Both the position numbers and the translations under genes were made by a program. Below the pieces are notes generated by a model. That model saw only the letters and a program-made list of their open reading frames with translations. It did no database searches and was not told where the DNA came from. A stretch of DNA of 64,000 nucleotides, taken from positions 114,737 through 178,736 of the forward strand of contig NZ_CP081154.1 of the NCBI RefSeq assembly GCF_025140835.1. Direction: 5' to 3'. This document shows positions 1-64,000 of this stretch, piece after piece; the stretch's first letter is position 1, and every line of letters begins with the position of its first letter. Origin of the DNA: Aliiroseovarius sp. M344. GTDB taxonomy: Bacteria; Pseudomonadota; Alphaproteobacteria; Rhodobacterales; Rhodobacteraceae.

Positions 1-1
1 T

Positions 2-331
2 GGCGGCGGCACAGTGCGCGGGCAGCCTTACCAGTCCCTTGGTCTGGATGCAGGCGGCGGCGATATTACGGGCGGCCAGTCTTTTGTCAGCCTGTCGGCT
101 GAACTGCGCGCGCAAATCACTGACAAGATCGGCGTCGTCGGGTTTGTGGATGCCGGCCACGTGGCTGCCGGAAGCCTGTTCGACGGGCAAAGCGCTTGGC
201 ACACTGGCGGCGGTATCGGGGTGCGGTATAAAACCCCGATCGGGCCGCTAAGGCTGGACGTGGCCGGGCCCATTTCGGGTGACACCGGCGACGGCGTACA
301 AATCTACATTGGGATTGGCCAAGCGTTTTGA
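2..331 (+). CDS. tamA: TamA-like outer-membrane assembly protein, C-terminal end only
   Basis: This is the 3' end of a gene that begins before the window; the open frame runs in from base 2. The visible part reads GGTVRGQPYQSLG near the edge, the conserved VRG-Y turn of the Omp85/BamA/TamA beta-barrel. Barrel-like strands follow and the protein ends in GIGIGQAF, with a terminal aromatic residue typical of outer-membrane barrels. In the family TamA works with TamB in inserting proteins into, or moving lipid to, the outer membrane. The next gene is tamB and overlaps this one by 4 bp, which supports TamA over BamA. N-terminal POTRA domains cannot be seen. Confidence 0.85.
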   Translation, partial: GGGTVRGQPYQSLGLDAGGGDITGGQSFVSLSAELRAQITDKIGVVGFVDAGHVAAGSLFDGQSAWHTGGGIGVRYKTPIGPLRLDVAGPISGDTGDGVQIYIGIGQAF

Positions 332-3300
332 GCCTGTTTTTCCGCATATTGACCGTCATATTTGCTCTGTCTTGGGCTGGGTTCGCGCACGCGCAGGCCA
401 GCGAGGATGATCGCGGCTACTTGCAAGGGTTGTTAGAGGACAATCTGTCCGGGGTTGGTCGCGACATCCGCATCATCGGCTTCCAAGGCGCCTTCAGTTC
501 AGAAGCCACGGTTGACCAGATCACCGTGGCCGATGATGACGGCATTTGGCTGACGCTGAATGGCATTGTCATGGATTGGCAACGAAGCAGCCTTTTGCGT
601 GGCGCCATCAACATCAAGAAACTCGCAGCGCAAGAGATCCTTATCGCCCGCAGACCTACCCCCGTCGGCGGCGTGCCTGCGCCAGAGGCCAGCGGCTTTT
701 CCTTGCCGGAGCTACCTGTCTCGGTCGAAATCGGCCTGATCCTGGCCGAGCGTGTTGAACTGGCTGAGCCGGTTATTGGCACAGCCGCAGTCGTCAAACT
801 TGAAGGCGCGGCGAAACTGTCGGATGGGGAAGGTGCCGCCACGCTTGATATCATTCGGACAGATGGACCGACTGGGGCCCTGCGGCTGGATGGTGACTAC
901 AGCAACGCAACCACCCAGCTTGACCTGACCTTGACCGTGGAAGAGGGCGAAGATGGTATCGCCGCCAACATGCTGGACCTGCCCGGCCGCCCTGCCGTCG
1001 CGTTGACCATCGCAGGAACGGGCCCAGTGGCTGATTTCACCGCCGATATTGACCTGGCTACTGATGGCAAGCCGCGTCTGACCGGGCAGGTCAAAGTGCA
1101 AGACGAGGTGGACGAAGCCGCATCGACACCAGAAACTCCTGTCATGCTGAAACGGTTCGACGCGCAGCTTGCGGGCGACATTGCCCCGGTGCTTCTGCCC
1201 GATTATCGCGACTTTTTCGGCGACAACGTCGCTTTGACCGCCACCGGCCAACGGTTTGCTGACGGCGCGCTGAACCTTGATACGCTGGAGTTGACCACCG
1301 AGGCGATGACGCTTCAAGGCAACCTTGCCGTGTCCGCCAAGGGATGGCCCGAGCGGTTCAGCCTGACGGGCCGTATTGCAGACAAAGACGGTGCCCCGGT
1401 GCTTTTGCCCCTGACCGGTCCCAAAACCAACGTGCGGTCGGCTGATCTGGCCGTTGGATACGATGCAGCCAATGGCGACGCATGGCAGGCCAATTTCATA
1501 TTGAACACGCTGACCCGTGACGACCTGACAATGGACGCTGCAACCATCTCGGCCAACGGGACATTGACGCATGGTGACGGGGTCAATGCGGGCAGTGTTG
1601 GTGGCGACATCACTTTGGACGCGCAAGGTATAACCCCGAAATCCAAGGCTCTGGCCACCGCCATTGGCCCCAGCTTGGCTGGCAAACTGTCCTTTGACTG
1701 GCGCGAAGATGCGCCGCTGGAGATCTCGGGGATCAACCTTGGCGGCACAGATTACCGACTGGTTGGCAGCTTATCCGCCAGTGATCTGGCAAACGGTATC
1801 ACGGTGACAACCAACGGCGATGTTGCCCTGACGGCTGGCGATCTGTCGCAATTCGCCGATTTGGCCGGCGCACCGCTGACCGGGGCCGCCAAAGTGGCGC
1901 TGAATGGCTCGGCGAACCTTTTGGGTGGCGCTTTTGACCTTACAGTTACGGGCGGCGGCACGGATCTGGGCATCGGGCAGCCGCGGTTTGACCCGCTGAT
2001 CGCCGGGACCAGCAAGCTGGATATCAAAGCCGTGCGCGATGAAACTGGCACCCGGCTAGAGCGCCTGAACATCACCACAGAGCAGGCCACCGCTTCAGCG
2101 TCGGCAGTGTTGATAACGGACGCCTCAACCGCGCAGTTTGATATACGTATCAAAGACAGCGCCCTTGTCGATCCGGGCCTGTTGGGACCAGCGACGCTTG
2201 TCGGCTCGGTCACGCAAAACAAGGACATCTGGGCCGTGGTCGCAGATGTTACAGGACCGGGCGAGGTTGCAGCATCGCTGGACGGTTCGGTACAAATCAC
2301 CAAAGACGGACCGGGGCTGGTCAAGGGCAGCGTCAATGCCAAGGCCGCTTCGCTGTCGCCCTATGCGTCCCTGATCGGGCAACCTCTGACCGGCGGCATA
2401 TCCGCCGTTGCCAAAGGCAGTTATCACGTCGCAACCGGCGATTTTGACGCCGAGATTGACGGCTCGGGCAGCAATCTGGGGATTGGGCAACCGACACTGG
2501 ATGACCTGATCCGCGGGTCCAGTCAGTTCATGGCGCGCTTGCATCGCGGCGATGACAAGGTGGTGTTTTTGGATGACCTGTCCATCGCGACGCCCGAGCT
2601 GACGGCGCAAGCCACAGGACGAGCGGTTGAGGGGCGCAACACACTGGATTTCGACGTCAAACTGCGCGACGTGGGCGTCGTCGCAGATGGGATCTCTGGC
2701 CCCGGGACGGCCAGCGGCACGGCAACGCTTGTGGATGACGCATGGCAACTGAATGTCGCAGCAAATGGTCCCGGCGGTATCAATGCTTCGGTCAACGGCA
2801 CCATGAAAGCCGATGCCAGCAGCGCAAATCTTAAGATCGACGGCACTGTTCCGCTTGAACTGGCCAACCGGGCGATCCAGCCACGGCTTTTGACGGGACG
2901 GGCCGCATTTGACCTGTCGCTGAATGGCCCGCTGGAACTGTCGTCTCTGTCGGGCACTGTGCAGACCGCTGGCGCGCGCCTAACGCTGCCGAAACTAGGG
3001 CAAGCGCTGGATATCAACAGCGCGACCGCTGTGTTGTCAGGCGGGCGGGCAGATATCAACGTTGAGACCTCAATCATTACGGGCGGACAAATCACGGCGC
3101 GCGGCGAAGTTTCGATGCAGGCCCCCTTTCAAGCCGATCTGCAGGTCAATGTGGATCGCGCCCAGCTGACCGATGGAAAGTTTTTTGAAACGACCGTGAA
3201 CGGCAACGGCACGGTGCGTGGCCCGTTGGCCGGTGGGGCCACATTGCGTGCCGATCTGGCGCTTGGTCGCACCGAAATCCGAATTTCAGAAGTGCCCGCC

Positions 3301-4113
3301 AGCACTGTGCCGATCATGGCCGAACTTCAGCACATCAATGAAAAAGCCGCCGCGCGCCAGACCCGCGCCTTTGCCGGGCTGATTGTTGACCCCAGTCCAA
3401 CCACGGCGGCAGCACGCCCTTATCCCATCGACATCACAGTGCGCGCGCCCAGCCAGCTGTTTGTGCGCGGGCGCGGGTTGGATGCGGAACTGGGGGGAAC
3501 GCTCAGGCTGTCGGGCACCAGTGCCGATGTGATCCCGACCGGTCAGTTTGACCTGATCCGGGGTCGGTTGGACATTCTGGGTAAACGATTGACGCTCAGC
3601 GAAGGGCGCGTCGTACTGCGCGGAGCCTTCGACCCCTATCTGACCTTCGCAGCCGAAACCCAAACCGACGATACATTGGTGCGCATTAGTTTGGTTGGCC
3701 CGGTGTCTGAACCCGAGGTCACGTTCTCTTCAAGCCCGGACCTTCCGCAAGACGAGGTGCTGGCGCGGCTGCTGTTTGGCCGCAACATCTCGGAAATCTC
3801 GGCGCTGCAGGCTTTACAGCTTGCGGCAGCGGTCAGGACCTTAGCGGGCAAAGGTGGCGAAGGGATCGTCGGCAAACTGCGCAACAATTTCGGATTGGAT
3901 GATCTGGACCTGACCACTGATGAAAACGGCGAGGCGGCATTGAAAGTGGGCAAGTATATCTCAGAGAACATCTATACCGATGTGACCGTCGGCTCGGATG
4001 GTGATACCGAGATCAACCTGAACCTGTCCATCAACCCATCGCTGACGGCGCGCGGAACAGTTGGTTCCGATGGCGACAGCACGATCGGGATCTATTTCGA
4101 ACGCGATTACTGA
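328..4113 (+). CDS. tamB: TamB-type translocation and assembly module protein
   Basis: The protein is 1261 residues with an N-terminal signal sequence (residues 1-23, ending AHA). A long repetitive beta-rich middle follows, with many alternating hydrophobic stretches, then a C-terminal DUF490/TamB domain. The last 200 residues show the family features: an FDLIRGRLDILG segment, the LLFGRNISEISALQALQLA helix and a terminal barrel-like strand ending in FERDY. TamB is an inner-membrane-anchored periplasmic bridge that partners TamA. The start is TTG at 328, overlapping the tamA stop (TTGA), which implies translational coupling. It converges on nosX with only 10 bp between the stops. Confidence 0.9.
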   Translation: MSLFFRILTVIFALSWAGFAHAQASEDDRGYLQGLLEDNLSGVGRDIRIIGFQGAFSSEATVDQITVADDDGIWLTLNGIVMDWQRSSLLRGAINIKKLAAQEILIARRPTPVGGVPAPEASGFSLPELPVSVEIGLILAERVELAEPVIGTAAVVKLEGAAKLSDGEGAATLDIIRTDGPTGALRLDGDYSNATTQLDLTLTVEEGEDGIAANMLDLPGRPAVALTIAGTGPVADFTADIDLATDGKPRLTGQVKVQDEVDEAASTPETPVMLKRFDAQLAGDIAPVLLPDYRDFFGDNVALTATGQRFADGALNLDTLELTTEAMTLQGNLAVSAKGWPERFSLTGRIADKDGAPVLLPLTGPKTNVRSADLAVGYDAANGDAWQANFILNTLTRDDLTMDAATISANGTLTHGDGVNAGSVGGDITLDAQGITPKSKALATAIGPSLAGKLSFDWREDAPLEISGINLGGTDYRLVGSLSASDLANGITVTTNGDVALTAGDLSQFADLAGAPLTGAAKVALNGSANLLGGAFDLTVTGGGTDLGIGQPRFDPLIAGTSKLDIKAVRDETGTRLERLNITTEQATASASAVLITDASTAQFDIRIKDSALVDPGLLGPATLVGSVTQNKDIWAVVADVTGPGEVAASLDGSVQITKDGPGLVKGSVNAKAASLSPYASLIGQPLTGGISAVAKGSYHVATGDFDAEIDGSGSNLGIGQPTLDDLIRGSSQFMARLHRGDDKVVFLDDLSIATPELTAQATGRAVEGRNTLDFDVKLRDVGVVADGISGPGTASGTATLVDDAWQLNVAANGPGGINASVNGTMKADASSANLKIDGTVPLELANRAIQPRLLTGRAAFDLSLNGPLELSSLSGTVQTAGARLTLPKLGQALDINSATAVLSGGRADINVETSIITGGQITARGEVSMQAPFQADLQVNVDRAQLTDGKFFETTVNGNGTVRGPLAGGATLRADLALGRTEIRISEVPASTVPIMAELQHINEKAAARQTRAFAGLIVDPSPTTAAARPYPIDITVRAPSQLFVRGRGLDAELGGTLRLSGTSADVIPTGQFDLIRGRLDILGKRLTLSEGRVVLRGAFDPYLTFAAETQTDDTLVRISLVGPVSEPEVTFSSSPDLPQDEVLARLLFGRNISEISALQALQLAAAVRTLAGKGGEGIVGKLRNNFGLDDLDLTTDENGEAALKVGKYISENIYTDVTVGSDGDTEINLNLSINPSLTARGTVGSDGDSTIGIYFERDY

Positions 4114-4123
4114 CGCGCGTGGC

Positions 4124-5023
4124 TTAAGCCGCGCTGGTCATCACCTCGATCTTCGCATCGGGGAAGCCTGCAACAATGCGGGCTGCTGTGGCGTCATCCA
4201 CCAGGCACAACGCAGTCGACAACCCGTCAGCGATCATCGCGGTTGGTGCGGAAACCGACACCAGTTCTTGCACCGGAGCGCCACCAGTCGGCGACAGGAT
4301 ATGCCCCTGATCGCCCCCGATTTGCATCGCCATCGGCACCGATGTCGCAATTGCCCGGTCGGTCGCAGTCAGCCGGTGCACCAACGTGCCGTCAGTCTGC
4401 GCAACGCCAATGGACCACGGGCCCTTTGGCCCCTGCCCCATCGCTGCGATCTCGCCCATATCCACAAGCACATCGCGCAACCCCTGGCCGCGCAAAAGCG
4501 CGACGATCCGGTCGGTTACGGCGCCTTGGGCAATACCATTCAGCGTGAGCGCCCCGCCGGCCGGCAGTCTGACATGAAGTGCATCGAAGTTGATCTTCGA
4601 CCAGCCCACAGCAGCCTTTGCCGTCGCAATGGCATCGTTGCCCGAATTGAGGGCCAGCGCCTTCCACAGCGGCTGAACGCTGGGGTCAAACAGCCCATCG
4701 CTTGCCGCATGCAGGCTGGCGCAAGCGCTGAGCACATGCAAAAGGTCCGCCGAGGGATCGCCGATCTTTCCGAACCTGTTCAGGCGCGACAGTTCAGACG
4801 TCTCGCGATACAGGCTGAAGACATCTTCCAGCCGGTTCAATTCAGCTTCGACGGTTGCGAAAATCTTATCCGCATCGGCTTGTGGAACACCCACAAGCTG
4901 CATCGACACCGGCCCGCCCAACGCCCGACCCGTCCAGCGTGCGACAGAGGCACTGGCACCCGTCGGCACCGCCAAAGCGGCGGCAGAGATGGCCAGAAAT
5001 CGACGGCGATTCAGGATGCTCAT
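4124..5023 (-). CDS. nosX: NosX, FAD:protein FMN transferase (ApbE family)
   Basis: The 299-residue ApbE-family protein has a twin-arginine export signal (RRRFLAISAAALA) at residues 6-19. ApbE proteins attach FMN covalently to a Thr of flavoproteins. In nos operons the target is the FMN-binding domain of NosR, so NosX supports electron supply to N2O reductase. Family landmarks are visible: an LxxxFSLYxxxSELSRLN segment, the LNGIAQGAVTDRIV motif, and DMGEIAAMG in the nucleotide/metal-binding half. It is the last gene of the nos operon and its start overlaps the nosL stop by 4 bp. Confidence 0.93.
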   Translation of the reverse strand: MSILNRRRFLAISAAALAVPTGASASVARWTGRALGGPVSMQLVGVPQADADKIFATVEAELNRLEDVFSLYRETSELSRLNRFGKIGDPSADLLHVLSACASLHAASDGLFDPSVQPLWKALALNSGNDAIATAKAAVGWSKINFDALHVRLPAGGALTLNGIAQGAVTDRIVALLRGQGLRDVLVDMGEIAAMGQGPKGPWSIGVAQTDGTLVHRLTATDRAIATSVPMAMQIGGDQGHILSPTGGAPVQELVSVSAPTAMIADGLSTALCLVDDATAARIVAGFPDAKIEVMTSAA

Positions 5024-5538
5024 GAAGGTGTCTCCAACGTCTTGTTCAGGTCGACGGCACCAAGTGCGGCGTCATCGGGAATGGTGTCCAATCTGTGCGT
5101 TTCACCGCCATATTGCGCAATGAACACACCGGCGCTTTCATCATCAGCGAAGGGCACAACCTCGGGCGCACCCATGCCGCCGGCTACTTCGGCGCCCACA
5201 ACGTATATCGCATCTTCGGCGGTGATCCAGTTGCCTTTGCCGGGATCGGCCCAACTCCGCGCAACGCCCATGTCACTGACATAGATCGCGGTAATCTCAG
5301 CCTCGCGTTCGGGGCTTTTCAGATAGGCGACAAGGTCACGCACCTGCGCAAAAAACAACGGCGCCGGATGGCCTTCCAGATGGATTTGCCCCTTGGGTCC
5401 GCCATGTTCGGCCACGTTCATCTGGCAGAAATAACTCAGCGCCTGTTCGGTCAGGTCCGTCGGAGGCGGCGGGGCTTTCGCCTCGTCTTCATTGCAGGCA
5501 ACCAGCGCCAGCAGGCTCAGGGCAATCAGGCGCTTCAT
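5020..5538 (-). CDS. nosL: NosL, copper-delivery lipoprotein of N2O reductase
   Basis: NosL is a Cu(I)-binding outer-membrane lipoprotein that supplies copper for the CuZ centre of NosZ. The 172-residue product begins MKRLIALSLLALVAC, a signal peptide with lipobox LVAC, so the mature protein starts at the Cys. The frame stays open far upstream, but this ATG is chosen because of the lipobox and because it overlaps the nosY stop as ATGA. The motif CQMNVAEHGGPKGQI is the conserved NosL Cys-x-Met region for copper. It lies between nosY and nosX in the usual order. Confidence 0.95.
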   Translation of the reverse strand: MKRLIALSLLALVACNEDEAKAPPPPTDLTEQALSYFCQMNVAEHGGPKGQIHLEGHPAPLFFAQVRDLVAYLKSPEREAEITAIYVSDMGVARSWADPGKGNWITAEDAIYVVGAEVAGGMGAPEVVPFADDESAGVFIAQYGGETHRLDTIPDDAALGAVDLNKTLETPS

Positions 5539-6356
5539 GGCTCGACCCTTTTGAAGGCGGCACGCGCCAGTCCAAAGGCCAGAAGCGGCCACAGGGCAAG
5601 CGACAACGGTGCCGCCCATGCTGGCAGCGTTTGAGCCGCCCCAACCATGCCCGATGCCATCGCCACGCCGTCCGAGGCCGAGATGTTCCAGACCCGGAAC
5701 GCATCGGCCGGGTTGGCCACCATCAGCCATGGGAAGACCGAGCGGGTGAAATCTCCGCTGCCGTCCATCACCACCGCGCCCAAGAGGCCAAGGTCATAAA
5801 GGACGACGAAGACCAGCCACAGGCCCGCCGACAAACCCGCCGCCGCCGTGGCACTGCGCGACAGCGCTGACACCAGATAGCCAAGCGCCAGAAACACCGC
5901 GCCCAACAGGATCGAGGTGCCGATCAGACGCGCCAGCGCGGTCAGGCTGTCCGCCCCTGCCCCGCCAAACCATGCCGCAATCGCGCCCGCCGCACCAAAC
6001 CCGACGGTCATGGCAAAAGCCAGTGCGGCCAGATGGGCGACGAATTTGCCCAAAAGGATCTCCCCGCGTCCAGCCGGATAGGACAAAAGCAGCGACAGAC
6101 TGCCGCGTTCCGCCTCGCCCGCGATGGCATCAAAGCTGATCATCAACGCCAGAAGTGGGGCCAGATAGACCGACAGCGTGGTCATGGAGGTGACAGAGAC
6201 GGTCAACATATCAACGCCCACCGATCCGGTCGGCGCACTGCCTGCGAAGGTCAGCGCCAGCGCAAAGAGCAGCATGATAACGGTCGCCATCAGCAGCCAG
6301 CGGTTGCGGCGCAGGATCAGCATTTCGGTCGAGGCAATGGCGAGAAAGCGGGTCAT
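5535..6356 (-). CDS. nosY: NosY, ABC-2 type permease for NosZ copper-site assembly
   Basis: NosY is the membrane subunit that forms an ABC complex with NosF and NosD and drives maturation of the CuZ site. The 273-residue sequence shows about six hydrophobic segments. The first follows MTRFLAIASTEMLILRRNRW, and there is a large periplasmic loop near DGSGDFTRSVFPWL. The EAERGSLSLLLSYPAGR segment is the conserved cytoplasmic coupling region of ABC-2 permeases of the Nos type. It overlaps nosF upstream and nosL downstream by 4 bp each, so the three are translationally coupled. Confidence 0.95.
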   Translation of the reverse strand: MTRFLAIASTEMLILRRNRWLLMATVIMLLFALALTFAGSAPTGSVGVDMLTVSVTSMTTLSVYLAPLLALMISFDAIAGEAERGSLSLLLSYPAGRGEILLGKFVAHLAALAFAMTVGFGAAGAIAAWFGGAGADSLTALARLIGTSILLGAVFLALGYLVSALSRSATAAAGLSAGLWLVFVVLYDLGLLGAVVMDGSGDFTRSVFPWLMVANPADAFRVWNISASDGVAMASGMVGAAQTLPAWAAPLSLALWPLLAFGLARAAFKRVEP

Positions 6357-7249
6357 TGCGCGCGCTCCTTGGCATAATGGCGATAGAGGTCTTCAAGCCG
6401 TGGCGGCGTCATCTCGATATCGGTGATCACTTCGCCCATGGCTGCCACGCGGCGCAGCGCTTCCATCTTCAGATCGGGCGTGCAGAGGATTTCGACAGAT
6501 GCTCCGTTCATCCGTGTGCCGCCCGTTGCCGCAGCAATTTCGTCGGCATGTTGGCCGCTAGCGCGAATGCGTAACCTCGTGGGCAGGCCAGCCTGAGCGG
6601 ACAGGCTTTCCAACGTGTCATCGGCCACCTTGATCCCCTTACGCAAAATGGCGATGCGATCGGTCTGCGCCTCGACCTCGGTCAGCGCATGGCTGGCGAT
6701 CAGAACAGCCGTGCCATTGGCGGCCAGTTCATCAATGATCGCATAAAGGTCCTGGCGCGAGATCGGATCAAGCCCGCTGGTCGGTTCGTCCAGCAGCGCG
6801 ACTTTCGGATTGCCCAGAAGCACCTGCGCCAGCCCCAAACGTTGCCGCATTCCTTTGGAATAAGCCCCAATCCGGCGGTCCATCGCGTCGCCCAGCCCGA
6901 CCCGGTCCAGAAGCCCGGGCACATCGGCGGGTTGCCCGTCAAGGCGCGCAAACAGCGTCAGCTGCTCGCGTCCGGTCAACGCCGGATGGAAGCTGACCGC
7001 CTCGGGTAAATAAGCGGTTGTGCGGCGGGCAACCCCGCTGCCGGGCTTCGCGTCGCCGACGCGAATTTGGCCATCCGTGAGTGGTGTAAGGCCAAGAATT
7101 GTTTTGATCAGGGTCGATTTGCCGGCCCCGTTGTGACCCAGAAGGGCCACCCGTTCGCCAGCTGCGACGCTGAGCGACACGTCATCCAGAACCGTGATCT
7201 TGCCCCGGTCCTTGCGGACATGTTCGATGGTCAATGCATTATCAGTCAT
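6353..7249 (-). CDS. nosF: NosF, ATP-binding protein of the NosDFY complex
   Basis: The 298-residue ABC ATPase powers the NosY/NosD maturation machine for N2O reductase. Walker A (LGHNGAGKSTL), the signature YSKGMRQRLG, and Walker B with the following loop (VALLDEPTSG) are all intact, followed by an H-loop (IASHAL). I chose ATG at 7249 rather than the GTG at 7264: bases between them read AAAAGGTGCCTT, a good ribosome-binding site for the ATG. The start lies 8 bp inside the end of nosD. Confidence 0.95.
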   Translation of the reverse strand: MTDNALTIEHVRKDRGKITVLDDVSLSVAAGERVALLGHNGAGKSTLIKTILGLTPLTDGQIRVGDAKPGSGVARRTTAYLPEAVSFHPALTGREQLTLFARLDGQPADVPGLLDRVGLGDAMDRRIGAYSKGMRQRLGLAQVLLGNPKVALLDEPTSGLDPISRQDLYAIIDELAANGTAVLIASHALTEVEAQTDRIAILRKGIKVADDTLESLSAQAGLPTRLRIRASGQHADEIAAATGGTRMNGASVEILCTPDLKMEALRRVAAMGEVITDIEMTPPRLEDLYRHYAKERAQ

Positions 7250-8510
7250 AAGGCACCTTTTCACTCGCGGCTGGTTTTACAGCGCGCATAAGAGGGTTCG
7301 AGTCGATCACGCCACCGGGCAGAAGCGCCGGGAAAGCGGATTGCGACCAGCGCACAAGCTGCACGGCCGGCGACCCAAGAAGAAGTTTCGCAGCAGGCTG
7401 GGTCCACAGCACATGGTCCATGCTGTCATTGGGGCGATAGGGGGCGTCTGCGATGCCGTCGCCATCCACATCGAAGGCGGCAAAATCGCTCCAGTAATTG
7501 CCGCGCCCATCCTCGGACCACTCAACCCATTTGGTCGAGACATATTTGACCTGCGTGCGGTTGCCGACAAAGCTGTTGCCGACGATCCGGTTGCGCTCGG
7601 ACCCGGCGGTGAAGTGAATGCCAATATCGCAGCCTTCAAACCAGTTATCCGTGAACACGTTCTTGTTGGCGTTATAGAGGAACGTGCAACGGTCAGACGC
7701 ATTCTTCACGTAATTGCCGACGAACTCGCTTTCATTGGCATAGTTCAGCATGACCCCGTGGTCACGGTCATTGATCGAGACGTTGTTTAACACCTTCACG
7801 TGGCTGGTGAACATGATCGCATAGCCAAGGTGGTTGCCGATCGAGACATTTTCCGACACCTCGCTGCGGTCGGCATACATGTAGTGCACGGCAAACCGCA
7901 GATCGCGAAACAGGTTGCCCTTGAACAGGTTCTTTTTCGAGGTGTTGACAAAGATGCCATCGCGACCAAAGCGGACATCATTGTTCAGCACTTGCGCACC
8001 GGCGGCATTCCAAACGTAAATGCCGTTGCCACGCCTATTCATGTGGCGGTCTTGACGGCCTTCGATGGTATTTCCCGTCACGATGCTGTCGCGTGCGCCG
8101 TGGATGTCCACGCCGTAAAGGTTACCCAGAATTCTGTTGTCTTCGACAAGAGCGCGCCGCGCCGTCTTGGTCAGCTGCACCCCGCTGTCGATGGTTTCGT
8201 GGCTGTCGCCGGACCCCACAAGCTCCAGCCCGCGCACCACAATATCCGCGCCGGTCACGGTGATCACCGATCCGGTGCCGCCAGCGTCGATCACGGCCTT
8301 GCCGCGCCCGTCCAGCGTGATGGTTTTGTCGAGTGTCACGGGGCCCGCATAGCGACCGGGTGACAAGATCAGCACATCGCCGGGGGTGGCCCCGGCGATG
8401 GCTTTTGCAAGTGCCCCCTCCTCTGCTGGCACGATCACCTCGGCTGCTGACACCAGAGATGTCATCAGAAGGGTGAACAGCACCGTCAGAAAAGGAAGCA
8501 GGTTTCGCAT
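7242..8510 (-). CDS. nosD: NosD, periplasmic beta-helix copper-site assembly protein
   Basis: The 422-residue protein has a signal peptide (MRNLLPFLTVLFTLLMTSLVSAAE). Its right-handed parallel beta-helix is made of CASH/NosD repeats, seen as recurrent N-x-I-x-G-N and N-V-S-x-N-x-G units from about residue 60 to 350. NosD binds copper-loaded NosL and NosZ in the periplasm as part of NosDFY. It starts 3 bp after the nosZ stop, with only a weak ribosome-binding site inside the end of nosZ, which suggests coupled translation. Confidence 0.95.
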   Translation of the reverse strand: MRNLLPFLTVLFTLLMTSLVSAAEVIVPAEEGALAKAIAGATPGDVLILSPGRYAGPVTLDKTITLDGRGKAVIDAGGTGSVITVTGADIVVRGLELVGSGDSHETIDSGVQLTKTARRALVEDNRILGNLYGVDIHGARDSIVTGNTIEGRQDRHMNRRGNGIYVWNAAGAQVLNNDVRFGRDGIFVNTSKKNLFKGNLFRDLRFAVHYMYADRSEVSENVSIGNHLGYAIMFTSHVKVLNNVSINDRDHGVMLNYANESEFVGNYVKNASDRCTFLYNANKNVFTDNWFEGCDIGIHFTAGSERNRIVGNSFVGNRTQVKYVSTKWVEWSEDGRGNYWSDFAAFDVDGDGIADAPYRPNDSMDHVLWTQPAAKLLLGSPAVQLVRWSQSAFPALLPGGVIDSNPLMRAVKPAASEKVPYD

Positions 8511-8513
8511 GGT

Positions 8514-10421
8514 TTACGCTTTCGGTTTCACGAACATCCGACCGCGCATCTCCATGTGAAGTGCGTGGCAGAACCACTGGCAGTAATACCAGTAAACGCC
8601 CGGTTTCGCGGCTGTGAACGTGACCGAGGCTGTCGCCTGCGGCCCGATCTCGATCGCGACGCCATGGTTGTTCATGGTGAAGCCGTGGGTCAGGTCATCA
8701 ATGTCATCCAAGTTGGTGATGATCACTGTCACCTCGTCGCCCTCGGTCACCTCGAACGTCTCAAGCGAGAAGGTCGGCGCTTGGCTCGACATGTAAACAC
8801 GGACTTTGTTTCCATCACGAATGACAGTGTCCATATAGTCGTCGATATCAACCCCATCAGCTTCCGCCTGTGCGCGGGTCGCGGCCCACATCGGATCGTT
8901 ACGATCCCAGACGTCTTTCGGGTTCACGATGTCACGACGCACGATGATCGAGTCATGCGGTTCGGCGAAGGTCGGACCGTCGTGAACCACTTTCATATCA
9001 TCTGTCGAGATATCGATGACCTGCTCGTTCTCAGGTTTCAGCGGACCCACATTCAGGAACCGGTCTTTCGAGAACTTGTTCATCGAAATCAACCACTTGC
9101 CGTCTGCTTCCTTGGTTTCACCCATCGAAGTCGAGTTGTGACCGGGCTGATAATGCACGTCCACCTTCGAGATGATCGGATCGACATCAGCGCCGTTATG
9201 GGCTTCGATTGCCTTCTCGATGTTCCATTTCACCACCTGGCTGTCCAGGAACAGCGTGGTGAAGGCGTTACCCTGACCGTCATAGGCAGTGTGTAGCGGG
9301 CCAAGACCAAGCTCAGGCTCGGCAACAACACAAGACCGCGGATCGGCATCGCTTTCAAACAACGCGTCCATTTTGGTCACGTCCAGAATCGAACAGGTCG
9401 GCGACAGCTTGCCGTTGATCACGACGTGCTTCATGTCGGGCGCGGTGTTGACGCCGTGCGGGCTGTTCGGGATCGGAACATAGCGCGTGTATTTCTTGTT
9501 CTGACCCTTACGGCCGTCGATCACTTTGACGCCGTTCATTTCGGTGAAATCACCTGCGGCGATGCCGGCTTCGATTTCGGCAAGGTTGAAGATGACAACG
9601 TGATCCAGTTCGTTCTCGGTCATCTCGGCCAGGTTCATACCCATTTCCGAGTTGTACGAGGTCGAGTAGGCATATTTGCCCTGATAGTCACAATCGGTGT
9701 TATCAAGGTTGCCCGAGACCATGACCTGCCACGAGATTTCCATCGTGTCACCGTCAAGTGCTGTGAAGAAGTTCACATACTTATCGGGCTCGTCCAGGAT
9801 CGATCCGTCATTGACGATCGGTGTTTCGTCTTCACCGTTGGCAAATACGTAACCGGTGCGCGGGAATTTCTGCGGACGCAGGCCGTGGATGGCTTTTGCG
9901 TTCGGAATTTCCACGATCTTGTCAGGCTTCATCACGTCGCAGCGCACGCGTGCCACACGGGTGTTGGCCTTGTCGTTCATGAACAAGTAACGACCGTCAT
10001 AGGTGCCATCGGTGAACGACATGTGCGGGTGGTGAAGGTCGCCATTGTCATGCACGCGCTTGCCATTGGCGGCCAGGAACGCTTTGGTTTCGGGCAACAT
10101 GCCGTCTTCAAAGATTTTGATGCTTTCGTTGGTCTGGCCCCAGCCTGTGGCCGAGCAGCGGTTGAACACGGGAACCCGCATCAGCTCGCGCATCGACGGG
10201 AAACCGAGGATACGCAGCTCGCCGGCCTGACCTGACGACCAGAAACCGTAATATTCGTCCAGCTCGCCGGGTGCAAGCTCGGTTGAACCCGCAGCACGTG
10301 CCGGGGTCGCCGTCATCATCGAACCACCGATACCGCCGGTGCCGGCGACGACCGCAGTGGTAGCGGCAGCCCCCAACATGCCCCGACGGGTCATGGATAG
10401 GTTTTTCGTTTCTTCGGTCAT
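8514..10421 (-). CDS. nosZ: NosZ, nitrous-oxide reductase (clade I, Tat-exported)
   Basis: NosZ reduces N2O to N2 in the periplasm. The 635-residue product has a Tat signal ([15 protein letters not shown]). The seven-bladed propeller carries CuZ histidines, including the DLHHPHMS motif. The C-terminal cupredoxin domain has the CuA ligand set [12 protein letters not shown]. The Tat signal places it in clade I. I place the start at ATG 10421, not 18 bp upstream, because the intervening bases contain the strong Shine-Dalgarno AAGGAGGT. It follows nosR by 23 bp. Confidence 0.98.
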
Positions 10422-10444
10422 TGGTTTTACCTCCTTCAAGGAAT

Positions 10445-12625
10445 TTATGACGTCTTGGCGTTAGGGTGATTAGCCGGTGGGTTTTTTGGCGGGATATTCA
10501 GGTCCGCCACGCCGGTTTTTGCGCGCCGCTTGATCTTGCGGATCACAACCGGACATTTGTCGGCCGACTGATACAGAACCTGACAATGCAGGCAGTCGAC
10601 ACACTCGTTGGGATTGATCTCGCCTGTTGGATGAATGGCCTGAACGGGGCATTCATTGGCACAGGTCTGACAGGGATTGCCGCATTCGTGATAGCGTTTC
10701 AGCCAATCAAACATGCGGATACGGGCCGGAATTGCCAATGCGCCGCCCAGCGGGCACACATAACGGCAATAGAACCGTTCAACGAACAGGTTTGCGACGA
10801 TAATCGCGACCGCAAAGACCACGAAGGGCCAGTCGCGCACGAATTTCAGGATGATCGCGGTCTTGAACGGCTCAACCTCGGCATAGGTTTCAGCCATCGA
10901 AAGCGACACCATGCTCAGCCCAAACAGGCCGAAGAAGATCATGTATTTCAGCGGCCACAGGCGTTCATGCAGCCCCCAAGGCAGGGTCCATTGCGGCACC
11001 TTGAACGCCCGCGCGATGCGGTTCGTCAGCTCTTGCAGCGCACCGAACGGGCACAGCCAGCCACAATAGGCCCCACGGCCCCAGAACACCAAAGCGGCCG
11101 CGACAGCGAACCACTGGATGAACACCAGCGGGTCCATAAGGAACGCGTCCCAGGTGAAACCACTGCGCAAACTGTTGATCAACGCCAACAGGTTCACCAC
11201 CGACAGCTGCGCATTGGCATACCAGCCAAGGAAGAACAGCGTGAAGGTCAGGAACCCCATGCGGAACCAGAAGAAGACGCGTGCGTTAGCGGTGGCCTGA
11301 AACTGGAAGAAAAACACGCCAGTCAGCACCAAAAGCATCGCGCCCAGAATGCCGATCTCGACCGACTTGTCTTTCCAGATGCGCTTCCACAACTGCGACT
11401 TGGCGGCAGCCTCGTCATCGGCATCGTTCAGCACGGGCGCGACGGCAGGCAGGGGCAGCAAATAGCTTTGCGGCAGTTTGTAATCCAGATCAAAGGTCAG
11501 GAAGGTCTTGTCAATTGCCCCGACCGCGCGTTGCACCAACAATTGCAGACGGAAAGGTTCGGCGGGGTTGAAGTCGGCCTCGGCCGGGATCTTGAACAGG
11601 TCCATCTCGGTAAAGCTGGGGTTGTCGGGGGTCGCCAGAGACCCAACCCGAAGGTGTTGCTTGTCAAAGAAGCGCGCCGACTTGTCGCCTTGGATCATGT
11701 GGATACGGTCAAAGATGCCGCCCCTGACATAACCCGACCCTTTGAAGCTGTAGGCCCCACGCCCCATCACAAGGATCGCGTGTTCGCCTTCCTCCAGCCA
11801 AGCGGTCAGGTTTTTATACTCCGCCTCACCCAACAGCGATTTACCGATCGACGGCACCGACACCAGCGCCACATGCATGTCGATAAACGTGTCATCAGGG
11901 GCACCCTTTTCCGGGCGTTTGATGGCGCGCGCATCGCCGGTTTCCTCAAACGCGGCGTTGATCTGACCCACATCCAGCGTCATACGACGCACCGATCCGT
12001 CACCTGCCAAGGTCGTCCAGTCCGAAATGGTCTCTTGCGTCATGTCGACTTCGCGTTTCGGCCCTTCGGCCTGTGCCGGGGACAGATCGCCTAGGCCCAG
12101 ACCGCGCGCGACCTTGATGCCTGCGCGCACAAGGCTGTCGTCAATCACCATGATCGTCACGGTCGCGCCTGAAATGATGTCCAGATCATGCGCGGTGCCG
12201 CCCGCCTCCACCTCGGCTTTCAAATCCAGCCCGGTATAGCCTTCGGTCACCTTCACCATCTTGGATTCGGGAATACCGATCAGCACGATCGGTTCCGAGT
12301 GCTTGACCAGCTTCACGCCAGTCAACACCGCATCGGCGTCAATCGCCGCAACAACATGGATGGGTTTGCCCGAATACCCGGTCGTGCCGACGAAATCCGA
12401 GGTCAGAAAGGCATAGGCGATGGTCTCGCCGCCCTTCAGGACGGGGGCTACCGGCACATCCTCGCGGATCGGGCCGAACGCGTCGGCACCTTCGACCAAT
12501 TCAGAGGGCGTTATGTCGGGAAGGAAATTTGCGAGGCTTTCGGCGTTTGCCTCGCCCGCCATGACCCCGGCAAGGATCACGACAATGGCACTGAGCCAGT
12601 GAGAAATCGCGCGCTTTACGTTCAC
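10445..12625 (-). CDS. nosR: NosR, membrane flavo-iron-sulfur protein for N2O reduction
   Basis: NosR passes electrons from the quinol pool to NosZ and is needed for nos expression and activity. In the 726 residues I see a signal/TM segment (residues 10-28), a periplasmic FMN-binding domain (about 80-185) with the SGATVT attachment motif, and about five TM segments from residue 405. Two CxxxCP motifs ([21 protein letters not shown]) and a C-terminal ferredoxin part with two [4Fe-4S] Cys clusters ([20 protein letters not shown]) complete it. The start is GTG with upstream GGAGGTG. It overlaps the preceding DUF2946 gene by 4 bp. Confidence 0.97.
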
Positions 12626-13092
12626 AGCGCACCTCCGTTTTCTTGGAATGTCGCTATAAACGCGCAGGTGGCGCGGTCAGTTTTGTTCTTTTTCGCGGCT
12701 GGAGGACCCCGGGTTTCCGGCCATGCCCGCCAAAAGGCCGGGCCATCGGTCTGGGACTGCTGCTGCGTGACCGAAGCCACGGCGAACACGGGTGCAAAAC
12801 TTGTGTGGCTCTCGCCGACAAGCCCGGTCAGCGAGACCGCGCACATCGCACAATTCGCACAATCGGGACATCTGTCATGATCACCTGTCGGCGCCTCGGA
12901 CAGGTCTACCTGCACGTATTCCGTTCCAAAATCAGAACAAATCTCGATCCAGGTACCGTTGGAGGCGTAACCGATGGAAGAGGTGATGAGTTGCAAAACC
13001 AGCGCAAGCATCGAGACCACCAAAGCACCACTGTTGGTGGCACGACAAACGGGCCCCACAACGATCTTTGACATCTGCCCCACGCAGCGCAT
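12622..13092 (-). CDS. DUF2946-type small exported Cys-rich protein, first gene of the nos operon
   Basis: The protein has 156 residues with a hydrophobic export segment (about 26-42). It then reads WIEICSDFG, an acidic stretch, and DHDRCPDCANCAMC. The pattern (EIC near the N-terminus, then an H/D-rich CPxC) matches my memory of DUF2946, a proteobacterial family of unknown function often found near copper genes. The Cys cluster could bind Cu or another soft metal; that is inference. The ATG has an upstream GAGG at 8-bp spacing. It overlaps nosR (GTGA), and the FNR-like box lies 64 bp before its start, so it is the leading gene of the nos transcript. Confidence 0.72.
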   Translation of the reverse strand: MRCVGQMSKIVVGPVCRATNSGALVVSMLALVLQLITSSIGYASNGTWIEICSDFGTEYVQVDLSEAPTGDHDRCPDCANCAMCAVSLTGLVGESHTSFAPVFAVASVTQQQSQTDGPAFWRAWPETRGPPAAKKNKTDRATCAFIATFQENGGAL

Positions 13093-13149
13093 TTCCGAAT
13101 CCTCTTCGCGTTTCAGCCAGAACTGTGTGGGATGGCAGGTTCAGCTTCC

Positions 13150-13163
13150 TTGATCTAAGTCAT
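13150..13163 (-). promoter_or_regulatory. FNR/NnrR-type box of the nos operon
   Basis: On the minus strand the bases read ATGAC-TTAG-ATCAA, against the FNR/NnrR/DNR consensus TTGAT-N4-ATCAA. One half-site is perfect and the other keeps 3 of 5. Its centre is 64 bp before the start codon of the first nos gene, the same spacing seen at nirS, norC, hemA and nnrS. Confidence 0.65.
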
Positions 13164-13767
13164 GAACCGCGAACTCGTGGTGGTGATACACAGCTTCCTG
13201 CAAACAGAAGTGCAATGTTGCAGAAATAGCTGCGTAGCCTTTGCTTCACGACATCATGAGGTTTGACAGGAATCGCCCGTATCCCAAGGTCCTACCCATT
13301 GCATCTAATGCCTTCATGGCTGGCTAAAAATGCACCACGGCCTTTCTCGAATTTGCAATCCAGAAAAAACTGGACATAGCACGGCAAGCCCCCCAACATG
13401 ATTCTTGGTATCAGAAGAAAAACAAGTTGCTGACAAAGCTCGCGCACTGATACCCATGTGTGGCATCGGCCAAAAGTGCTGGGAAAGGAAGGGAATAGGG
13501 GGAAATCTTGAGTTTGCTGACGGCAGAATGGAACGGGAGGCATTTTCCTGACCGATCATTCTTTTTGTTGTTTCGCTCACAATCAGCATCGCCGTTCAGA
13601 ATAATTCTATGAACACGACTTGGCTGGATGGATTGGTGTATTTCGCGCCATCCGACCACACACTCAAATTGATTTGTTCAAATTTTAGAGACATACGGCC
13701 TGCGGATTTGCGGCCAAACAGCAATCGACTTTGATTTGCTTTTGTCAACGGAGACAAGGATTTAAAC
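13164..13767. other. Intergenic region between the nos operon and the NRPS/PKS genes
   Basis: I see no convincing gene in these 604 bases. They must hold the NRPS/PKS promoter. An inverted repeat CTGCAA (13198-13203) / TTGCAG (13218-13223) with a 14-base gap could be an operator. The stretch is more AT-rich than the flanking genes, mainly at 13600-13767. No FNR-type box is seen before the NRPS start. AAGGA at 13757-13761 is the ribosome-binding site of the next gene. Confidence 0.5.
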
Positions 13768-16700
13768 ATGAACGGTGTTTTTTGCGGTAATGGGACATTG
13801 CTTATCCAGTGCGCCGAAGCCTTTCTTGAAAAAGGTGGCCAGTGTGCCGGTATTATTTCTTCCGACACCCAGATTGCAGAATGGGCTAGATCCAAAGAAA
13901 TTCCCGTTTTGGGCACTCCTGAAGACCCTAAATTAGGTGGCATATCCGTTGATTGGCTTTTCAGTGTCGCCAATCTCAGCGTGTTGCCCGAAGAATTGGT
14001 CGCACAAGCCAAGACCGGCGCGATTAACTTCCACGACGGCCCGTTGCCAGACCTTGCCGGGCGCAACGTGCCGGTCTGGGCCATTCTGTCCGGTGCAGAA
14101 CAGCACGCGGTCACTTGGCACGAAATGACCATGCAGGTCGATGCGGGGGGTATTTACCGCACCAAGTCATTCCCCATTTCAGGCACAGAAACCGCGTTCA
14201 GCCTGAACGCCAAATGCTACGAGGTCGGGCTGGAAACATTCCGCGATCTGTTGGAAGATTTGTTTGCGGGCACACTGAATGCGACCCCTCAAAGCGGAAA
14301 GATGCTTTGGCACTCCAGTATCAAGCGTCCCGCCAATCTGGGGCTGTTGCGGTTTGATCAACCCGCCAAGTCATTGTCGGCAATCGTTCGCGGACTTGAT
14401 TTTGGCAATTATGCCAATCCCTTGGGAACCGCAAAGCTGTTGACCGGGCACACTCTGCTTGTTGTCGGAAACTTAAAGATCAGCGATGACCACGGGGGAA
14501 CACCGGGCGAAGTCATTTCTGTTGAGGACGACAGCATAGTCATTGCAGCAGCAGACGCGCATGTCGTTCTTTCTGATCTGAGCACTTTGACCGGCGATCC
14601 GGTGGACTTCGCGGCGTTGTCTCTTCAGGCAGGTGAAATTCTCCAAACCTCGACTGAGTTGGAGGCTGAACTTCTAAAGGCCGTGGGCCACAATGAAGCG
14701 CAATGGGAAGAAATCTGCTCGAAAGCCTTTCCTGCGGTCCCCCCATACCCGTTAGCTGCGGAAACACAGGAAGGTGTCGTTAGGGCCCCACTAGACTTAC
14801 CCGCCTGTTCAACAACGCACCTCAGTGCAGCATATCTGGCATGGATTTGTGCGTTATCCGGCAAATCCAGCGCCACATTTGCGCTGCGCGAACCGTCGCT
14901 TCATCCCGCGTTGTCTGACCGGCGCTTGGTCAGCATTGACCTGACGCCAGATGACACCGGATTAACCACAACCGCCAAATTCGATGCTGCTTTGGAAGAT
15001 GCGCGGGCCTTGGCGCCCATGGCTGCTGACCTTCCGCGGCGCCTAACCGATCCGAAACAGCGGGAAGCATCTCAGCTTGCCCTGTCTGTAATTTTCGCAT
15101 CCGAAGGCGCGGACGAAGAAGTTTTAACCGGTGGCACGTTCGCCCTGATCGCGGATAATCCTCGGTTCGTGGCGCGTGGCGTTGACGCAGATATCTTGAC
15201 CGTAATGGCCGGACATTTCAGCTTCTTTTTACGGAACTTTTTGGAAAACTCGTCGGCGCCGCTGACTGGTCTCGCCCTGACTGATCAGGACGAATTGCGC
15301 GACTCTGGAACCGGGGTCGATTTTGACCTCACCATACATGACGCTTTTGACCAGCAGGCGGAAAAGACGCCTGATGCGATTGCACTCGATGTAGGGGGCG
15401 TAACGCTCACGTATCAGGAATTGAAAGAACATGCGGATATTTTTGCCAGCGAGTTGATGCATCGAGGTGCTGAGTCCGGAAAAGTTGTCGGTCTCTGTAT
15501 TGAACGATCTGTCGATCTGGTTGTTGCTTTGCTTGCGATCCTCAAATCCGGGGCAGCTTACCTGCCACTGGACCCCGATTATCCAGCTGAACGCCTGTCT
15601 TTCATGATCGAGAATTCTGGCGCTTGTCTGGTGGTTGCCAGCACCAAAACGCAATCCCTTCTGGATGTTAAACCAAGCCAAATTGTCCTTCCCACCGCAG
15701 GCGCCGAAGCGGCACCGATGCCCAAAGTGTCGTCGGATGAACTTGCTTACCTGATCTACACGTCCGGTTCGACCGGCACTCCGAAAGGGGTTATGGTCCC
15801 GCACAGAGCGGTCCAGAACTTCTTTGCAGGGATGGATCAGAAGATCCCTTATGGTACGAGCTCTCGCTTTCTCGCCGTGACTTCGATCTCGTTCGACATC
15901 TCGGTTCTCGAACTTTTTTGGACCTTGACCCGCGGGCTGACGCTTGTGCTTCAGACCGATGGTCCGGCTAGTGCTGATCTGCCAGGGTTTTCGCTGTTTT
16001 ACTTTGCATCCGAAGTGGCTGGAACTGGGCATCATGCCTATCGCCTGTTGCTGGAAGGCGCGAAATTCGCAGACGAAAATGGCTTTGAAGCGATCTGGAC
16101 ACCCGAACGCCATTTTCATGCCTTTGGCGGATTGTACCCAAATCCCGCAATTAGTGCGGCCATGTTGGCCGGTATTACAAAGAACGTGAAGCTTCGGGCG
16201 GGATCGTCGGTTTTGCCGTTGCATCACCCCATTCGTGTGGCCGAAGATTGGGCGCTGGTTGACAACCTGTCAAACGGGCGCGCCGGCATCGCATTGGCGT
16301 CTGGCTGGCAACCAAACGACTTCGTCGTCCGGCCAGATGCTTTCGCGGACCGCAAGAACATCATGCTTGAAAACGTTGATACATTGCGATCGCTGTGGCG
16401 CGGTGAAAAACAGACGTTTGCCGGGCATGATGGCAAACCGGTAGACGTCGAGATCCACCCAAAACCGATGCAGGCTGATTTGCCGCTGTGGCTCACTGCG
16501 GCTGGCAATCCGGAAACCTTTGCTGCGGCAGCCCAAAAAGGCTGCGGGGTGTTGACTCACCTTCTGGGGCAAACGGTTGAGGAGGTATCTGAAAAGATCA
16601 AAGCCTACCGTGTAGCGTGGCGTGAGGCTGGCCACCCCGGGAATGGTACTGTCACCCTGATGCTTCATACATTCGTGGGTGACGACGAAGAAACCGTGCG

Positions 16701-18219
16701 CGAAACCGTGCGCGGTCCGATGAAAAGCTACCTTAAAAGCGCCGTAGATCTTGTGAAACGCGCTGCATGGACTTTCCCGACAATTGTTGAGCGCGCCAAC
16801 ACCGCAGGCATGTCACCGGTTGAAATGTTCGAACAAGAAGAGCTTTCACCGGAAGATCTGGATCAGCTGCTCGATCATGCATTCGAGCGGTACTACATGA
16901 CGTCAGGTTTGTTCGGCACAACCGAAAGCGCAAAAGACATCGTGCGTCAGGTGACGGCCATTGGCGTCGATGAGATCGGCTGTTTGATTGATTTCGGCGT
17001 TGATACAGATATCGCGCTTGAAAACCTGCCCAATATCAAAGCGCTCATGGACGCGCTGGAAGCCGAAGGCGGCGTTGGCAGAAAAGCCTCCGTTGCGGAA
17101 GAAATCGTGGAAAAAGATATCACGCATCTGCAATGTACGCCCTCAATGGCATCAATGCTGGCTGCGGACGAGCCGGGACAGCGTGCGCTTTCGCATCTTG
17201 ATGTGCTGATGGTCGGCGGAGAGGCCCTGCCTCTGGATCTGGCACGCGATTTACGATCTGCGACCGACGCAAGGTTTTTCAACATGTATGGCCCGACAGA
17301 GACAACGATTTGGTCCTCCTGTGCAGAGCTCAGCGAGATAGAGCATATTGTTCCCTTGGGCGAACCAATCGCCAACACTCGTTTGGACATACGTTCAACG
17401 CAGGGCCACAGTTTGCCCGAATTCGTTGCTGGCGAATTGTGGATTGGCGGGCAAGGTGTCACGAACGGATACTGGCAGCAGCCAGACCTGACCGCCGACA
17501 GGTTTGTCAAAACAGATGACGGCGTCTTCTATAAGACAGGCGATTTGGTTCGTCGCAGACCGGGCGGTGTCCTTGAATTTCTGGGTCGTATCGATAACCA
17601 GATCAAAATTCGCGGTCACAGGATAGAACTGGGCGAGATCGAATCCCAACTTCGTGCAGACCCGTCCATCGCTGAAGCCGTTGCCAAGGCGGTCGAGTTT
17701 TCGGCGGGCGACACTCGCCTTGTCGCCTACGTTACATCGTCCGGCACGCCACCATCAACCGAGCACCTCAAGCAGGCTTTGTCCTCCGTTTTGCCCGATT
17801 TCATGGTCCCGTCACAGTTTGTTGTCCTAGACAAGATACCGCTGACACCCAACGGCAAAGTCGACCGCAATGCGCTGCCTCATCCGGTCAGATCCAGGAC
17901 CGATCAACCCGCCGAAGCCCCTGATAATGAAACGGAAAACATCATCTATCAGGTGTGGCGCGATGCATTGGGGATCGACGATTTTTCGGTCAACAGCAAC
18001 TTCTTCGATCTGGGGGGACACTCACTGCTTGTCGTTCAGGTGCAGCGTGCTCTGAAGGGCAAGTTGGATCGGGCGATCTCGATCACCGATGTGTTCCGAT
18101 ATCCAACCGTCCGCAAGCTCAGCGAATTTATGAGCGGTGAAACCAAAACCGATCAGACTGCTGCTAATCGTGGTGCTGCACGCGCCGCCGCCCGCCTTGC
18201 ACGTATGGGCAGGCGCTGA
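13768..18219 (+). CDS. NRPS starter module: formyltransferase - degenerate C - A(Gly) with inserted LLM monooxygenase - PCP
   Basis: The protein has 1483 residues. Residues 1-290 form a methionyl-tRNA-formyltransferase-like domain with the catalytic triad in place: N87 and H89 in INFHDGPLP, and D125. Residues about 320-515 resemble a worn condensation domain with no HHxxxDG. The adenylation domain starts near 520, has core A3 YTSGSTGTPKG (about 664) and A4 FDISVLELF. It is then interrupted at 738-1100 by a luciferase-like flavin monooxygenase of the MupA/Atu3825 type, and resumes to A5 NMYGPTETT (1171) and A10 PNGKVDR. A PCP follows with Ser1419 in GGHSL. Reading the specificity residues by eye gives D-I-L-Q-M-G-M-I-W-K, close to the glycine code DILQLGLIWK. 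It starts after AAGGA and is followed by the PKS/NRPS gene after 39 bp. Confidence 0.9.
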   Translation: MNGVFCGNGTLLIQCAEAFLEKGGQCAGIISSDTQIAEWARSKEIPVLGTPEDPKLGGISVDWLFSVANLSVLPEELVAQAKTGAINFHDGPLPDLAGRNVPVWAILSGAEQHAVTWHEMTMQVDAGGIYRTKSFPISGTETAFSLNAKCYEVGLETFRDLLEDLFAGTLNATPQSGKMLWHSSIKRPANLGLLRFDQPAKSLSAIVRGLDFGNYANPLGTAKLLTGHTLLVVGNLKISDDHGGTPGEVISVEDDSIVIAAADAHVVLSDLSTLTGDPVDFAALSLQAGEILQTSTELEAELLKAVGHNEAQWEEICSKAFPAVPPYPLAAETQEGVVRAPLDLPACSTTHLSAAYLAWICALSGKSSATFALREPSLHPALSDRRLVSIDLTPDDTGLTTTAKFDAALEDARALAPMAADLPRRLTDPKQREASQLALSVIFASEGADEEVLTGGTFALIADNPRFVARGVDADILTVMAGHFSFFLRNFLENSSAPLTGLALTDQDELRDSGTGVDFDLTIHDAFDQQAEKTPDAIALDVGGVTLTYQELKEHADIFASELMHRGAESGKVVGLCIERSVDLVVALLAILKSGAAYLPLDPDYPAERLSFMIENSGACLVVASTKTQSLLDVKPSQIVLPTAGAEAAPMPKVSSDELAYLIYTSGSTGTPKGVMVPHRAVQNFFAGMDQKIPYGTSSRFLAVTSISFDISVLELFWTLTRGLTLVLQTDGPASADLPGFSLFYFASEVAGTGHHAYRLLLEGAKFADENGFEAIWTPERHFHAFGGLYPNPAISAAMLAGITKNVKLRAGSSVLPLHHPIRVAEDWALVDNLSNGRAGIALASGWQPNDFVVRPDAFADRKNIMLENVDTLRSLWRGEKQTFAGHDGKPVDVEIHPKPMQADLPLWLTAAGNPETFAAAAQKGCGVLTHLLGQTVEEVSEKIKAYRVAWREAGHPGNGTVTLMLHTFVGDDEETVRETVRGPMKSYLKSAVDLVKRAAWTFPTIVERANTAGMSPVEMFEQEELSPEDLDQLLDHAFERYYMTSGLFGTTESAKDIVRQVTAIGVDEIGCLIDFGVDTDIALENLPNIKALMDALEAEGGVGRKASVAEEIVEKDITHLQCTPSMASMLAADEPGQRALSHLDVLMVGGEALPLDLARDLRSATDARFFNMYGPTETTIWSSCAELSEIEHIVPLGEPIANTRLDIRSTQGHSLPEFVAGELWIGGQGVTNGYWQQPDLTADRFVKTDDGVFYKTGDLVRRRPGGVLEFLGRIDNQIKIRGHRIELGEIESQLRADPSIAEAVAKAVEFSAGDTRLVAYVTSSGTPPSTEHLKQALSSVLPDFMVPSQFVVLDKIPLTPNGKVDRNALPHPVRSRTDQPAEAPDNETENIIYQVWRDALGIDDFSVNSNFFDLGGHSLLVVQVQRALKGKLDRAISITDVFRYPTVRKLSEFMSGETKTDQTAANRGAARAAARLARMGRR

Positions 18220-18258
18220 GTTCATGATGCAAAACCGCCAAATATCGAGTATTCAGGC

Positions 18259-21200
18259 ATGACGCAGGAAAGCAAACCGGATAACCGCATCGCCATTGTG
18301 GGGCGTGCAGGTCGATTTCCCGCGTCGAGAAATGTTGAGGAATTCTGGGATTTAATTTCCAGCGGGCGGGTCGGGACTACAAAGCTGAGCGATCAGGCCT
18401 TGCTTGCCGCGGGCGTTAGTCGGGCAGCATTGGCGGACCCAAACTATGTCAAGGCGGCCAATATCCTGCCTGAGATGGAAAGTTTTGATGCTGGCTTCTT
18501 TGGGTTTTCACCGCGCGAAGCGGCGATCCTTGACCCCCAACACAGGCATTTTCTTGAAACCTGCTGGGAAGTTCTGGAAGACGCGGGCCATGTCCCGGAA
18601 AGCTTCGATGGTCGCATCGGGATATATGCGGGCTCAGGCATGCAGGCCTATTTGCCATACAACCTGCTTTCTAATCCCGACCTCGTGGAAGAGATCGGCT
18701 TGTTTCTGTTGCGCCATACCGGGAATGACAAGGATTTCCTGACAACCCGTGCGTCGTACATTCTGAACTTAACCGGTCCATCGGTGGCGGTTCAGACCGC
18801 GTGCTCGACATCACTTGTCGCGGTCCACATGGCTGTCAATGCGCTGCTGTCTTACGAGTGTGACATGGCCCTTGCCGGCGGTGTCACGATCGAGTTGCCA
18901 CACCGGGTTGGCTATAAATTCGCGAAAGGCGAAATCCTGTCACCAGATGGCTATTGCCGCGCATTTGACCAAGCCAGTGAAGGCACGGTTTTCGGTTCAG
19001 GGTCCGCGCTGGTGGCGCTGCGCCGGATGGAAGACGCATTGGCCGACGGTGATGACATCAAGGCCGTTATCCTTGGCTCGGCGATTAATAATGATGGGTC
19101 TTCGAAAGCAAATTATCTTGCGCCGTCTGTCGAAGGGCAGGCCGAGGCCGCAGGGGAAGCGGTAGCCATTGCACAGGTTGAACCGGAAACGATTTCATAC
19201 ATCGAAGCTCATGGCACAGGGACACCCATCGGTGACCCGATCGAGCTAGAGGCGCTCAACGACGTTTATGGCCCCGGCGACAAGTCATCGATTGATATCG
19301 GTTCTGTAAAATCCAACATTGGGCATCTGGACACCGCTGCGGGTGTCGCTGGCTTGATCAAGATCGTCGAAGCGATGCGCCACAGGTTCATCCCTGCAAC
19401 TGCCAATTTCTCGACACCCAACAGCCGGTTCGATTTTTCGTCCAGCCCGTTTCAGGTTTCTGGTGAAGGCAAGCCGTGGAGGTCCGAAGGGCGTCCAAGA
19501 CGGGCGGCAATCAACTCGCTTGGCGTTGGCGGGACTAACGCGCATGTAATCATAGAAGAGGCACCGGAACGGCCCGAAACACCGGCTGAAGACTGCTGGC
19601 GTGTATTTCCGTTTTCTGCCCGTGACGACGCGGCACTTGCGCGTGGAAACGAAAACTGGGCGTCCTTTCTTGAACAAAGCGATACCAGGATGGGTGATGT
19701 CGCTCATACATTGATAAATGGGCGACGTGCATTTCCAGCCAGAATGGCCATTGCTGCCAGAACCAAGGACGATCTTCTCGCAGCCCTGACTGGTGCTGCC
19801 CCTGCCCTGTTGCAAGCTGGTAAATCCGACAGCAACTCTGCCGCTTCCATTGTGTTCATGTATCCGGGCGGCGGCGCGCAATATCCCGGCGCGGGCGCCG
19901 AGATGCTGCAGCAGTCACCCGTTTTCAAGGCTGCCGTTGACGAGTGTTTTTCACTGCTGCCTGCAAGCGCGCCGGACGATCTGTACGAAGTGATGTTCTT
20001 GCGCACACTTGCCGATGACGATGCGCGCGACAAGCTCAGCACGAAATCCGCCTATGCGATCCCGGCCCTGACCATTCTTGGTTATGCATACACCAAGCAG
20101 TTGGAAAGCTGGGGTATTAAACCAGACAGCATCGTCGCGCACTCGGCCGGGGAATACGCAGGGGCCGTCGTATCCGGAGCCATGTCTCTGCGCGATGCGC
20201 TTCGGGTTGTGACGTTGCGGGGGCAGGTTATGGATGACGCGCCCAAAGGCGCGATGACCACCATCCCCGCCGATGAAGCCACTGTTCGAAAACTGGTCGG
20301 TGACAATCTGGACATTGCCGCCCTGAATGCGCCTGAAGTCAGTGTCATTTCAGGCCATATGGACGAGATCGCAGCGCTGGAAAAACAACTCTGCGAAACG
20401 GAACACGCTGCCCGCAGGATACCGCTGGACGTCGCTGCGCACAGCCGCTTGCTGGACGGGCAACTTGACCGGTTCCGCAAAGGGTTCGAAGGCATCAAAT
20501 TCGGCACTCCGACACTTCCGATGGTATCTGCCTTGCGCGGCGGTTGGGGCATCGATGATGATTTCCTCTCGGCCGAATATTGGGTCAGACACTTACGCAA
20601 CACGGTGCGGTTCGCAGACGCGATATCATGTGTATTGGAGAAACCGGACCAGATAATCATTGATATGGGTCCCTCGCAGTCATTGCTTCCGTTGGTCCAG
20701 ATGATTCCGGGAGCAAATCCTCCGCGCGGACTGATCCCCTGCGCGCCAAAGCCTAAGGACGAGACCAGCGAAATTGGCGTGTCGGTCGCTGCCCTTGGCG
20801 GGCTATGGGCAAATGGTGTCGACTTAGATTGGCAACGGCTGCCCGGACAGACCGGGCGCAAAATCTCGTTGCCCACTTATCCGTTCGATAAAACCAAACA
20901 CTGGATTGAACCCGGAATACAAACAGCGGCCAAACCCATCGAAGAGGAACTGCCCAGCCTGCACCGCCGCGAAGATATCGATACATGGTTGGAAACTACG
21001 GCTTGGGTCGAAGAAAAGCCCGCTGGTTCCGCGCCCGAGATTTCTGGTTCATGGGTGATTTTTGCCAACCAGAACCCGTTCGCAAACGACGTCCTGGCGA
21101 CGCTCCAGAAATCATCCCGGGCGCAAGTGACCGTTGTTCGCGCGGGCGATGCCTATCGCCAATCCGGTAACGAATTTGAGATCCGCACAGACGTTGCAGA

Positions 21201-24200
21201 AGATTTCGAGAAACTTCTCGAGGCCTTGGGTGATGGAAGCAAAACGATGTTGCAGTTGTGGCCGTTAGAGACAACGGACACCGCAGCGCCCTTTGACCAT
21301 GCCTATCTCTTGTTGCGTGCCATGCAGCTCAATGGCATCGGACCAAACTCAAAGCTGGCTTTTGTTGTGCCAGTCGCGCCAGATGCACAGAACCTGGTCT
21401 CGATCTCACCAGATATGCAGTCGCTGATTGGGCCGGTACGTGTGGCCCCTCGCGAAATTCCGGGGCTGGAAGCTGCACTGATCGGGATCGAAACCACATC
21501 CGCGCGCGCTCAGGACGTTATTGCGGAAGCAGCCAGCGCGGATGCGGCAGACGAACTTGCTTATCTGAATCAGAAACGTCTGATCCCTCAAAGATCGCCC
21601 TCGTCAATCGCAGCATCCAAAGATCTGCCCGGTCGGTTGAAGCGCGGCGGCGTTTATGTCGTAACCGGCGGTCTGGGCGGCATCGGGCGCGAACTGGCGC
21701 TTTGGTTGGCGAAAACAACTCATGCCAAGATCGCGATGATGTCCCGGTCGGCACAGGAAGATCATGCGCTGACCGAGGCAATCAGAAAACTTGGTGGCGA
21801 TGTTGCTTATTTCGCTGTTGATGTGACTGACAGAGCCGCTTTGACAGACGCAATTGAACAGACCAAGGCCAAATTTGGCACCATCAATGGTGTGATACAC
21901 GCGGCTGGTGCGATCGCCGACGCGCCCTTCTCGGTCAAATCATTGGACGAGGCGCATACCATCATGGCGCCGAAGATCATCGGCGCGCAACATCTTGCAG
22001 AGCTTTTGCCGGATGGCTCGATTGACCTTTTTGCGGTGTTCTCATCTTCATCCGTAGTCATCGGTCCCGCAGGTCAAAGCGATTACATCGCCGCCAATGC
22101 TTATCTTGAAGCACTGGCCGCCGAACGGTCTGATGGGCTTTCCATTGCATGGAGCATCTGGCGCGACATTGGCATGGCGGCTGAAACTTATGGTGTCGGC
22201 CCCAAATCGGACAGCCCATACGCACTTCTTGGATCGCGACAGCTGGATGAGAATGGCGCTGTGGTTTATTCTGGGCGTCTGGACCCCATGGATGACTGGG
22301 TTATCGCAGAACATATTGTCGGCGATACTCCGGTCCTGCCCGGCACCGCTTATCTTGAAATAGCAGCCGAGGCGGCGAAAGATCAGTTCGGTTCGGTGGA
22401 ATTCGAAATTCAATCCTTGTCGCTTGCGGCGCCAATGGTCTTCACTGACAGTGCTGCACGAAATGTTGATGTGCACCTGACTCCGTCTGACGAGGGATTT
22501 GACCTGAGGATCACAAGTTCAGCGGGCACCGACAAGCCGCCCGTCGAACACGCCAATGCCCGGATCGAGCCACGTCAGAAAGGGTCGCCCACGCCGGGCT
22601 TGCCCGACTTTGTTGCCCCAGAAACACTCGCGCCACGAAGTGGCCAGACGCCACAAGAGGTGCTGATTGACTTCGGGCCGCGCTGGAACAACATCGGCGA
22701 AATCCGAATTGATCAGAAGTATGCAGAGGGTCAGTTTACCCTTCCAGACGCCTTTCTGTCTGATCTGGAAACTGGGATTCATCTTCACCCCGCGCTTGTC
22801 GATATGGCAATGACGGTGGGGCTGCATTTGATTGATGCAAGCGAGATGGAAGGCAACGTGTATGTTCCCATCTCGTTCGAACATGTGTCGGTCCTTGCGC
22901 CTGTGCCAGCCAAGATCATTTCACGCGCGGTGCGCCGTAACACGGCGAAGAAAAGCATCGCAGCCTTCGATGTGGAAATTCGTGATGGGTCCGGTGCTTT
23001 GGTTGTCGTGATCGAAAACCTCGTGCTTCGCGCTGTTGCCGGAGGCAACTTGCGACCCGGTCAAGAAGCCACAAGCCTGACTGAAAAAATGTTGGCGACA
23101 GGAATTCGCCGTCGCGACGCGGACGAAGTATTTACCCGTGTTTTCAACATTATGGGGAAGAACGTCACGGTAGCCCCGGTCCCCCTGGAACAAATTCGCC
23201 TTGCGATGGCAGAAGTTCCGAAATCCCAATCAGAGGACGAAGGCGCGGGTGCGGAAGTGGCCATCTCGGATCCGTTGGCGGCCGCCCTAGCCAGTGAATG
23301 GCAGCAGCTTCTGGGCGTAAATTCCATTGGGCCGGATGACGATTTCTTTGCGCTCGGCGGCCATTCGTTGAACGCTGTGCGATTGTTCAATCGTATCCGC
23401 AAGTCCTTCGGCGTCGATATGCCGCTTGCCCAGCTTTATGAATCCCCAACCGTATCCGCGCTGGCGGACGCGATGCGATCGCGCGGCTATGTTGATGAGA
23501 CCGCGCCCGCCGAAACGCCGGATACGGCCAGCCCCGGAACGAACGAGACGCCACAGGCGCGCAGCAGCGAGCTGACTGAAGGACAGCGGGAAGTTTTCTC
23601 GGCCATCCTTAGCAACCCAAGTGCGAACCTAGCTTACAACCTGTCCTGCAGCCTTCATATCGACGGGGATATCAACGCCGATGCGATGACGCAGGCGCTT
23701 CAACGTGTCGGACAACGGCATGACAGCCTTAGGGCGACCTTCGACCCCCACAGCTTGCAAATGACGATTTCTCCCGATGTGGCATTCGCACTTGAAACCG
23801 CCGATCTGCAGGATGCGGCACCGGTACAGCAATCTGACGCGCGCGCATCAATACACCACGATGTGGCATCGACAGAATTTGATCTGGAACATGGTCCGAT
23901 GCTGCGGGCGCGTCTTCTGACCTATGCCCCTGCGCGGCACGAATTGCTGATAGGGCTGCACCACATGATCTGCGATGGCTGGTCCATTGGTGTTATCATG
24001 CGGGACTTATCAGAAATCTATAATTCGATTGTCGAAGCCCGCGACGCCAAGCTTCCACCGATCGAAAGCATTGTGGATTTCGTCGCCGAGGAAAAGGACT
24101 GGTTGGTCACCGACAGGGCGACGGAGCATCGTGACTACTGGCTCGATCGCTTTTCGGGCGATGTCCCTGTTATGGATCTTCCTACGGATCGACCACGCCC

Positions 24201-27200
24201 CCCCGTCAGAACCAGTTCGGCTGAACGTATCGACACCGCCCTAAGCGCGTCCCTTGATAAGCGTCTGCGGGACATGGCGAAGGCAACCGGCTCGTCACTT
24301 GAAAATGTCGTCTTTGCCGCGTTCCAGTTGTTCCTTTCGCATCTGACCGGTTCGCGCGATATCGTTGTTGGGCTGCCGGCCGCCGGCCAGCTGTCCTTCG
24401 GGTCAGAGAATACGGTTGGGCATTGTGTGAACTTCCTGCCCATACGGTCTTCGGTGCAACCCGAAGAGAGCTTTGCTGACCTGATTGCACAGGTGAAGCG
24501 CAATCTTTTGTCGGCGCTTGATCATCAAAATTATACTTATGGGTCATTGATGCGCGACCTTGGCATTCCGCGCGACCCATCGCGTCTGGCGCTGGTGCCC
24601 ATCATCGTCAATATCGACAACCTGTCCGAGATTGACGCCCTGCCCTACAGCGGGCTTTCGACCGAGTTCAAAGTGAATCCGACCGGTAACGAGTTGTTCG
24701 AGATCTTCTTCAATCTGCTGGATGCCCCCAGTGGAGCAAAGCTTTACTGGAGCTATAACACCGACCTTTTCAATGCGGACACGATCCAGCGATACCTGAA
24801 CCAGTTCCTGTCGCTGCTTGAAGGTCTCACGGCTGATCCGAATGTCAAAATCGGCAAAACGAGTGCGTTATTGTCCGGTTCCATCCAGCCTAGCAGCGGA
24901 ACCTTTGAGGATCCGGGCGCTCTTGGGCCTCAAACCATTACCGAGGTTTTTGCAGCCACCGTTGAAAAGCACGCAAACAGGATTGCTGTCCGTCAAGGCG
25001 ACGCAACGATGGAGTACCAGACGTTGGACGCCCGATCCGATGCGCTGGCAAAATGGCTTGTCGATCTGGGCGTGCAGCGCGGGCAGCTGGTTGGGATATC
25101 ATCCAGAAGATCGGTTGATCTGATTGTCGCGGTTATGGGCGTCCTGAAATCCGGTGCTGGCTACGTCCCATTTGATACCGCCCTGCCCGCTGACCGCCTA
25201 CGTTTCATGGCGGAAGATACCGGCATCGGGGTGCTGATTGGCACGTGCGATCCTGTTGCAGACACCGGCGTGAAAACGATTTCTCTGACTGATCTGGACC
25301 TTGATGCAAAGGAGGCACCCAAGCCGGACCTGACAGGTGAAGACATCGCTTATGTGATGTTTACTTCCGGCACCACCGGTACACCCAAAGGGGTCGTATT
25401 GCCCCATCGCACAGTTATCAGAATGCTGTGTGATACCGATTGGCTGAAGATGGGTCCGGAAACAGTGACGCTTCATTCCTCGGCATTTGCTTTTGATACC
25501 TCGATCATCGATATATTCGCAGCGCTTTTGCACGGCGGCACCGTCGTCATTCCGCCAGATGGAACATTATCCATTTCCGATCTGGCGACCGCCGTGGCCA
25601 GCCATGATGTCAACACGCTTTGGCTGACATCCGGTCTTTTTCATGCCGTTGCAGACACCAATCCCCTGACTTTCGAAAAAGTAGATCAGGTGATCGTTGG
25701 CGGTGACGTCGTATCGCCCCCTCACGTGAAAAAGGTCATGGATGCGTGTCCTAATATAACCGTGATAAACGGATATGGCCCAACAGAAAGCAATGTCACC
25801 AACGCCCATCCCATTACCTACGAAGACACGGTCTCTGGCAAATCTCTTCCCATCGGACAAGCCATCCCCGGCACGCAGATCTTTATCGTCGACGAAGCGA
25901 TGAACCCTGTGCCTGCTGGCATTCAGGGGGAACTGTGCATCGCGGGTCGCGGTCTGGCACTGGGATATTGGAACCGCCCGGACCTGACGGCCGAAAAGTT
26001 TGTTGCGGCGCCATGGGATCCCGACTTGCGGCTGTATCTCTCTGGTGATCTGGCTATGGACCCCGGCGATGGGTCTTTGCGCTTCTATGGCCGCAAGGAC
26101 ACGCAGGTCAAAGTCAGAGGGTTCCGCGTAGAACCGCTTGAGATTGAGAGCGTGCTTGAAGATCATCCTATGGTGAAACAGGTTGTCGTCGTCGCCGTGG
26201 TCCCTGAAGGGCAAACTGACAAGGTGCTTGCAGCCTTCATTGTGCCGGAAGACAAAACGCCGTCGCGCCGCATTCTGGCGGAACACGTCAAGACACGCAT
26301 CCCGGAATATGCCCGCCCGAGTTTCTATGTTCCGGTATCCGAACTTCCCTTGAACCAGAACGGCAAAGTGGATCGCAAAGCCCTGCCACCCCTTTCGGAC
26401 GCCATGGAGATGGGGGACTATCTGGAACCGCAGAATGCAACAGAACGCCGACTTGCTGAGATGTGGAGCGACGTTCTGAAACTGGACACCATAAGCGCCG
26501 AGGCAAACTTCTTTGATCTAGGGGGGCACTCTTTGCTCGCCGTGCGCTTGTTTGACAAGATCAGGGCAGAGTTCTCGCTCGACCTTCCGATCTCGACCCT
26601 GTTTCAAAATCCCAGCATCCGTGATCTGGCCGGAGTGATAGATGAGGGGCAAGCAGATTCAACCCTCGCCTTGACCGAGGATGCCAAAGACCTTGACTGG
26701 GACACCTCGACCGTGATCCACCCCGGTCCCGGCACCGGGAACAGGCCGCTCTTTATCGTAGGCGGGGTCGGAGGCAACCTTAACAACCTGGCGGATCTGG
26801 CCCGCAGTCTGGGCAAAACCTGCCCCGTTATCGGGTTTCAAACACGGGGCATCCTTGGTCACACCCCACGCAACAGCATCGAGGAAATGGCCGCCGACAA
26901 CATAACCTATTTGAAGGCACACCAACCAAACGGTCCTTATGTCCTTTCCGGATATTCAGGCGGGGCATTCACAGCCTTTGAAATGGCGCGCCAATTGCAG
27001 GCACAGGGCGACGTCGTTGATGTTTTCTTTGTTCTGGACACATTTGCTCCAGGATTTGTGGCCGATTTCGGAACGAATGCCTCATTGCCGTTAAGAAAAC
27101 GTGTTGAGCACGAAGTGGCATTGATGCGTGACAGCGGATTGTCAAATCTGAAAAAGCGGTCGCGCAGTTTCTTCAAGAACCTGGTCTATCGGGGTCCTGC

Positions 27201-27507
27201 ATTAAAACTGCTACAGCATTATAATCCATCTTATCATCGCTACAGGATCATGAAGATGGCTTGGATCGACGCGGCACGCCATTACGAAGGCGGCCAATTC
27301 GACGGTGATGTCTTGTTGTTCAAAAGCAACCCGACCTCGGTGCGCGAACTCTTGGTACGGGAAAAATCTGACACCTATGGTTGGGAGAAATGGGTGCCGG
27401 AACGCCGCATTCAGACGCTTCATGTCGAAGGCGATCACCGATCAATGGTCACCGGTAAAAACGGGGCGGCTTTGGCCCAGTACATCGTGAAACGACTGAT
27501 TAACTGA
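18259..27507 (+). CDS. Hybrid PKS/NRPS: KS-AT-KR-DH-ACP-C-A-PCP-TE
   Basis: The 3082-residue megasynthase contains, in order: KS (8-430; C182 in TACSTS, H318, H356); AT (530-850; S629 in AHSAGE, with VAAHS at 725-729 where HAFH or YASH is usual, so extender choice is open); KR (905-1330; GGLGGIG at 1137, Y1276, N1280); DH (1335-1625; H1352 in HIVGDTPVLP, D1515); ACP (S1703); C (1775-2215; HHMICDG from 1901); A (2226-2710; FTSGTTGTPKG, NGYGPTES); PCP (S2758); TE (S2900 in GYSGG). All active-site residues I could check are present. The A-domain code reads roughly D-T-I-W-I-G-G-V-T-K and matches none I remember. KR lies before DH, the reverse of ordinary cis-AT modules. No phosphopantetheinyl transferase or exporter gene lies nearby. 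Confidence 0.93.
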   Translation: MTQESKPDNRIAIVGRAGRFPASRNVEEFWDLISSGRVGTTKLSDQALLAAGVSRAALADPNYVKAANILPEMESFDAGFFGFSPREAAILDPQHRHFLETCWEVLEDAGHVPESFDGRIGIYAGSGMQAYLPYNLLSNPDLVEEIGLFLLRHTGNDKDFLTTRASYILNLTGPSVAVQTACSTSLVAVHMAVNALLSYECDMALAGGVTIELPHRVGYKFAKGEILSPDGYCRAFDQASEGTVFGSGSALVALRRMEDALADGDDIKAVILGSAINNDGSSKANYLAPSVEGQAEAAGEAVAIAQVEPETISYIEAHGTGTPIGDPIELEALNDVYGPGDKSSIDIGSVKSNIGHLDTAAGVAGLIKIVEAMRHRFIPATANFSTPNSRFDFSSSPFQVSGEGKPWRSEGRPRRAAINSLGVGGTNAHVIIEEAPERPETPAEDCWRVFPFSARDDAALARGNENWASFLEQSDTRMGDVAHTLINGRRAFPARMAIAARTKDDLLAALTGAAPALLQAGKSDSNSAASIVFMYPGGGAQYPGAGAEMLQQSPVFKAAVDECFSLLPASAPDDLYEVMFLRTLADDDARDKLSTKSAYAIPALTILGYAYTKQLESWGIKPDSIVAHSAGEYAGAVVSGAMSLRDALRVVTLRGQVMDDAPKGAMTTIPADEATVRKLVGDNLDIAALNAPEVSVISGHMDEIAALEKQLCETEHAARRIPLDVAAHSRLLDGQLDRFRKGFEGIKFGTPTLPMVSALRGGWGIDDDFLSAEYWVRHLRNTVRFADAISCVLEKPDQIIIDMGPSQSLLPLVQMIPGANPPRGLIPCAPKPKDETSEIGVSVAALGGLWANGVDLDWQRLPGQTGRKISLPTYPFDKTKHWIEPGIQTAAKPIEEELPSLHRREDIDTWLETTAWVEEKPAGSAPEISGSWVIFANQNPFANDVLATLQKSSRAQVTVVRAGDAYRQSGNEFEIRTDVAEDFEKLLEALGDGSKTMLQLWPLETTDTAAPFDHAYLLLRAMQLNGIGPNSKLAFVVPVAPDAQNLVSISPDMQSLIGPVRVAPREIPGLEAALIGIETTSARAQDVIAEAASADAADELAYLNQKRLIPQRSPSSIAASKDLPGRLKRGGVYVVTGGLGGIGRELALWLAKTTHAKIAMMSRSAQEDHALTEAIRKLGGDVAYFAVDVTDRAALTDAIEQTKAKFGTINGVIHAAGAIADAPFSVKSLDEAHTIMAPKIIGAQHLAELLPDGSIDLFAVFSSSSVVIGPAGQSDYIAANAYLEALAAERSDGLSIAWSIWRDIGMAAETYGVGPKSDSPYALLGSRQLDENGAVVYSGRLDPMDDWVIAEHIVGDTPVLPGTAYLEIAAEAAKDQFGSVEFEIQSLSLAAPMVFTDSAARNVDVHLTPSDEGFDLRITSSAGTDKPPVEHANARIEPRQKGSPTPGLPDFVAPETLAPRSGQTPQEVLIDFGPRWNNIGEIRIDQKYAEGQFTLPDAFLSDLETGIHLHPALVDMAMTVGLHLIDASEMEGNVYVPISFEHVSVLAPVPAKIISRAVRRNTAKKSIAAFDVEIRDGSGALVVVIENLVLRAVAGGNLRPGQEATSLTEKMLATGIRRRDADEVFTRVFNIMGKNVTVAPVPLEQIRLAMAEVPKSQSEDEGAGAEVAISDPLAAALASEWQQLLGVNSIGPDDDFFALGGHSLNAVRLFNRIRKSFGVDMPLAQLYESPTVSALADAMRSRGYVDETAPAETPDTASPGTNETPQARSSELTEGQREVFSAILSNPSANLAYNLSCSLHIDGDINADAMTQALQRVGQRHDSLRATFDPHSLQMTISPDVAFALETADLQDAAPVQQSDARASIHHDVASTEFDLEHGPMLRARLLTYAPARHELLIGLHHMICDGWSIGVIMRDLSEIYNSIVEARDAKLPPIESIVDFVAEEKDWLVTDRATEHRDYWLDRFSGDVPVMDLPTDRPRPPVRTSSAERIDTALSASLDKRLRDMAKATGSSLENVVFAAFQLFLSHLTGSRDIVVGLPAAGQLSFGSENTVGHCVNFLPIRSSVQPEESFADLIAQVKRNLLSALDHQNYTYGSLMRDLGIPRDPSRLALVPIIVNIDNLSEIDALPYSGLSTEFKVNPTGNELFEIFFNLLDAPSGAKLYWSYNTDLFNADTIQRYLNQFLSLLEGLTADPNVKIGKTSALLSGSIQPSSGTFEDPGALGPQTITEVFAATVEKHANRIAVRQGDATMEYQTLDARSDALAKWLVDLGVQRGQLVGISSRRSVDLIVAVMGVLKSGAGYVPFDTALPADRLRFMAEDTGIGVLIGTCDPVADTGVKTISLTDLDLDAKEAPKPDLTGEDIAYVMFTSGTTGTPKGVVLPHRTVIRMLCDTDWLKMGPETVTLHSSAFAFDTSIIDIFAALLHGGTVVIPPDGTLSISDLATAVASHDVNTLWLTSGLFHAVADTNPLTFEKVDQVIVGGDVVSPPHVKKVMDACPNITVINGYGPTESNVTNAHPITYEDTVSGKSLPIGQAIPGTQIFIVDEAMNPVPAGIQGELCIAGRGLALGYWNRPDLTAEKFVAAPWDPDLRLYLSGDLAMDPGDGSLRFYGRKDTQVKVRGFRVEPLEIESVLEDHPMVKQVVVVAVVPEGQTDKVLAAFIVPEDKTPSRRILAEHVKTRIPEYARPSFYVPVSELPLNQNGKVDRKALPPLSDAMEMGDYLEPQNATERRLAEMWSDVLKLDTISAEANFFDLGGHSLLAVRLFDKIRAEFSLDLPISTLFQNPSIRDLAGVIDEGQADSTLALTEDAKDLDWDTSTVIHPGPGTGNRPLFIVGGVGGNLNNLADLARSLGKTCPVIGFQTRGILGHTPRNSIEEMAADNITYLKAHQPNGPYVLSGYSGGAFTAFEMARQLQAQGDVVDVFFVLDTFAPGFVADFGTNASLPLRKRVEHEVALMRDSGLSNLKKRSRSFFKNLVYRGPALKLLQHYNPSYHRYRIMKMAWIDAARHYEGGQFDGDVLLFKSNPTSVRELLVREKSDTYGWEKWVPERRIQTLHVEGDHRSMVTGKNGAALAQYIVKRLIN

Positions 27508-27561
27508 ACGACCAATCTGCCCTTGCGCCATAATGGTTCGCCCAGAATAACACAGACGCCA

Positions 27562-28380
27562 TCATTCCGCTGACGGTATCACATCTTCAATGAATTCAGA
27601 CATTAGATCAATCAAGCCGTGTTTTGCTAAATCGGCATGCCCGCCATCAGGGAACACGACAATCCGTTTTGGATCCGGGGCGATCTCGGCCAACTGGACT
27701 GCCCACTCAAAAGGCAGAGATTTGTCTTTTGCACCATGTACAAACAGCTTTGGGGCCGTCACGCGGTCAATCAGGTCGACGGTATCGTAGCGCTCGGACC
27801 ACATAAGGTAGCAAAAGGGAAAACCACGGTAGCGTTTGGTATAGTACCTGCACGCACGCGGCATTGAAGCCTCCAGTATAACCGCGCCGAACTCACGCTC
27901 AGATGCCAGCCGCGCGCCCACGGCCGAACCTAGGCTCAAACCATGTAATATACGTCGTTCAGATGGCACAACGCGCCCGATCAGGGTGTCCATTTGATCG
28001 TAAAGCGCCCGTGCGTCCATGGCGAACCCTCGCTCCGACGATCGGTTCTTGTCGCCACTTGCCCCCCGGTATTGCATGACCACAATACCATAGCCTTTGG
28101 CCATCAAGGGTTTGAACCGCTCCATCGAACCGCCGATCTTTGCCGCATTGCCGTAAAACGACAAAATGGTCGGCGCGCCTTCATCTGGTGAAGACACCCA
28201 AACCTGAATGCGCGCGCCGTCTTCTGAAATGAGTTCTTTCACGACAACTTCCGACAGGCCGTAAGCTGCAGGCGTTTCTTCGGTTTTCGGGAACTCGTAA
28301 ATACCCCAGCGCTGGAAGGCCCAGATGGAAAAAACCAAGCCAGAAACCAGAAGTATTGCAAGCCAATGCCACCCGCTCAT
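27562..28380 (-). CDS. Membrane-anchored alpha/beta hydrolase (BEM46/YfhR-like)
   Basis: The 272-residue protein has one N-terminal TM segment (WLAILLVSGLVFSIWAF) followed by an alpha/beta-hydrolase fold. The nucleophile elbow is GLSLG, a later Asp lies in LFVHGAKDKSLP, and the His is in DGGHADL. This makes it a serine hydrolase facing the periplasm; the substrate is unknown. I use ATG 28380 (AGGA 8 bp upstream); the frame stays open further upstream. It converges on the PKS/NRPS gene 54 bp away and could in principle act on that product, but nothing in the sequence proves it. Confidence 0.8.
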   Translation of the reverse strand: MSGWHWLAILLVSGLVFSIWAFQRWGIYEFPKTEETPAAYGLSEVVVKELISEDGARIQVWVSSPDEGAPTILSFYGNAAKIGGSMERFKPLMAKGYGIVVMQYRGASGDKNRSSERGFAMDARALYDQMDTLIGRVVPSERRILHGLSLGSAVGARLASEREFGAVILEASMPRACRYYTKRYRGFPFCYLMWSERYDTVDLIDRVTAPKLFVHGAKDKSLPFEWAVQLAEIAPDPKRIVVFPDGGHADLAKHGLIDLMSEFIEDVIPSAE

Positions 28381-28747
28381 GTCATGTATCCTGTCGTCAT
28401 TCAAATATCGTCCCAGTTGTTTGATCGCGAAACGCCGTGGCTGTGGCAACTGTAACAGACAGTTCGAATTGGCGCACAATCCATTGATAAAATAGTGCGA
28501 AACTACAGTCCATCCTGGCCATGCACACGCTTTTTCAGGATTAAAATCCCTTGGTCATTGTTTCGTCAAAGCCAACAATCACGCCAAACTGGTTGCAGTG
28601 TCTAAATTTCGGAAATTCCACCACAAATTTGCCCCCTTTCCGACAAATTCTGGCTGACAAGCACGCAATTTAATGCTAAAATCGCTTAGTAGTAATAAAT
28701 TTTTTATGCGTATCAATTGATTAGTCTTTATTGGGAAGGGCGAGGAT
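28381..28747. other. AT-rich intergenic region upstream of the VPLPA-CTERM gene
   Basis: No gene is seen. The stretch is clearly AT-richer than its neighbours, especially 28640-28730, and contains the perfect 10-bp palindrome ATCAATTGAT (28712-28721) 27 bp before the start of the next gene, a possible operator. It lies between divergent genes and must hold promoters for both. Confidence 0.5.
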
Positions 28748-29316
28748 ATGAAGAAATTACTGGCGACAACAGCCGTAGCAACAATGGTTGCAACTGCTGC
28801 GACAGCCGCAACCACCGTTGATTTGACCACAGGGGGTGATGTCACCGCGCTTGGCAGCTTGGGTTCGTTCTCATCTGGCACGTGTCGGGTTCAATCGACC
28901 CATGGCGCTACGGGTGGTCAACTGACTACCTGACACAGACTTCAGGCGGCCTTGGTGTAACCGGCTTCCTGGATACTTCGGCACAGCTGGATGGGTTAGT
29001 TGATGAGGCTATCACGTTTACATTCGACAAGTCAGTTCGCCTGATGTCCGTCACCTATTCGTATTTTGGGTGGGGCGACGACGCTGATGTTTATGTGAAT
29101 GGCGCAATGGTTGCGAACGAGAGCACCGCGAACCCGTATCTGTTCGGGAACACTATCGCCAGCTCTTTCACTATTGGTGCTGATGGTTGGAATGACAACT
29201 TCCGCATCAAATCGTTCACGGTTGCAGCCGTTCCCGTTCCCGCAGCAGGGTTTTTGCTGCTGGGCGGCCTTGCCGGGCTTGGTCTGGTTGGTCGGAAGCG
29301 GAAAAAAGCTGCTTGA
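28748..29316 (+). pseudogene. VPLPA-CTERM exosortase substrate interrupted by a frameshift
   Basis: The first frame starts with MKKLLATTAVATMVATAATA, a clear signal peptide, but stops at 28933. The second frame (from about 28882) has no start of its own and runs to 29316. It ends with VPVPAAGFLLLGGLAGLGL followed by RKRKK, which is the VPLPA-CTERM sorting signal: motif, TM helix and basic tail. The two halves fit as one about 185-residue secreted protein broken by a one-base shift near 28878-28895. A missing base around ACGTGTCGG would explain it. It may be a true pseudogene, phase variation or a sequencing error. The exosortase for this tail type is encoded at 32174. Confidence 0.8.
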
Positions 29317-29334
29317 TCAAAGCGCACATATAAC

Positions 29335-29365
29335 AAAAAGGGCCGTTTCATCGGCCCTTTTTTTT
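29335..29365 (+). terminator. Rho-independent terminator after the VPLPA-CTERM gene
   Basis: A perfect stem GGGCCG/CGGCCC (29340-29345 with 29352-29357) with a 6-base loop is followed by eight T. Five A precede the stem, so it may also work in the other direction. Confidence 0.92.
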
Positions 29366-29503
29366 CCAAAGCACCTGCCCTTTTCTCATCTGGCGTCGCT
29401 GCGTTCTGATTTTTTGTTAGAATCCACAGTATGGGTATATACTGGGGCGCAATTGCATTCTCAGATCCTATTCGACTCACATATCAAAAGCTAAACGCAT
29501 CCC

Positions 29504-31951
29504 ATGATCAACAAACTCTTTACCGGATTAACACTAGCCTTAGCATTGTTCGCCCTGACGGCCTGTCAGTCGTCGGAAGAACGTGCCGAAGAACACTTCA
29601 AAACTGCATTGCAGCACATCGAAAACGGCGATTACGCGCGGGCGAAAGTCGAGTTTCAGAACGTGTTCAAACTAAATGGTCAGCATCGTGAAGCCCGGGC
29701 CAGATTTGCACAGATGCAAATAGACGCCGGTGAAACCGCCAGCGCTTACAGCCAGTATCTTCGGCTGGTCGAACAGTTCCCGGATGATTTGGAAGGTCGC
29801 AAAGCCTTGGCTCAAATGTCATTGGACAACGCAAACTGGGATGAGTTGAAACGGCACGGAGAGTATTTGGCAAAATTGGCGCCGGACGACTTTACAGCAC
29901 GCGCTTCTGTTGTCGCCCTTTCTTATCGTGACGCCGTGCTTGCACGGGACGAAGCCACGCGACAAAAGGCGTTCGACGCCACGATGGAGCTTTTGAAAGA
30001 AGACCCACAGCGTCAGGGCCTGCGGCGGTTGGTCATCGACGATTTCATCCGCTTGGGACGCTGGAACAAAGCTTTGGAACAAATTGACGCCGCAATTGCC
30101 CTTGATCCGAAGTCCATTTCCTTGCAGCAAACTCGCCTAGGCGTTCTTTATCAGGTTAATGATCCGGCCCGGATCGAAGCTCAGCTCATGAAGATGATTG
30201 CGGCTTTCCCCAAAGACAATCGCATCGTTGGTGCATTGGTACAGTGGTACATCTCCCGCGACGAACTGGACAAGGCCGAAACGCTGCTGCGCAACCGGGT
30301 GGACCCGAAGAGCAAGGATTCCGAGGCGGGGGCAACACTCGTCCAGTTTCTTTCTGAACATCGCGGGAACGAGGTTGCTCTGAACGAACTAAACACTCTG
30401 ATCGGCAGCGGCGTACCGCAACAGGCGATGTTTAAGTCGCTTCGCGCCTCTGTCAAATTCGACCTCGGGCAAAGGGATCAGGCGATTGCAGAAATGCAGG
30501 CTTTGCTTGAACAAATGGAACCGTCTGCAGATACCGACTCGATCAAGGTTTCGTTGGCCCATATGCTGGAGGTCACGGGAAACTTTGTCGGGGCACGGGC
30601 ATTAGTCGAAGAAGTCCTCGAACGCGATTCAACGCATACTGAAGCGCTGAAGAAACGCGCGCGCTGGCTGATTTCAGATGACAAATCTGGCGACGCTATT
30701 GTGACATTGCGCACAGCGTTGGCTGGTAGCCCCGATGATCCCGAAATCATGACACTGATGGCCAGCGCTCACGAGCGTGACGGAAACAGGGAATTGATGG
30801 CCGAAATGCTGGCGCTTGCGGTCGAGAATTCTGGCAGCGCTCCGGCGGAGAGCTTGCGCTATGCCGCGCTACTGGTGCAACAGGAAAAATACCGACCTGC
30901 TGAGGACATCCTGCTTGCCGCCCTACGGAAAGATCCGGAAAACATACCCATTCTGGTGTCGTTGGGTGATCTCTATCTGAAAATGCAGGATTGGGGACGC
31001 AATGAAGGTGTGGTGACCGAACTTCAGTCAATCGGCACCGAAAGAGCGACGTCATTTGCCAACGACATGACGGCCCGTCGCCTTGCATCTCAGGATCGTC
31101 AAGAAGAGTTGAACGCCTTTCTGGGTTCAATGTCCGACGAAAGCGAAGGTGTAGATAACGCCGACATTGCAATTATTCGGCTTCATCTTAAGCAAAACGC
31201 TATCGACAAGGCTCTTGACCATGTCGACGGCCTTCTGAACGACGCACCTGACGCGCCACTGCTCAGATTTGTCAAAGCTGCGATCCTCGCACAGGCCGAG
31301 CGAACCTTGGAAGCCGAAGAGCTGTATGTCGATCTGCTCGATGAGAATGACCAAAGCCCAGAGGTCTGGATCGCACTTTACCGCCTGCAAAACAGCAGCG
31401 GCGAACAGAACAAAGCCAAACAAACACTGATGAGCGCGCGCAGTAAATTGCCCGACGATTTACAGTTGCTGTGGTTAGACGCCGGCAGGTTAGAGAAAGA
31501 GGGCGATATCGACGGGGCATTATCGATCTATGAAACGCTCTATGCCGCAAATAGCAGCAACCAGATCATTGCGAATAACCTGGCCAGCCTGCTGGCAGAC
31601 CACCGGTCAGATACAGAGAGTCTGGAGCGCGCCTATACTGTAGCCCGACGACTGCGTGGCACGAATGTTGCCCCATTCCAGGACACCTATGGCTGGATCG
31701 CCTATCGGCTTCAGAACTATGACGAAGCCGTCGAGTACCTTGAGCCCGCGGCTTCGGCGATGACTGACAATGCCGCCGTGCAGTTCCACCTTGCGATGGC
31801 TTATGCATCGGTGAACCGTTTGGACGACGCATTGGCGCAGTTTGAAAAGGTCAAAGCGATGCTTGACCCCAACAACCTTCCAGAGTTTGCCGGAACAATT
31901 GATACTGAAATCTCCCGACTGACAAAGCTGAAGGCTGAGCAGGCCCAGTAA
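29504..31951 (+). CDS. prsT: PrsT-like TPR lipoprotein of the exosortase/exopolysaccharide system
   Basis: The 815-residue protein starts with a lipoprotein signal (LALALFALTAC). It continues as tandem tetratricopeptide repeats, for example AEEHFKTALQHIENGDYARA near the start and ALSIYETLYAANSSNQ and VQFHLAMAYASVNRLDDALA near the end. This architecture matches the PEP-CTERM/exosortase-associated TPR lipoprotein family called PrsT, presumed to act in export or assembly of exopolysaccharide or sorted proteins. The following gene is the exosortase, which supports the call. The exact molecular role of the family is not established. Confidence 0.85.
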   Translation: MINKLFTGLTLALALFALTACQSSEERAEEHFKTALQHIENGDYARAKVEFQNVFKLNGQHREARARFAQMQIDAGETASAYSQYLRLVEQFPDDLEGRKALAQMSLDNANWDELKRHGEYLAKLAPDDFTARASVVALSYRDAVLARDEATRQKAFDATMELLKEDPQRQGLRRLVIDDFIRLGRWNKALEQIDAAIALDPKSISLQQTRLGVLYQVNDPARIEAQLMKMIAAFPKDNRIVGALVQWYISRDELDKAETLLRNRVDPKSKDSEAGATLVQFLSEHRGNEVALNELNTLIGSGVPQQAMFKSLRASVKFDLGQRDQAIAEMQALLEQMEPSADTDSIKVSLAHMLEVTGNFVGARALVEEVLERDSTHTEALKKRARWLISDDKSGDAIVTLRTALAGSPDDPEIMTLMASAHERDGNRELMAEMLALAVENSGSAPAESLRYAALLVQQEKYRPAEDILLAALRKDPENIPILVSLGDLYLKMQDWGRNEGVVTELQSIGTERATSFANDMTARRLASQDRQEELNAFLGSMSDESEGVDNADIAIIRLHLKQNAIDKALDHVDGLLNDAPDAPLLRFVKAAILAQAERTLEAEELYVDLLDENDQSPEVWIALYRLQNSSGEQNKAKQTLMSARSKLPDDLQLLWLDAGRLEKEGDIDGALSIYETLYAANSSNQIIANNLASLLADHRSDTESLERAYTVARRLRGTNVAPFQDTYGWIAYRLQNYDEAVEYLEPAASAMTDNAAVQFHLAMAYASVNRLDDALAQFEKVKAMLDPNNLPEFAGTIDTEISRLTKLKAEQAQ

Positions 31952-32025
31952 ACCTAGAACACACTGTCCATAACCTTGTATCTTGGCTTTCCGTGGACAT
32001 TTCGTTTCTTGATCGCGAACAAATG

Positions 32026-32043
32026 TCTCACTTTCAGGTGAGA
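32026..32043 (+). terminator. Possible weak terminator hairpin after prsT
   Basis: TCTCAC/GTGAGA form a perfect 6-bp stem with a 6-base loop, 75 bp after the prsT stop. T-rich sequence follows only about 20 bp later, so termination is uncertain. I see no gene in the rest of the 31952-32173 gap. Confidence 0.3.
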
Positions 32044-32173
32044 TGCTTGGTTATTTCTCTGTTTTTGCAGTTTCCAATGGGCGATGCCCTGAAAATGCGA
32101 GATAAATAGGTTATTGTTACGCGGATTCCATTTGCGACCATTGTTTGCAAACTTCAATGAAGAGACAGATTGT

Positions 32174-33775
32174 ATGTCCATAACGAGTGATAAGCCAGAA
32201 AAGCGACTGTCCGCCCTGCCCCAAATGAATGTGGTTGGGTTGTTCTGGTTCGCGATTCTGATCCTTGGATCACTTCCCGTTTTCTGGATCGGCTTCAAAT
32301 CACTGGCCGACGCGTGGACCACACCGGAATACAGCCACGGACCACTGATTCCCATAATCTCGCTTTACCTGTTTCTGCGCGAACTGCGCAAAGCCCCACC
32401 GCCGAAACTCACGGTTACCGATCGCGGACCTGGAATTGCTGTGATCGTGATCGGGTTGGCCATCGCCATTCTTGGAAACTTAACCCGAATTCCCGACATC
32501 GTGACCTATGCGATGATCATCTGGCTTGGTGGGGTGGTTTTGGTTGTGTTCGGATGGGAACGCGGCAAACGGCACCAGTTGCCGGTCCTGCATTTGATCT
32601 TCATGCTGCCGCTGCCTCAGTTCCTGTACTGGAAACTGACCATCCTGCTCCAATACCTCTCGTCCGCTCTGGGTGTCTGGTTCGTCAGCTTGGCTGGGGT
32701 CTCTGTTTTTCTGGAAGGTAATATTATTGACCTTGGGGTTTATAAGCTTCAGGTCGCGGAAGCCTGCTCGGGCTTGCGATACCTGTTTCCGATCCTCAGT
32801 TTCTCGTACCTGTTTGCAATTCTTTATCGTGGCCCGGTCTGGCACAAAGCCGTGCTTCTTCTTTCCGCAGCGCCGCTGACGGTATTCATGAACTCTGTTC
32901 GCATTGGGATCATCGGCATTCTGGTTGACCGTTACGGTATCGAGCAAGCAGAAGGTTTCCTGCACTTTTTTGAAGGCTGGGTGATCTTTGTTATCTGCAT
33001 TCTGATCCTGTTTATTCTGGCGGTCGCGCTACAACGCCTAAGCCGCGACCCTAAGCCGCTGAGTGAAGCGATCGACTTGGATACGCAGGGCTTCGGAGGC
33101 ATTGCAGCCCGGATTTTCAACATTCAGGCGTCAAAAGCGCTCACTGCCGCCGCATTCATCACCGTTGCCACCTCGGCGATCTGGTTCAACTTGCAGGGCG
33201 GGGAAACCGTCAAAGTCGAACGCGCGCCGTTTTCACTTTTCCCAAAGCAGATTGAAGAATGGAAAGGGGCATCTTCTCGACTTGATGCCAAGGTCGAAAA
33301 GGTACTTGGGGCCACAGACTATCTTCAGACGACTTACGCGGCTGCCGGACAGCCCAGCTTCGTCAATCTGTTCATCGCTTATTACGACAAGCAAACCGAA
33401 GGGTCCGGCATACATTCACCCGAGGTTTGCCTGCCGGTGGGGGGTTGGGAAGTTTTCAGCCTGGAACCCTATAAGATTGACCCGAAAGTTCCGGAATATG
33501 GCACATTCGACGTCAATCGCGCCGTCATTCAAAAAGGACTAAGCAAACAGCTGGTTTATTACTGGTTTGAACAGCGCGGCAAGCGGCAGACCAATGATTT
33601 CGCCGCAAAGATCGGCGTTGTCATCGACAGCATCACCATCGGTCGGACGGATGGCGCTCTGGTTCGGTATGTCACTCCGATCCTGCCGGATGAGACGGAT
33701 GCCGACGCCGACGCACGTCTGGTCAACTTCATTTCGATGAGCTTGCCGCGCCTGCCACGCTTTGTCCCGATGTAG
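32174..33775 (+). CDS. xrtD: VPLPA-CTERM-specific exosortase XrtD fused to EpsI (DUF3485)
   Basis: The 533-residue protein has a membrane N-terminal part (residues about 20-300, eight or more TM segments) with the exosortase catalytic residues: Cys198 in EACSGLRYL, Arg in NSVRIGIIG, and His in HFFEGW. Its C-terminal part (about 330-533) is an EpsI/DUF3485 domain with the characteristic [15 protein letters not shown] segment. Exosortases cleave and process proteins with C-terminal sorting tails in the inner membrane, tied to exopolysaccharide production. I chose ATG 32174 because the protein then opens with an ordinary cytoplasmic tail before TM1; the frame is open upstream. Confidence 0.92.
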
Positions 33776-33955
33776 GCTGCATTCGAAATTTCCCAATAGG
33801 TTATCTTTTGGATGGCCGAGTCGAAACAAAACAGGGAAAGTGCGATGAACTTTGATTAGCCGCGTACAGATACACGTCGGAGCTCCAAGGCATCTGGGTT
33901 TAAATCATTATTTAACAGGGATTTACCCGTTTCGCTCTCTTTTTCGTGAGCCTCG

Positions 33956-33969
33956 TTGACAAATATCAA
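33956..33969 (+). promoter_or_regulatory. FNR/NnrR-type box of the nirS operon
   Basis: TTGAC-AAAT-ATCAA differs from the consensus TTGAT-N4-ATCAA at one base. Its centre lies 68 bp before the nirS start. It is the best match in the window. The rest of the 33776-34030 gap shows no gene. Confidence 0.85.
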
Positions 33970-34030
33970 GACACTGCCTTGCCATTGGTTCCATCTTCCT
34001 TGTGCCTCACCAAGCAAATGGAGAGTGATC

Positions 34031-35707
34031 ATGTCACTTGGAACCACCCAAAAGAATATTCGCAGCTCGCTAGGGATTGGCTTTGCCATGATGCTCAGCA
34101 GCGTCGCTCTGCCAGCAATGGCTGAGGGTCCGACCCTCAGCGACGAAGCATTTGAAGCCTCAAAGCAGCTTTATTTTGAACAATGCGCCGGTTGTCACGG
34201 CGTGCTTCGCAAAGGTGCGACAGGCAAAAGCCTTGAGCCCGTTGTGAAAACCACTGCCGCAGACGGCACCGTCACTGAAAGTGGCACGCTGAAGCTCGGC
34301 CAGGAACGTCTAGAGAAGATCATTACCTGGGGCACCGAAGGCGGCATGAACAACTTCTCGGACATTATGACCGAGGAGCAGATCAAAGACATGGCGACCT
34401 ACATCATGATGGATCCGCCAAAACCGCCAGAAATGTCGCTGGCTCAGATGAAAGAGACCCGCAAGGTCTATGTCGAAGAAGCCGACTACCCGACCGAGCC
34501 GCTGCACGGCCGCAACTGGGAAAACTTCTTCGTCGTCATTGAACGTGACGTAGGTAAAGTGGCTGTCATCGACGGCGACACCAAAGAAGTTCTGGTACAC
34601 ATCCCCACCGGGTATGCGGTGCACGTTCTGAAAGCGTCAGAGCACCATAAACTGGAAGAGCCGGAAAATCCGGGTCGCTTCTGGTACACCATGGGCCGCG
34701 ACGGCAAGATGACCAAAATCGACCTCTGGCAGACGCCGGACAAAATGTTGGTTTCGGAAGTCAAGATTGCCTATGACGCACGCGACGTAGCAGTCTCCGG
34801 CGACGGTAAATACGTCATCGGTGGTGGTTACTGGCCGCCGCACTTCGCAATCGTTGATGCGCAGACCATGGAACCGGTCAAAGTTGTGTCGACCCGCGGC
34901 GTGAACGTCGATGGTGAGTATGTGGAAGAGGCCCGTGTGGCCGCGATCTACACCACACCGAACGAACCGACATGGATCGTGGCAGTGAAAGAGCTGGGTC
35001 AGCTGTGGCAGGTGGATTACACCGACCTCGACAACCTGAGCATCGACAAGATCAACTCGGCCAAGTTCCTGCACGATGGGTTCTTTGATCCGACAGGTCG
35101 TTACTTCCAGATCGCGGCAAACGCGTCGAACAAAATGGTTGTTGTGGACACACAAACCCACAAGCTTGAAGCCATGATCGACACCGCAGCGCTGCCGCAC
35201 CCCGGCCCCGGCGCAAACTGGATTGACCCGAATTGTGGTCCGGTTGCAGGCACAACCCACCTTGGTGTTGGTACTGTGACGGTCTGGGGCAACGACCCCG
35301 AAGGCCATCCGGATAACGCCTGGAAGACCTGCTACGAAGTTGAAACCGACGGCGCTGGCCTGTTTGTCCGGACCCACCCGAATTCCAAATACATTTGGGC
35401 GGACCAGACCAAACACCCCGAGCCTGAAATTCAGCAATCGGTTCAGGTCATCTCGAAAGAGACCGGCGAGATCGTGAAAACGATCCAGATCACTGAAGAC
35501 GAAGGCAGCGCCGCTGTTCACTTCGAATTCAACGCGGACGGCACCGAAGTTTGGGTGTCCAAGTGGAACCTCTCGGACTCGCTTGAGCCGAATGGTCAGA
35601 TCGTGATCTTCGACGCGGAGACGCTGGAAGAGAAATCCCGGATCGACGGCCTGTTTGCCCCGACCGGTAAGTTCAACGTCTACAACCGTTCGAACCACGT
35701 CACCTAA
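34031..35707 (+). CDS. nirS: NirS, cytochrome cd1 nitrite reductase
   Basis: NirS reduces nitrite to NO in the periplasm. The 558-residue precursor has a signal peptide ending in AMAEG, a cytochrome c domain with haem motif CAGCH at residues 52-56, and the eight-bladed d1-haem propeller from about 150 to the end, with repeats such as GTVTVWGNDPEGH. I chose ATG 34031, preceded by GGAGAG, because it gives the signal peptide directly. An FNR-type box lies 68 bp upstream and a terminator-like hairpin follows the gene. The haem d1 genes follow downstream. Confidence 0.98.
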   Translation: MSLGTTQKNIRSSLGIGFAMMLSSVALPAMAEGPTLSDEAFEASKQLYFEQCAGCHGVLRKGATGKSLEPVVKTTAADGTVTESGTLKLGQERLEKIITWGTEGGMNNFSDIMTEEQIKDMATYIMMDPPKPPEMSLAQMKETRKVYVEEADYPTEPLHGRNWENFFVVIERDVGKVAVIDGDTKEVLVHIPTGYAVHVLKASEHHKLEEPENPGRFWYTMGRDGKMTKIDLWQTPDKMLVSEVKIAYDARDVAVSGDGKYVIGGGYWPPHFAIVDAQTMEPVKVVSTRGVNVDGEYVEEARVAAIYTTPNEPTWIVAVKELGQLWQVDYTDLDNLSIDKINSAKFLHDGFFDPTGRYFQIAANASNKMVVVDTQTHKLEAMIDTAALPHPGPGANWIDPNCGPVAGTTHLGVGTVTVWGNDPEGHPDNAWKTCYEVETDGAGLFVRTHPNSKYIWADQTKHPEPEIQQSVQVISKETGEIVKTIQITEDEGSAAVHFEFNADGTEVWVSKWNLSDSLEPNGQIVIFDAETLEEKSRIDGLFAPTGKFNVYNRSNHVT

Positions 35708-35730
35708 GGGTGAGTTGAAAAAGAACCCAA

Positions 35731-35758
35731 GGGGGCGGGCACAGCGCCCGCCCCTTTT
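35731..35758 (+). terminator. Terminator or attenuator after nirS
   Basis: GGGGCGGGC (35732-35740) and GCCCGCCCC (35746-35754) form a perfect 9-bp GC-rich stem with a 5-base loop, followed by TTTT. Partial read-through would make nirS mRNA more abundant than the accessory genes behind it. Confidence 0.85.
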
Positions 35759-35811
35759 CTACTGACTGGTCTGAGCACGGACCAACCACGAAGCCAGAAC
35801 GGAGCCTGGAC

Positions 35812-37647
35812 ATGTCCCAGACCAACGGTAGTGACCCGAAAAAGCCAATTTGGCGCCGGTATTTCCTGTGGGGAATGCCGCTTGCCGGCATAGCTGGCGT
35901 CTTTGTCGCCGGCATCATCTTCTGGGGCGGGTTCAACACCGCCATGGAAGCCACGAACACCAAAGATTTCTGTATCTCGTGTCACGAGATGGAAGATTTC
36001 GTTTACCAGGAATACAAGGGCACAATTCACGATGTGAACCGCTCGGGCGTTGGCGCGGTCTGTTCCGACTGTCACGTTCCGAAGGACTGGACCCACAAGA
36101 TGATCCGCAAGATCAAAGCCTCGAAAGAGCTTTGGGGCAAAATGGTCGGGACCATCAACACTGAAGAGAAATTTGAGGCCAAGCGTCTGCATCTGGCGAT
36201 GAACGAATGGGAACGGATGAAAAATTCCGACAGCCGCGAATGCCGCAACTGTCACCATTTTGAATCGATGATGCCAGAATTCCAGCGCCCGCGCGCCCGC
36301 CAGCAACACCTGAACGCGATGGAGACGGGGCAAACCTGTATCGATTGCCACAAAGGCATTGCCCACTCGGATCTGCGTGACCGCGCGGAAGAGGAATATC
36401 TGGAAGCGCTGGAAGCCCCGAACCCGAAATTTGCCCGTGAAGTGCCGCAAGCTTATTTGGACAGCCTTGCCCGCGTTGAAGCCAAGGAAGCCGAAGAAGA
36501 AGCCGCACGCAAAGCCGAGGCCGACGCGGCTCAGGCCCGTATGATGGCAGCAGTTGAAGCCGCCCGCACAGACGAACGCGCCAAAGTCGAAGCTGAGATG
36601 GCTGGCGCGGCGACGGAAGCCCCGGCGGCTGGTGACACAGGCAGCTCCGACGGCGCAAGCGCTGGTGGGTCGGTTGGGGCCAATGTCGATTGGGACGCAG
36701 TGGCGGCCACAGACATGACCCTGTTCTATCCGGGCCAAGCCTCGTTTGAATGGGCGCAGAATGGTAAAACCCATGGTGGTGCGCGTCCGCTGACCAAAGG
36801 CGGCGACCAGTGTTCGACCTGCCATGCGAAAGAGTTGGAAACCATCGGTAACAAGATCGTTGCAGGCGGCGGTGGCAAGAACGACGAACTTGAGCCGACC
36901 CCAATCCCCGGCAAACGCGGCACGATCGCAGCCAGCCTGAAGGCAACATATGACGATGAAAACGTCTATTTCCGCCTGCAGTGGCTGGACGCTGGTCACA
37001 CCCCTGCCCCGTTTGTTGACGGCGGCAAGATGGACCCGGACAACCAGATCAAGGTTGGTATGATGATCACCGGCACGGGGATCGAAATGGGTGAACAAGT
37101 GGGCTGTTGGGCAACCTGTCACGCCGACAACACCTATATGCCTTTCGATCCGGGTGCCGAGGCGATTGCCGCCAGTGGCGACATCGCGACCCAACTTCAG
37201 GCCGACACGACGATCACCAAGTATCTGGCCGAAAGCCGGACCGATATCGAGCTGAAAGGCCGTGGCGACAAGCCGTTGGGTGGTTGGGATAAGGTCAAAG
37301 ACCAGGCTGAGATCGACCAGCTTCTGGCCGATGGCACCTTTATGGATCTGATGCGGGTCTATGCAGATGGTACAGCCGAAAACGGCTATCTGCTGCAAAA
37401 TCGCACAGTGAACGAAGGCGAAATGGCAGGCGAGGCCAATCTGGGCGCTGATGGCACTTGGACGGTCACGTTCTCGCGGCCCTTGGCAGGTGGCGCGGGC
37501 GATGTCGCGCTGGAAGCTGGCAAGACCTACACGGTCGGCTTTGCGATCCACGATGACTTCACAGCGGCGCGCTTCCACCATGTGACGCTGAACACCAGCC
37601 TGGCTCTGGACAATGCAGAAGCTGCGATTAACGTGGTCAAGCAATAA
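35812..37647 (+). CDS. NapC/NirT-type tetrahaem quinol dehydrogenase fused to an ethylbenzene-dehydrogenase-like haem domain
   Basis: The protein has 611 residues. One N-terminal TM anchor (about 17-38) precedes four CxxCH motifs (C54, C84, C144, C176) in NapC/NirT arrangement, the usual size of a whole NirT (about 190 residues). An Ala/Glu-rich charged linker with coiled-coil character (195-275) leads to a C-terminal part with a fifth motif CSTCH (334) and an unusual CWATCH (432-437, CxxxCH). That part resembles the haem-b-binding gamma-subunit domain of ethylbenzene/DMSO-reductase-family enzymes. NirT proteins carry electrons from quinol to periplasmic reductases, so this is the likely donor path to NirS. 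It follows nirS directly. Confidence 0.82.
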   Translation: MSQTNGSDPKKPIWRRYFLWGMPLAGIAGVFVAGIIFWGGFNTAMEATNTKDFCISCHEMEDFVYQEYKGTIHDVNRSGVGAVCSDCHVPKDWTHKMIRKIKASKELWGKMVGTINTEEKFEAKRLHLAMNEWERMKNSDSRECRNCHHFESMMPEFQRPRARQQHLNAMETGQTCIDCHKGIAHSDLRDRAEEEYLEALEAPNPKFAREVPQAYLDSLARVEAKEAEEEAARKAEADAAQARMMAAVEAARTDERAKVEAEMAGAATEAPAAGDTGSSDGASAGGSVGANVDWDAVAATDMTLFYPGQASFEWAQNGKTHGGARPLTKGGDQCSTCHAKELETIGNKIVAGGGGKNDELEPTPIPGKRGTIAASLKATYDDENVYFRLQWLDAGHTPAPFVDGGKMDPDNQIKVGMMITGTGIEMGEQVGCWATCHADNTYMPFDPGAEAIAASGDIATQLQADTTITKYLAESRTDIELKGRGDKPLGGWDKVKDQAEIDQLLADGTFMDLMRVYADGTAENGYLLQNRTVNEGEMAGEANLGADGTWTVTFSRPLAGGAGDVALEAGKTYTVGFAIHDDFTAARFHHVTLNTSLALDNAEAAINVVKQ

Positions 37648-37654
37648 GAAACTG

Positions 37655-37683
37655 CGCTGCGGCCGCCTCAACCGGCCGCAGCG
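37655..37683 (+). terminator. Strong intercistronic hairpin in the nir operon
   Basis: CGCTGCGGCCG (37655-37665) and CGGCCGCAGCG (37673-37683) form a perfect 11-bp stem with a 7-base loop, 8 bp after the stop of the multihaem gene. No T-run follows, so I see it as an mRNA-stability, processing or attenuation structure more than a clean terminator. Confidence 0.65.
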
Positions 37684-37714
37684 TCCTTTGCCCGAGGTTC
37701 AGAAAGGAACGCTT

Positions 37715-38131
37715 ATGAAACGCTCTGTTCATGCACTTGCCCTGTCCTCCGCTGCCGTGCTTTGCGCGGCTTTCCCCGTTTTGGCGGATGAAAAAACCGA
37801 TGCCATCTGCGCCGAGGCCGAAGAACGATATGTCGAACTTTTCGGCGCGCCCTCAGCAGATGCTGACGGCGTCACCGTCGTGAAAATGTACAACTACAAT
37901 TTTTGCCCCGGCGAACTGGTCGTTCCCGTCGGCACAACAGTGCGTTGGGTCAATGTCGACAAGCGCACCAGCCACAGTGTGATTCTGCCCGACCAGCCCG
38001 AAAGTGACCGCGCTTTCCCGGAAGAAACCATCGAATTCACCTTCCTGACTGAGGGTGATCAGGATTACCTGTGCGGCCCACATTGGGAAACACAAAAGAT
38101 GATCGGCATGGTCACGGTGACCTCTAAATAA
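37715..38131 (+). CDS. Periplasmic cupredoxin (plastocyanin/azurin-like)
   Basis: The 138-residue precursor has a signal peptide (ending VLADE) and a small beta-barrel. Apparent type-1 copper ligands are His in RTSHSV, then Cys, His and Met in the C-terminal loop CGPHWETQKMIGM. Such blue copper proteins shuttle single electrons. Its place between the NirT-like gene and nirE suggests it serves the nitrite reduction branch, possibly as electron donor to NirS, in the role pseudoazurin or cytochrome c551 plays elsewhere. That role is inferred. ATG 37715 has AGAAAGGA upstream. Confidence 0.85.
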   Translation: MKRSVHALALSSAAVLCAAFPVLADEKTDAICAEAEERYVELFGAPSADADGVTVVKMYNYNFCPGELVVPVGTTVRWVNVDKRTSHSVILPDQPESDRAFPEETIEFTFLTEGDQDYLCGPHWETQKMIGMVTVTSK

Positions 38132-38165
38132 TCGTTTTAATACAGTACTTTAAAATTATTCACGT

Positions 38166-38197
38166 GTTAAGGGGTGCTGAAAACGGCACGCCTTAAC
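38166..38197 (+). other. Imperfect inverted repeat before nirE
   Basis: GTTAAGG (38166-38172) pairs with CCTTAAC (38191-38197). The pairing continues inward through GTGC/GCAC after one mismatch, giving an about 12-bp stem and an 8-base loop. No T-run follows. It may end the cupredoxin transcript or be an operator. Its right arm overlaps the FNR-like box below. Confidence 0.55.
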
Positions 38198-38206
38198 TTA
38201 TGTCAA
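38193..38206 (+). promoter_or_regulatory. Weak FNR/NnrR-like box upstream of nirE
   Basis: TTAAC-TTAT-GTCAA keeps 7 of 10 consensus half-site bases and is symmetric in style. Its centre is about 157 bp before the nirE start, much further than the 62-68 bp at the other operons, so I hold it as tentative. Confidence 0.4.
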
Positions 38207-38356
38207 GGAGGCTAAACAGCAGCCGGGGCATCTTACAATCGTTAACCGGCCCAAGCCTCACCCGCTGGCGATGTCTAACTTCAGACGCATGTTTCATGCT
38301 GTCGCTCCCAGAGGGTGCCCGGCTTCCAGCCATCCAAAGGACGAGCGAGACACAAC

Positions 38357-39121
38357 ATGACCGGCAAAGTTTACCTGATCGGCGCAGGCCCCGGAGATCC
38401 GGAGCTGATGACCATGAAAGCCATCCGTATGCTGAAAGATGCTGATGTGGTGGTGTATGACCGTTTGGTGTCTGACGACATTGTCGCCATGGCCAAACCG
38501 GACGCCCAGATGATTTTCGTCGGCAAAGCCGCGAAATGTCACACGGTGTCTCAAGAGCGTATCAATGAAATACTGGTCGAAAAGGCCCGAGCTGGCCTGA
38601 ATGTCGCCCGCTTGAAGGGCGGCGATCCCCTGATCTTCGGGCGCGGTTCGGAAGAAGCCGGATATGTCGTGTCGCAAGGGGTCGAGGTTGAATACGCCCC
38701 CGGCATCACCGCGGCGCAAGGTGCCGCAAGCGTCACCGGCGTTCCGCTGACCCATCGCGGGCTTGCCACCGGCGTTCAATATGTCACGGGCCACCGTCAG
38801 GCCGACGATGTGCTGGATCTGGACTGGAAATGTCTGGCCAACCCCGACACCACGCTTGTTGTTTACATGGGCGTGGCCAATATCGGCCAGATCGCCGTGG
38901 GCCTGATGACCGAAGGTCTGGCAGGGTCGACCCCCGTCATGGCCATCTCGCGCGCCTCGACGCCCGACGAGGCCCGCATGCTCTCGACCCTTGATCACGT
39001 GGCAAAGGACGCGCGCCGCGCCGGGTTGAAGCCGCCCACCCTGTTCATCATCGGCAAGGTCGTATCGCTTTATGACGCCGGCCAGTTCGATCCCGCACAA
39101 GCGATTGCGGCCCATGCGTAG
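38357..39121 (+). CDS. nirE: NirE, uroporphyrinogen-III C-methyltransferase (haem d1 branch)
   Basis: NirE methylates uroporphyrinogen III twice with SAM to make precorrin-2, the first step toward haem d1. The 254-residue sequence has the family signatures GAGPGDPEL near the N-terminus, KGGDPLIFGRGSEEA, and a TLVVYMGVANIGQI segment. It is a stand-alone methyltransferase without the CysG oxidase/chelatase half. I chose ATG 38357; an in-frame start at 38315 would add 14 unconserved residues. It heads the haem d1 gene run and overlaps nirC by 8 bp. Confidence 0.95.
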   Translation: MTGKVYLIGAGPGDPELMTMKAIRMLKDADVVVYDRLVSDDIVAMAKPDAQMIFVGKAAKCHTVSQERINEILVEKARAGLNVARLKGGDPLIFGRGSEEAGYVVSQGVEVEYAPGITAAQGAASVTGVPLTHRGLATGVQYVTGHRQADDVLDLDWKCLANPDTTLVVYMGVANIGQIAVGLMTEGLAGSTPVMAISRASTPDEARMLSTLDHVAKDARRAGLKPPTLFIIGKVVSLYDAGQFDPAQAIAAHA

Positions 39122-39419
39122 CCTTCTGGCCCTTCTGATTCTGACCGGGGCTGCCCATGCGGGTGAGCCCGGTTTGGACCCGACAGCGCTGACCCGTCTG
39201 GTGCATCAGGATTGCGGATCGTGCCATGGGTTGACGCTGATGGGCGGTTTGGGGCCAGACATCCGGCCTGAAACCATCGAACATTACGACGCCGAGGTTC
39301 TGCAATCCGTGATCCTCGACGGAATTCCCGACACGGCCATGCCGCCATGGCGCCCCCTCATCACCGAGGCCGAGGCCGCCTGGATTGCCGATTATCTTCT
39401 GAAAGGCGACACCGAATGA
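39114..39419 (+). CDS. nirC: NirC, small periplasmic c-type cytochrome
   Basis: The 101-residue product has a signal peptide (ending AHAGE), a haem c motif CGSCH at residues 34-38, and a Met-containing later segment (PDTAMPPWRP). NirC-type cytochromes pass electrons to NirS or to haem d1 maturation steps. The start ATG lies inside the end of nirE and the stop overlaps nirF (ATGA), so it is translationally coupled on both sides. Confidence 0.9.
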   Translation: MRSLLALLILTGAAHAGEPGLDPTALTRLVHQDCGSCHGLTLMGGLGPDIRPETIEHYDAEVLQSVILDGIPDTAMPPWRPLITEAEAAWIADYLLKGDTE

Positions 39420-40579
39420 AAACGCTGATTTCCGCCCTGACGCTGGCTGCCACGCTGGGCACGGCCGCGCTTGCCGACACCATCGCCACAACGATTGCCA
39501 CGGGTGACCTTGGTCTTGTGATCGAACGCGCCAAAGGCTCTGTGCTGCTGGTCGATCAGTCCGACCGCGCCTCGCTCACCCGCATCGAAGGGCTGGGCGA
39601 TCTCAGTCATGCCTCGATGGTGTATTCCCCCGACGAACGCTTTGCCTACGTGTTTGGCCGCGACGGTGGGCTGACCAAGGTCGACATCGTCGAACGCAAG
39701 ATAGCCAACCGCGTCGTCCAAGCTGGCAACTCGATCGGCGGCGCGATATCTGACGATGGCAAACTGGTGGCCGTATCGAACTATGAACCCGGCGGCGTGC
39801 GCGTCTTTGACGCCGACACGCTGGAGCTGGTGGCCGATATCCCGACAGGCTCGAAAACCATCGGGCTGGTCGACGCCCCCGGTCGTCGCTTTGTCTTCAC
39901 CATGTGGGACACGGGCGAGACGTGGATTGCCGACATGTCCGGCGAAGGTGATCCCGCGATCACCAAAATCCCCGACATGGGCAAGAACCCCTATGACGCG
40001 CTGGTCACTGGCAATGGCCGCACCTATATCACCGGGCTGTTTGGCGAAGACGGCCTGACCGCGCTGGACCTGTGGGAAGATGATCCCAAACCGATCCGCG
40101 TGCTGCCAAACTATGGCCGCGGGCAAGAAGATATGCCGGTCTACAAAATGCCCCACCTAGAAGGCTGGGCGCTGACCGGGTCTGAATTTGTGCTGCCTGC
40201 CGTGGGCCATCACGAGGTTCTGTGGATCGACGCAAACACGCTGGAAGAAACCGGTCGCACCAAGACCTATTCCCAGCCGGTGTTTGCCATGGCGCGCCCC
40301 GATGGCCGTCAGGTCTGGGTCAACTTTGCCCACCCGATGAACGACACCATTCAGGTGATCGACACGGTGACCAAGCAGATCATCCACGAATTCAAGCCCG
40401 GCCCCGCCGTGCTGCACATGGAGTTCACCCCGCGCGGCCATGAAATCTGGATCAGCGTTCGGGATGAAAACAAGGTCAAGATCTATGACACGCACACGTT
40501 CGAGTTTCTGCGCGAAATTGAGGCCGACAGCCCGTCTGGCATCTTCTTCACCGCACGTGCGCACCGGACGGGTTTGTAA
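39416..40579 (+). CDS. nirF: NirF, haem d1 maturation protein
   Basis: NirF is a propeller protein related to the d1 domain of NirS and needed for a late step in haem d1 synthesis. The 387-residue product has a signal peptide (ending AALADT) and lacks the N-terminal cytochrome c domain of NirS and NirN. Propeller repeats are visible, with conserved pieces such as SHASMVYSPDERFAYVFGRD and SNYEPGGVRVFD. Its ATG overlaps the nirC stop, which fixes the start; the longer upstream reading has no signal peptide. Confidence 0.95.
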   Translation: MKTLISALTLAATLGTAALADTIATTIATGDLGLVIERAKGSVLLVDQSDRASLTRIEGLGDLSHASMVYSPDERFAYVFGRDGGLTKVDIVERKIANRVVQAGNSIGGAISDDGKLVAVSNYEPGGVRVFDADTLELVADIPTGSKTIGLVDAPGRRFVFTMWDTGETWIADMSGEGDPAITKIPDMGKNPYDALVTGNGRTYITGLFGEDGLTALDLWEDDPKPIRVLPNYGRGQEDMPVYKMPHLEGWALTGSEFVLPAVGHHEVLWIDANTLEETGRTKTYSQPVFAMARPDGRQVWVNFAHPMNDTIQVIDTVTKQIIHEFKPGPAVLHMEFTPRGHEIWISVRDENKVKIYDTHTFEFLREIEADSPSGIFFTARAHRTGL

Positions 40580-40582
40580 GCG

Positions 40583-41581
40583 ATGAAAGACGTCACTGAT
40601 CCCATTGACCGCCACCTGCTGGACGATTGGCAGCGCAATTTCCCCGTGGTCCGTCGCCCCTTTGCCGAATTGGCAAGCGCGGCGGGCACCACGGAAGAGG
40701 ACGTGCTGAACCGTCTGGCTGACCTGCGCGACAGTGGCACCATCACGCGGGTCGGCGCGACCTGTGCGCCCAATACGCTGTCGGCGTCAACGCTGGCTGC
40801 GGTGGCCGCGCCCGAGGGTCGCATCGAAGAGGTTGCGGCGATCATCAATGAAGACGCAGGCGTCAACCATTCGTATGAACGCGAGGATCACTGGAACCTC
40901 TGGTTTGTCGCCACCGGGCCGGACCGCGACGCGGTGAATGCCTCGCTTGCACGGATTTCGGATCGCACCGGGTTGCGGGTGTTGGACCTGCGTCTGAGGC
41001 AACCCTTCAACATCGATCTTGGGTTCAAGATGGGCTCCGGCGACACCCCCGTAATGCACTCCGCCCCGCGCGCCGTGGATATGTCTGCGATCCGCGAAGG
41101 CGACAAAGCCCTGATGAACATCCTGACCAAAGGTATGCCCTTGGTCCCTGCCCCCTATGCCGTGATCGCTGATCAACTTGGCCGGACTGAAGCCGACGTG
41201 CTGGCCCGCGTTGCCGCCTTGACCGAGGCGGGTCTTCTGTCGCGCCTTGGCGTGATCGTGCGTCACCGCAAGCTGGGCTGGAAATCAAACGCGATGGTCG
41301 TCTGGAATGTGCCAGAGGGTCGTATCATTGACGCAGGCACGCAACTGGCCGCCCTGCCCGGAATAACGCTGTGCTATGAACGCCGCCCGGTCGCTGGTGT
41401 CTGGCCCTACCGCTTGTATTGCATGATCCACGCCCAATCGCGCGCAGATGCGTTGGCGGTTCTGGACAAGGCAAAGGCGCTGCCAGCGTTGACTGATGTG
41501 GACCACAAGGTGCTGTTTTCCACCCGCTGCTTCCGCCAGACCGGCGCGATGATCGCCAAAGAAAAGGAGGCCGCAGAATGA
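40583..41581 (+). CDS. nirDL: NirDL, fused sirohaem decarboxylase subunits
   Basis: The 332-residue protein contains two AsnC/Lrp-like units, each a winged helix plus a ligand-binding sandwich: residues about 1-155 (NirD-like) and 170-325 (NirL-like). A second start-like junction lies near GDKALMNILTKGMPLVPAPY. With NirG and NirH it removes the two acetate carboxylates of sirohaem, giving didecarboxysirohaem. Despite the Lrp-type fold it is an enzyme, not a regulator. The nirDL fusion is known in Paracoccus and relatives. It overlaps nirG by 4 bp. Confidence 0.94.
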   Translation: MKDVTDPIDRHLLDDWQRNFPVVRRPFAELASAAGTTEEDVLNRLADLRDSGTITRVGATCAPNTLSASTLAAVAAPEGRIEEVAAIINEDAGVNHSYEREDHWNLWFVATGPDRDAVNASLARISDRTGLRVLDLRLRQPFNIDLGFKMGSGDTPVMHSAPRAVDMSAIREGDKALMNILTKGMPLVPAPYAVIADQLGRTEADVLARVAALTEAGLLSRLGVIVRHRKLGWKSNAMVVWNVPEGRIIDAGTQLAALPGITLCYERRPVAGVWPYRLYCMIHAQSRADALAVLDKAKALPALTDVDHKVLFSTRCFRQTGAMIAKEKEAAE

Positions 41582-42030
41582 CCGCCCTTGACGATATCGA
41601 CCGCGCTTTGGTGAACGCATTGCAGGACGACCTGCCGCTGGACCACCGCCCCTTTGCGCCTTTGGCCGAGAAACTTGGGCTGACGGAAGAGGCATTGCTG
41701 GACCGGGTAAAAGCCCTGCGCGCCTCCGGCGTCCTAACCCGCTTTGGTCCGTTTTTCGACGCCGCGGCCATGGGTGGGGCCTTCTGCCTGTGCGCGATGG
41801 AAGTGCCAGCCGACCGGTTTGACGAGGTCAACGACCAAGTGAACGCCCACGAGGAAGTCGCCCATAACTACGAACGCACCCACAAGCTGAACATGTGGTT
41901 CGTGCTGGCTTGCGAAACCCCTGAGGGCATCGCAGACGTCGCAGCCCGGATCGAGGGCAAAACCGGCCTGAAGGTCAATCTGTTCCCAAAACTTCAGGAA
42001 TTCTATATCGGCTTCAGGGTGGCGGCATGA
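41578..42030 (+). CDS. nirG: NirG, sirohaem decarboxylase subunit
   Basis: The 150-residue AsnC-type protein opens with DDIDRALVNALQDDLPLDHRPF, the same pattern as the first half of NirDL and as NirH. It carries the EVAHNYERTHKLNMWFV segment that holds the active-site His/Tyr region in this family. It acts with NirD, NirL and NirH. It overlaps its neighbours by 4 bp at both ends. Confidence 0.93.
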   Translation: MTALDDIDRALVNALQDDLPLDHRPFAPLAEKLGLTEEALLDRVKALRASGVLTRFGPFFDAAAMGGAFCLCAMEVPADRFDEVNDQVNAHEEVAHNYERTHKLNMWFVLACETPEGIADVAARIEGKTGLKVNLFPKLQEFYIGFRVAA

Positions 42031-42515
42031 GCATCGACGCAACAGACCGCGCCATCATCGAAGCGCTGCAATCCGGCCTGCCGCTGGTCCCTGCCCCCTA
42101 TGCCGAGGTGGCCGAAAAGCTGGGACTGGAGGAAGCTGATCTGACTGCGCGCCTTGCAGCGATGAAGGAAAGTGGCGTCATCCGCCGGATCGCCGCCGCG
42201 CCCAACCACTACAAACTGGGCATGACCGCCAATGGCATGACGGTTTGGGATGTGGACGACGAAGTTCTGAACGAAGTCGGCCCGAAAATCGGCGCGCTGC
42301 CCTTCGTCACCCACAGCTATGAACGCCCGCGCGCCCTGCCCGACTGGCCTTATAATCTGTTTGCCATGGTCCACGGATCATCGCGCGACGAGGTTGAGGA
42401 AAAGCGCCAGCAGATCGTTGACCTTCTGGGCGATGCGCTGCGCTGCAGTGACACGCTCTATTCCACTCGCATTCTGAAAAAGACGGGGCTGCGGCTTCGT
42501 AAGAAAGGGGACTGA
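42027..42515 (+). CDS. nirH: NirH, sirohaem decarboxylase subunit
   Basis: The 162-residue AsnC-type protein is most like the NirL half of NirDL: both share PLVPAPYA and a [17 protein letters not shown] or CYERRPVAGVWPYRLY segment. It completes the NirD-L-G-H set. It starts inside the nirG stop (ATGA) and ends 1 bp before nirJ. Confidence 0.93.
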
Positions 42516-42516
42516 C

Positions 42517-43731
42517 ATGTTCCGCCTGACCGAATACATGCACCAGCTTGCCAAACCGACCCCCGTGCGTCAGCGCCGGGGTGACGGGATGGTAAAACCC
42601 GTGGTGATCTGGAACCTGACGCGTCGCTGCAACCTGAAATGCCGCCACTGTTACACCGTGTCGGCCGATGTGAATTTCCCCGGCGAACTGTCCGAGGCGC
42701 AGGCCATGGACACGTTGGAAGATCTGGGCCAATTCAAAGTCCCCGCGATTATCCTGTCAGGCGGTGAGCCGCTGGACAGCCCCTATCTGTTCCCGTTGGC
42801 AAAGCGCGCGCGCAAGCTGACCCGCGTGTTGGCCCTGTCGACCAACGGCACCAAAATCCACGGCGAGACCGCCGATCAGGTGGCCGAGATCGGGTTCAAC
42901 TATGTTGGCATCTCGATCGACGGGATTGGCGAAACCAACGACTGGTTCCGCGGCGTGGATGGCGCGTTTGACGATGCGGTGCGCGGTGTGCGCGAGTTGA
43001 AAAAGCGCGATGTGCGCGTTGGCCTGCGCTTTTGCCTGACCGAAGGCACGCAACACCATCTGCCCGACCTGCTGAAACTGTGCGATGACGAAGGGGTCGA
43101 CAAATTCTATCTGTCGCACCTTGTCTATGCCGGCCGCGGTGACAAAAACCGGGGCGAGGACGCGCATCACATCATGACCCGCAAGGGTATGGACCTGCTG
43201 ATCGATCGGGCATGGGAAAGTGCCTCGGGCGGGCGGCAGCTGGACATTGTGACTGGCAACAACGACGCCGATGCGGGCTATTTCCTGCAATGGGCGGCCG
43301 AGAAGTTTGACGCCGAGAAAGTCGCCAATCTGCGCGAGCATCTTGTGGCCTGGGGCGGCAACTCCTCCGGCATGGGCGTCGCCAATATCGACTTTCTGGG
43401 CAAGGTCCATCCCGACACATATTGGTCCGACTACACCATCGGCAACGTGAAAGAGACACCGTTCTCCGAGCTGTGGACCGGCGATGACCAGATGCTCGCC
43501 ACCCTGCGCACCCGCCCCCGTCCGCTGAAGGGCCGCTGCGGGGCCTGCGCGATCAAGGACGTCTGTGGCGGCAACACCCGCATCCGCGCGCTGCAGGTCA
43601 CGGGCGATCCGTGGGCCGAAGATCCGGCCTGCTATCTGACAAATGACGAAATTGGCGTGACCGATGCCGACCGGCTTGAAGTCACCCCCTTCCGAGGCAA
43701 AAGTAATGACCCGAAACACCAGTTTTTCTAA
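42517..43731 (+). CDS. nirJ: NirJ, radical SAM haem d1 biosynthesis protein
   Basis: NirJ is thought to exchange the two propionate side chains of the porphyrin for oxo groups. The 404-residue protein has the radical-SAM [4Fe-4S] motif CNLKCRHCY near residue 37, a downstream ILSGGEPL, and a C-terminal SPASM-type cysteine region ([12 protein letters not shown], then a further Cys in PACYL) for a second cluster. The ATG is 1 bp after the nirH stop. The 3' end overlaps nirN by 26 bp. Confidence 0.95.
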
Positions 43732-45268
43732 AGCCGTAGCACTTGCCGCAGCCCTGACCGCCCTGCCCTTCGTGGCAAGCGCCGATCCGGCGCAGGATTA
43801 TCAGGACTATTGCGCCGAGTGCCACGCTGAAAACCGGCTGGGCGCGCAAGGTCCTGCGCTGATCCCCGAAACACTGGCCCGGATGCGCGGCCCGAAGATT
43901 GCTGCTGTCATTCGTGACGGCCGCGTCACCACGCAAATGCCAGCCTATGGCGAGGAATTGTCGGAAGAGCGTATTGCCGAACTCGCTGACTACCTGAAAA
44001 CCCCGCTTGCCGTCATTCCCCCGTGGAACGAAGCTGAGATCATGGCCAGTCGTGTGATGGACGAAGACTACGCCCCGGTGGATGCGCCCGTCTGGTCCTC
44101 GGACCCGATGAACATCACGCTGGCGGTGGAAACCGGCGACCATCACGTCTCGGTTCTGGATGGCGACACGTTCGAGGTGCTGGACCGGTTTGCAACACCC
44201 TTCGCCGTGCATGGCGGGCCGAAATTCACGCCCGACGGCAAGTTTGTCTTCATCATGTCACGCGATGGCTGGGTGCAGAAATACGACATTTACGCTCTGA
44301 AACAGGTGGGTCGCGTGCGCGCCGGCTTGAACAGCCGCAACATCGCCATGTCGGGCGACGGAAAATGGTTGGCCGTCGCGAACTACCTGCCCAATACGTT
44401 GACCATCCTGTCCACCGACGACCTGTCTGTCGCCGAGGTGCACGAGGTTGTGGGTAAAGACGGCACACCCAGCCGGGTTTCGGCCGTGTATCAGGCCCCG
44501 CCGCGCGAAAGTTTCGTACTGGCGCTGAAAGATGTGCCCGAGATTTGGGAAGTGTCATACAGCAAGCACCCCGACTTGGGTTTGTTTGCAGCAGGCTTCA
44601 CCCATGACTGGCGTATCGAAGGGCCGACCAAACAGGACACGCCCTTTCCGATCCGCAAGATCACCACGCCCGACTATCTGGACGATTTCTTCTTTGACCA
44701 AAGCTATGAGCACATCATGGGCGCATCGCGCAAAGGCGAGGACGGGTTGGTCATCGACCTTGTGATCGGCATGAAAGTCGCCGATCTGGACCTGCCCGGC
44801 ATGCCGCATCTTGGGTCGGGCATCACCTGGCAACGGGGCGACACGACCGTCATGGCCACACCGCACCTGAAAGAAGGTGTTGTGTCGGTGATCGACATGA
44901 AAAGCTGGGAAACCGTGAAACGGGTTGAAACCGAAGGCCCCGGCTTTTTCATGCGAAGCCACAAGAACTCGCCCTATGTCTGGGCCGATGTGTTCTTTGG
45001 ACCGAACAAGGACAAAATGCACATCATCGACAAGGAAACGCTTGAGATTGTGCAGACCCTGCAACCTGTGCCCGGTGCCACCGTCGCCCACGTTGAATTT
45101 ACCAAGGATGGCAGCCATGCGCTGGTATCAGTTTGGGAAGACGAGGGCGAAGTTTTGGTCTATGACGCCAAAACGCTCGAAATTGTGAAACGATTGCCGA
45201 TGCGCAAACCATCCGGCAAGTATAACGTCTGGAACAAGATCACCTTCGAAGAAGGCACCAGCCACTGA
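43706..45268 (+). CDS. nirN: NirN, dihydro-haem d1 dehydrogenase
   Basis: NirN performs the final oxidation in haem d1 synthesis and is a NirS paralogue. The 520-residue precursor has a signal peptide ending in ASADP, one haem c motif CAECH at 36-40, and a d1-type propeller to the C-terminus. It is shorter than NirS and lacks the NirS N-terminal extension. The ATG at 43706, inside nirJ, gives the signal peptide directly. Confidence 0.92.
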
Positions 45269-45299
45269 TCACGCGCCAGCTTTGAAAAGGAGCCAGCCA

Positions 45300-46019
45300 A
45301 TGGACAATATCGACGCCCTGATCGTCTCGCACGGGCAACCGTCGTCACCCGACCCGGCCGAAGCCGCGCTGGCGCAATACGTAGCGCGGGTGCAGGCGCA
45401 TCTGCCCGGATTGCGGCTGGGGCATGCCACGCTGGCCAAGCGCGGCAGCCTGAGCGCGCAGCTTGAAAAAATGGTGCCCGGCGCGCCGGTCTATCCGCTG
45501 TTCATGTCCGATGGATGGTTCGTGCGCACCTGTCTGGCAGGTCGCGTGGGCGACGCCCCGTTCGAGGTGATGGCGCCCTTTGGCATGGACCCCGCCCTGC
45601 CTGATCTGGCTGCCGCCGCGCTGAAAGACCAAGGTGTCAGCCCCAAAGACGCGCTGTTGCTGGTTGCACATGGGTCCGGCAGTGGCCGCCCGGCGCCCGA
45701 ACGCGCCACCTATGATTTTGCCACCGCATTGGCCACAGCCCTTGGCGGCACCAAGGTCGAGGTCGGCTTCTTAGAACAATCCCCGACCATCCCCGAAGTT
45801 GCCAAAGACCTGCCAGCCAGCGTGCTGTGCTTGCCGTTCTTCGCAATGGAGGGCGACCATGTGCGCGAAGACGTGCATAAGGAATTGGGCGATTGCGCTT
45901 TCAAGGGCCGGGTTCTGCCAGTGATCAGCCAATTGGCGGGCGTTGATGCCATGGTGGCCCGCGCCATCAAAGCAAAACTGGACGAGGGTCACGCCGCACA
46001 ACAGGCAGCGTCAGCCTAA
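45300..46019 (+). CDS. CbiX-type sirohydrochlorin chelatase in the nir operon
   Basis: The 239-residue protein has two chelatase half-domains, each with a catalytic His: LIVSHGQPSS at the N-terminus and LLVAHGSGSG in the middle. CbiX/SirB enzymes insert Co or Fe into sirohydrochlorin. As last gene of the nirE-J-N run it most likely makes sirohaem for the haem d1 pathway, since NirE supplies only precorrin-2 and NirDLGH need sirohaem. A cobalamin role cannot be excluded. The frame opens 18 bp earlier, but the Shine-Dalgarno AAAGGAG lies in that stretch, so ATG 45300 is the start. Confidence 0.85.
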   Translation: MDNIDALIVSHGQPSSPDPAEAALAQYVARVQAHLPGLRLGHATLAKRGSLSAQLEKMVPGAPVYPLFMSDGWFVRTCLAGRVGDAPFEVMAPFGMDPALPDLAAAALKDQGVSPKDALLLVAHGSGSGRPAPERATYDFATALATALGGTKVEVGFLEQSPTIPEVAKDLPASVLCLPFFAMEGDHVREDVHKELGDCAFKGRVLPVISQLAGVDAMVARAIKAKLDEGHAAQQAASA

Positions 46020-46023
46020 ACCG

Positions 46024-46527
46024 CTAGCCACGCACCCAGGTCAAAATGGCGTCGGGGTCGGCGGGCAGGGTCTCGGCCATGTCGCCGACAAACGCGGCAA
46101 AGCCTTTGCGGCTGGCCTCGCCCCCGCCTAGCCCGACCAGAACGGGAATGCCGCGCTCAAGAGCAGCAGCGATAGCGGCACGAAACCCGCGCCCCTCGGC
46201 CTCTTCCGGGCCAAACTTGTTCAGGATGAAGGCATCGGCCTCCAGGCTGCTGGCCTGATCGACAGCGGCCACCGCTTCGGCAATGGCTTCCGGGTTCAGA
46301 CGACATCCCTGTGCGCCCTTGCCCAATGATTGGGTGATCCGAATGGTGCGGTTGTCCGACAATACGCGCACATCCATCTCGCAATGATGCGATCCTTTGG
46401 GCGCGTCTTGCAGGACTTTCACGATGCCGTTCAGCAAAAACCCTTCGGCTTCCAGCGTCGCGGCGGCCTCGGCAATCAGACGGTCGGTTTCACCCGGACC
46501 GGGGGCCGAGATTGAAGCGATCCTCAT
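46024..46527 (-). CDS. DUF2478-family protein
   Basis: The 167-residue protein is of the DUF2478 type, a family described beside molybdenum-transport or tetrapyrrole genes and presumed to bind nucleotides. Visible features are a short N-terminal strand and Gly/Pro loop (SAPGPGETD) in place of a clear Walker A, the CEMDVRVL strand, and VLVGLGGGEASRKGF. Its function is not known. It lies 24 bp downstream of hemA on the same strand and converges on the nir operon with a 4-bp gap. The start may be ATG 46527 or GTG 46530; AAGGA precedes both. Confidence 0.75.
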   Translation of the reverse strand: MRIASISAPGPGETDRLIAEAAATLEAEGFLLNGIVKVLQDAPKGSHHCEMDVRVLSDNRTIRITQSLGKGAQGCRLNPEAIAEAVAAVDQASSLEADAFILNKFGPEEAEGRGFRAAIAAALERGIPVLVGLGGGEASRKGFAAFVGDMAETLPADPDAILTWVRG

Positions 46528-46551
46528 CACATTAGTCCTTAGAATGGGGGT

Positions 46552-47775
46552 TTACTGCGCCGCCATCGGCACCCGCGCGACTTCGCACTGGTGCCAAAGC
46601 TCTTCCAACGCGCCCAGCAGATGTTCGATATCCGCATCCGAATGCACCGGCGATGGGGTGATGCGCAAACGCTCGGTCCCCTTGGGCACGGTCGGGTAAT
46701 TGATCGGCTGGATATAGACACCATAATCACGCATCAGCGTGTCCGAGATGAACTTGCACTTCACCGGGTCACCCACCATCACCGGAATGATGTGACTGGG
46801 GTTGTCGATATGCGGAATGCCCATCGCATCCAGCCCCTCACGCACACGCGCGACGCGCTCTTTCTGGCTGTTGCGCTCTTCGTTCGAGCGTTTCAGATGC
46901 TGGACCGAGGCCCGCGCCCCTGCGGCCACGGCGGGCGGCAAGGCGGTGGTGAAGATGAACCCGCTGGCAAAACTGCGTACGAAATCGCACAGCTCGGCCG
47001 AGGCCGCGATATAGCCGCCCATCACGCCAAAGGCTTTGCCCAACGTGCCTTCGATCACCGTCAGGCGATCCATCAGCCCTTCGCGTTCGGCAACACCTGC
47101 GCCGCGCGGGCCATAAAGGCCAACCGCGTGCACTTCGTCCAGATAGGTCATCGCGTTGTATTTGTCGGCCAGATCACAGATTTCATTGATCGGCGCGATG
47201 TCACCATCCATCGAATAGACACTTTCAAAAGCGATCAGCTTGGGGGCGTCGGGATCGGCAGCCGCCAGCTTGGCCTCAAGATCCTCCAGATCATTGTGCT
47301 TCCAGATCACCCGCGCAGCTTTCGAATGACGAATGCCTTCAATCATCGAGGCGTGGTTCAGCGCGTCGGAAAACACGATGCAGCCGGGAATTTGTGACGC
47401 CAGCGTCCCAAGGGCGGCCCAGTTCGACACGTAGCCCGAGGTGAACAGAAGCGCGGCTTCTTTGCCGTGCAGATCCGCCAGCTCGGCCTCAAGCAACACA
47501 TGGTCATGGGTGGTGCCGGAGATATTGCGCGTGCCGCCTGCCCCTGCGCCCACCGTATCAATCGCATTGTGCATGGCAGCGAGCACATCGGGGTGTTGCC
47601 CCATGCCCAGATAGTCGTTCGAGCACCAGATCGTCACGTCACCCGTGCCATCCGCACCCGTATGGCGGGCCTTCGGGAACGCGCCGCGTTTGCGTTGCAG
47701 GTCGGCAAAAACACGGTAATTGCCATCATCACGCAGCGCATCAAGGCGGCTTGTGAAATAGTCTTGATAATTCAT
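46552..47775 (-). CDS. hemA: HemA, 5-aminolevulinate synthase
   Basis: This PLP enzyme joins glycine and succinyl-CoA to 5-aminolevulinate, the first tetrapyrrole precursor in alphaproteobacteria. The 407-residue sequence shows SNDYLGMG, the [12 protein letters not shown]ly/His region, [15 protein letters not shown], and the PLP lysine in [14 protein letters not shown] chose ATG 47775 (GGAGGGACG just before it), giving the usual size; the frame is open 129 bp upstream. An FNR-type box sits 68 bp upstream, so haem supply is probably raised with denitrification. Confidence 0.96.
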
Positions 47776-47836
47776 GGGACGTCCCTCCGGTGCCTTATCG
47801 GTTGTGGTATTGAACCGGATCGGAAGCGGGGCTGAC

Positions 47837-47850
47837 ATGATGTTTGTCAA
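47837..47850 (-). promoter_or_regulatory. FNR/NnrR-type box of hemA
   Basis: On the minus strand the bases read TTGAC-AAAC-ATCAT, 8 of 10 consensus half-site bases. The centre is 68 bp before the hemA start. FNR control of hemA is known in Rhodobacter. Confidence 0.78.
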
Positions 47851-47914
47851 GTGGACGGTAAAAACCGTGGCGCGTGTTGCCGCCATAAATACCAAATGAC
47901 ACAAGAAGGTAAGA

Positions 47915-48135
47915 CCAACCGCCCGCCCCCGGTTGGGGACACCCGGCCTCGGAACGCATCAGATGCGTCTGGGCGGTTGGCCTATGGGTTCGAAAACCCG
48001 AACGTGATCGGTTTCGCCGCCGGCCTCACCCAAGAACAGAGGCGACATTGATCACAGAGGCCGTATTCGCAGAACAGGGACGAGGATGTGGGAACAACCT
48101 CGGTGGGTGGGCCTTCCTCCATAAGTGGCACATCC
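47915..48135. other. Highly structured gene-free stretch between hemA and nnrS
   Basis: No convincing gene is seen between 47851 and 48159. CCAACCGCCC (47915-47924) pairs perfectly with GGGCGGTTGG (47971-47980). Inside lie CCCC/GGGG (47927-47930 with 47935-47938) and ACGCAT-CAG-ATGCGT (47954-47968). GGGTT-CGAA-AACCC follows at 47986-47999, and GGATGTG (48084-48090) pairs with CACATCC (48129-48135). Four to five hairpins in 220 bp suggest a folded RNA or a series of weak terminators behind nnrS. A 51-residue reading frame from 47896 on the plus strand shows no known domain. Strand and function are open. Confidence 0.45.
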
Positions 48136-48159
48136 CTGCCCGGTCGCACTTAACCAACG

Positions 48160-49377
48160 TCAAGCCGATGCCGTTTTCATATGCAGCGGCATCGGGGGTG
48201 GCGGCGGCGCGGGACGGGCCGTGCGCGCACCTGTCAGTGCGGGCACCATGCCAACAAGGAACAGCACAAACGCCCCGATCCACGCCGCCCCCGCAACCAG
48301 CACCAGCACATCATACCAGCGATACAGAAGGTCCGCGGCCAGCCAGCGGGTCAGTGCTGACAGGATCATCAGCCCGTATCCAATTGCCACCACGCGCGGC
48401 ACGATAGGCGCGCGACCCGTGTGGCCTAGCGTAGCGCGGCTCATCACCGCAAGGGTCATACCGCCGACGCCGCCCAGTCCCAGAACATGCAGCGCGCCAA
48501 CCTCGTCGGCGATGCCCCAGCCGGACAGGGCAAACAGCACCAGCCCGGCGACCATCAAGACTTGCGCGGCAAACAGCGACCACAACAGCGGATCGCGCAG
48601 AGCCCAACGCGGACGCCACAGACAAATGCGCACCCCGTGGACCGCCCCCAACACCAGCGCGACGATGGGCGCGAGCATCGGGACCAGCACGCTCCACGGC
48701 AGGGCAATCGCCCCTAGCACCGCCAGGCGATCAAGGCGCGGGGTCTGCGGTGGCAGGGCCTCGGGCGCATGGCCCGCCCGGTTCATCGCGTTTCGAATAA
48801 AACCCGGCGTGACCCGCCCGCCCAGCACGACAATCAGGCCACAAAGGGCCAACAGCCCAATCCGCAACCCCGCGCCCGCGGTGTCGACCGTCAGGCCCGT
48901 CCATTCCAGATGCACCAGAAAGTTGGCAATCAACAGCGTGCCAAGGAAAACCAGAAATATTGCGTGTTGTGGTTTGGGGCGATTGACCAGTTGCAGCGCG
49001 ATCCGAACGGCGAGCAGAGTCAAAAACGCCAGATCGACACCAGCGACCACCAAGGGCGGAAGCGCGGCGGAGTACCAAAGACCGACCCGACCCGCCAACC
49101 AAACCGCAGCCAGAATGCCGATAACCAACCCGCGCCCGCTGGCCACGGCGGTCAGGAAAAACCCGGCAACAGCCGCGCCGGCATAGCCGAACACCATTTC
49201 ATGGGCGTGCCACAGATGCGGGGCCATCGACAGGCTGGTCAATTCGGCGGCGTTGCCTGCGGCTTGCGCCCCCAACCAAAACTCCCACACCAGACCGGAT
49301 AAAATTGCCCAGATCGCGGCACCCAGAAAGAAGGCGCGAAACCCTTCGCTCAGGACGCGTTGCACCACATTTGCCAT
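48160..49377 (-). CDS. nnrS: NnrS, membrane haem-copper protein of NO response
   Basis: The 405-residue protein has about twelve hydrophobic segments. It starts MANVVQRVLSEGFRAFFLGA and has the family pattern WHAHEMVFGYAGAAVAGF with clustered His, plus VLGLGGVGGMTLAVMSRATLGHTG. NnrS proteins bind haem and copper and protect against nitrosative stress; they belong to the NnrR regulon in Rhodobacter. I use ATG 49377; the frame is open 69 bp upstream. Its own FNR-like box lies 62 bp upstream, so it can be expressed apart from the nor operon. Confidence 0.93.
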   Translation of the reverse strand: MANVVQRVLSEGFRAFFLGAAIWAILSGLVWEFWLGAQAAGNAAELTSLSMAPHLWHAHEMVFGYAGAAVAGFFLTAVASGRGLVIGILAAVWLAGRVGLWYSAALPPLVVAGVDLAFLTLLAVRIALQLVNRPKPQHAIFLVFLGTLLIANFLVHLEWTGLTVDTAGAGLRIGLLALCGLIVVLGGRVTPGFIRNAMNRAGHAPEALPPQTPRLDRLAVLGAIALPWSVLVPMLAPIVALVLGAVHGVRICLWRPRWALRDPLLWSLFAAQVLMVAGLVLFALSGWGIADEVGALHVLGLGGVGGMTLAVMSRATLGHTGRAPIVPRVVAIGYGLMILSALTRWLAADLLYRWYDVLVLVAGAAWIGAFVLFLVGMVPALTGARTARPAPPPPPMPLHMKTASA

Positions 49378-49432
49378 GACAGGCCCCTTTTGGCTTACGT
49401 ACCGTAGCCTATGGGGTTGGCGGACGTGCCGA

Positions 49433-49446
49433 ATGACCAAAGTCAA
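49433..49446 (-). promoter_or_regulatory. FNR/NnrR-type box of nnrS
   Basis: On the minus strand the bases read TTGAC-TTTG-GTCAT, 7 of 10 consensus half-site bases. The centre is 62 bp before nnrS, the same placement as the other boxes. Confidence 0.68.
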
Positions 49447-49479
49447 GTCCGCCGCGCATAGGTTGAAAAAAGACCCGCG

Positions 49480-49728
49480 TCAGCTGTCGTCTTCGGCCTG
49501 ATCAATCAAGCCACGCATCCATTTGCCCGAAATCCAGGCAAATGGCACGCCAAGGATGATGCCGCCGACAATCGACTCGATCGGGGTCAACGCGCGCAAG
49601 CCGACGGCTTGCAGCACAAGAAACAGAAAGAACAGGTTCACCGCCGCCGCCCCCGCTGCCAGCGGATACAGCACAAGCGCAACGGCCCAGACCGGCCACC
49701 GCCCGGATTTTCCTTCTGGCACAGACAT
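49480..49728 (-). CDS. Small two-TM membrane protein at the end of the nor operon
   Basis: The 82-residue protein has two predicted TM helices (WAVALVLYPLAAGAAAVNLFF and a second from about residue 48, IVGGIILGVPFAWI) and an acidic tail QAEDDS. I do not recognise the family. Its start overlaps the stop of the preceding small gene by one base, in the same transcription direction as norCBQDEF, so it is probably translated from that mRNA. A role in Nor or NnrS assembly is possible but unproven. Confidence 0.6.
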   Translation of the reverse strand: MSVPEGKSGRWPVWAVALVLYPLAAGAAAVNLFFLFLVLQAVGLRALTPIESIVGGIILGVPFAWISGKWMRGLIDQAEDDS

Positions 49729-49928
49729 CACTTGCGGAAGATGGATTTTTGCACGGCCACCAGCGCCAGGATCAGCGCAATCGCCGCCCCTAGCAGCCAC
49801 AAGGTCGCGCCGCCAACGGCGTGCGAATGTCCGTCAATCACCGCTTCACGCAGCGGTGTCTTATCATGGTGGGCAAGGGCGGGTGAGGCCACGATCCCGG
49901 CCAATAGGGCCAGATAGAGAGTTTTCAT
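49728..49928 (-). CDS. Small signal-peptide/TM protein in the nor operon
   Basis: The 66-residue protein has a signal peptide ending in ALAHHDK, a His-rich short periplasmic stretch (HHDK, then DGHSHAVGG), and one C-terminal TM helix with a basic end (QKSIFRK). The His residues after the cleavage site could bind metal; that is inference. I do not recognise the family with certainty. It lies 75 bp after norF and overlaps the next small gene. ATG 49928 gives the signal peptide; the frame is open 33 bp upstream. Confidence 0.62.
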   Translation of the reverse strand: MKTLYLALLAGIVASPALAHHDKTPLREAVIDGHSHAVGGATLWLLGAAIALILALVAVQKSIFRK

Positions 49929-50003
49929 TACAGGACTCCTGTCATGTTCTTCAGTCAGCATATCGTATCCGGGTGGCGGGGGGCTTGATCATGATCAAGC
50001 GCG

Positions 50004-50267
50004 TTACATCGCGAAGGGCAACGCATAAAGCAGCGCGGCGAGACCCAGAAACCCGATCAGAAAGGCGGTGAACCCGCCGCGAAAAGATGGGGCCGCGCGC
50101 AGGCCCAGATAGTCGGACAGGATCACGAAGGATTTCAGGCCCGACAGCACCAGTACCGTCAGCACAAAGACTGGCCCAGCCTCAGGCAAGACGCCTGCAA
50201 AGATGGTGGTCACCATGCTCAGGCCGATCAGCAAAACAAGCGCGCGGGTCAGGACAGCGTTTGACAT
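50004..50267 (-). CDS. norF: NorF, small membrane protein of NO reductase cluster
   Basis: The 87-residue protein has three hydrophobic segments and resembles bacterial cytochrome c oxidase subunit IV (VFVLTVLVLSGLKSFVILSDYLGLR). NorF supports NO reductase activity or stability in Paracoccus. It directly follows norE, sharing a TGATG stop-start, which sets ATG 50267 as the start. Confidence 0.85.
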   Translation of the reverse strand: MSNAVLTRALVLLIGLSMVTTIFAGVLPEAGPVFVLTVLVLSGLKSFVILSDYLGLRAAPSFRGGFTAFLIGFLGLAALLYALPFAM

Positions 50268-50803
50268 CAGTGCACCAGATAGATGATGGGAAACAGCAAC
50301 ACCCAGACCAGATCGACCATGTGCCAAAACGCAGCCCCCGCTTCCAGATTACGGGGATTGCCCCAGCGCATCAGAAGCGCGAAGATGATCAGCCCAGCCA
50401 CCACATGCAGCGCGTGAAATCCGGTGAGCAGATAGTAGAAGGTGAAGAAGTCACTGGTCTCGATGCTGATCCCGTGGCGGGCTTTTTCAGCATATTCATA
50501 CCATTTGACGATAAGGAAGACGACGCCGAACGCCATCGCCGCCGTCAGCCACAGCCGCATGTGCCGCACCGAATGCACCGCGCGCGCGGTGCAATAGCCG
50601 CTGGTGACAAGCACGATAGTGTTGGCCGCACCGGCCACCCGGTTCAGTGCCGCCTGGTCGGCGGCAAACCCCACAGGGTCCATCGCGCGCATTCCAAGGA
50701 ATGCCAAAAGCCCCGCGCCGAAGACCAAAAGCTCAGACACGATCAGAACCCAGATCATCAGATCGCCGGGCAGTTCATCCAGAACCGAGGTTTGATCCGT
50801 CAT
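50267..50803 (-). CDS. norE: NorE, cytochrome oxidase subunit III-like protein
   Basis: The 178-residue protein has five TM segments and the subunit III pattern: [18 protein letters not shown] near the start, [17 protein letters not shown], and [20 protein letters not shown] at the end. NorE is not catalytic but aids NO reduction in vivo. ATG 50803 overlaps the norD stop (ATGA). The frame extends upstream into norD and that longer start is rejected. Confidence 0.92.
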
Positions 50804-52746
50804 GCCCCACCGGTAATCTGGCGATAAATCTCGGGCAATGCGGCGGTCAATCGCGTGGGGTCCGGCACGACCGAGAAGCCATCGGCCCCAAAGATGCGGT
50901 GCACCCAACCTTGCCCTTTTTGGTCGACCACGACGCCATGCACGGCGTGGCCTTTGCGCCGCGCCTCGCGCACCGCCATGCGGCTGTCTTCAATGCCGTG
51001 GCGGCCTTCGTAATGGTCCAGATCATTGGGCTTGCCGTCAGTGATGACAAGCAACAAACGACGGGTGTTCGGGCGGTCGTCCAGCTCGGCCGAGGCATGG
51101 CGGATCGCCGCGCCCAACCTTGTATAGAAGGCTGGCGTCAACCCGCCGATGCGCGCCTCGACACGCGGACCCATTTTTTCGTCGAACCCTTTGCATTCCT
51201 GCACAAAGACCCGGCCCCGCTTCAGGGATGAAAACGTGTGGATCGCGAAATCGTCGCCGCACGCCTCAAGCCCCCAGGCCAGCGCGGTCAGTGCTTCTTT
51301 TTCGACGTCGATCACCTGCCGGTCGCCAATGGCGCTTTCGGTCGAGCGCGATACATCCATCAGGACCGAGATTGCCAGATCGCGTTCCATCACCCGCGCC
51401 GCGCGGTAAACACGGTCGCTGGACCGACCCGTGGCGCGCAATTCGACCTGCGCGGCAATCGCGGCTTCAAGGTCCAGCTCGTCCCCGTCCAGCTGACGCG
51501 GCAGGATCACCCGTTTCGGGCGCAGCGCTTCAAACTGGCGCTTCACCGCGCGGATACGGCGGTTGGTGGCGGGGTCGTGGTCAATCGCCTCAACCTCGTC
51601 CGCGACGCTGGACAAAACCCGCGCGTGATCGGGGATATAGCTTGAGGTGCGGTGATCCCATTCGGGATAGAGGTGCTTGCCGGACAAACGCTCGCGCTCG
51701 GCATCCTCGGGTGACAGGTCGAGGTGGAACTTCAGCCGCGTTGCGGTCTTCTTCGACACCTGCCCCAGTGCCAGCTCGTCCTGATCCTCGGCGGCGCGGC
51801 GGGCGTTATCCTCGTCATCATCTTCGATGCGACGGTTCATGTTCAGGCTTTCGACCCACGAAAAGATCGCTTCGAACTTGTGCAGGATCAGGCTGTCGCG
51901 GCGTTCGGCTTGATCGCTTTCAGACCGGCGCGCAGCCTTGGTGCCTTCGGCTTCGTCCCCCGGCCCGCTGCCCTGTTCCTCGTCGCCCTCGCCCAACCGG
52001 TCGGCTGGCATCCGCGCCACCATCGGGCGCAGGTCGGGCCACATCGGCACCGGGCGGAACGGGCGATAGCCGTGCGGGGCTGCCAGATGCGACAGGTCCG
52101 CATCGGGCGAGCGGATCAAACCGACATATTCCTTTGCCAATTTGCGTGCAGGCTCTGGCCCGCCCAGCAGATGGTCAATCGCCGCTTCCATCGCGGCCTC
52201 GGTTCGGGGGAGTTTAGCATCTGGCCGCATCGCGCGGCACGCACCAACCAGCGTTTCATAAAACCCGCGCAGGCCGGGACAGTCTTTCAACGTCGCCTGT
52301 GTCATGGCGATCGACGCTTGCAGTGCGCGAAGATCAGACCGCAGCGGATCGGTGTCCCCCACCGGGTCGGGCGCATGCGCGACCGAGGCGACCAGCCAGA
52401 AATACAAGGCCGCATTGGCCTCGCGCGCCGGGAATTCAGCGATGGTTTCTGGCAGGCGCAACGCCTCGCCGTCAAAACTGGGCCGGGCCTGCGTTTCGCG
52501 CCACGTGCCAAGCGACCGGCGGAAAGACAGACGGTGGTGCGAGGCGGCGACAGTGGCCTGCTTGATCTCGGTCGAATGCGATCCGCCAAGGCCGCGGTAG
52601 AAGACGCCCAAGCGCCCTTCGACATCGGTCAGATTGACCGCGTTTTCATCGTGGATGCCCGGCGTGTCCAACACACTGGCGTATTTGTGCCAGATCTTGC
52701 CGACGGTTTCTTCGGGCTCAAAAGGATCAAAAATGCGTTCGGACAT
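50800..52746 (-). CDS. norD: NorD, von Willebrand factor A protein for NO reductase assembly
   Basis: The 648-residue cytoplasmic protein has a C-terminal vWA domain with the metal-site motif DVSRSTE near residue 456 and a later [12 protein letters not shown]. An acidic linker lies around 240-320. With NorQ it forms an AAA+/vWA pair, like MoxR systems, that activates NorCB, probably by helping insertion of the non-haem iron. It follows norQ after 79 bp and overlaps norE. Confidence 0.95.
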
Positions 52747-52825
52747 GGGGAACCTCGGGTGTCAGGCGGACCGTCCAGTGTGAGTAAGCCCGCGACCGAC
52801 ACCAAGGCCGGTCGCGGATGTGGCA

Positions 52826-53632
52826 TTAGCCATAGATCGCGGTGACCAGATCCATCAGCCCTTGCTTGACGTCTTCGTCATCGGACAGAGGTTCGATCAT
52901 CGCCGCGCGGATGGCGCGTTCGACGGGCATGCCGTCTTCGATCAACGTGGCGCAATAGATCACCAGACGGGTCGATACGCCCTCTTCCAGATCCTGCCCT
53001 TTCAGGCCGCGCAATTTATGTGCCAGCCGGACAAGGGACGTCGCCCGGCTGACATCCAGCCCGCTTTCGCGTGTGACAATATCGATTTCACGGTCGTGGG
53101 AGGGAAAATCGAAGTCGATCGACAGAAAACGTTGGCGGGTGGATGGTTTCAGGGTCTTCAGGATATTCTGATACCCCGGATTGTAACTTGCCACGAGCAT
53201 GAAGCCGGGGGCGGCCTCGATCTCTTCGCCGGTTTTATCCAGCGGCAGGATACGGCGGTCATCGGTCAGCGGGTGCAAGACAACGGTCACGTCCTTGCGC
53301 GCCTCGACCACCTCGTCCAGATAACAGATTGCCCCTTCCCGCACAGCGCGGGTCAGTGGGCCATCGACCCAAACCGTTTCCCCGCCTTTCAGCAGGTAGC
53401 GACCAACAAGGTCGGCGGCGGACAGGTCATCGTGACAGGCTACGGTGTATAACGGGCGACCCAGTCGGGCAGCCATATGAGAGACGAAGCGGGTCTTGCC
53501 GCAACCGGTCGGACCTTTCAAAAGCAGCGGCAGCCCATGGCGTTCGGCAGCTTCGAAAATATCGCATTCGTCAGAAACGGGTGAGTAGAAGGGGGCCGAA
53601 GCCCCCTCCGTTTTTTTGTCAACGGCAGCCAT
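52826..53632 (-). CDS. norQ: NorQ, MoxR-family AAA+ ATPase for NO reductase assembly
   Basis: The 268-residue AAA+ protein has Walker A (LKGPTGCGKTRFV), Walker B (AICYLDEVVEA) and sensor 1 (LVASYNPGYQ). It partners NorD in activating NO reductase. The start shares TGATG with the norB stop, so translation is coupled. Confidence 0.96.
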   Translation of the reverse strand: MAAVDKKTEGASAPFYSPVSDECDIFEAAERHGLPLLLKGPTGCGKTRFVSHMAARLGRPLYTVACHDDLSAADLVGRYLLKGGETVWVDGPLTRAVREGAICYLDEVVEARKDVTVVLHPLTDDRRILPLDKTGEEIEAAPGFMLVASYNPGYQNILKTLKPSTRQRFLSIDFDFPSHDREIDIVTRESGLDVSRATSLVRLAHKLRGLKGQDLEEGVSTRLVIYCATLIEDGMPVERAIRAAMIEPLSDDEDVKQGLMDLVTAIYG

Positions 53633-55002
53633 CAGGCACCTTCGCTTTCATACTGGTCCGTCTTCTCGATGACTTCGCGACGCGGCACCAGTTGCGCATA
53701 GATGAACAGGATCGCACCAATCACCACCGCAAGGCCAGAGACCCAACGCATGATGAAGAACAGGTGCACGCCTTCCTGAATTTCCATGAAGTTCTCGCCC
53801 AACACACGTTGCATGTGGGTCTGAACCGTCCCTGCAAAGGTCAGGACGAAGGTCATGAAGGACATACCGCCGGTCATCAGCCAGAAGCTCGCCATGTTCA
53901 GAACCTGGTTATACGGATCACGTCCGCGCAGGATCGGCATGGCATAGGTGATGATCGCAAGGTTCACTGACACATAAGCGCCAAAGAACGCCAAGTGACC
54001 GTGGGCTGCGGTGATCTGTGTGCCGTGGGTGTAATAGTTCACACCGTGCAGCGTATGCAGGAAGCCCCAGACACCCGCGCCGAAGAAGGCGACGGTTGCG
54101 GCACCCAGCGCCCACAGAAGGGCAGCTTTGTTCGGGTGGTCGCGTTTGCCTTTCCACACCATGACGAAGCTGAAGCTCATCATTGCGAAGAAGGGGATCA
54201 CCTCAAGCGTCGAGAAGATCGACCCGATCCACTGCCAATAGCTCGGCAGACCGATCCAGTAGTAGTGGTGACCCGTTCCCAGAATGCCCGAGAACAGCGC
54301 GGTGGCGACGATGATATAGAGCCATTTTTCAATGATCTCACGGTCGACACCGGTCAGTTTCAGCAGCAAGAAGGCAAGGATGGACGCCATAACCAGCTCC
54401 CAGGTGCCTTCCACCCACAAGTGGACGATGTACCACCAGAACATTTTGTCCAGCGACAGGTTGCCCGGGTTATAGAAGGCAAACAGGAACAGCAGCGACA
54501 GACCCCAAAGGCCCAGAAGCAGCACGTTTGTGATCGCCGTCTTGCGACCCTTCAGCACTGTCATCGACACGTTGTACAGGAAGATCAGCGCAGCCACGAC
54601 GATGCCCACTTTGACCCAGACGGGTTGTTCGATGAACTCGCGCCCTTCCATACCAAAGAGCCAATGACCGTGGAACAGGTCGAACGTATAAGTTACGACC
54701 GCGCCCGCAGTGCCAAGAAGCATAATGCCCAGCTGGAGATAGGCCAGCATTGGCGAATGCATCTCACGCTCGGCTTCTTCCGGTACAAGGAAGTAAGCCG
54801 CACCGAAGAAGCCCAGCAGAAGCCAGACGATCAGCGCGTTGGTGTGCAACATGCGCACGATGTTGAAAGGCATCAGCTCGGACAAGAAGTTCGGGCTGAC
54901 ATAGATCCAGCCGGCCCACAGACCGCCCAGCACCTGAACGGCAAAGACCGCCATGGCTGCCAGGAAGTACCAATAGGCAATTTTTTGTGTTTGGTATTTC
55001 AT
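53632..55002 (-). CDS. norB: NorB, catalytic subunit of cytochrome c-dependent NO reductase
   Basis: NorB reduces two NO to N2O at a haem b3/non-haem iron site in the cytoplasmic membrane. The 456-residue protein has twelve TM segments. The haem-copper-oxidase-type ligands are seen in LHTNALIVWLLLGFFGA, WWYIVHLWVEGTWELVMA (conserved Glu and His) and GVNYYTHGTQITAAHGHLAFFG. Its size fits the cNOR type, with no fused quinol-oxidising extension (qNOR). It follows norC by 21 bp. Confidence 0.98.
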   Translation of the reverse strand: MKYQTQKIAYWYFLAAMAVFAVQVLGGLWAGWIYVSPNFLSELMPFNIVRMLHTNALIVWLLLGFFGAAYFLVPEEAEREMHSPMLAYLQLGIMLLGTAGAVVTYTFDLFHGHWLFGMEGREFIEQPVWVKVGIVVAALIFLYNVSMTVLKGRKTAITNVLLLGLWGLSLLFLFAFYNPGNLSLDKMFWWYIVHLWVEGTWELVMASILAFLLLKLTGVDREIIEKWLYIIVATALFSGILGTGHHYYWIGLPSYWQWIGSIFSTLEVIPFFAMMSFSFVMVWKGKRDHPNKAALLWALGAATVAFFGAGVWGFLHTLHGVNYYTHGTQITAAHGHLAFFGAYVSVNLAIITYAMPILRGRDPYNQVLNMASFWLMTGGMSFMTFVLTFAGTVQTHMQRVLGENFMEIQEGVHLFFIMRWVSGLAVVIGAILFIYAQLVPRREVIEKTDQYESEGA

Positions 55003-55023
55003 TTCACGTCTCCTCTTCCGGCC

Positions 55024-55476
55024 TTAGCCCGCCTCGTTGGGGGGCCAGCCCTGTGCGTCGATGGTGTTCACCCACAGGAAGAAGTCTGCAAGTTCACGAA
55101 TCTGCTCGTCGCTCAGGTTGAATTGCGGCATTTGACGCCGCCCCTCGATGCCGGTGGGTTGTGCTTCCATCCAGCCCTTCAGCACTTCGAATGCTGCTTC
55201 CGGGTCATCGTCAACACCCCACCGGGACATCACGTTTTGCAGCTCGGGAGCAAAGTAAGCGCCCTCGCCCATAATCGTATGGCAGTTGATGCAGGCGTTC
55301 TTTTCCCACACATGTTTGCCGCGCACTACGCTTTCCGTCAGTTCTGCATTTGCAGTCGATTTGGTCACCACGTATCGCACCGAATGCGCCGACAGGATCA
55401 AAAAGACCACAATGAAAAACAACGAGCCGCCATAGAACACGTTACGCGCCATGGTCTTGGTCATGACTTCTCGCAT
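55024..55476 (-). CDS. norC: NorC, c-type cytochrome subunit of NO reductase
   Basis: The 150-residue protein has one N-terminal TM anchor (about 13-31) and a periplasmic cytochrome c domain with CINCH at 62-66 and an axial Met in GRRQMPQFNLS. It delivers electrons to NorB. ATG 55476 is preceded by GGAGG at 5-bp spacing, which decides it over the ATG four codons later. An FNR-type box lies 65 bp upstream. Confidence 0.97.
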   Translation of the reverse strand: MREVMTKTMARNVFYGGSLFFIVVFLILSAHSVRYVVTKSTANAELTESVVRGKHVWEKNACINCHTIMGEGAYFAPELQNVMSRWGVDDDPEAAFEVLKGWMEAQPTGIEGRRQMPQFNLSDEQIRELADFFLWVNTIDAQGWPPNEAG

Positions 55477-55534
55477 ATTGGCCTCCAGTTCAGTTATCCA
55501 ATTTTCTGGATAACGGAGCCGTGATGTCAGCAGC

Positions 55535-55548
55535 TTGACTATTGTTAA
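55535..55548 (-). promoter_or_regulatory. FNR/NnrR-type box of the nor operon
   Basis: The plus strand reads TTGAC-TATT-GTTAA, a near-symmetric FNR/NnrR-like box. The centre is 65 bp before norC. The remaining 55549-55678 has no other clear feature. Confidence 0.75.
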
Positions 55549-55678
55549 GGAGAGGGCAGAATCCCGAGGGTTTTAGGCCAGTTTAAGTAACGCCAGCGAT
55601 GCGATGTTGGGTGTGCGGACTTTGCTGCCGTTCGCTGCCACTGAACCAATCTCCGCTGCTGCATGATGTTCTTGGAGT

Positions 55679-56557
55679 TTAATCCGCATGGTCGGCGCGT
55701 GAAGCCAACCAAGATACAACTGCTTCAATCGACGCATTTGATGCCGATTTACGCAAAGACAGAAGATAGAAATCCTGTGTTCCGACGGTGCTCGATGGTC
55801 CAATCTCTACAAGGTTGCCTGCTGCGATGTCGTTAGAGACAAGAAATCGGCTTACAAGAGTGACGCCCTGCCCAGAAACGGCGGCATCCACCGCTAGCGC
55901 TGTTTGACTCAGCCGAAGTCCACGCTTGCTTTGATCCAACACGCCCAGTTCTTCCAAAACGCTGGGCCATAGATCATGGGTGTCATGGATCTTTGGCAAA
56001 ACTGATAGTAGTTCCAGTTCAACGGACCGCCCTGAGCCTTCAACCAGCTTGGGTGCAGCAACCGCGACCACTTCTTGTTTGAACAAAAGGGTGGCGTTCA
56101 GCGCCGAACCAAACGGTGGCTTTCCCTGCCGAATAGCAAGATCAATTCCATCGCTATGAAAGCTGGACACCTTTTCGGTCGCGAGGATGCGTAAATCAAC
56201 GTCAGGATGCTTTTCAGCGAAGTCGGGCAGGTTTGGAATAAGCCATTTAGACGCAAAGGTTGGCGTGACGCTGATCAAGACCTTACCGGGTTCCGGCTTC
56301 AATTCAATTGTTGCTGAACGCAGCTCTGCAAACGCACGCGCGATTCTTTCATGATAACTGCGACCTGCGGCTGTCAGTGCCAATCCTTTTGGTAATCTGT
56401 CAAATAGTGTGATGCCGAGATGCGCTTCCAGCTGACGTATCTGCTGCGCCACGGCTCCTTGCGTGACGCCCATCTCATCGGCCGCAGCGCGGAAACTCAG
56501 CCGACGACCGGCAACATCAAAAGCTCGGAGTCCATTTAGAGGGGGAAGTGGTGTCAT
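55679..56557 (-). CDS. LysR-family transcriptional regulator (GcvA-like)
   Basis: The 292-residue protein has an N-terminal winged HTH (LNGLRAFDVAGRRLSFRAAADEMGVTQGAVAQQIRQLE) of the GcvA type and a substrate-binding domain from about residue 90 (VLISVTPTFASKWLIPNLP). It lies divergently from the SDR gene with 97 bp between starts, the usual layout for a LysR regulator and its target. A perfect inverted repeat sits just before its start. The inducer is unknown. Confidence 0.92.
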   Translation of the reverse strand: MTPLPPLNGLRAFDVAGRRLSFRAAADEMGVTQGAVAQQIRQLEAHLGITLFDRLPKGLALTAAGRSYHERIARAFAELRSATIELKPEPGKVLISVTPTFASKWLIPNLPDFAEKHPDVDLRILATEKVSSFHSDGIDLAIRQGKPPFGSALNATLLFKQEVVAVAAPKLVEGSGRSVELELLSVLPKIHDTHDLWPSVLEELGVLDQSKRGLRLSQTALAVDAAVSGQGVTLVSRFLVSNDIAAGNLVEIGPSSTVGTQDFYLLSLRKSASNASIEAVVSWLASRADHAD

Positions 56558-56561
56558 TGTG

Positions 56562-56580
56562 CAATAGTATTTCTATTGCC
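56562..56580. promoter_or_regulatory. Candidate LysR operator
   Basis: GCAATAG-TATTT-CTATTGC is a perfect 7-bp inverted repeat 4 bp upstream of the LysR start codon, and it contains a T-N11-A core. It is placed for autoregulation and for control of the divergent SDR gene. Confidence 0.6.
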
Positions 56581-56654
56581 ATGAAACATCAAATCTCAAT
56601 CGTTAATGCAATCATTGGCCAATATACTCCATCGTACCAGTTATGGAGGCGAAA

Positions 56655-57359
56655 ATGTCAGTAGAAAAAGTAGCTCTTATTACGGCAGGCGGCAGCGGGA
56701 TGGGCGCAGATGTGGCGCGTTGCCTTGCAACCGACGGTTTCAAGGTTGGTGTTCTGTCGTCGTCGGGACGGGGCGAAGCCCTTGGCACAAAGCTTGGTGG
56801 GTTTGGTGTGACCGGCTCTAACTTGAACGGGGATGATTTGTTATCACTCGTTCAAGGCGCACAGGATCGGTGGGGGCGTGTTGATGTGCTAGTCAATTCG
56901 GCAGGCCACGGTCCGAAAGGCCCGGTGTTGGAGATTAGCGACGACGACTGGCATCAAGGCATGGAAGTCTACCTGATGAATGTCATCCGCCCGACGCGAT
57001 TGGTAACTCCGCTGATGCAAAAGCAAGGCGGTGGTGCGATCATCAACATTTCGACTTTCGCTGCATTTGAACCTGATCCTCTGTTCCCGACGTCAGGCGT
57101 TTTTCGCGCGGGGTTGGCTGCATTTGCCAAGCTCTATTCTGACAAATACGCGGCCGACAACATCCGCATGAACAATGTCCTGCCCGGCTTCATTGACAGT
57201 CTGCCGGAAACCGAAGATCGCAAAGCGCGCATTCCAATGGGTCGCTATGGTCGCGCTGATGAAGTGTCCTCGGTGATTTCTTTGCTCGCGTCTGATGGCG
57301 GCGGCTACATGACGGGGCAGAACTTGCGTATCGACGGGGGTTTAACCCGTGCCGTCTGA
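56655..57359 (+). CDS. SDR-family protein lacking the catalytic Tyr and Lys
   Basis: The 234-residue Rossmann protein has an altered cofactor loop (ITAGGSGMGADVA, for TGxxxGxG), the NSAG motif, catalytic-type Ser133 (INISTF), and a C-terminal GGYMTGQNLRIDGG. At the YxxxK position it reads TSGVFRAGLAAF: Tyr is replaced by Ser147 and Lys by Arg151. It is therefore either inactive as a normal dehydrogenase or uses other chemistry. ATG 56655 has GGAGG upstream; the earlier in-frame ATG overlaps that site. It overlaps the next gene by 11 bp. Confidence 0.85.
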   Translation: MSVEKVALITAGGSGMGADVARCLATDGFKVGVLSSSGRGEALGTKLGGFGVTGSNLNGDDLLSLVQGAQDRWGRVDVLVNSAGHGPKGPVLEISDDDWHQGMEVYLMNVIRPTRLVTPLMQKQGGGAIINISTFAAFEPDPLFPTSGVFRAGLAAFAKLYSDKYAADNIRMNNVLPGFIDSLPETEDRKARIPMGRYGRADEVSSVISLLASDGGGYMTGQNLRIDGGLTRAV

Positions 57360-57609
57360 CTTCATTGCGCAGAGGTCACCATCTGACCGCATCGTCTTTG
57401 GGGTCAAATGGGGAGCATCAATCATTCAGATTATGGGATACACCGCGACGGGCTTTGGGTGGGCGCCTTGGAACCTCTATTTATTCTTGATCGGCGTATT
57501 GGGTTGGTTTGCGGTCGGTGCGATGTGGAACGATAAAGCACTGATGTTGGTCCATCTTGTAGCGCTTGGCGCGATGATCGCAGGAATGGCGAGTGGGTCA
57601 CATTTGTAG
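57349..57609 (+). CDS. DUF6552-like small membrane protein
   Basis: The 86-residue protein has a short polar N-terminus and three hydrophobic segments (WGASIIQIMGYTATGFG, LYLFLIGVLGWFAVGAM, LVHLVALGAMIAGM). I recall similar Roseobacter proteins as DUF6552, function unknown, though I am not certain. The GTG start at 57349 lies inside the end of the SDR gene, so the two form a coupled pair controlled by the divergent LysR gene. Confidence 0.7.
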   Translation: MPSDFIAQRSPSDRIVFGVKWGASIIQIMGYTATGFGWAPWNLYLFLIGVLGWFAVGAMWNDKALMLVHLVALGAMIAGMASGSHL

Positions 57610-57860
57610 GCCAGCCATTCATACTTAGTGCAGCATCGGACAGCTCGGACACAATCCGGGCATTCGCTGCAGCCTGACGCCTCGCCCTCCCCAAGTCAGA
57701 AAACCCAAAAGCAACCCACCGCGAGCCAAACCGAGCCAGTCACTGACGCGTCCTGCGGTGGGTTGCCCTTTGGTCCGCTCCACCCCCAGGCGATCCGCCG
57801 TTGTCTGATGCCTCAGGTCAAAGGTAAAACGCCGTTAGACAAAGCACTCCAAAACCACCC

Positions 57861-57908
57861 AAAAAACAAAAACCACCGGATCAGGGCAGGAAGTCCCCGG
57901 TCCGGTGG
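57861..57908 (-). terminator. Rho-independent terminator on the minus strand
   Basis: On the minus strand CCACCGGA and TCCGGTGG (57908-57901 and 57880-57873) form a perfect 8-bp stem, with extra GC pairs possible in the loop, followed by TTTTTGTTTTTT. It lies 264 bp beyond the stop of the LuxR-hydrolase gene, with hairpins in between. Confidence 0.8.
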
Positions 57909-58100
57909 CATCTGTTAGGGTCTAAAACACGGGGGTCGCTGCCGATGTTCCCGACAGCAAATACCCCGTGCCATCACCACACGCCCACCCCCTTCTAAGA
58001 CCAGCGCGATGCCCACCTAAGTGGGCAATTGGTCCATGAACCCCTGCACAGCAGACGCTCGGGTTTTTCCCGGTAATTGAGAATACGTTTGGCAACTTTA
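57909..58100 (-). ncRNA. Candidate structured small RNA ending at the 57861-57908 terminator
   Basis: Between the LuxR-hydrolase stop and the terminator I see no convincing gene, but two more hairpins: GCCCAC-CTAA-GTGGGC (58011-58026, perfect) and a long stem CACGGGG/CCCCGTG (57928-57934 with 57964-57970) with inner CGCTG/CAGC pairing. With the terminator these look like a compact minus-strand RNA of roughly 150-250 nt, or a long structured 3' UTR. I could not find a clear promoter, so the 5' end is a guess. I see nothing in 57610-57860. Confidence 0.4.
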
Positions 58101-58171
58101 AATTCCTTGGTCTTAATACAACCATGATAGGAATTGTGACCGAAAGGATCATACCCCACATAGGGTAAAAG

Positions 58172-59953
58172 CTAGCGCGACAGGTGGTTTTCTGCCTCGT
58201 CCAGAACCTTTTTCCAGTGCCGAAAGAAGATTAACTGGCCGCTGTCGTCGTATACGCGATAGTCGATCCAGTCGTGGTCGGCCTGAAACTCCTCCAGCGT
58301 GCCGACGGGCACCTGCGGATCCTGCGTGCCGTTGAAGAACACCACCGGCAATTTCCCCTTCAGGGCATCGACCAGCGGGGTCCAATCGCTTTTCTGTTCC
58401 CCCAGAACCATCCGCGAGAACGCTTCGTGCGCGCTGTGATCATCGGTCAGCGCGGTTTCCGATCCGGTCACGATCGCCTCGAACACTTCGGGGTCTTCGA
58501 ACGTGTCCACGTCAGCTGGGCAATTGCCATAGACCGCGTGAATGAACCCCCGCTTGCCGATCTTGCGCGCCAGATAGAACCCGGCTTTCACCATGAAGGG
58601 CAGAAGGTGCGGCGTATATTTCGCGCCCGCCAAAATGAATCGGTGCCACTTTTCCATCCGCTCATATTGCTCGCGGCGGGTCATGGGCAGGATGCCCCCT
58701 GCCGCGATAATCGCCGTGATCCTGTCGGGTACGCGATTGGCCAGTTTCATGGCATAAAAGCTGTCAGACCCAAGGCTGACGATCGGGCAACGGGTGACAT
58801 TCTCGGCGTCCAGAACTTGTAGCGTATCCTGGGTGGCCAGCGCGTCGTAATCCTGCCCCTTGGTGACCATATCCGACAGCCCATAGCCTGCGCGCACCGG
58901 CACGATGACACGAATGCCGCGCCGCGCCGCGTCGGCTTCCGCCGAAGACGGCCAGCGCACCAGCCCGTAATCCAGTGGCAAAAACAAAAGGGGCGCTCCG
59001 TCCTCGGCCCCAAGCGTCAGATAATCCAGCCGCCGCCCATCCGGCGTGGTCAGCGTTTTGAACGGGCGCTCCTGCAACGTGGCATAGCCCCGGCTTAACA
59101 GCCGCGGGCCGGGGTCGGTCTTCAAGGTCAGGTTCGACATATCCATCAACGACAGCGCCAATCGGACCAGCTCGACCTGAGACCGGGTTTCAGTTTTGGA
59201 CAGGATTGATTTGATCTGCGCGCGCACCGTATCGACGGACCGACCGCGTTGTTCGGCAATATCCTTGACCGAGCAGCATTCAACCAGGCTTTGCACCACG
59301 TCCGCCTCGGCAGTGGTCAAATCGAAGGCGCGCTTCAAAATGTCGGAAAATCCCGCCGGGCAACTCACCTCGGACGAGGCGGCCAGCACAAATTGGTCAC
59401 CGGCGCCAACCTGCATCACCTGCAGGCGCACTACGATAAAATGACCCTTGGCGCGCGACCGCAACCGCAACACAGCGGCGTTTTCTGCCTGCCCTGTCAG
59501 CAATGAACGGGACGTGGTCAGAATACTGTCGATGTCTTCGGCATTCACCAGCATCGTTCCAAGCGGGGCCCCCAGCTTAAGGCCCAGCAACGCGCGGGCC
59601 GCCGGGTTTGCCGCCGCCACGATGTGATCGGCATCAAACAGGAAAGCCGCAACCATATCGAACGGCGCCAAGGCCGCGTCCAGTTCATCTTGCGTGCTGC
59701 TTTGATCCAACCGGTCAAGAAAGGCCCCTGCCCGGTCGAAATGGCTGGACATCGTCGCGTCATCCAACAGCCGCGGCGACGAGAAATCCGCCCCCTCGCG
59801 CAGCGGCGCAATGGCGGTTTCCCAGACGTCCAGCAACGTCTCATAGCGGGTCGGATCAAGCGCTACATCATACAGCCGCTCAATCGCCTCGTCTCGTGTT
59901 TTTCCCGTCAGACTGTCTTCCTGCGTCTGAGAGGACGTGGTTCGCCGATCCAT
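58172..59953 (-). CDS. LuxR-type HTH regulator fused to an alpha/beta hydrolase domain
   Basis: The 593-residue protein has a PAS-like N-terminal part (about 90-195; AAFLFDADHIVAAANPAARALLG). A LuxR-type HTH (about 205-265; LTTAEADVVQSLVECCSVKDIAEQRGR in two adjoining pieces) and an alpha/beta-hydrolase fold (about 290-590) follow. The nucleophile elbow reads LGSDSF, putting Asp where the Ser of GxSxG would be, so catalysis may be lost or changed. The late PVVFFNGTQDPQVPVG segment retains the usual Asp. Possibly the hydrolase fold senses a ligand for the HTH, as in strigolactone-type receptors; this is inference. No autoinducer synthase gene is nearby. Confidence 0.85.
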   Translation of the reverse strand: MDRRTTSSQTQEDSLTGKTRDEAIERLYDVALDPTRYETLLDVWETAIAPLREGADFSSPRLLDDATMSSHFDRAGAFLDRLDQSSTQDELDAALAPFDMVAAFLFDADHIVAAANPAARALLGLKLGAPLGTMLVNAEDIDSILTTSRSLLTGQAENAAVLRLRSRAKGHFIVVRLQVMQVGAGDQFVLAASSEVSCPAGFSDILKRAFDLTTAEADVVQSLVECCSVKDIAEQRGRSVDTVRAQIKSILSKTETRSQVELVRLALSLMDMSNLTLKTDPGPRLLSRGYATLQERPFKTLTTPDGRRLDYLTLGAEDGAPLLFLPLDYGLVRWPSSAEADAARRGIRVIVPVRAGYGLSDMVTKGQDYDALATQDTLQVLDAENVTRCPIVSLGSDSFYAMKLANRVPDRITAIIAAGGILPMTRREQYERMEKWHRFILAGAKYTPHLLPFMVKAGFYLARKIGKRGFIHAVYGNCPADVDTFEDPEVFEAIVTGSETALTDDHSAHEAFSRMVLGEQKSDWTPLVDALKGKLPVVFFNGTQDPQVPVGTLEEFQADHDWIDYRVYDDSGQLIFFRHWKKVLDEAENHLSR

Positions 59954-60372
59954 CGCGCTTGTCCCGGTTTAGGTCCTCGGTCGGTAATGCCGACCCAGCC
60001 ACGTTAACTGCAATGGCCAGCTTGACCAAGTGTCCGACCCGCCGGAAATGCCGAATTGACGCATAATTGATGAGGCTGTTTTGCAGAGCGCCCACTTGCT
60101 TTGACCTTTACGAAAAAGGCCTGTCGAATGGCTGCTTTGAGCCCATATTAACCGTTGCTGCGAATTGCACGAACGTCTGCATCCATTGCCAACTCAACAC
60201 GCGACGGTCAGCATTGCTGGCGTTGACCCAATTGTTCTGGCGCGATTGCCACATTGCTCGGTTTTCGACTTAATTTTTGCTGACTTCTGGCATATTCCCA
60301 TGTGAAGATGGTGCCGAGTTCTGCAATGTTCTCGCGGCAAGCACCGAAAAATTTGTTCCCAGGAGTAGCCCC
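59954..60372. other. Intergenic region between the LuxR-hydrolase and Hint genes
   Basis: These 419 bases lie between divergent genes and must hold both promoters. I see no gene or strong repeat. AGGAG at 60361-60365 is the ribosome-binding site of the Hint gene. An upstream extension of that reading frame from 60277 has no such site and is not used. Confidence 0.5.
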
Positions 60373-61392
60373 ATGCCCGGCTCGTTCTCGTATACCCTGC
60401 AAACCGTAAATGGTGACCCGTTTGTCGACGGTGGCAATATCAACATCACTACCGGCACGGTCAGCGGCGCGGTCTTCAATGAATTTGATATTGTTACACT
60501 CAGCGACGTGGCGGCAGGGGATACCATCACGATCGGCGGCCTTGTATACACTTACGATTATCTGGGCTCCCACGATGTTCGCGGTGATCCACTGCAACCT
60601 GCCGCCTATATACGGATCACCTCGGTTCCGACTGGCGGCACGCTTTCGATCGGCGATACATTCGCACTCGATCTCACCGGCCTTCCCGGCGATCCGGATT
60701 ACCCAAACCTGCAAAATGGGAATACCAAAGGTTCTGTCGCCGAACTCGACACAACGACCGAGGTGAAATTCCCCGGCGTCATCTGTTTTGCGGCCGGCAC
60801 GATGCTGCTAACCCCAAATGGGGAAGTTGCCATAGAAGACCTGCACAGGGGTGATCTGGTGGAAACCGCGGATGCCGGTGCTCAACCGGTTCTTTGGATT
60901 GGCAGAACCAAGATAGAATTTGACGCCAAAAACGAAGATCAAAAGCCGATTTTGATCGCCTCTCATTCCTTAGGAACGGACAAACCAATTCGGGATTTGG
61001 TCTTGTCACCTCAGCACAAGATTTTGCTGGATGGCACCGACGGCCAAGGCGTTCTCGCGCCCGCAAAGGGGCTGTCAAAACAACGGGGCGTGCGCAGAAT
61101 GCAAGGCCGCACAAAGGTTGAGTATTTCCACGTCCTGCTGCCAGCACACAGCATCATCTTCGCGGATGGTCTTGCCACCGAAAGTTTTTATCCCGGTGAG
61201 ACAGCATTGAAAATGCTCTCGGCACAACAGCGCGCAGCCGTCGAAGCAGCCGTGCCTTTCCTTAAAAAGGATTTTGGTTCATACGGCCCGCAAGCCCGCG
61301 CTTCTCTAACCCGCAGCCAAGCAGAGGAATTGCCAAGAGGGCAGCACGGATTGGGCTTTGGTGAGATCCCAGTAGTACGTAAATCAGCATAA
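60373..61392 (+). CDS. Hint-domain protein (autoprocessing-like)
   Basis: The 339-residue protein has an N-terminal beta-rich part (1-130, starting MPGSFSYTLQTVNG). A Hint (hedgehog/intein) domain begins at ICFAAGTMLLTPNGEVAIEDL, with the Cys followed by the typical TPNG-xxxIEDLxxGD pattern, and contains SPQHKILLDG, with the conserved His. Roseobacters carry many such Hint proteins; some are tails of secreted RTX-like proteins. The Cys is preceded by Val-Ile and no full C-extein follows, so cleavage at the Cys would release the N-terminal part. The C-terminus is Gly/Arg-rich. Function is unknown. Confidence 0.82.
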   Translation: MPGSFSYTLQTVNGDPFVDGGNINITTGTVSGAVFNEFDIVTLSDVAAGDTITIGGLVYTYDYLGSHDVRGDPLQPAAYIRITSVPTGGTLSIGDTFALDLTGLPGDPDYPNLQNGNTKGSVAELDTTTEVKFPGVICFAAGTMLLTPNGEVAIEDLHRGDLVETADAGAQPVLWIGRTKIEFDAKNEDQKPILIASHSLGTDKPIRDLVLSPQHKILLDGTDGQGVLAPAKGLSKQRGVRRMQGRTKVEYFHVLLPAHSIIFADGLATESFYPGETALKMLSAQQRAAVEAAVPFLKKDFGSYGPQARASLTRSQAEELPRGQHGLGFGEIPVVRKSA

Positions 61393-61619
61393 GGTTTTCC
61401 CCGACTGAGGCGGCGTAGGCCGTTTCGGATGAGAACTAAGCCAATGCACTTGCGATTGTTGAGCCAGAAAAGCGACCGCATTTTGCTATTCGACAGGAAA
61501 GCAGACCTTCGAGTTATAGCGTTCAGCGGCGGCTTTGTTCCGCAATCCAGACCTTCATCACGACACCTCGATTCGGAACGCTTGGCCATCCAACCTCGCC
61601 TTCCCACCCGCCAAAACCG

Positions 61620-62516
61620 CTAAGCACCGCCTGCCCCCAACAGCACCGCGCTTTGACCCGCCAAGAACTCTCCCAGCCGTTTGCGCACCGCCCGCATCTG
61701 TTGCGTTTCGACTGTGTCGACATGGTGCGCCACCCAAAGCGGCACGGTCAGGTGCGGCATCGCGCCCTGCAATCTGACCAATCGCGGGTCGTGGTCGCCA
61801 ATTATGCACGGCAGCACCGAGATGCCACCGCCAAGCGCGGCCATCTCGCGCAATGTCAGGAAGCTGTCGCAGGCTGTCGAAAGTTGATCACGGCCGATAT
61901 TGTCGCCCATCCATTTCGCTGCAATAGACCGCGACAAGGGGCCCGCCAGCACGAACCATGTCGTCTCGGCCTCGTGGGTGCCATAGGCCGCAAAACCAAG
62001 CTCGGTGACCGCCGTGCCGACAAGATCATCTGACAAAGCGACGGATGGGCGCACGACGATATGGGCTTGCTCTCGGATCAGGTCCAGATGGGCGTTGCTG
62101 CTTAGAAGCGTTACCCGCAGATTGCGGTCCCCCGCCGAAAGGCCCATGGCAAATTGAGACAGGACCGTCGCACAAAGTGAATCAGTCGATGTGATCCTGA
62201 CCGTGCCTGAAAGCTCCTGACGACCGCCGCTTGCAAGGCGGCTGACCTCGCGGATTGCAGCCTCGGCATTTTGCGCGGCGCGAATCACATGCACGCGGTC
62301 GGGCAACAGCCGATACCCCTGCGCTGTGCGTTCAAAAACCGCCGCGCCGTGGCGCTCTTCAAAGGCCGCGACATGGCGCAACACGGTCGCATGGTTTACC
62401 CCCAACCGCTTTGCCGCCTGCAACACCGATCCGGTCTCGGCCACGGTCAGAACATAGCGCAGATCATCCCAATTTTCGTTGTGCAATTTTTCATAGCCTC
62501 TTTCGCTTATTTGCAT
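61620..62516 (-). CDS. LysR-family transcriptional regulator
   Basis: The 298-residue protein has an N-terminal HTH (NWDDLRYVLTVAETGSVLQ, then AAKRLGVNHATVLRHVAAFE) and a LysR substrate-binding domain (LSGTVRITSTDSLCATVL onward). The start at 62516 gives the normal LysR size; the open frame continues 408 bp upstream, across the divergent cytochrome gene, and is rejected. It lies back-to-back with the cytochrome c' gene (71 bp between starts) and may control it. In the 61393-61619 gap I see no gene. Confidence 0.88.
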   Translation of the reverse strand: MQISERGYEKLHNENWDDLRYVLTVAETGSVLQAAKRLGVNHATVLRHVAAFEERHGAAVFERTAQGYRLLPDRVHVIRAAQNAEAAIREVSRLASGGRQELSGTVRITSTDSLCATVLSQFAMGLSAGDRNLRVTLLSSNAHLDLIREQAHIVVRPSVALSDDLVGTAVTELGFAAYGTHEAETTWFVLAGPLSRSIAAKWMGDNIGRDQLSTACDSFLTLREMAALGGGISVLPCIIGDHDPRLVRLQGAMPHLTVPLWVAHHVDTVETQQMRAVRKRLGEFLAGQSAVLLGAGGA

Positions 62517-62587
62517 ACTGTTACCATATTTTTGAACAGTTACCCTAAAGGCAATAAAATTCGCAACACGCAGCACGGAGGATTGAG

Positions 62588-63064
62588 ATGCGGAACTATA
62601 TGATGGCAGGCCTCGCCGTTGGGGCTTTATCAGTTGCAACACTGGCCTTTGCAGATGGCCATAACGAGAAACAACTCGCGTCCGCCGCCAAGGCACGACA
62701 AGCGCATATGCAGCTTTATGCCTTCCATCTTGGCACCCTTGGCGCCATGGCGAAGGAAGAAGCACCCTATGACGCCGAGGCGGCTCAAACCGCAGCGGAT
62801 GGCTTGGTGGCCATTGCCGGTCTGCCTCAGGGGGGGTATTGGCTGCCCGGCAGCGACAATGAAAGCATCGAAAAAACCCGCGCGCTTCCCGCGATCTGGG
62901 CCGATGGCAGTGAAGTCGGCACAAAGGGCAAAGAGTTCTATGAAGCGGTTCTGGCGATGCAGTCAGCGGCTGGCACCGATCTGGATGCCCTCAAGGCTGC
63001 AATGGGTCCGCTGGGCGAATCCTGTGGCGCATGCCACAAGGATTACCGTCAGTCGGACAACTAA
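62588..63064 (+). CDS. Cytochrome c' (NO-binding, periplasmic)
   Basis: The 158-residue protein has a signal peptide (ending LAFADG), a four-helix-bundle body, and the haem motif CGACHKDYR near the C-terminus (C146, C149, H150), the hallmark of cytochromes c'. These bind NO at a five-coordinate haem and protect denitrifiers from it. The body is slightly atypical for c' (YDAEAAQTAADGLVAIAGLP), yet the C-terminal CxxCHxxYR is diagnostic. GGAGG lies 9 bp before the ATG. The dihaem cytochrome gene follows after 12 bp. Confidence 0.88.
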   Translation: MRNYMMAGLAVGALSVATLAFADGHNEKQLASAAKARQAHMQLYAFHLGTLGAMAKEEAPYDAEAAQTAADGLVAIAGLPQGGYWLPGSDNESIEKTRALPAIWADGSEVGTKGKEFYEAVLAMQSAAGTDLDALKAAMGPLGESCGACHKDYRQSDN

Positions 63065-63076
63065 CCACGTGAGCCA

Positions 63077-63973
63077 ATGCAGACGCGATCTATGAAGCGC
63101 TTGGCCTTCAGACTGTTACTGTTAGGGGCTGCGCTGTGTGCGTTGGGCTTGTTTGCCACGCGCCCACAGCAGCTTCCCGCGGATGCATTGGCTGACCTCA
63201 CCCCAGATGCCACCAACGGTGCGCTGGTTTTTGCAGCCATGGGCTGCGCGAGTTGCCATATGGCGCCGAAGTCAGAGGATCAAGCGCTGCTGAGCGGCGG
63301 CAAATCCTTCGTAACTGATTTTGGCACGTTCTATGCGCCAAACATTTCGATGGACACCACCCACGGTATTGGCGGATGGACTGATCTGGAGATCGCAAAT
63401 GCGGTCCTGAAAGGCACGTCGCCCGGAGGCCAGCATTACTTCCCGGTTTTCCCCTATGGATCATACGGTCGGGCGGATGTGGCGGATGTGGCCGACATGA
63501 TCGCGCATCTGCGCACCCTGCCCGCCGATCAAACACCCAGCCTGCCGCATGACGTGGGCTTTCCGTTCAACATCCGCGCCAGCATGGGCGGATGGAAGTT
63601 GCTTTTCAACCGCCCCGACTGGGTGGTGACAGCCGCTCTTACACCCGAGCAGACGCGCGGCCGCGAATTGGTCGAGGCGTTGGGGCATTGCGGCGAATGC
63701 CACACCCCCCGCAACCTGTTGGGCGGAATGAAATGGGACGCGTGGCTGGCCGGTGCACCTATTCCCGGCAGCAATGGCCGGACGCCGGATATTCGGGCCA
63801 AAAGCCTGCAATGGTCGGCCAATGACATCGTCGCCTACCTGAAAACCGGCCTGACACCGGAATACGATTCCGCCGGCGGTGAGATGGTCGAGGTGATTGC
63901 CAACACCAAGCAACTGCCAGACAGCGACCTTGAGGCGATCGCCGCCTATTTGCTGTGGACGCCGCCCGGCTGA
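63077..63973 (+). CDS. Membrane-anchored dihaem cytochrome c
   Basis: The 298-residue protein has an N-terminal TM or uncleaved signal (FRLLLLGAALCALGLFA). Two cytochrome c domains follow: the first with CASCH at 57-61, the second with CGECH near residue 208 in HCGECHTPRNLLGG. This tandem form is like the cytochrome subunits of membrane alcohol/aldehyde/sugar dehydrogenases. No dehydrogenase subunit is seen; the partner visible here is cytochrome c', so it may accept electrons from it or donate to it. ATG 63077 or 63092 may be the start. Beyond 63973 only 27 bases remain. Confidence 0.87.
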   Translation: MQTRSMKRLAFRLLLLGAALCALGLFATRPQQLPADALADLTPDATNGALVFAAMGCASCHMAPKSEDQALLSGGKSFVTDFGTFYAPNISMDTTHGIGGWTDLEIANAVLKGTSPGGQHYFPVFPYGSYGRADVADVADMIAHLRTLPADQTPSLPHDVGFPFNIRASMGGWKLLFNRPDWVVTAALTPEQTRGRELVEALGHCGECHTPRNLLGGMKWDAWLAGAPIPGSNGRTPDIRAKSLQWSANDIVAYLKTGLTPEYDSAGGEMVEVIANTKQLPDSDLEAIAAYLLWTPPG

Positions 63974-64000
63974 CGGTCTGGGTCAGTCGTGCCCAAAACT

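What the first reader, a model, noticed from the sequence alone, without database searches (positions are those of the whole stretch)
13768..27507. Two-gene hybrid NRPS/PKS of unusual architecture lodged between the nos and nir operons
Seen: FT-(degenerate C)-A(monooxygenase)-PCP followed by KS-AT-KR-DH-ACP-C-A-PCP-TE, with all key catalytic residues I checked in place. Known: each domain family is well described. Inference: a small formylated glycine-derived starter, extended by one reduced and dehydrated ketide unit and one amino acid, then released by the TE. I know no product matching this. No transporter, phosphopantetheinyl transferase or regulator lies beside it, so the compound may act inside the cell or use housekeeping functions. 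Its position inside a denitrification region raises the question of co-regulation.
Basis: partly seen in the sequence, partly recalled or inferred. Interest (0 to 1): 0.78.

Follow-up and report, generated by a model that had tools for sequence, protein, structure and literature searches.

The report
Formylating NRPS/PKS pair, exopolysaccharide-linked family
Two giant enzymes that should stitch formylated glycine to a two-carbon unit and one amino acid belong to a family that, in most of its relatives in the same bacterial family, sits inside gene clusters for surface sugars rather than next to denitrification genes, so the product may be a chemical decoration of a cell-surface polysaccharide.

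Summary
The two genes are real and read as described: FT, half a condensation domain, glycine-type A domain with an inserted flavin monooxygenase, PCP; then KS-AT-KR-DH-ACP-C-A-PCP-TE. The denitrification setting looks accidental: no NosZ, NosR or NirS in 165 other fetched loci. Nor is the pair rare: 106 of 295 genomes of the same family hold protein 1. In 77 loci not used for training, 72 have Wzx/Wzy/Wzz-like or sugar-transferase genes nearby and 68 a glycosyltransferase between PKS and NRPS; a flippase lies within 25 kb in 32 of 40 genomes, 0.7 expected. The window's version has one extra C-A-PCP module, probably gained once. It adjoins an exosortase mini-locus, on a contig that also carries an exopolysaccharide cluster, a PPTase and a third megasynthase. 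My reading: an assembly line for a small acyl substituent of a surface polysaccharide. Against it: window-type pairs in rhizobia and Phenylobacterium, and the sister Sneathiella pair, lack such neighbours. Product and attachment are unproven.

The parts
13768..18219 (+). P0001: FT (1-285) - C-terminal lobe of a condensation domain (about 286-520) - A domain (521-740 and 1107-1375, code DILQMGMIW, Gly-type) with inserted TIGR04020 flavin monooxygenase (741-1093) - PCP (about 1390-1457)
18259..27507 (+). P0002: KS (9-384) - AT (532-805) - KR (1131-1303) - DH (1323-1597) - ACP (1676-1738) - C (1788-2204, HHMICDG at 1901) - A (2231-2703, code DTIWIGGVT) - PCP (LGGHS at 2754) - TE (2829-3076)
27562..28479 (-). 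alpha/beta hydrolase, convergent with P0002; found after the PKS gene in all 7 window-type relatives fetched and in the Sneathiella relative whose downstream side was fetched
28882..29316 (+). small protein ending in a PEP-CTERM/VPLPA-type sorting signal (VPVPAAGFLLLGGLAGLGLVGRKRKKAA); start of the exosortase mini-locus (probable association)
   Evidence: motif read by eye
29504..31951 (+). TPR protein resembling XrtA-system PrsT (TIGR02917, 175 bits, below its cut-off of 312)
   Evidence: 42% identical homologue in the G144 exopolysaccharide/exosortase contig
32114..33775 (+). exosortase XrtD (TIGR04152, 688 bits, cut-off 400)

Best explanation
The pair is a carrier-protein assembly line that makes a small N-formylated aminoacyl-ketide acid, used as an acyl substituent of a cell-surface polysaccharide. 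Steps: A1 loads glycine on PCP1; FT formylates the amine; the inserted flavin monooxygenase may oxidise the carrier-bound unit; KS-AT add one C2 unit; KR and DH reduce and dehydrate it (4-formamidobutenoyl type); in the window's version a second module adds one amino acid by C-A-PCP; TE releases or transfers the chain. Shown here: the domains, their motifs, family membership, and the exopolysaccharide context of the family in the window's bacterial family. Inferred: every chemical step, glycine as substrate (from a recalled code), and above all attachment to a polysaccharide.
For: Family context: in 77 loci of the window's bacterial family not used to build the profiles, a GT2 gene lies between PKS and NRPS on the same strand in 68, a PPTase is next downstream in 64, and at least one Wzx/Wzy/Wzz/sugar-transferase gene is present in 72. 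Flippase (PF13440, E<=1e-20) within 25 kb in 32 of 40 genomes, 0.68 expected. Annotated records agree: Ruegeria conchae has xrtD, rfbABCD, sugar transferase, PKS, GT2, NRPS, PPTase and flippase within 45 kb; Aminobacter MSH1 has O-antigen ligase, polysaccharide export and flippase. The 4 Hyphomonas-type loci have a flippase directly upstream. In the window's genome the only flippase found (E<=1e-20) is on the same contig, in a cluster with Wzy-like, FemAB-like, GT2, sugar transferase and Wzz-like genes that lies next to a third megasynthase and a PPTase. PrsT-like TPR and XrtD lie 2-5 kb downstream of the window pair.
Against: The window-type pair in 4 rhizobial-type and 2 Phenylobacterium genomes has no exopolysaccharide gene by my profiles within about 20 kb (downstream side only for one of them); the same holds for the sister Sneathiella (G299) and a Comamonadaceae MAG (G303). 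The 4 rhizobial-type genomes have no exosortase at all. In the window genome the flippase is 78 kb from the pair, and the pair has no GT2 or PPTase of its own. XrtD and protein 1 co-occur in 15 of 295 genomes, fewer than the 25 expected. No enzyme that would attach the product was identified; the FemAB-like protein on the contig is only a candidate. Several EPS families (Wzy-, Wzz-, kinase-like) rest on Pfam/NCBIfam scores below the curated cut-off.
Confidence: 0.5

Rival explanations
1. A free, diffusible small metabolite (formylated aminoacyl-ketide amide) released by the TE and handled by the conserved alpha/beta hydrolase; the exopolysaccharide neighbourhood of other members is a separate recruitment.
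For: In rhizobia and Phenylobacterium the hydrolase is the only neighbour I found conserved with the window-type pair. Window-type proteins form one clade (support 0.974) that probably gained C-A-PCP once, so their product differs from that of the exopolysaccharide group. The sister Sneathiella pair also lacks exopolysaccharide neighbours. G144 has an MFS transporter about 10 kb downstream.
Against: The family's Rhodobacteraceae members, Aminobacter and Hyphomonas are beside flippases or glycosyltransferases. No nearby exporter was found in the window (10 ORFs scanned). Conservation of exporters or regulators beside window-type pairs was not tested; by eye a sensor-kinase/response-regulator pair follows the hydrolase in R. 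subbaraonis.
Confidence: 0.3
2. A siderophore or other metallophore.
For: Small hybrid NRPS/PKS; TIGR04020 is named after MupA and Atu3671, and Atu3671 lies in a siderophore cluster (recalled).
Against: The window genome has no TonB-dependent receptor (PF00593) at E<=1e-10, while the other 9 genomes searched each have at least one. No siderophore-type enzyme was among the 10 neighbouring ORFs scanned.
Confidence: 0.05
3. The metabolite serves or is co-regulated with denitrification.
For: Position between nos and nir; one FNR-like match with 2 mismatches at 13150.
Against: 0 of 165 fetched loci hold NosZ, NosR or NirS; FNR-like matches in the window are near chance (31 against 24); that match lies on the nos side about 600 bases from the NRPS start.
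Confidence: 0.04
4. The genes make a lipid or acyl anchor or carrier for the polysaccharide, or a glycosylated small molecule, rather than a repeat-unit substituent.
For: PKS-like proteins RkpA and WcbR in capsule clusters have been proposed to make lipid parts (recalled); in group B a glycosyltransferase gene lies between PKS and NRPS.
Against: One ketide extension on a glycine starter is very short for a membrane anchor (inference). Wzx/Wzy/Wzz-like and sugar-transferase genes point to a polymer.
Confidence: 0.11

Closest known systems
Group B NRPS/PKS pair of Rhodobacteraceae (seen here in Ruegeria conchae; probably Roseibaca domitiana BMJDCPAI_00765/00767)
   Same: Homologous FT-A(monooxygenase)-PCP and KS-AT-KR-DH-ACP-TE proteins. 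R. domitiana's pair has matching gene sizes and one gene between (PMC10584327, passages). Phaeobacter inhibens T5 lists a PKS and an NRPS two tags apart (Inhi_1972, Inhi_1974; PMC4062626, passages), but the tags it gives for strain DSM 17395 are not neighbours. I fetched neither locus, so both are inferences.
   Different: No C-A-PCP module; PKS of about 2070-2190 aa. The passages I read treat them as unknown secondary metabolite clusters, and 'polysaccharide' does not occur in the held text of PMC10584327.
Linear gramicidin synthetase LgrA (FT-A-PCP starter)
   Same: FT-A-PCP initiation module; best PDB match of P0001.
   Different: No inserted monooxygenase; followed by NRPS modules, not a PKS (recalled).
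TIGR04020 MupA/Atu3671 monooxygenases, PuwE structure 6ket
   Same: Domain 741-1093 scores 490 bits (cut-off 244); 6ket PuwE is the best solved match to this domain in the listing.
   Different: Here embedded inside the A domain of a formylating glycine-type loading module.
RkpA/WcbR-type PKS in capsule clusters (recalled)
   Same: A PKS serving a surface polysaccharide locus.
   Different: No NRPS loading module, no FT (recalled); no sequence comparison was made here.
Exosortase A-associated EPS loci with acyl-CoA ligase, decarboxylase, FemAB and hydrolases (recalled)
   Same: Acyl or aminoacyl activation genes within an exosortase-linked polysaccharide locus; FemAB-like and hydrolase genes are also present on this contig.
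   Different: Full NRPS/PKS assembly line instead of a single ligase.

Membership tests
FT-A-PCP formylating initiation module | Formyltransferase domain with Asn-His-Asp triad before an A domain | tested here: met
   Pfam FT N and C domains; N 91/91, H 88/91, D 91/91 in relatives; triad recalled
FT-A-PCP formylating initiation module | Glycine-activating A domain | tested here: inconclusive
   Code DILQMGMIW close to the recalled Gly code DILQLGLIWK; D-I-L-Q in 91/91; substrate not assayed
MupA/Atu3671 (TIGR04020) monooxygenase | Score above the curated NCBIfam cut-off | tested here: met
   489.9 bits, cut-off 244.45
Exopolysaccharide-embedded NRPS/PKS family (group B type context) | GT2 between PKS and NRPS, PPTase downstream, Wzx/Wzy/Wzz in the same cluster | tested here: not met
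   Window pair is adjacent, without GT2 or PPTase; the EPS cluster lies 68-87 kb away on the same contig. It is a relative by sequence and phylogeny, not by layout.
XrtD/VPLPA-CTERM system | XrtD above cut-off with a sorting-signal protein nearby | tested here: met
   688 bits; C-terminal signal at 28882-29316 read by eye. That the NRPS/PKS pair belongs to this system is not shown.
Siderophore cluster | TonB-dependent receptor in the genome | tested here: not met
   0 matches to PF00593 at E<=1e-10 in G000
Characterised MIBiG cluster with same order | Same domain order and a known product | not testable with these tools
   MIBiG is not held; PMC10584327 reports low MIBiG similarity for the R. 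domitiana hybrid (passages)

The most novel reading that the evidence does not exclude
A modular NRPS-PKS assembly line, present in about a third of the sampled genera of the window's family (Rhodobacteraceae), is a dedicated part of exopolysaccharide biosynthesis. It makes a formylated glycine-ketide substituent that is put on the polymer. The window's lineage has extended the substituent by one amino acid, and in this organism the genes sit next to an exosortase locus of the same surface programme.
Probability: 0.4. Interest if true: 0.82.

Novelty: new variant of a known kind. Interest (0 to 1): 0.58.

Why it matters
A genome-mining paper logs hybrid clusters of apparently this sort as unknown, possibly drug-like, metabolites (PMC10584327, passages). 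If they serve polysaccharide decoration, about a third of Rhodobacteraceae genera, many of them marine surface colonisers (recalled), use assembly-line chemistry on their outer sugars. That could explain why no free product is known, and gives a testable link between 'secondary metabolism' and biofilm or attachment.

Tried and rejected
Exosortase dependence: proposed after seeing XrtD next door. It was weakened by 15 co-occurrences against 25 expected (counted by eye) and by 4 rhizobial-type genomes without exosortase. Physical linkage when both occur is still notable: 3 of 15 within 20 kb (window, G126, G276) and 4 of 15 within 35 kb (also G294), plus Ruegeria conchae.

Siderophore: judged unlikely for the window genome. 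Denitrification link: judged unlikely.

Paper searches for the NRPS/PKS and EPS link or its parts and for VPLPA-CTERM listed no paper whose title or shown abstract describes it. Several of these lists were capped, so this is a statement about the listings only. I read passages of four papers (PMC4062626, PMC8739492, PMC12144821, PMC10584327) and no whole text.

Untested: AT extender specificity, DH activity (the HxxxG motif is altered to H-I-V-G-D), the A2 substrate, and the roles of families F11 and F17.

Method limits: ORFs were taken mechanically. In GC-rich genomes antisense ORFs displaced some true genes in the synteny tables, so counts come, which used stop-to-stop frames and profiles. 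Profile families were trained on the 37 contexts and tested on 77 other loci. Of the 111 places listed, one is the window, 20 were fetched (training), 77, and 13 fragmentary ones were not fetched. Eight of the 77 are shorter than 20 kb because the contig ends. Five of the 77 have no core EPS gene and are kept in n. The 40 genomes were picked by me from the 106 and include the window's own and 15 training genomes.

Full report
What is there. Two genes on the plus strand, 13768-18219 and 18259-27507, encode proteins of 1483 and 3082 residues. In the first protein the A domain is cut between its early and late halves (527-736 and from 1109) by a TIGR04020 flavin monooxygenase. The stretch between FT and A (286-520) averages only 19.5% identity to 90 relatives, against 39-55% for the other domains. 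It matches no Pfam family in the window protein. Its model, built from 15 sequences, has pLDDT 87, and Foldseek places it on condensation domains. There is no HHxxxDG in the protein. I conclude that only the C-terminal lobe of a condensation domain remains. It may act as a spacer, or as a platform for the KS; this is inference.

Are the enzymes competent? Across 91 full-length relatives the FT triad is kept (N 91, H 88, D 91) and the nine code letters of the A domain begin D-I-L-Q in all 91, close to the glycine code I recall. In 109 PKS rows the KS Cys/His/His are kept in 108; these rows include the third megasynthase of the window genome and that of G144, which are paralogues. The DH histidine (107) and aspartate (107) are kept, although the HxxxG motif is altered. 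In 7 of 7 window-type proteins the second A domain reads DTIW[VI]GGVT (the G144 protein is split over two loci and was not scored). The nearest code I recall is valine's, 5 of 9 letters, so this is a weak lead.

How common is it? A homologue of protein 1 at E<=1e-100 occurs in 106 of 295 genomes of the window's family, each of another genus. At the stricter E<=1e-280 it occurs in 7 of 385 genomes drawn from the class, 5 of them in that family and one of those the window's own. I take the family to be Rhodobacteraceae because the named Ruegeria conchae locus falls inside its clade.

Two architectures. Most relatives have a PKS of about 2070-2190 residues that ends KS-AT-KR-DH-ACP-TE ('group B'; TE read from the C-terminal sequences of five of them). 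The window, genome G144, four rhizobial-type genomes (one is Mycoplana) and two Phenylobacterium have about 3080 residues with C-A-PCP before the TE ('group A'). A midpoint-rooted FastTree phylogeny of protein 1 without the spacer makes group A one clade (support 0.974), with Sneathiella (group B architecture) next to it and Hyphomonas outside that. The extra module was therefore probably gained once.

The neighbourhood of the family. In group B loci of the window's family the two genes usually sit in exopolysaccharide clusters. Representatives were identified by Pfam and NCBIfam, some below curated cut-offs, and their families turned into profiles, which I applied to 77 loci not used in training. 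PKS and NRPS lie on one strand in 73 of 77; a GT2 lies between them in 68; a PPTase is next in 64; at least one Wzx/Wzy/Wzz/sugar-transferase gene is present in 72 of 77, and in 66 of the 69 loci with a full 20 kb. Four of 77 loci show no exopolysaccharide family at all, one of them only 6.9 kb long. As a control independent of my profiles, PF13440 flippases were located in 40 of the 106 genomes: 59 in all, within 25 kb of protein 1 in 32 genomes, where 0.68 is expected from genome size. Two named records tell the same story.

The window itself. Downstream lie a convergent alpha/beta hydrolase, a small protein with a PEP-CTERM/VPLPA-type tail, a PrsT-like TPR protein and XrtD, and then a cytochrome d1 (NirS-like) gene. 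On the same contig, 68-87 kb upstream, is an exopolysaccharide cluster (Wzy-like, FemAB-like, GT2, DegT aminotransferase, flippase, sugar transferase, Wzz-like). About 57-68 kb upstream, next to that cluster, are a 3440-residue megasynthase with two A domains, KS-AT, an aminotransferase domain and C-A-PCP-TE, and a PPTase. In G144 the homologue of that megasynthase (54.8%) ends about 2.6 kb before its copies of the window pair, with a PPTase match between. The PrsT-like and XrtD genes of G144 lie on a contig with its flippase, Wzz-like and sugar-transferase genes. I take the three megasynthases, the PPTase and the exosortase/exopolysaccharide genes to be parts of one surface programme; this is inference.

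What speaks against this. In four rhizobial-type and two Phenylobacterium genomes the hydrolase is the only neighbour I found conserved with the group A pair; my profiles find no exopolysaccharide gene within about 20 kb on either side (downstream only for L015), and none beside the Sneathiella (G299) or Comamonadaceae (G303) pairs either. The four rhizobial-type genomes have no exosortase. In Phenylobacterium and Sneathiella the exosortase lies about 3 kb from a flippase but 160-530 kb from protein 1. XrtD and protein 1 co-occur less often than chance would give (15 against 25), although they are sometimes closely linked when they do. G144 has an MFS transporter about 10 kb downstream. The window-type product could therefore be a free metabolite.

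The denitrification setting. NosZ, NosR and NirS are absent (tblastn E<=1e-20) from all 165 loci fetched from L015 on. Six of these are other pieces of the window's own contig, some hold only flanks or partner regions, and the 20-kb loci reach only about 4-5 kb beyond the pair. The shared intergenic stretch holds one FNR-like match with two mismatches at 13150, on the nos side, and matches in the window are near chance (31 against 24). I regard the position as a local accident of this replicon.

Literature. Genome papers mention hybrid NRPS/PKS genes in this group as unknown clusters: Phaeobacter inhibens (PMC4062626, passages) and Roseibaca domitiana, with a hybrid NRPS-like/T1PKS in 18 of 37 species (PMC10584327, passages). 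That the R. domitiana pair is this family I infer from gene sizes and spacing only; for the other species and for Phaeobacter it is a guess. In the palmerolide paper (PMC8739492, passages) a luciferase-like monooxygenase is linked to an alpha-hydroxylation, which is the chemistry I would test first. The ichizinone paper (PMC12144821, one passage) only lists such an enzyme in a gene table.

Noticed in passing
window 28882-29316: Small protein with a PEP-CTERM/VPLPA-type C-terminus, then a PrsT-like TPR protein and XrtD: a compact exosortase locus between the PKS gene and the NirS-like gene.
   Followed up: partly
L075:931-11966 (same contig, about 57-68 kb upstream of the pair): Third megasynthase of 3440 residues with KS-AT, class III aminotransferase and C-A-PCP-TE, directly followed by a PPTase; its homologue lies close to the window-type pair in G144.
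   Followed up: partly
whole genome G000: No TonB-dependent receptor (PF00593) at E<=1e-10; the other 9 genomes searched, 8 of them reached through loci of other groups, each have one or more.
   Followed up: no
window 49985-49998: Perfect FNR-type palindrome TTGATCATGATCAA, the only perfect match in the window.
   Followed up: no
G126 (C6 and C47): Two copies of protein 1 in one genome; the C47 copy lies about 19 kb from the genome's only XrtD match.
   Followed up: no
L033:10827-15212: 1461-residue protein near the G144 pair with only a weak C-terminal match to cobalamin-independent methionine synthase.
   Followed up: no
L024:6319-9363: Large ORF (1014 aa) upstream of the Mycoplana pair with a DctP solute-binding domain only at its C-terminal end; possibly a start-site artefact of the mechanical ORF call.
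   Followed up: no
L075:13775-14620: Integrase-core (rve) transposase gene shortly after the PPTase, suggesting mobility of this part of the replicon.
   Followed up: no
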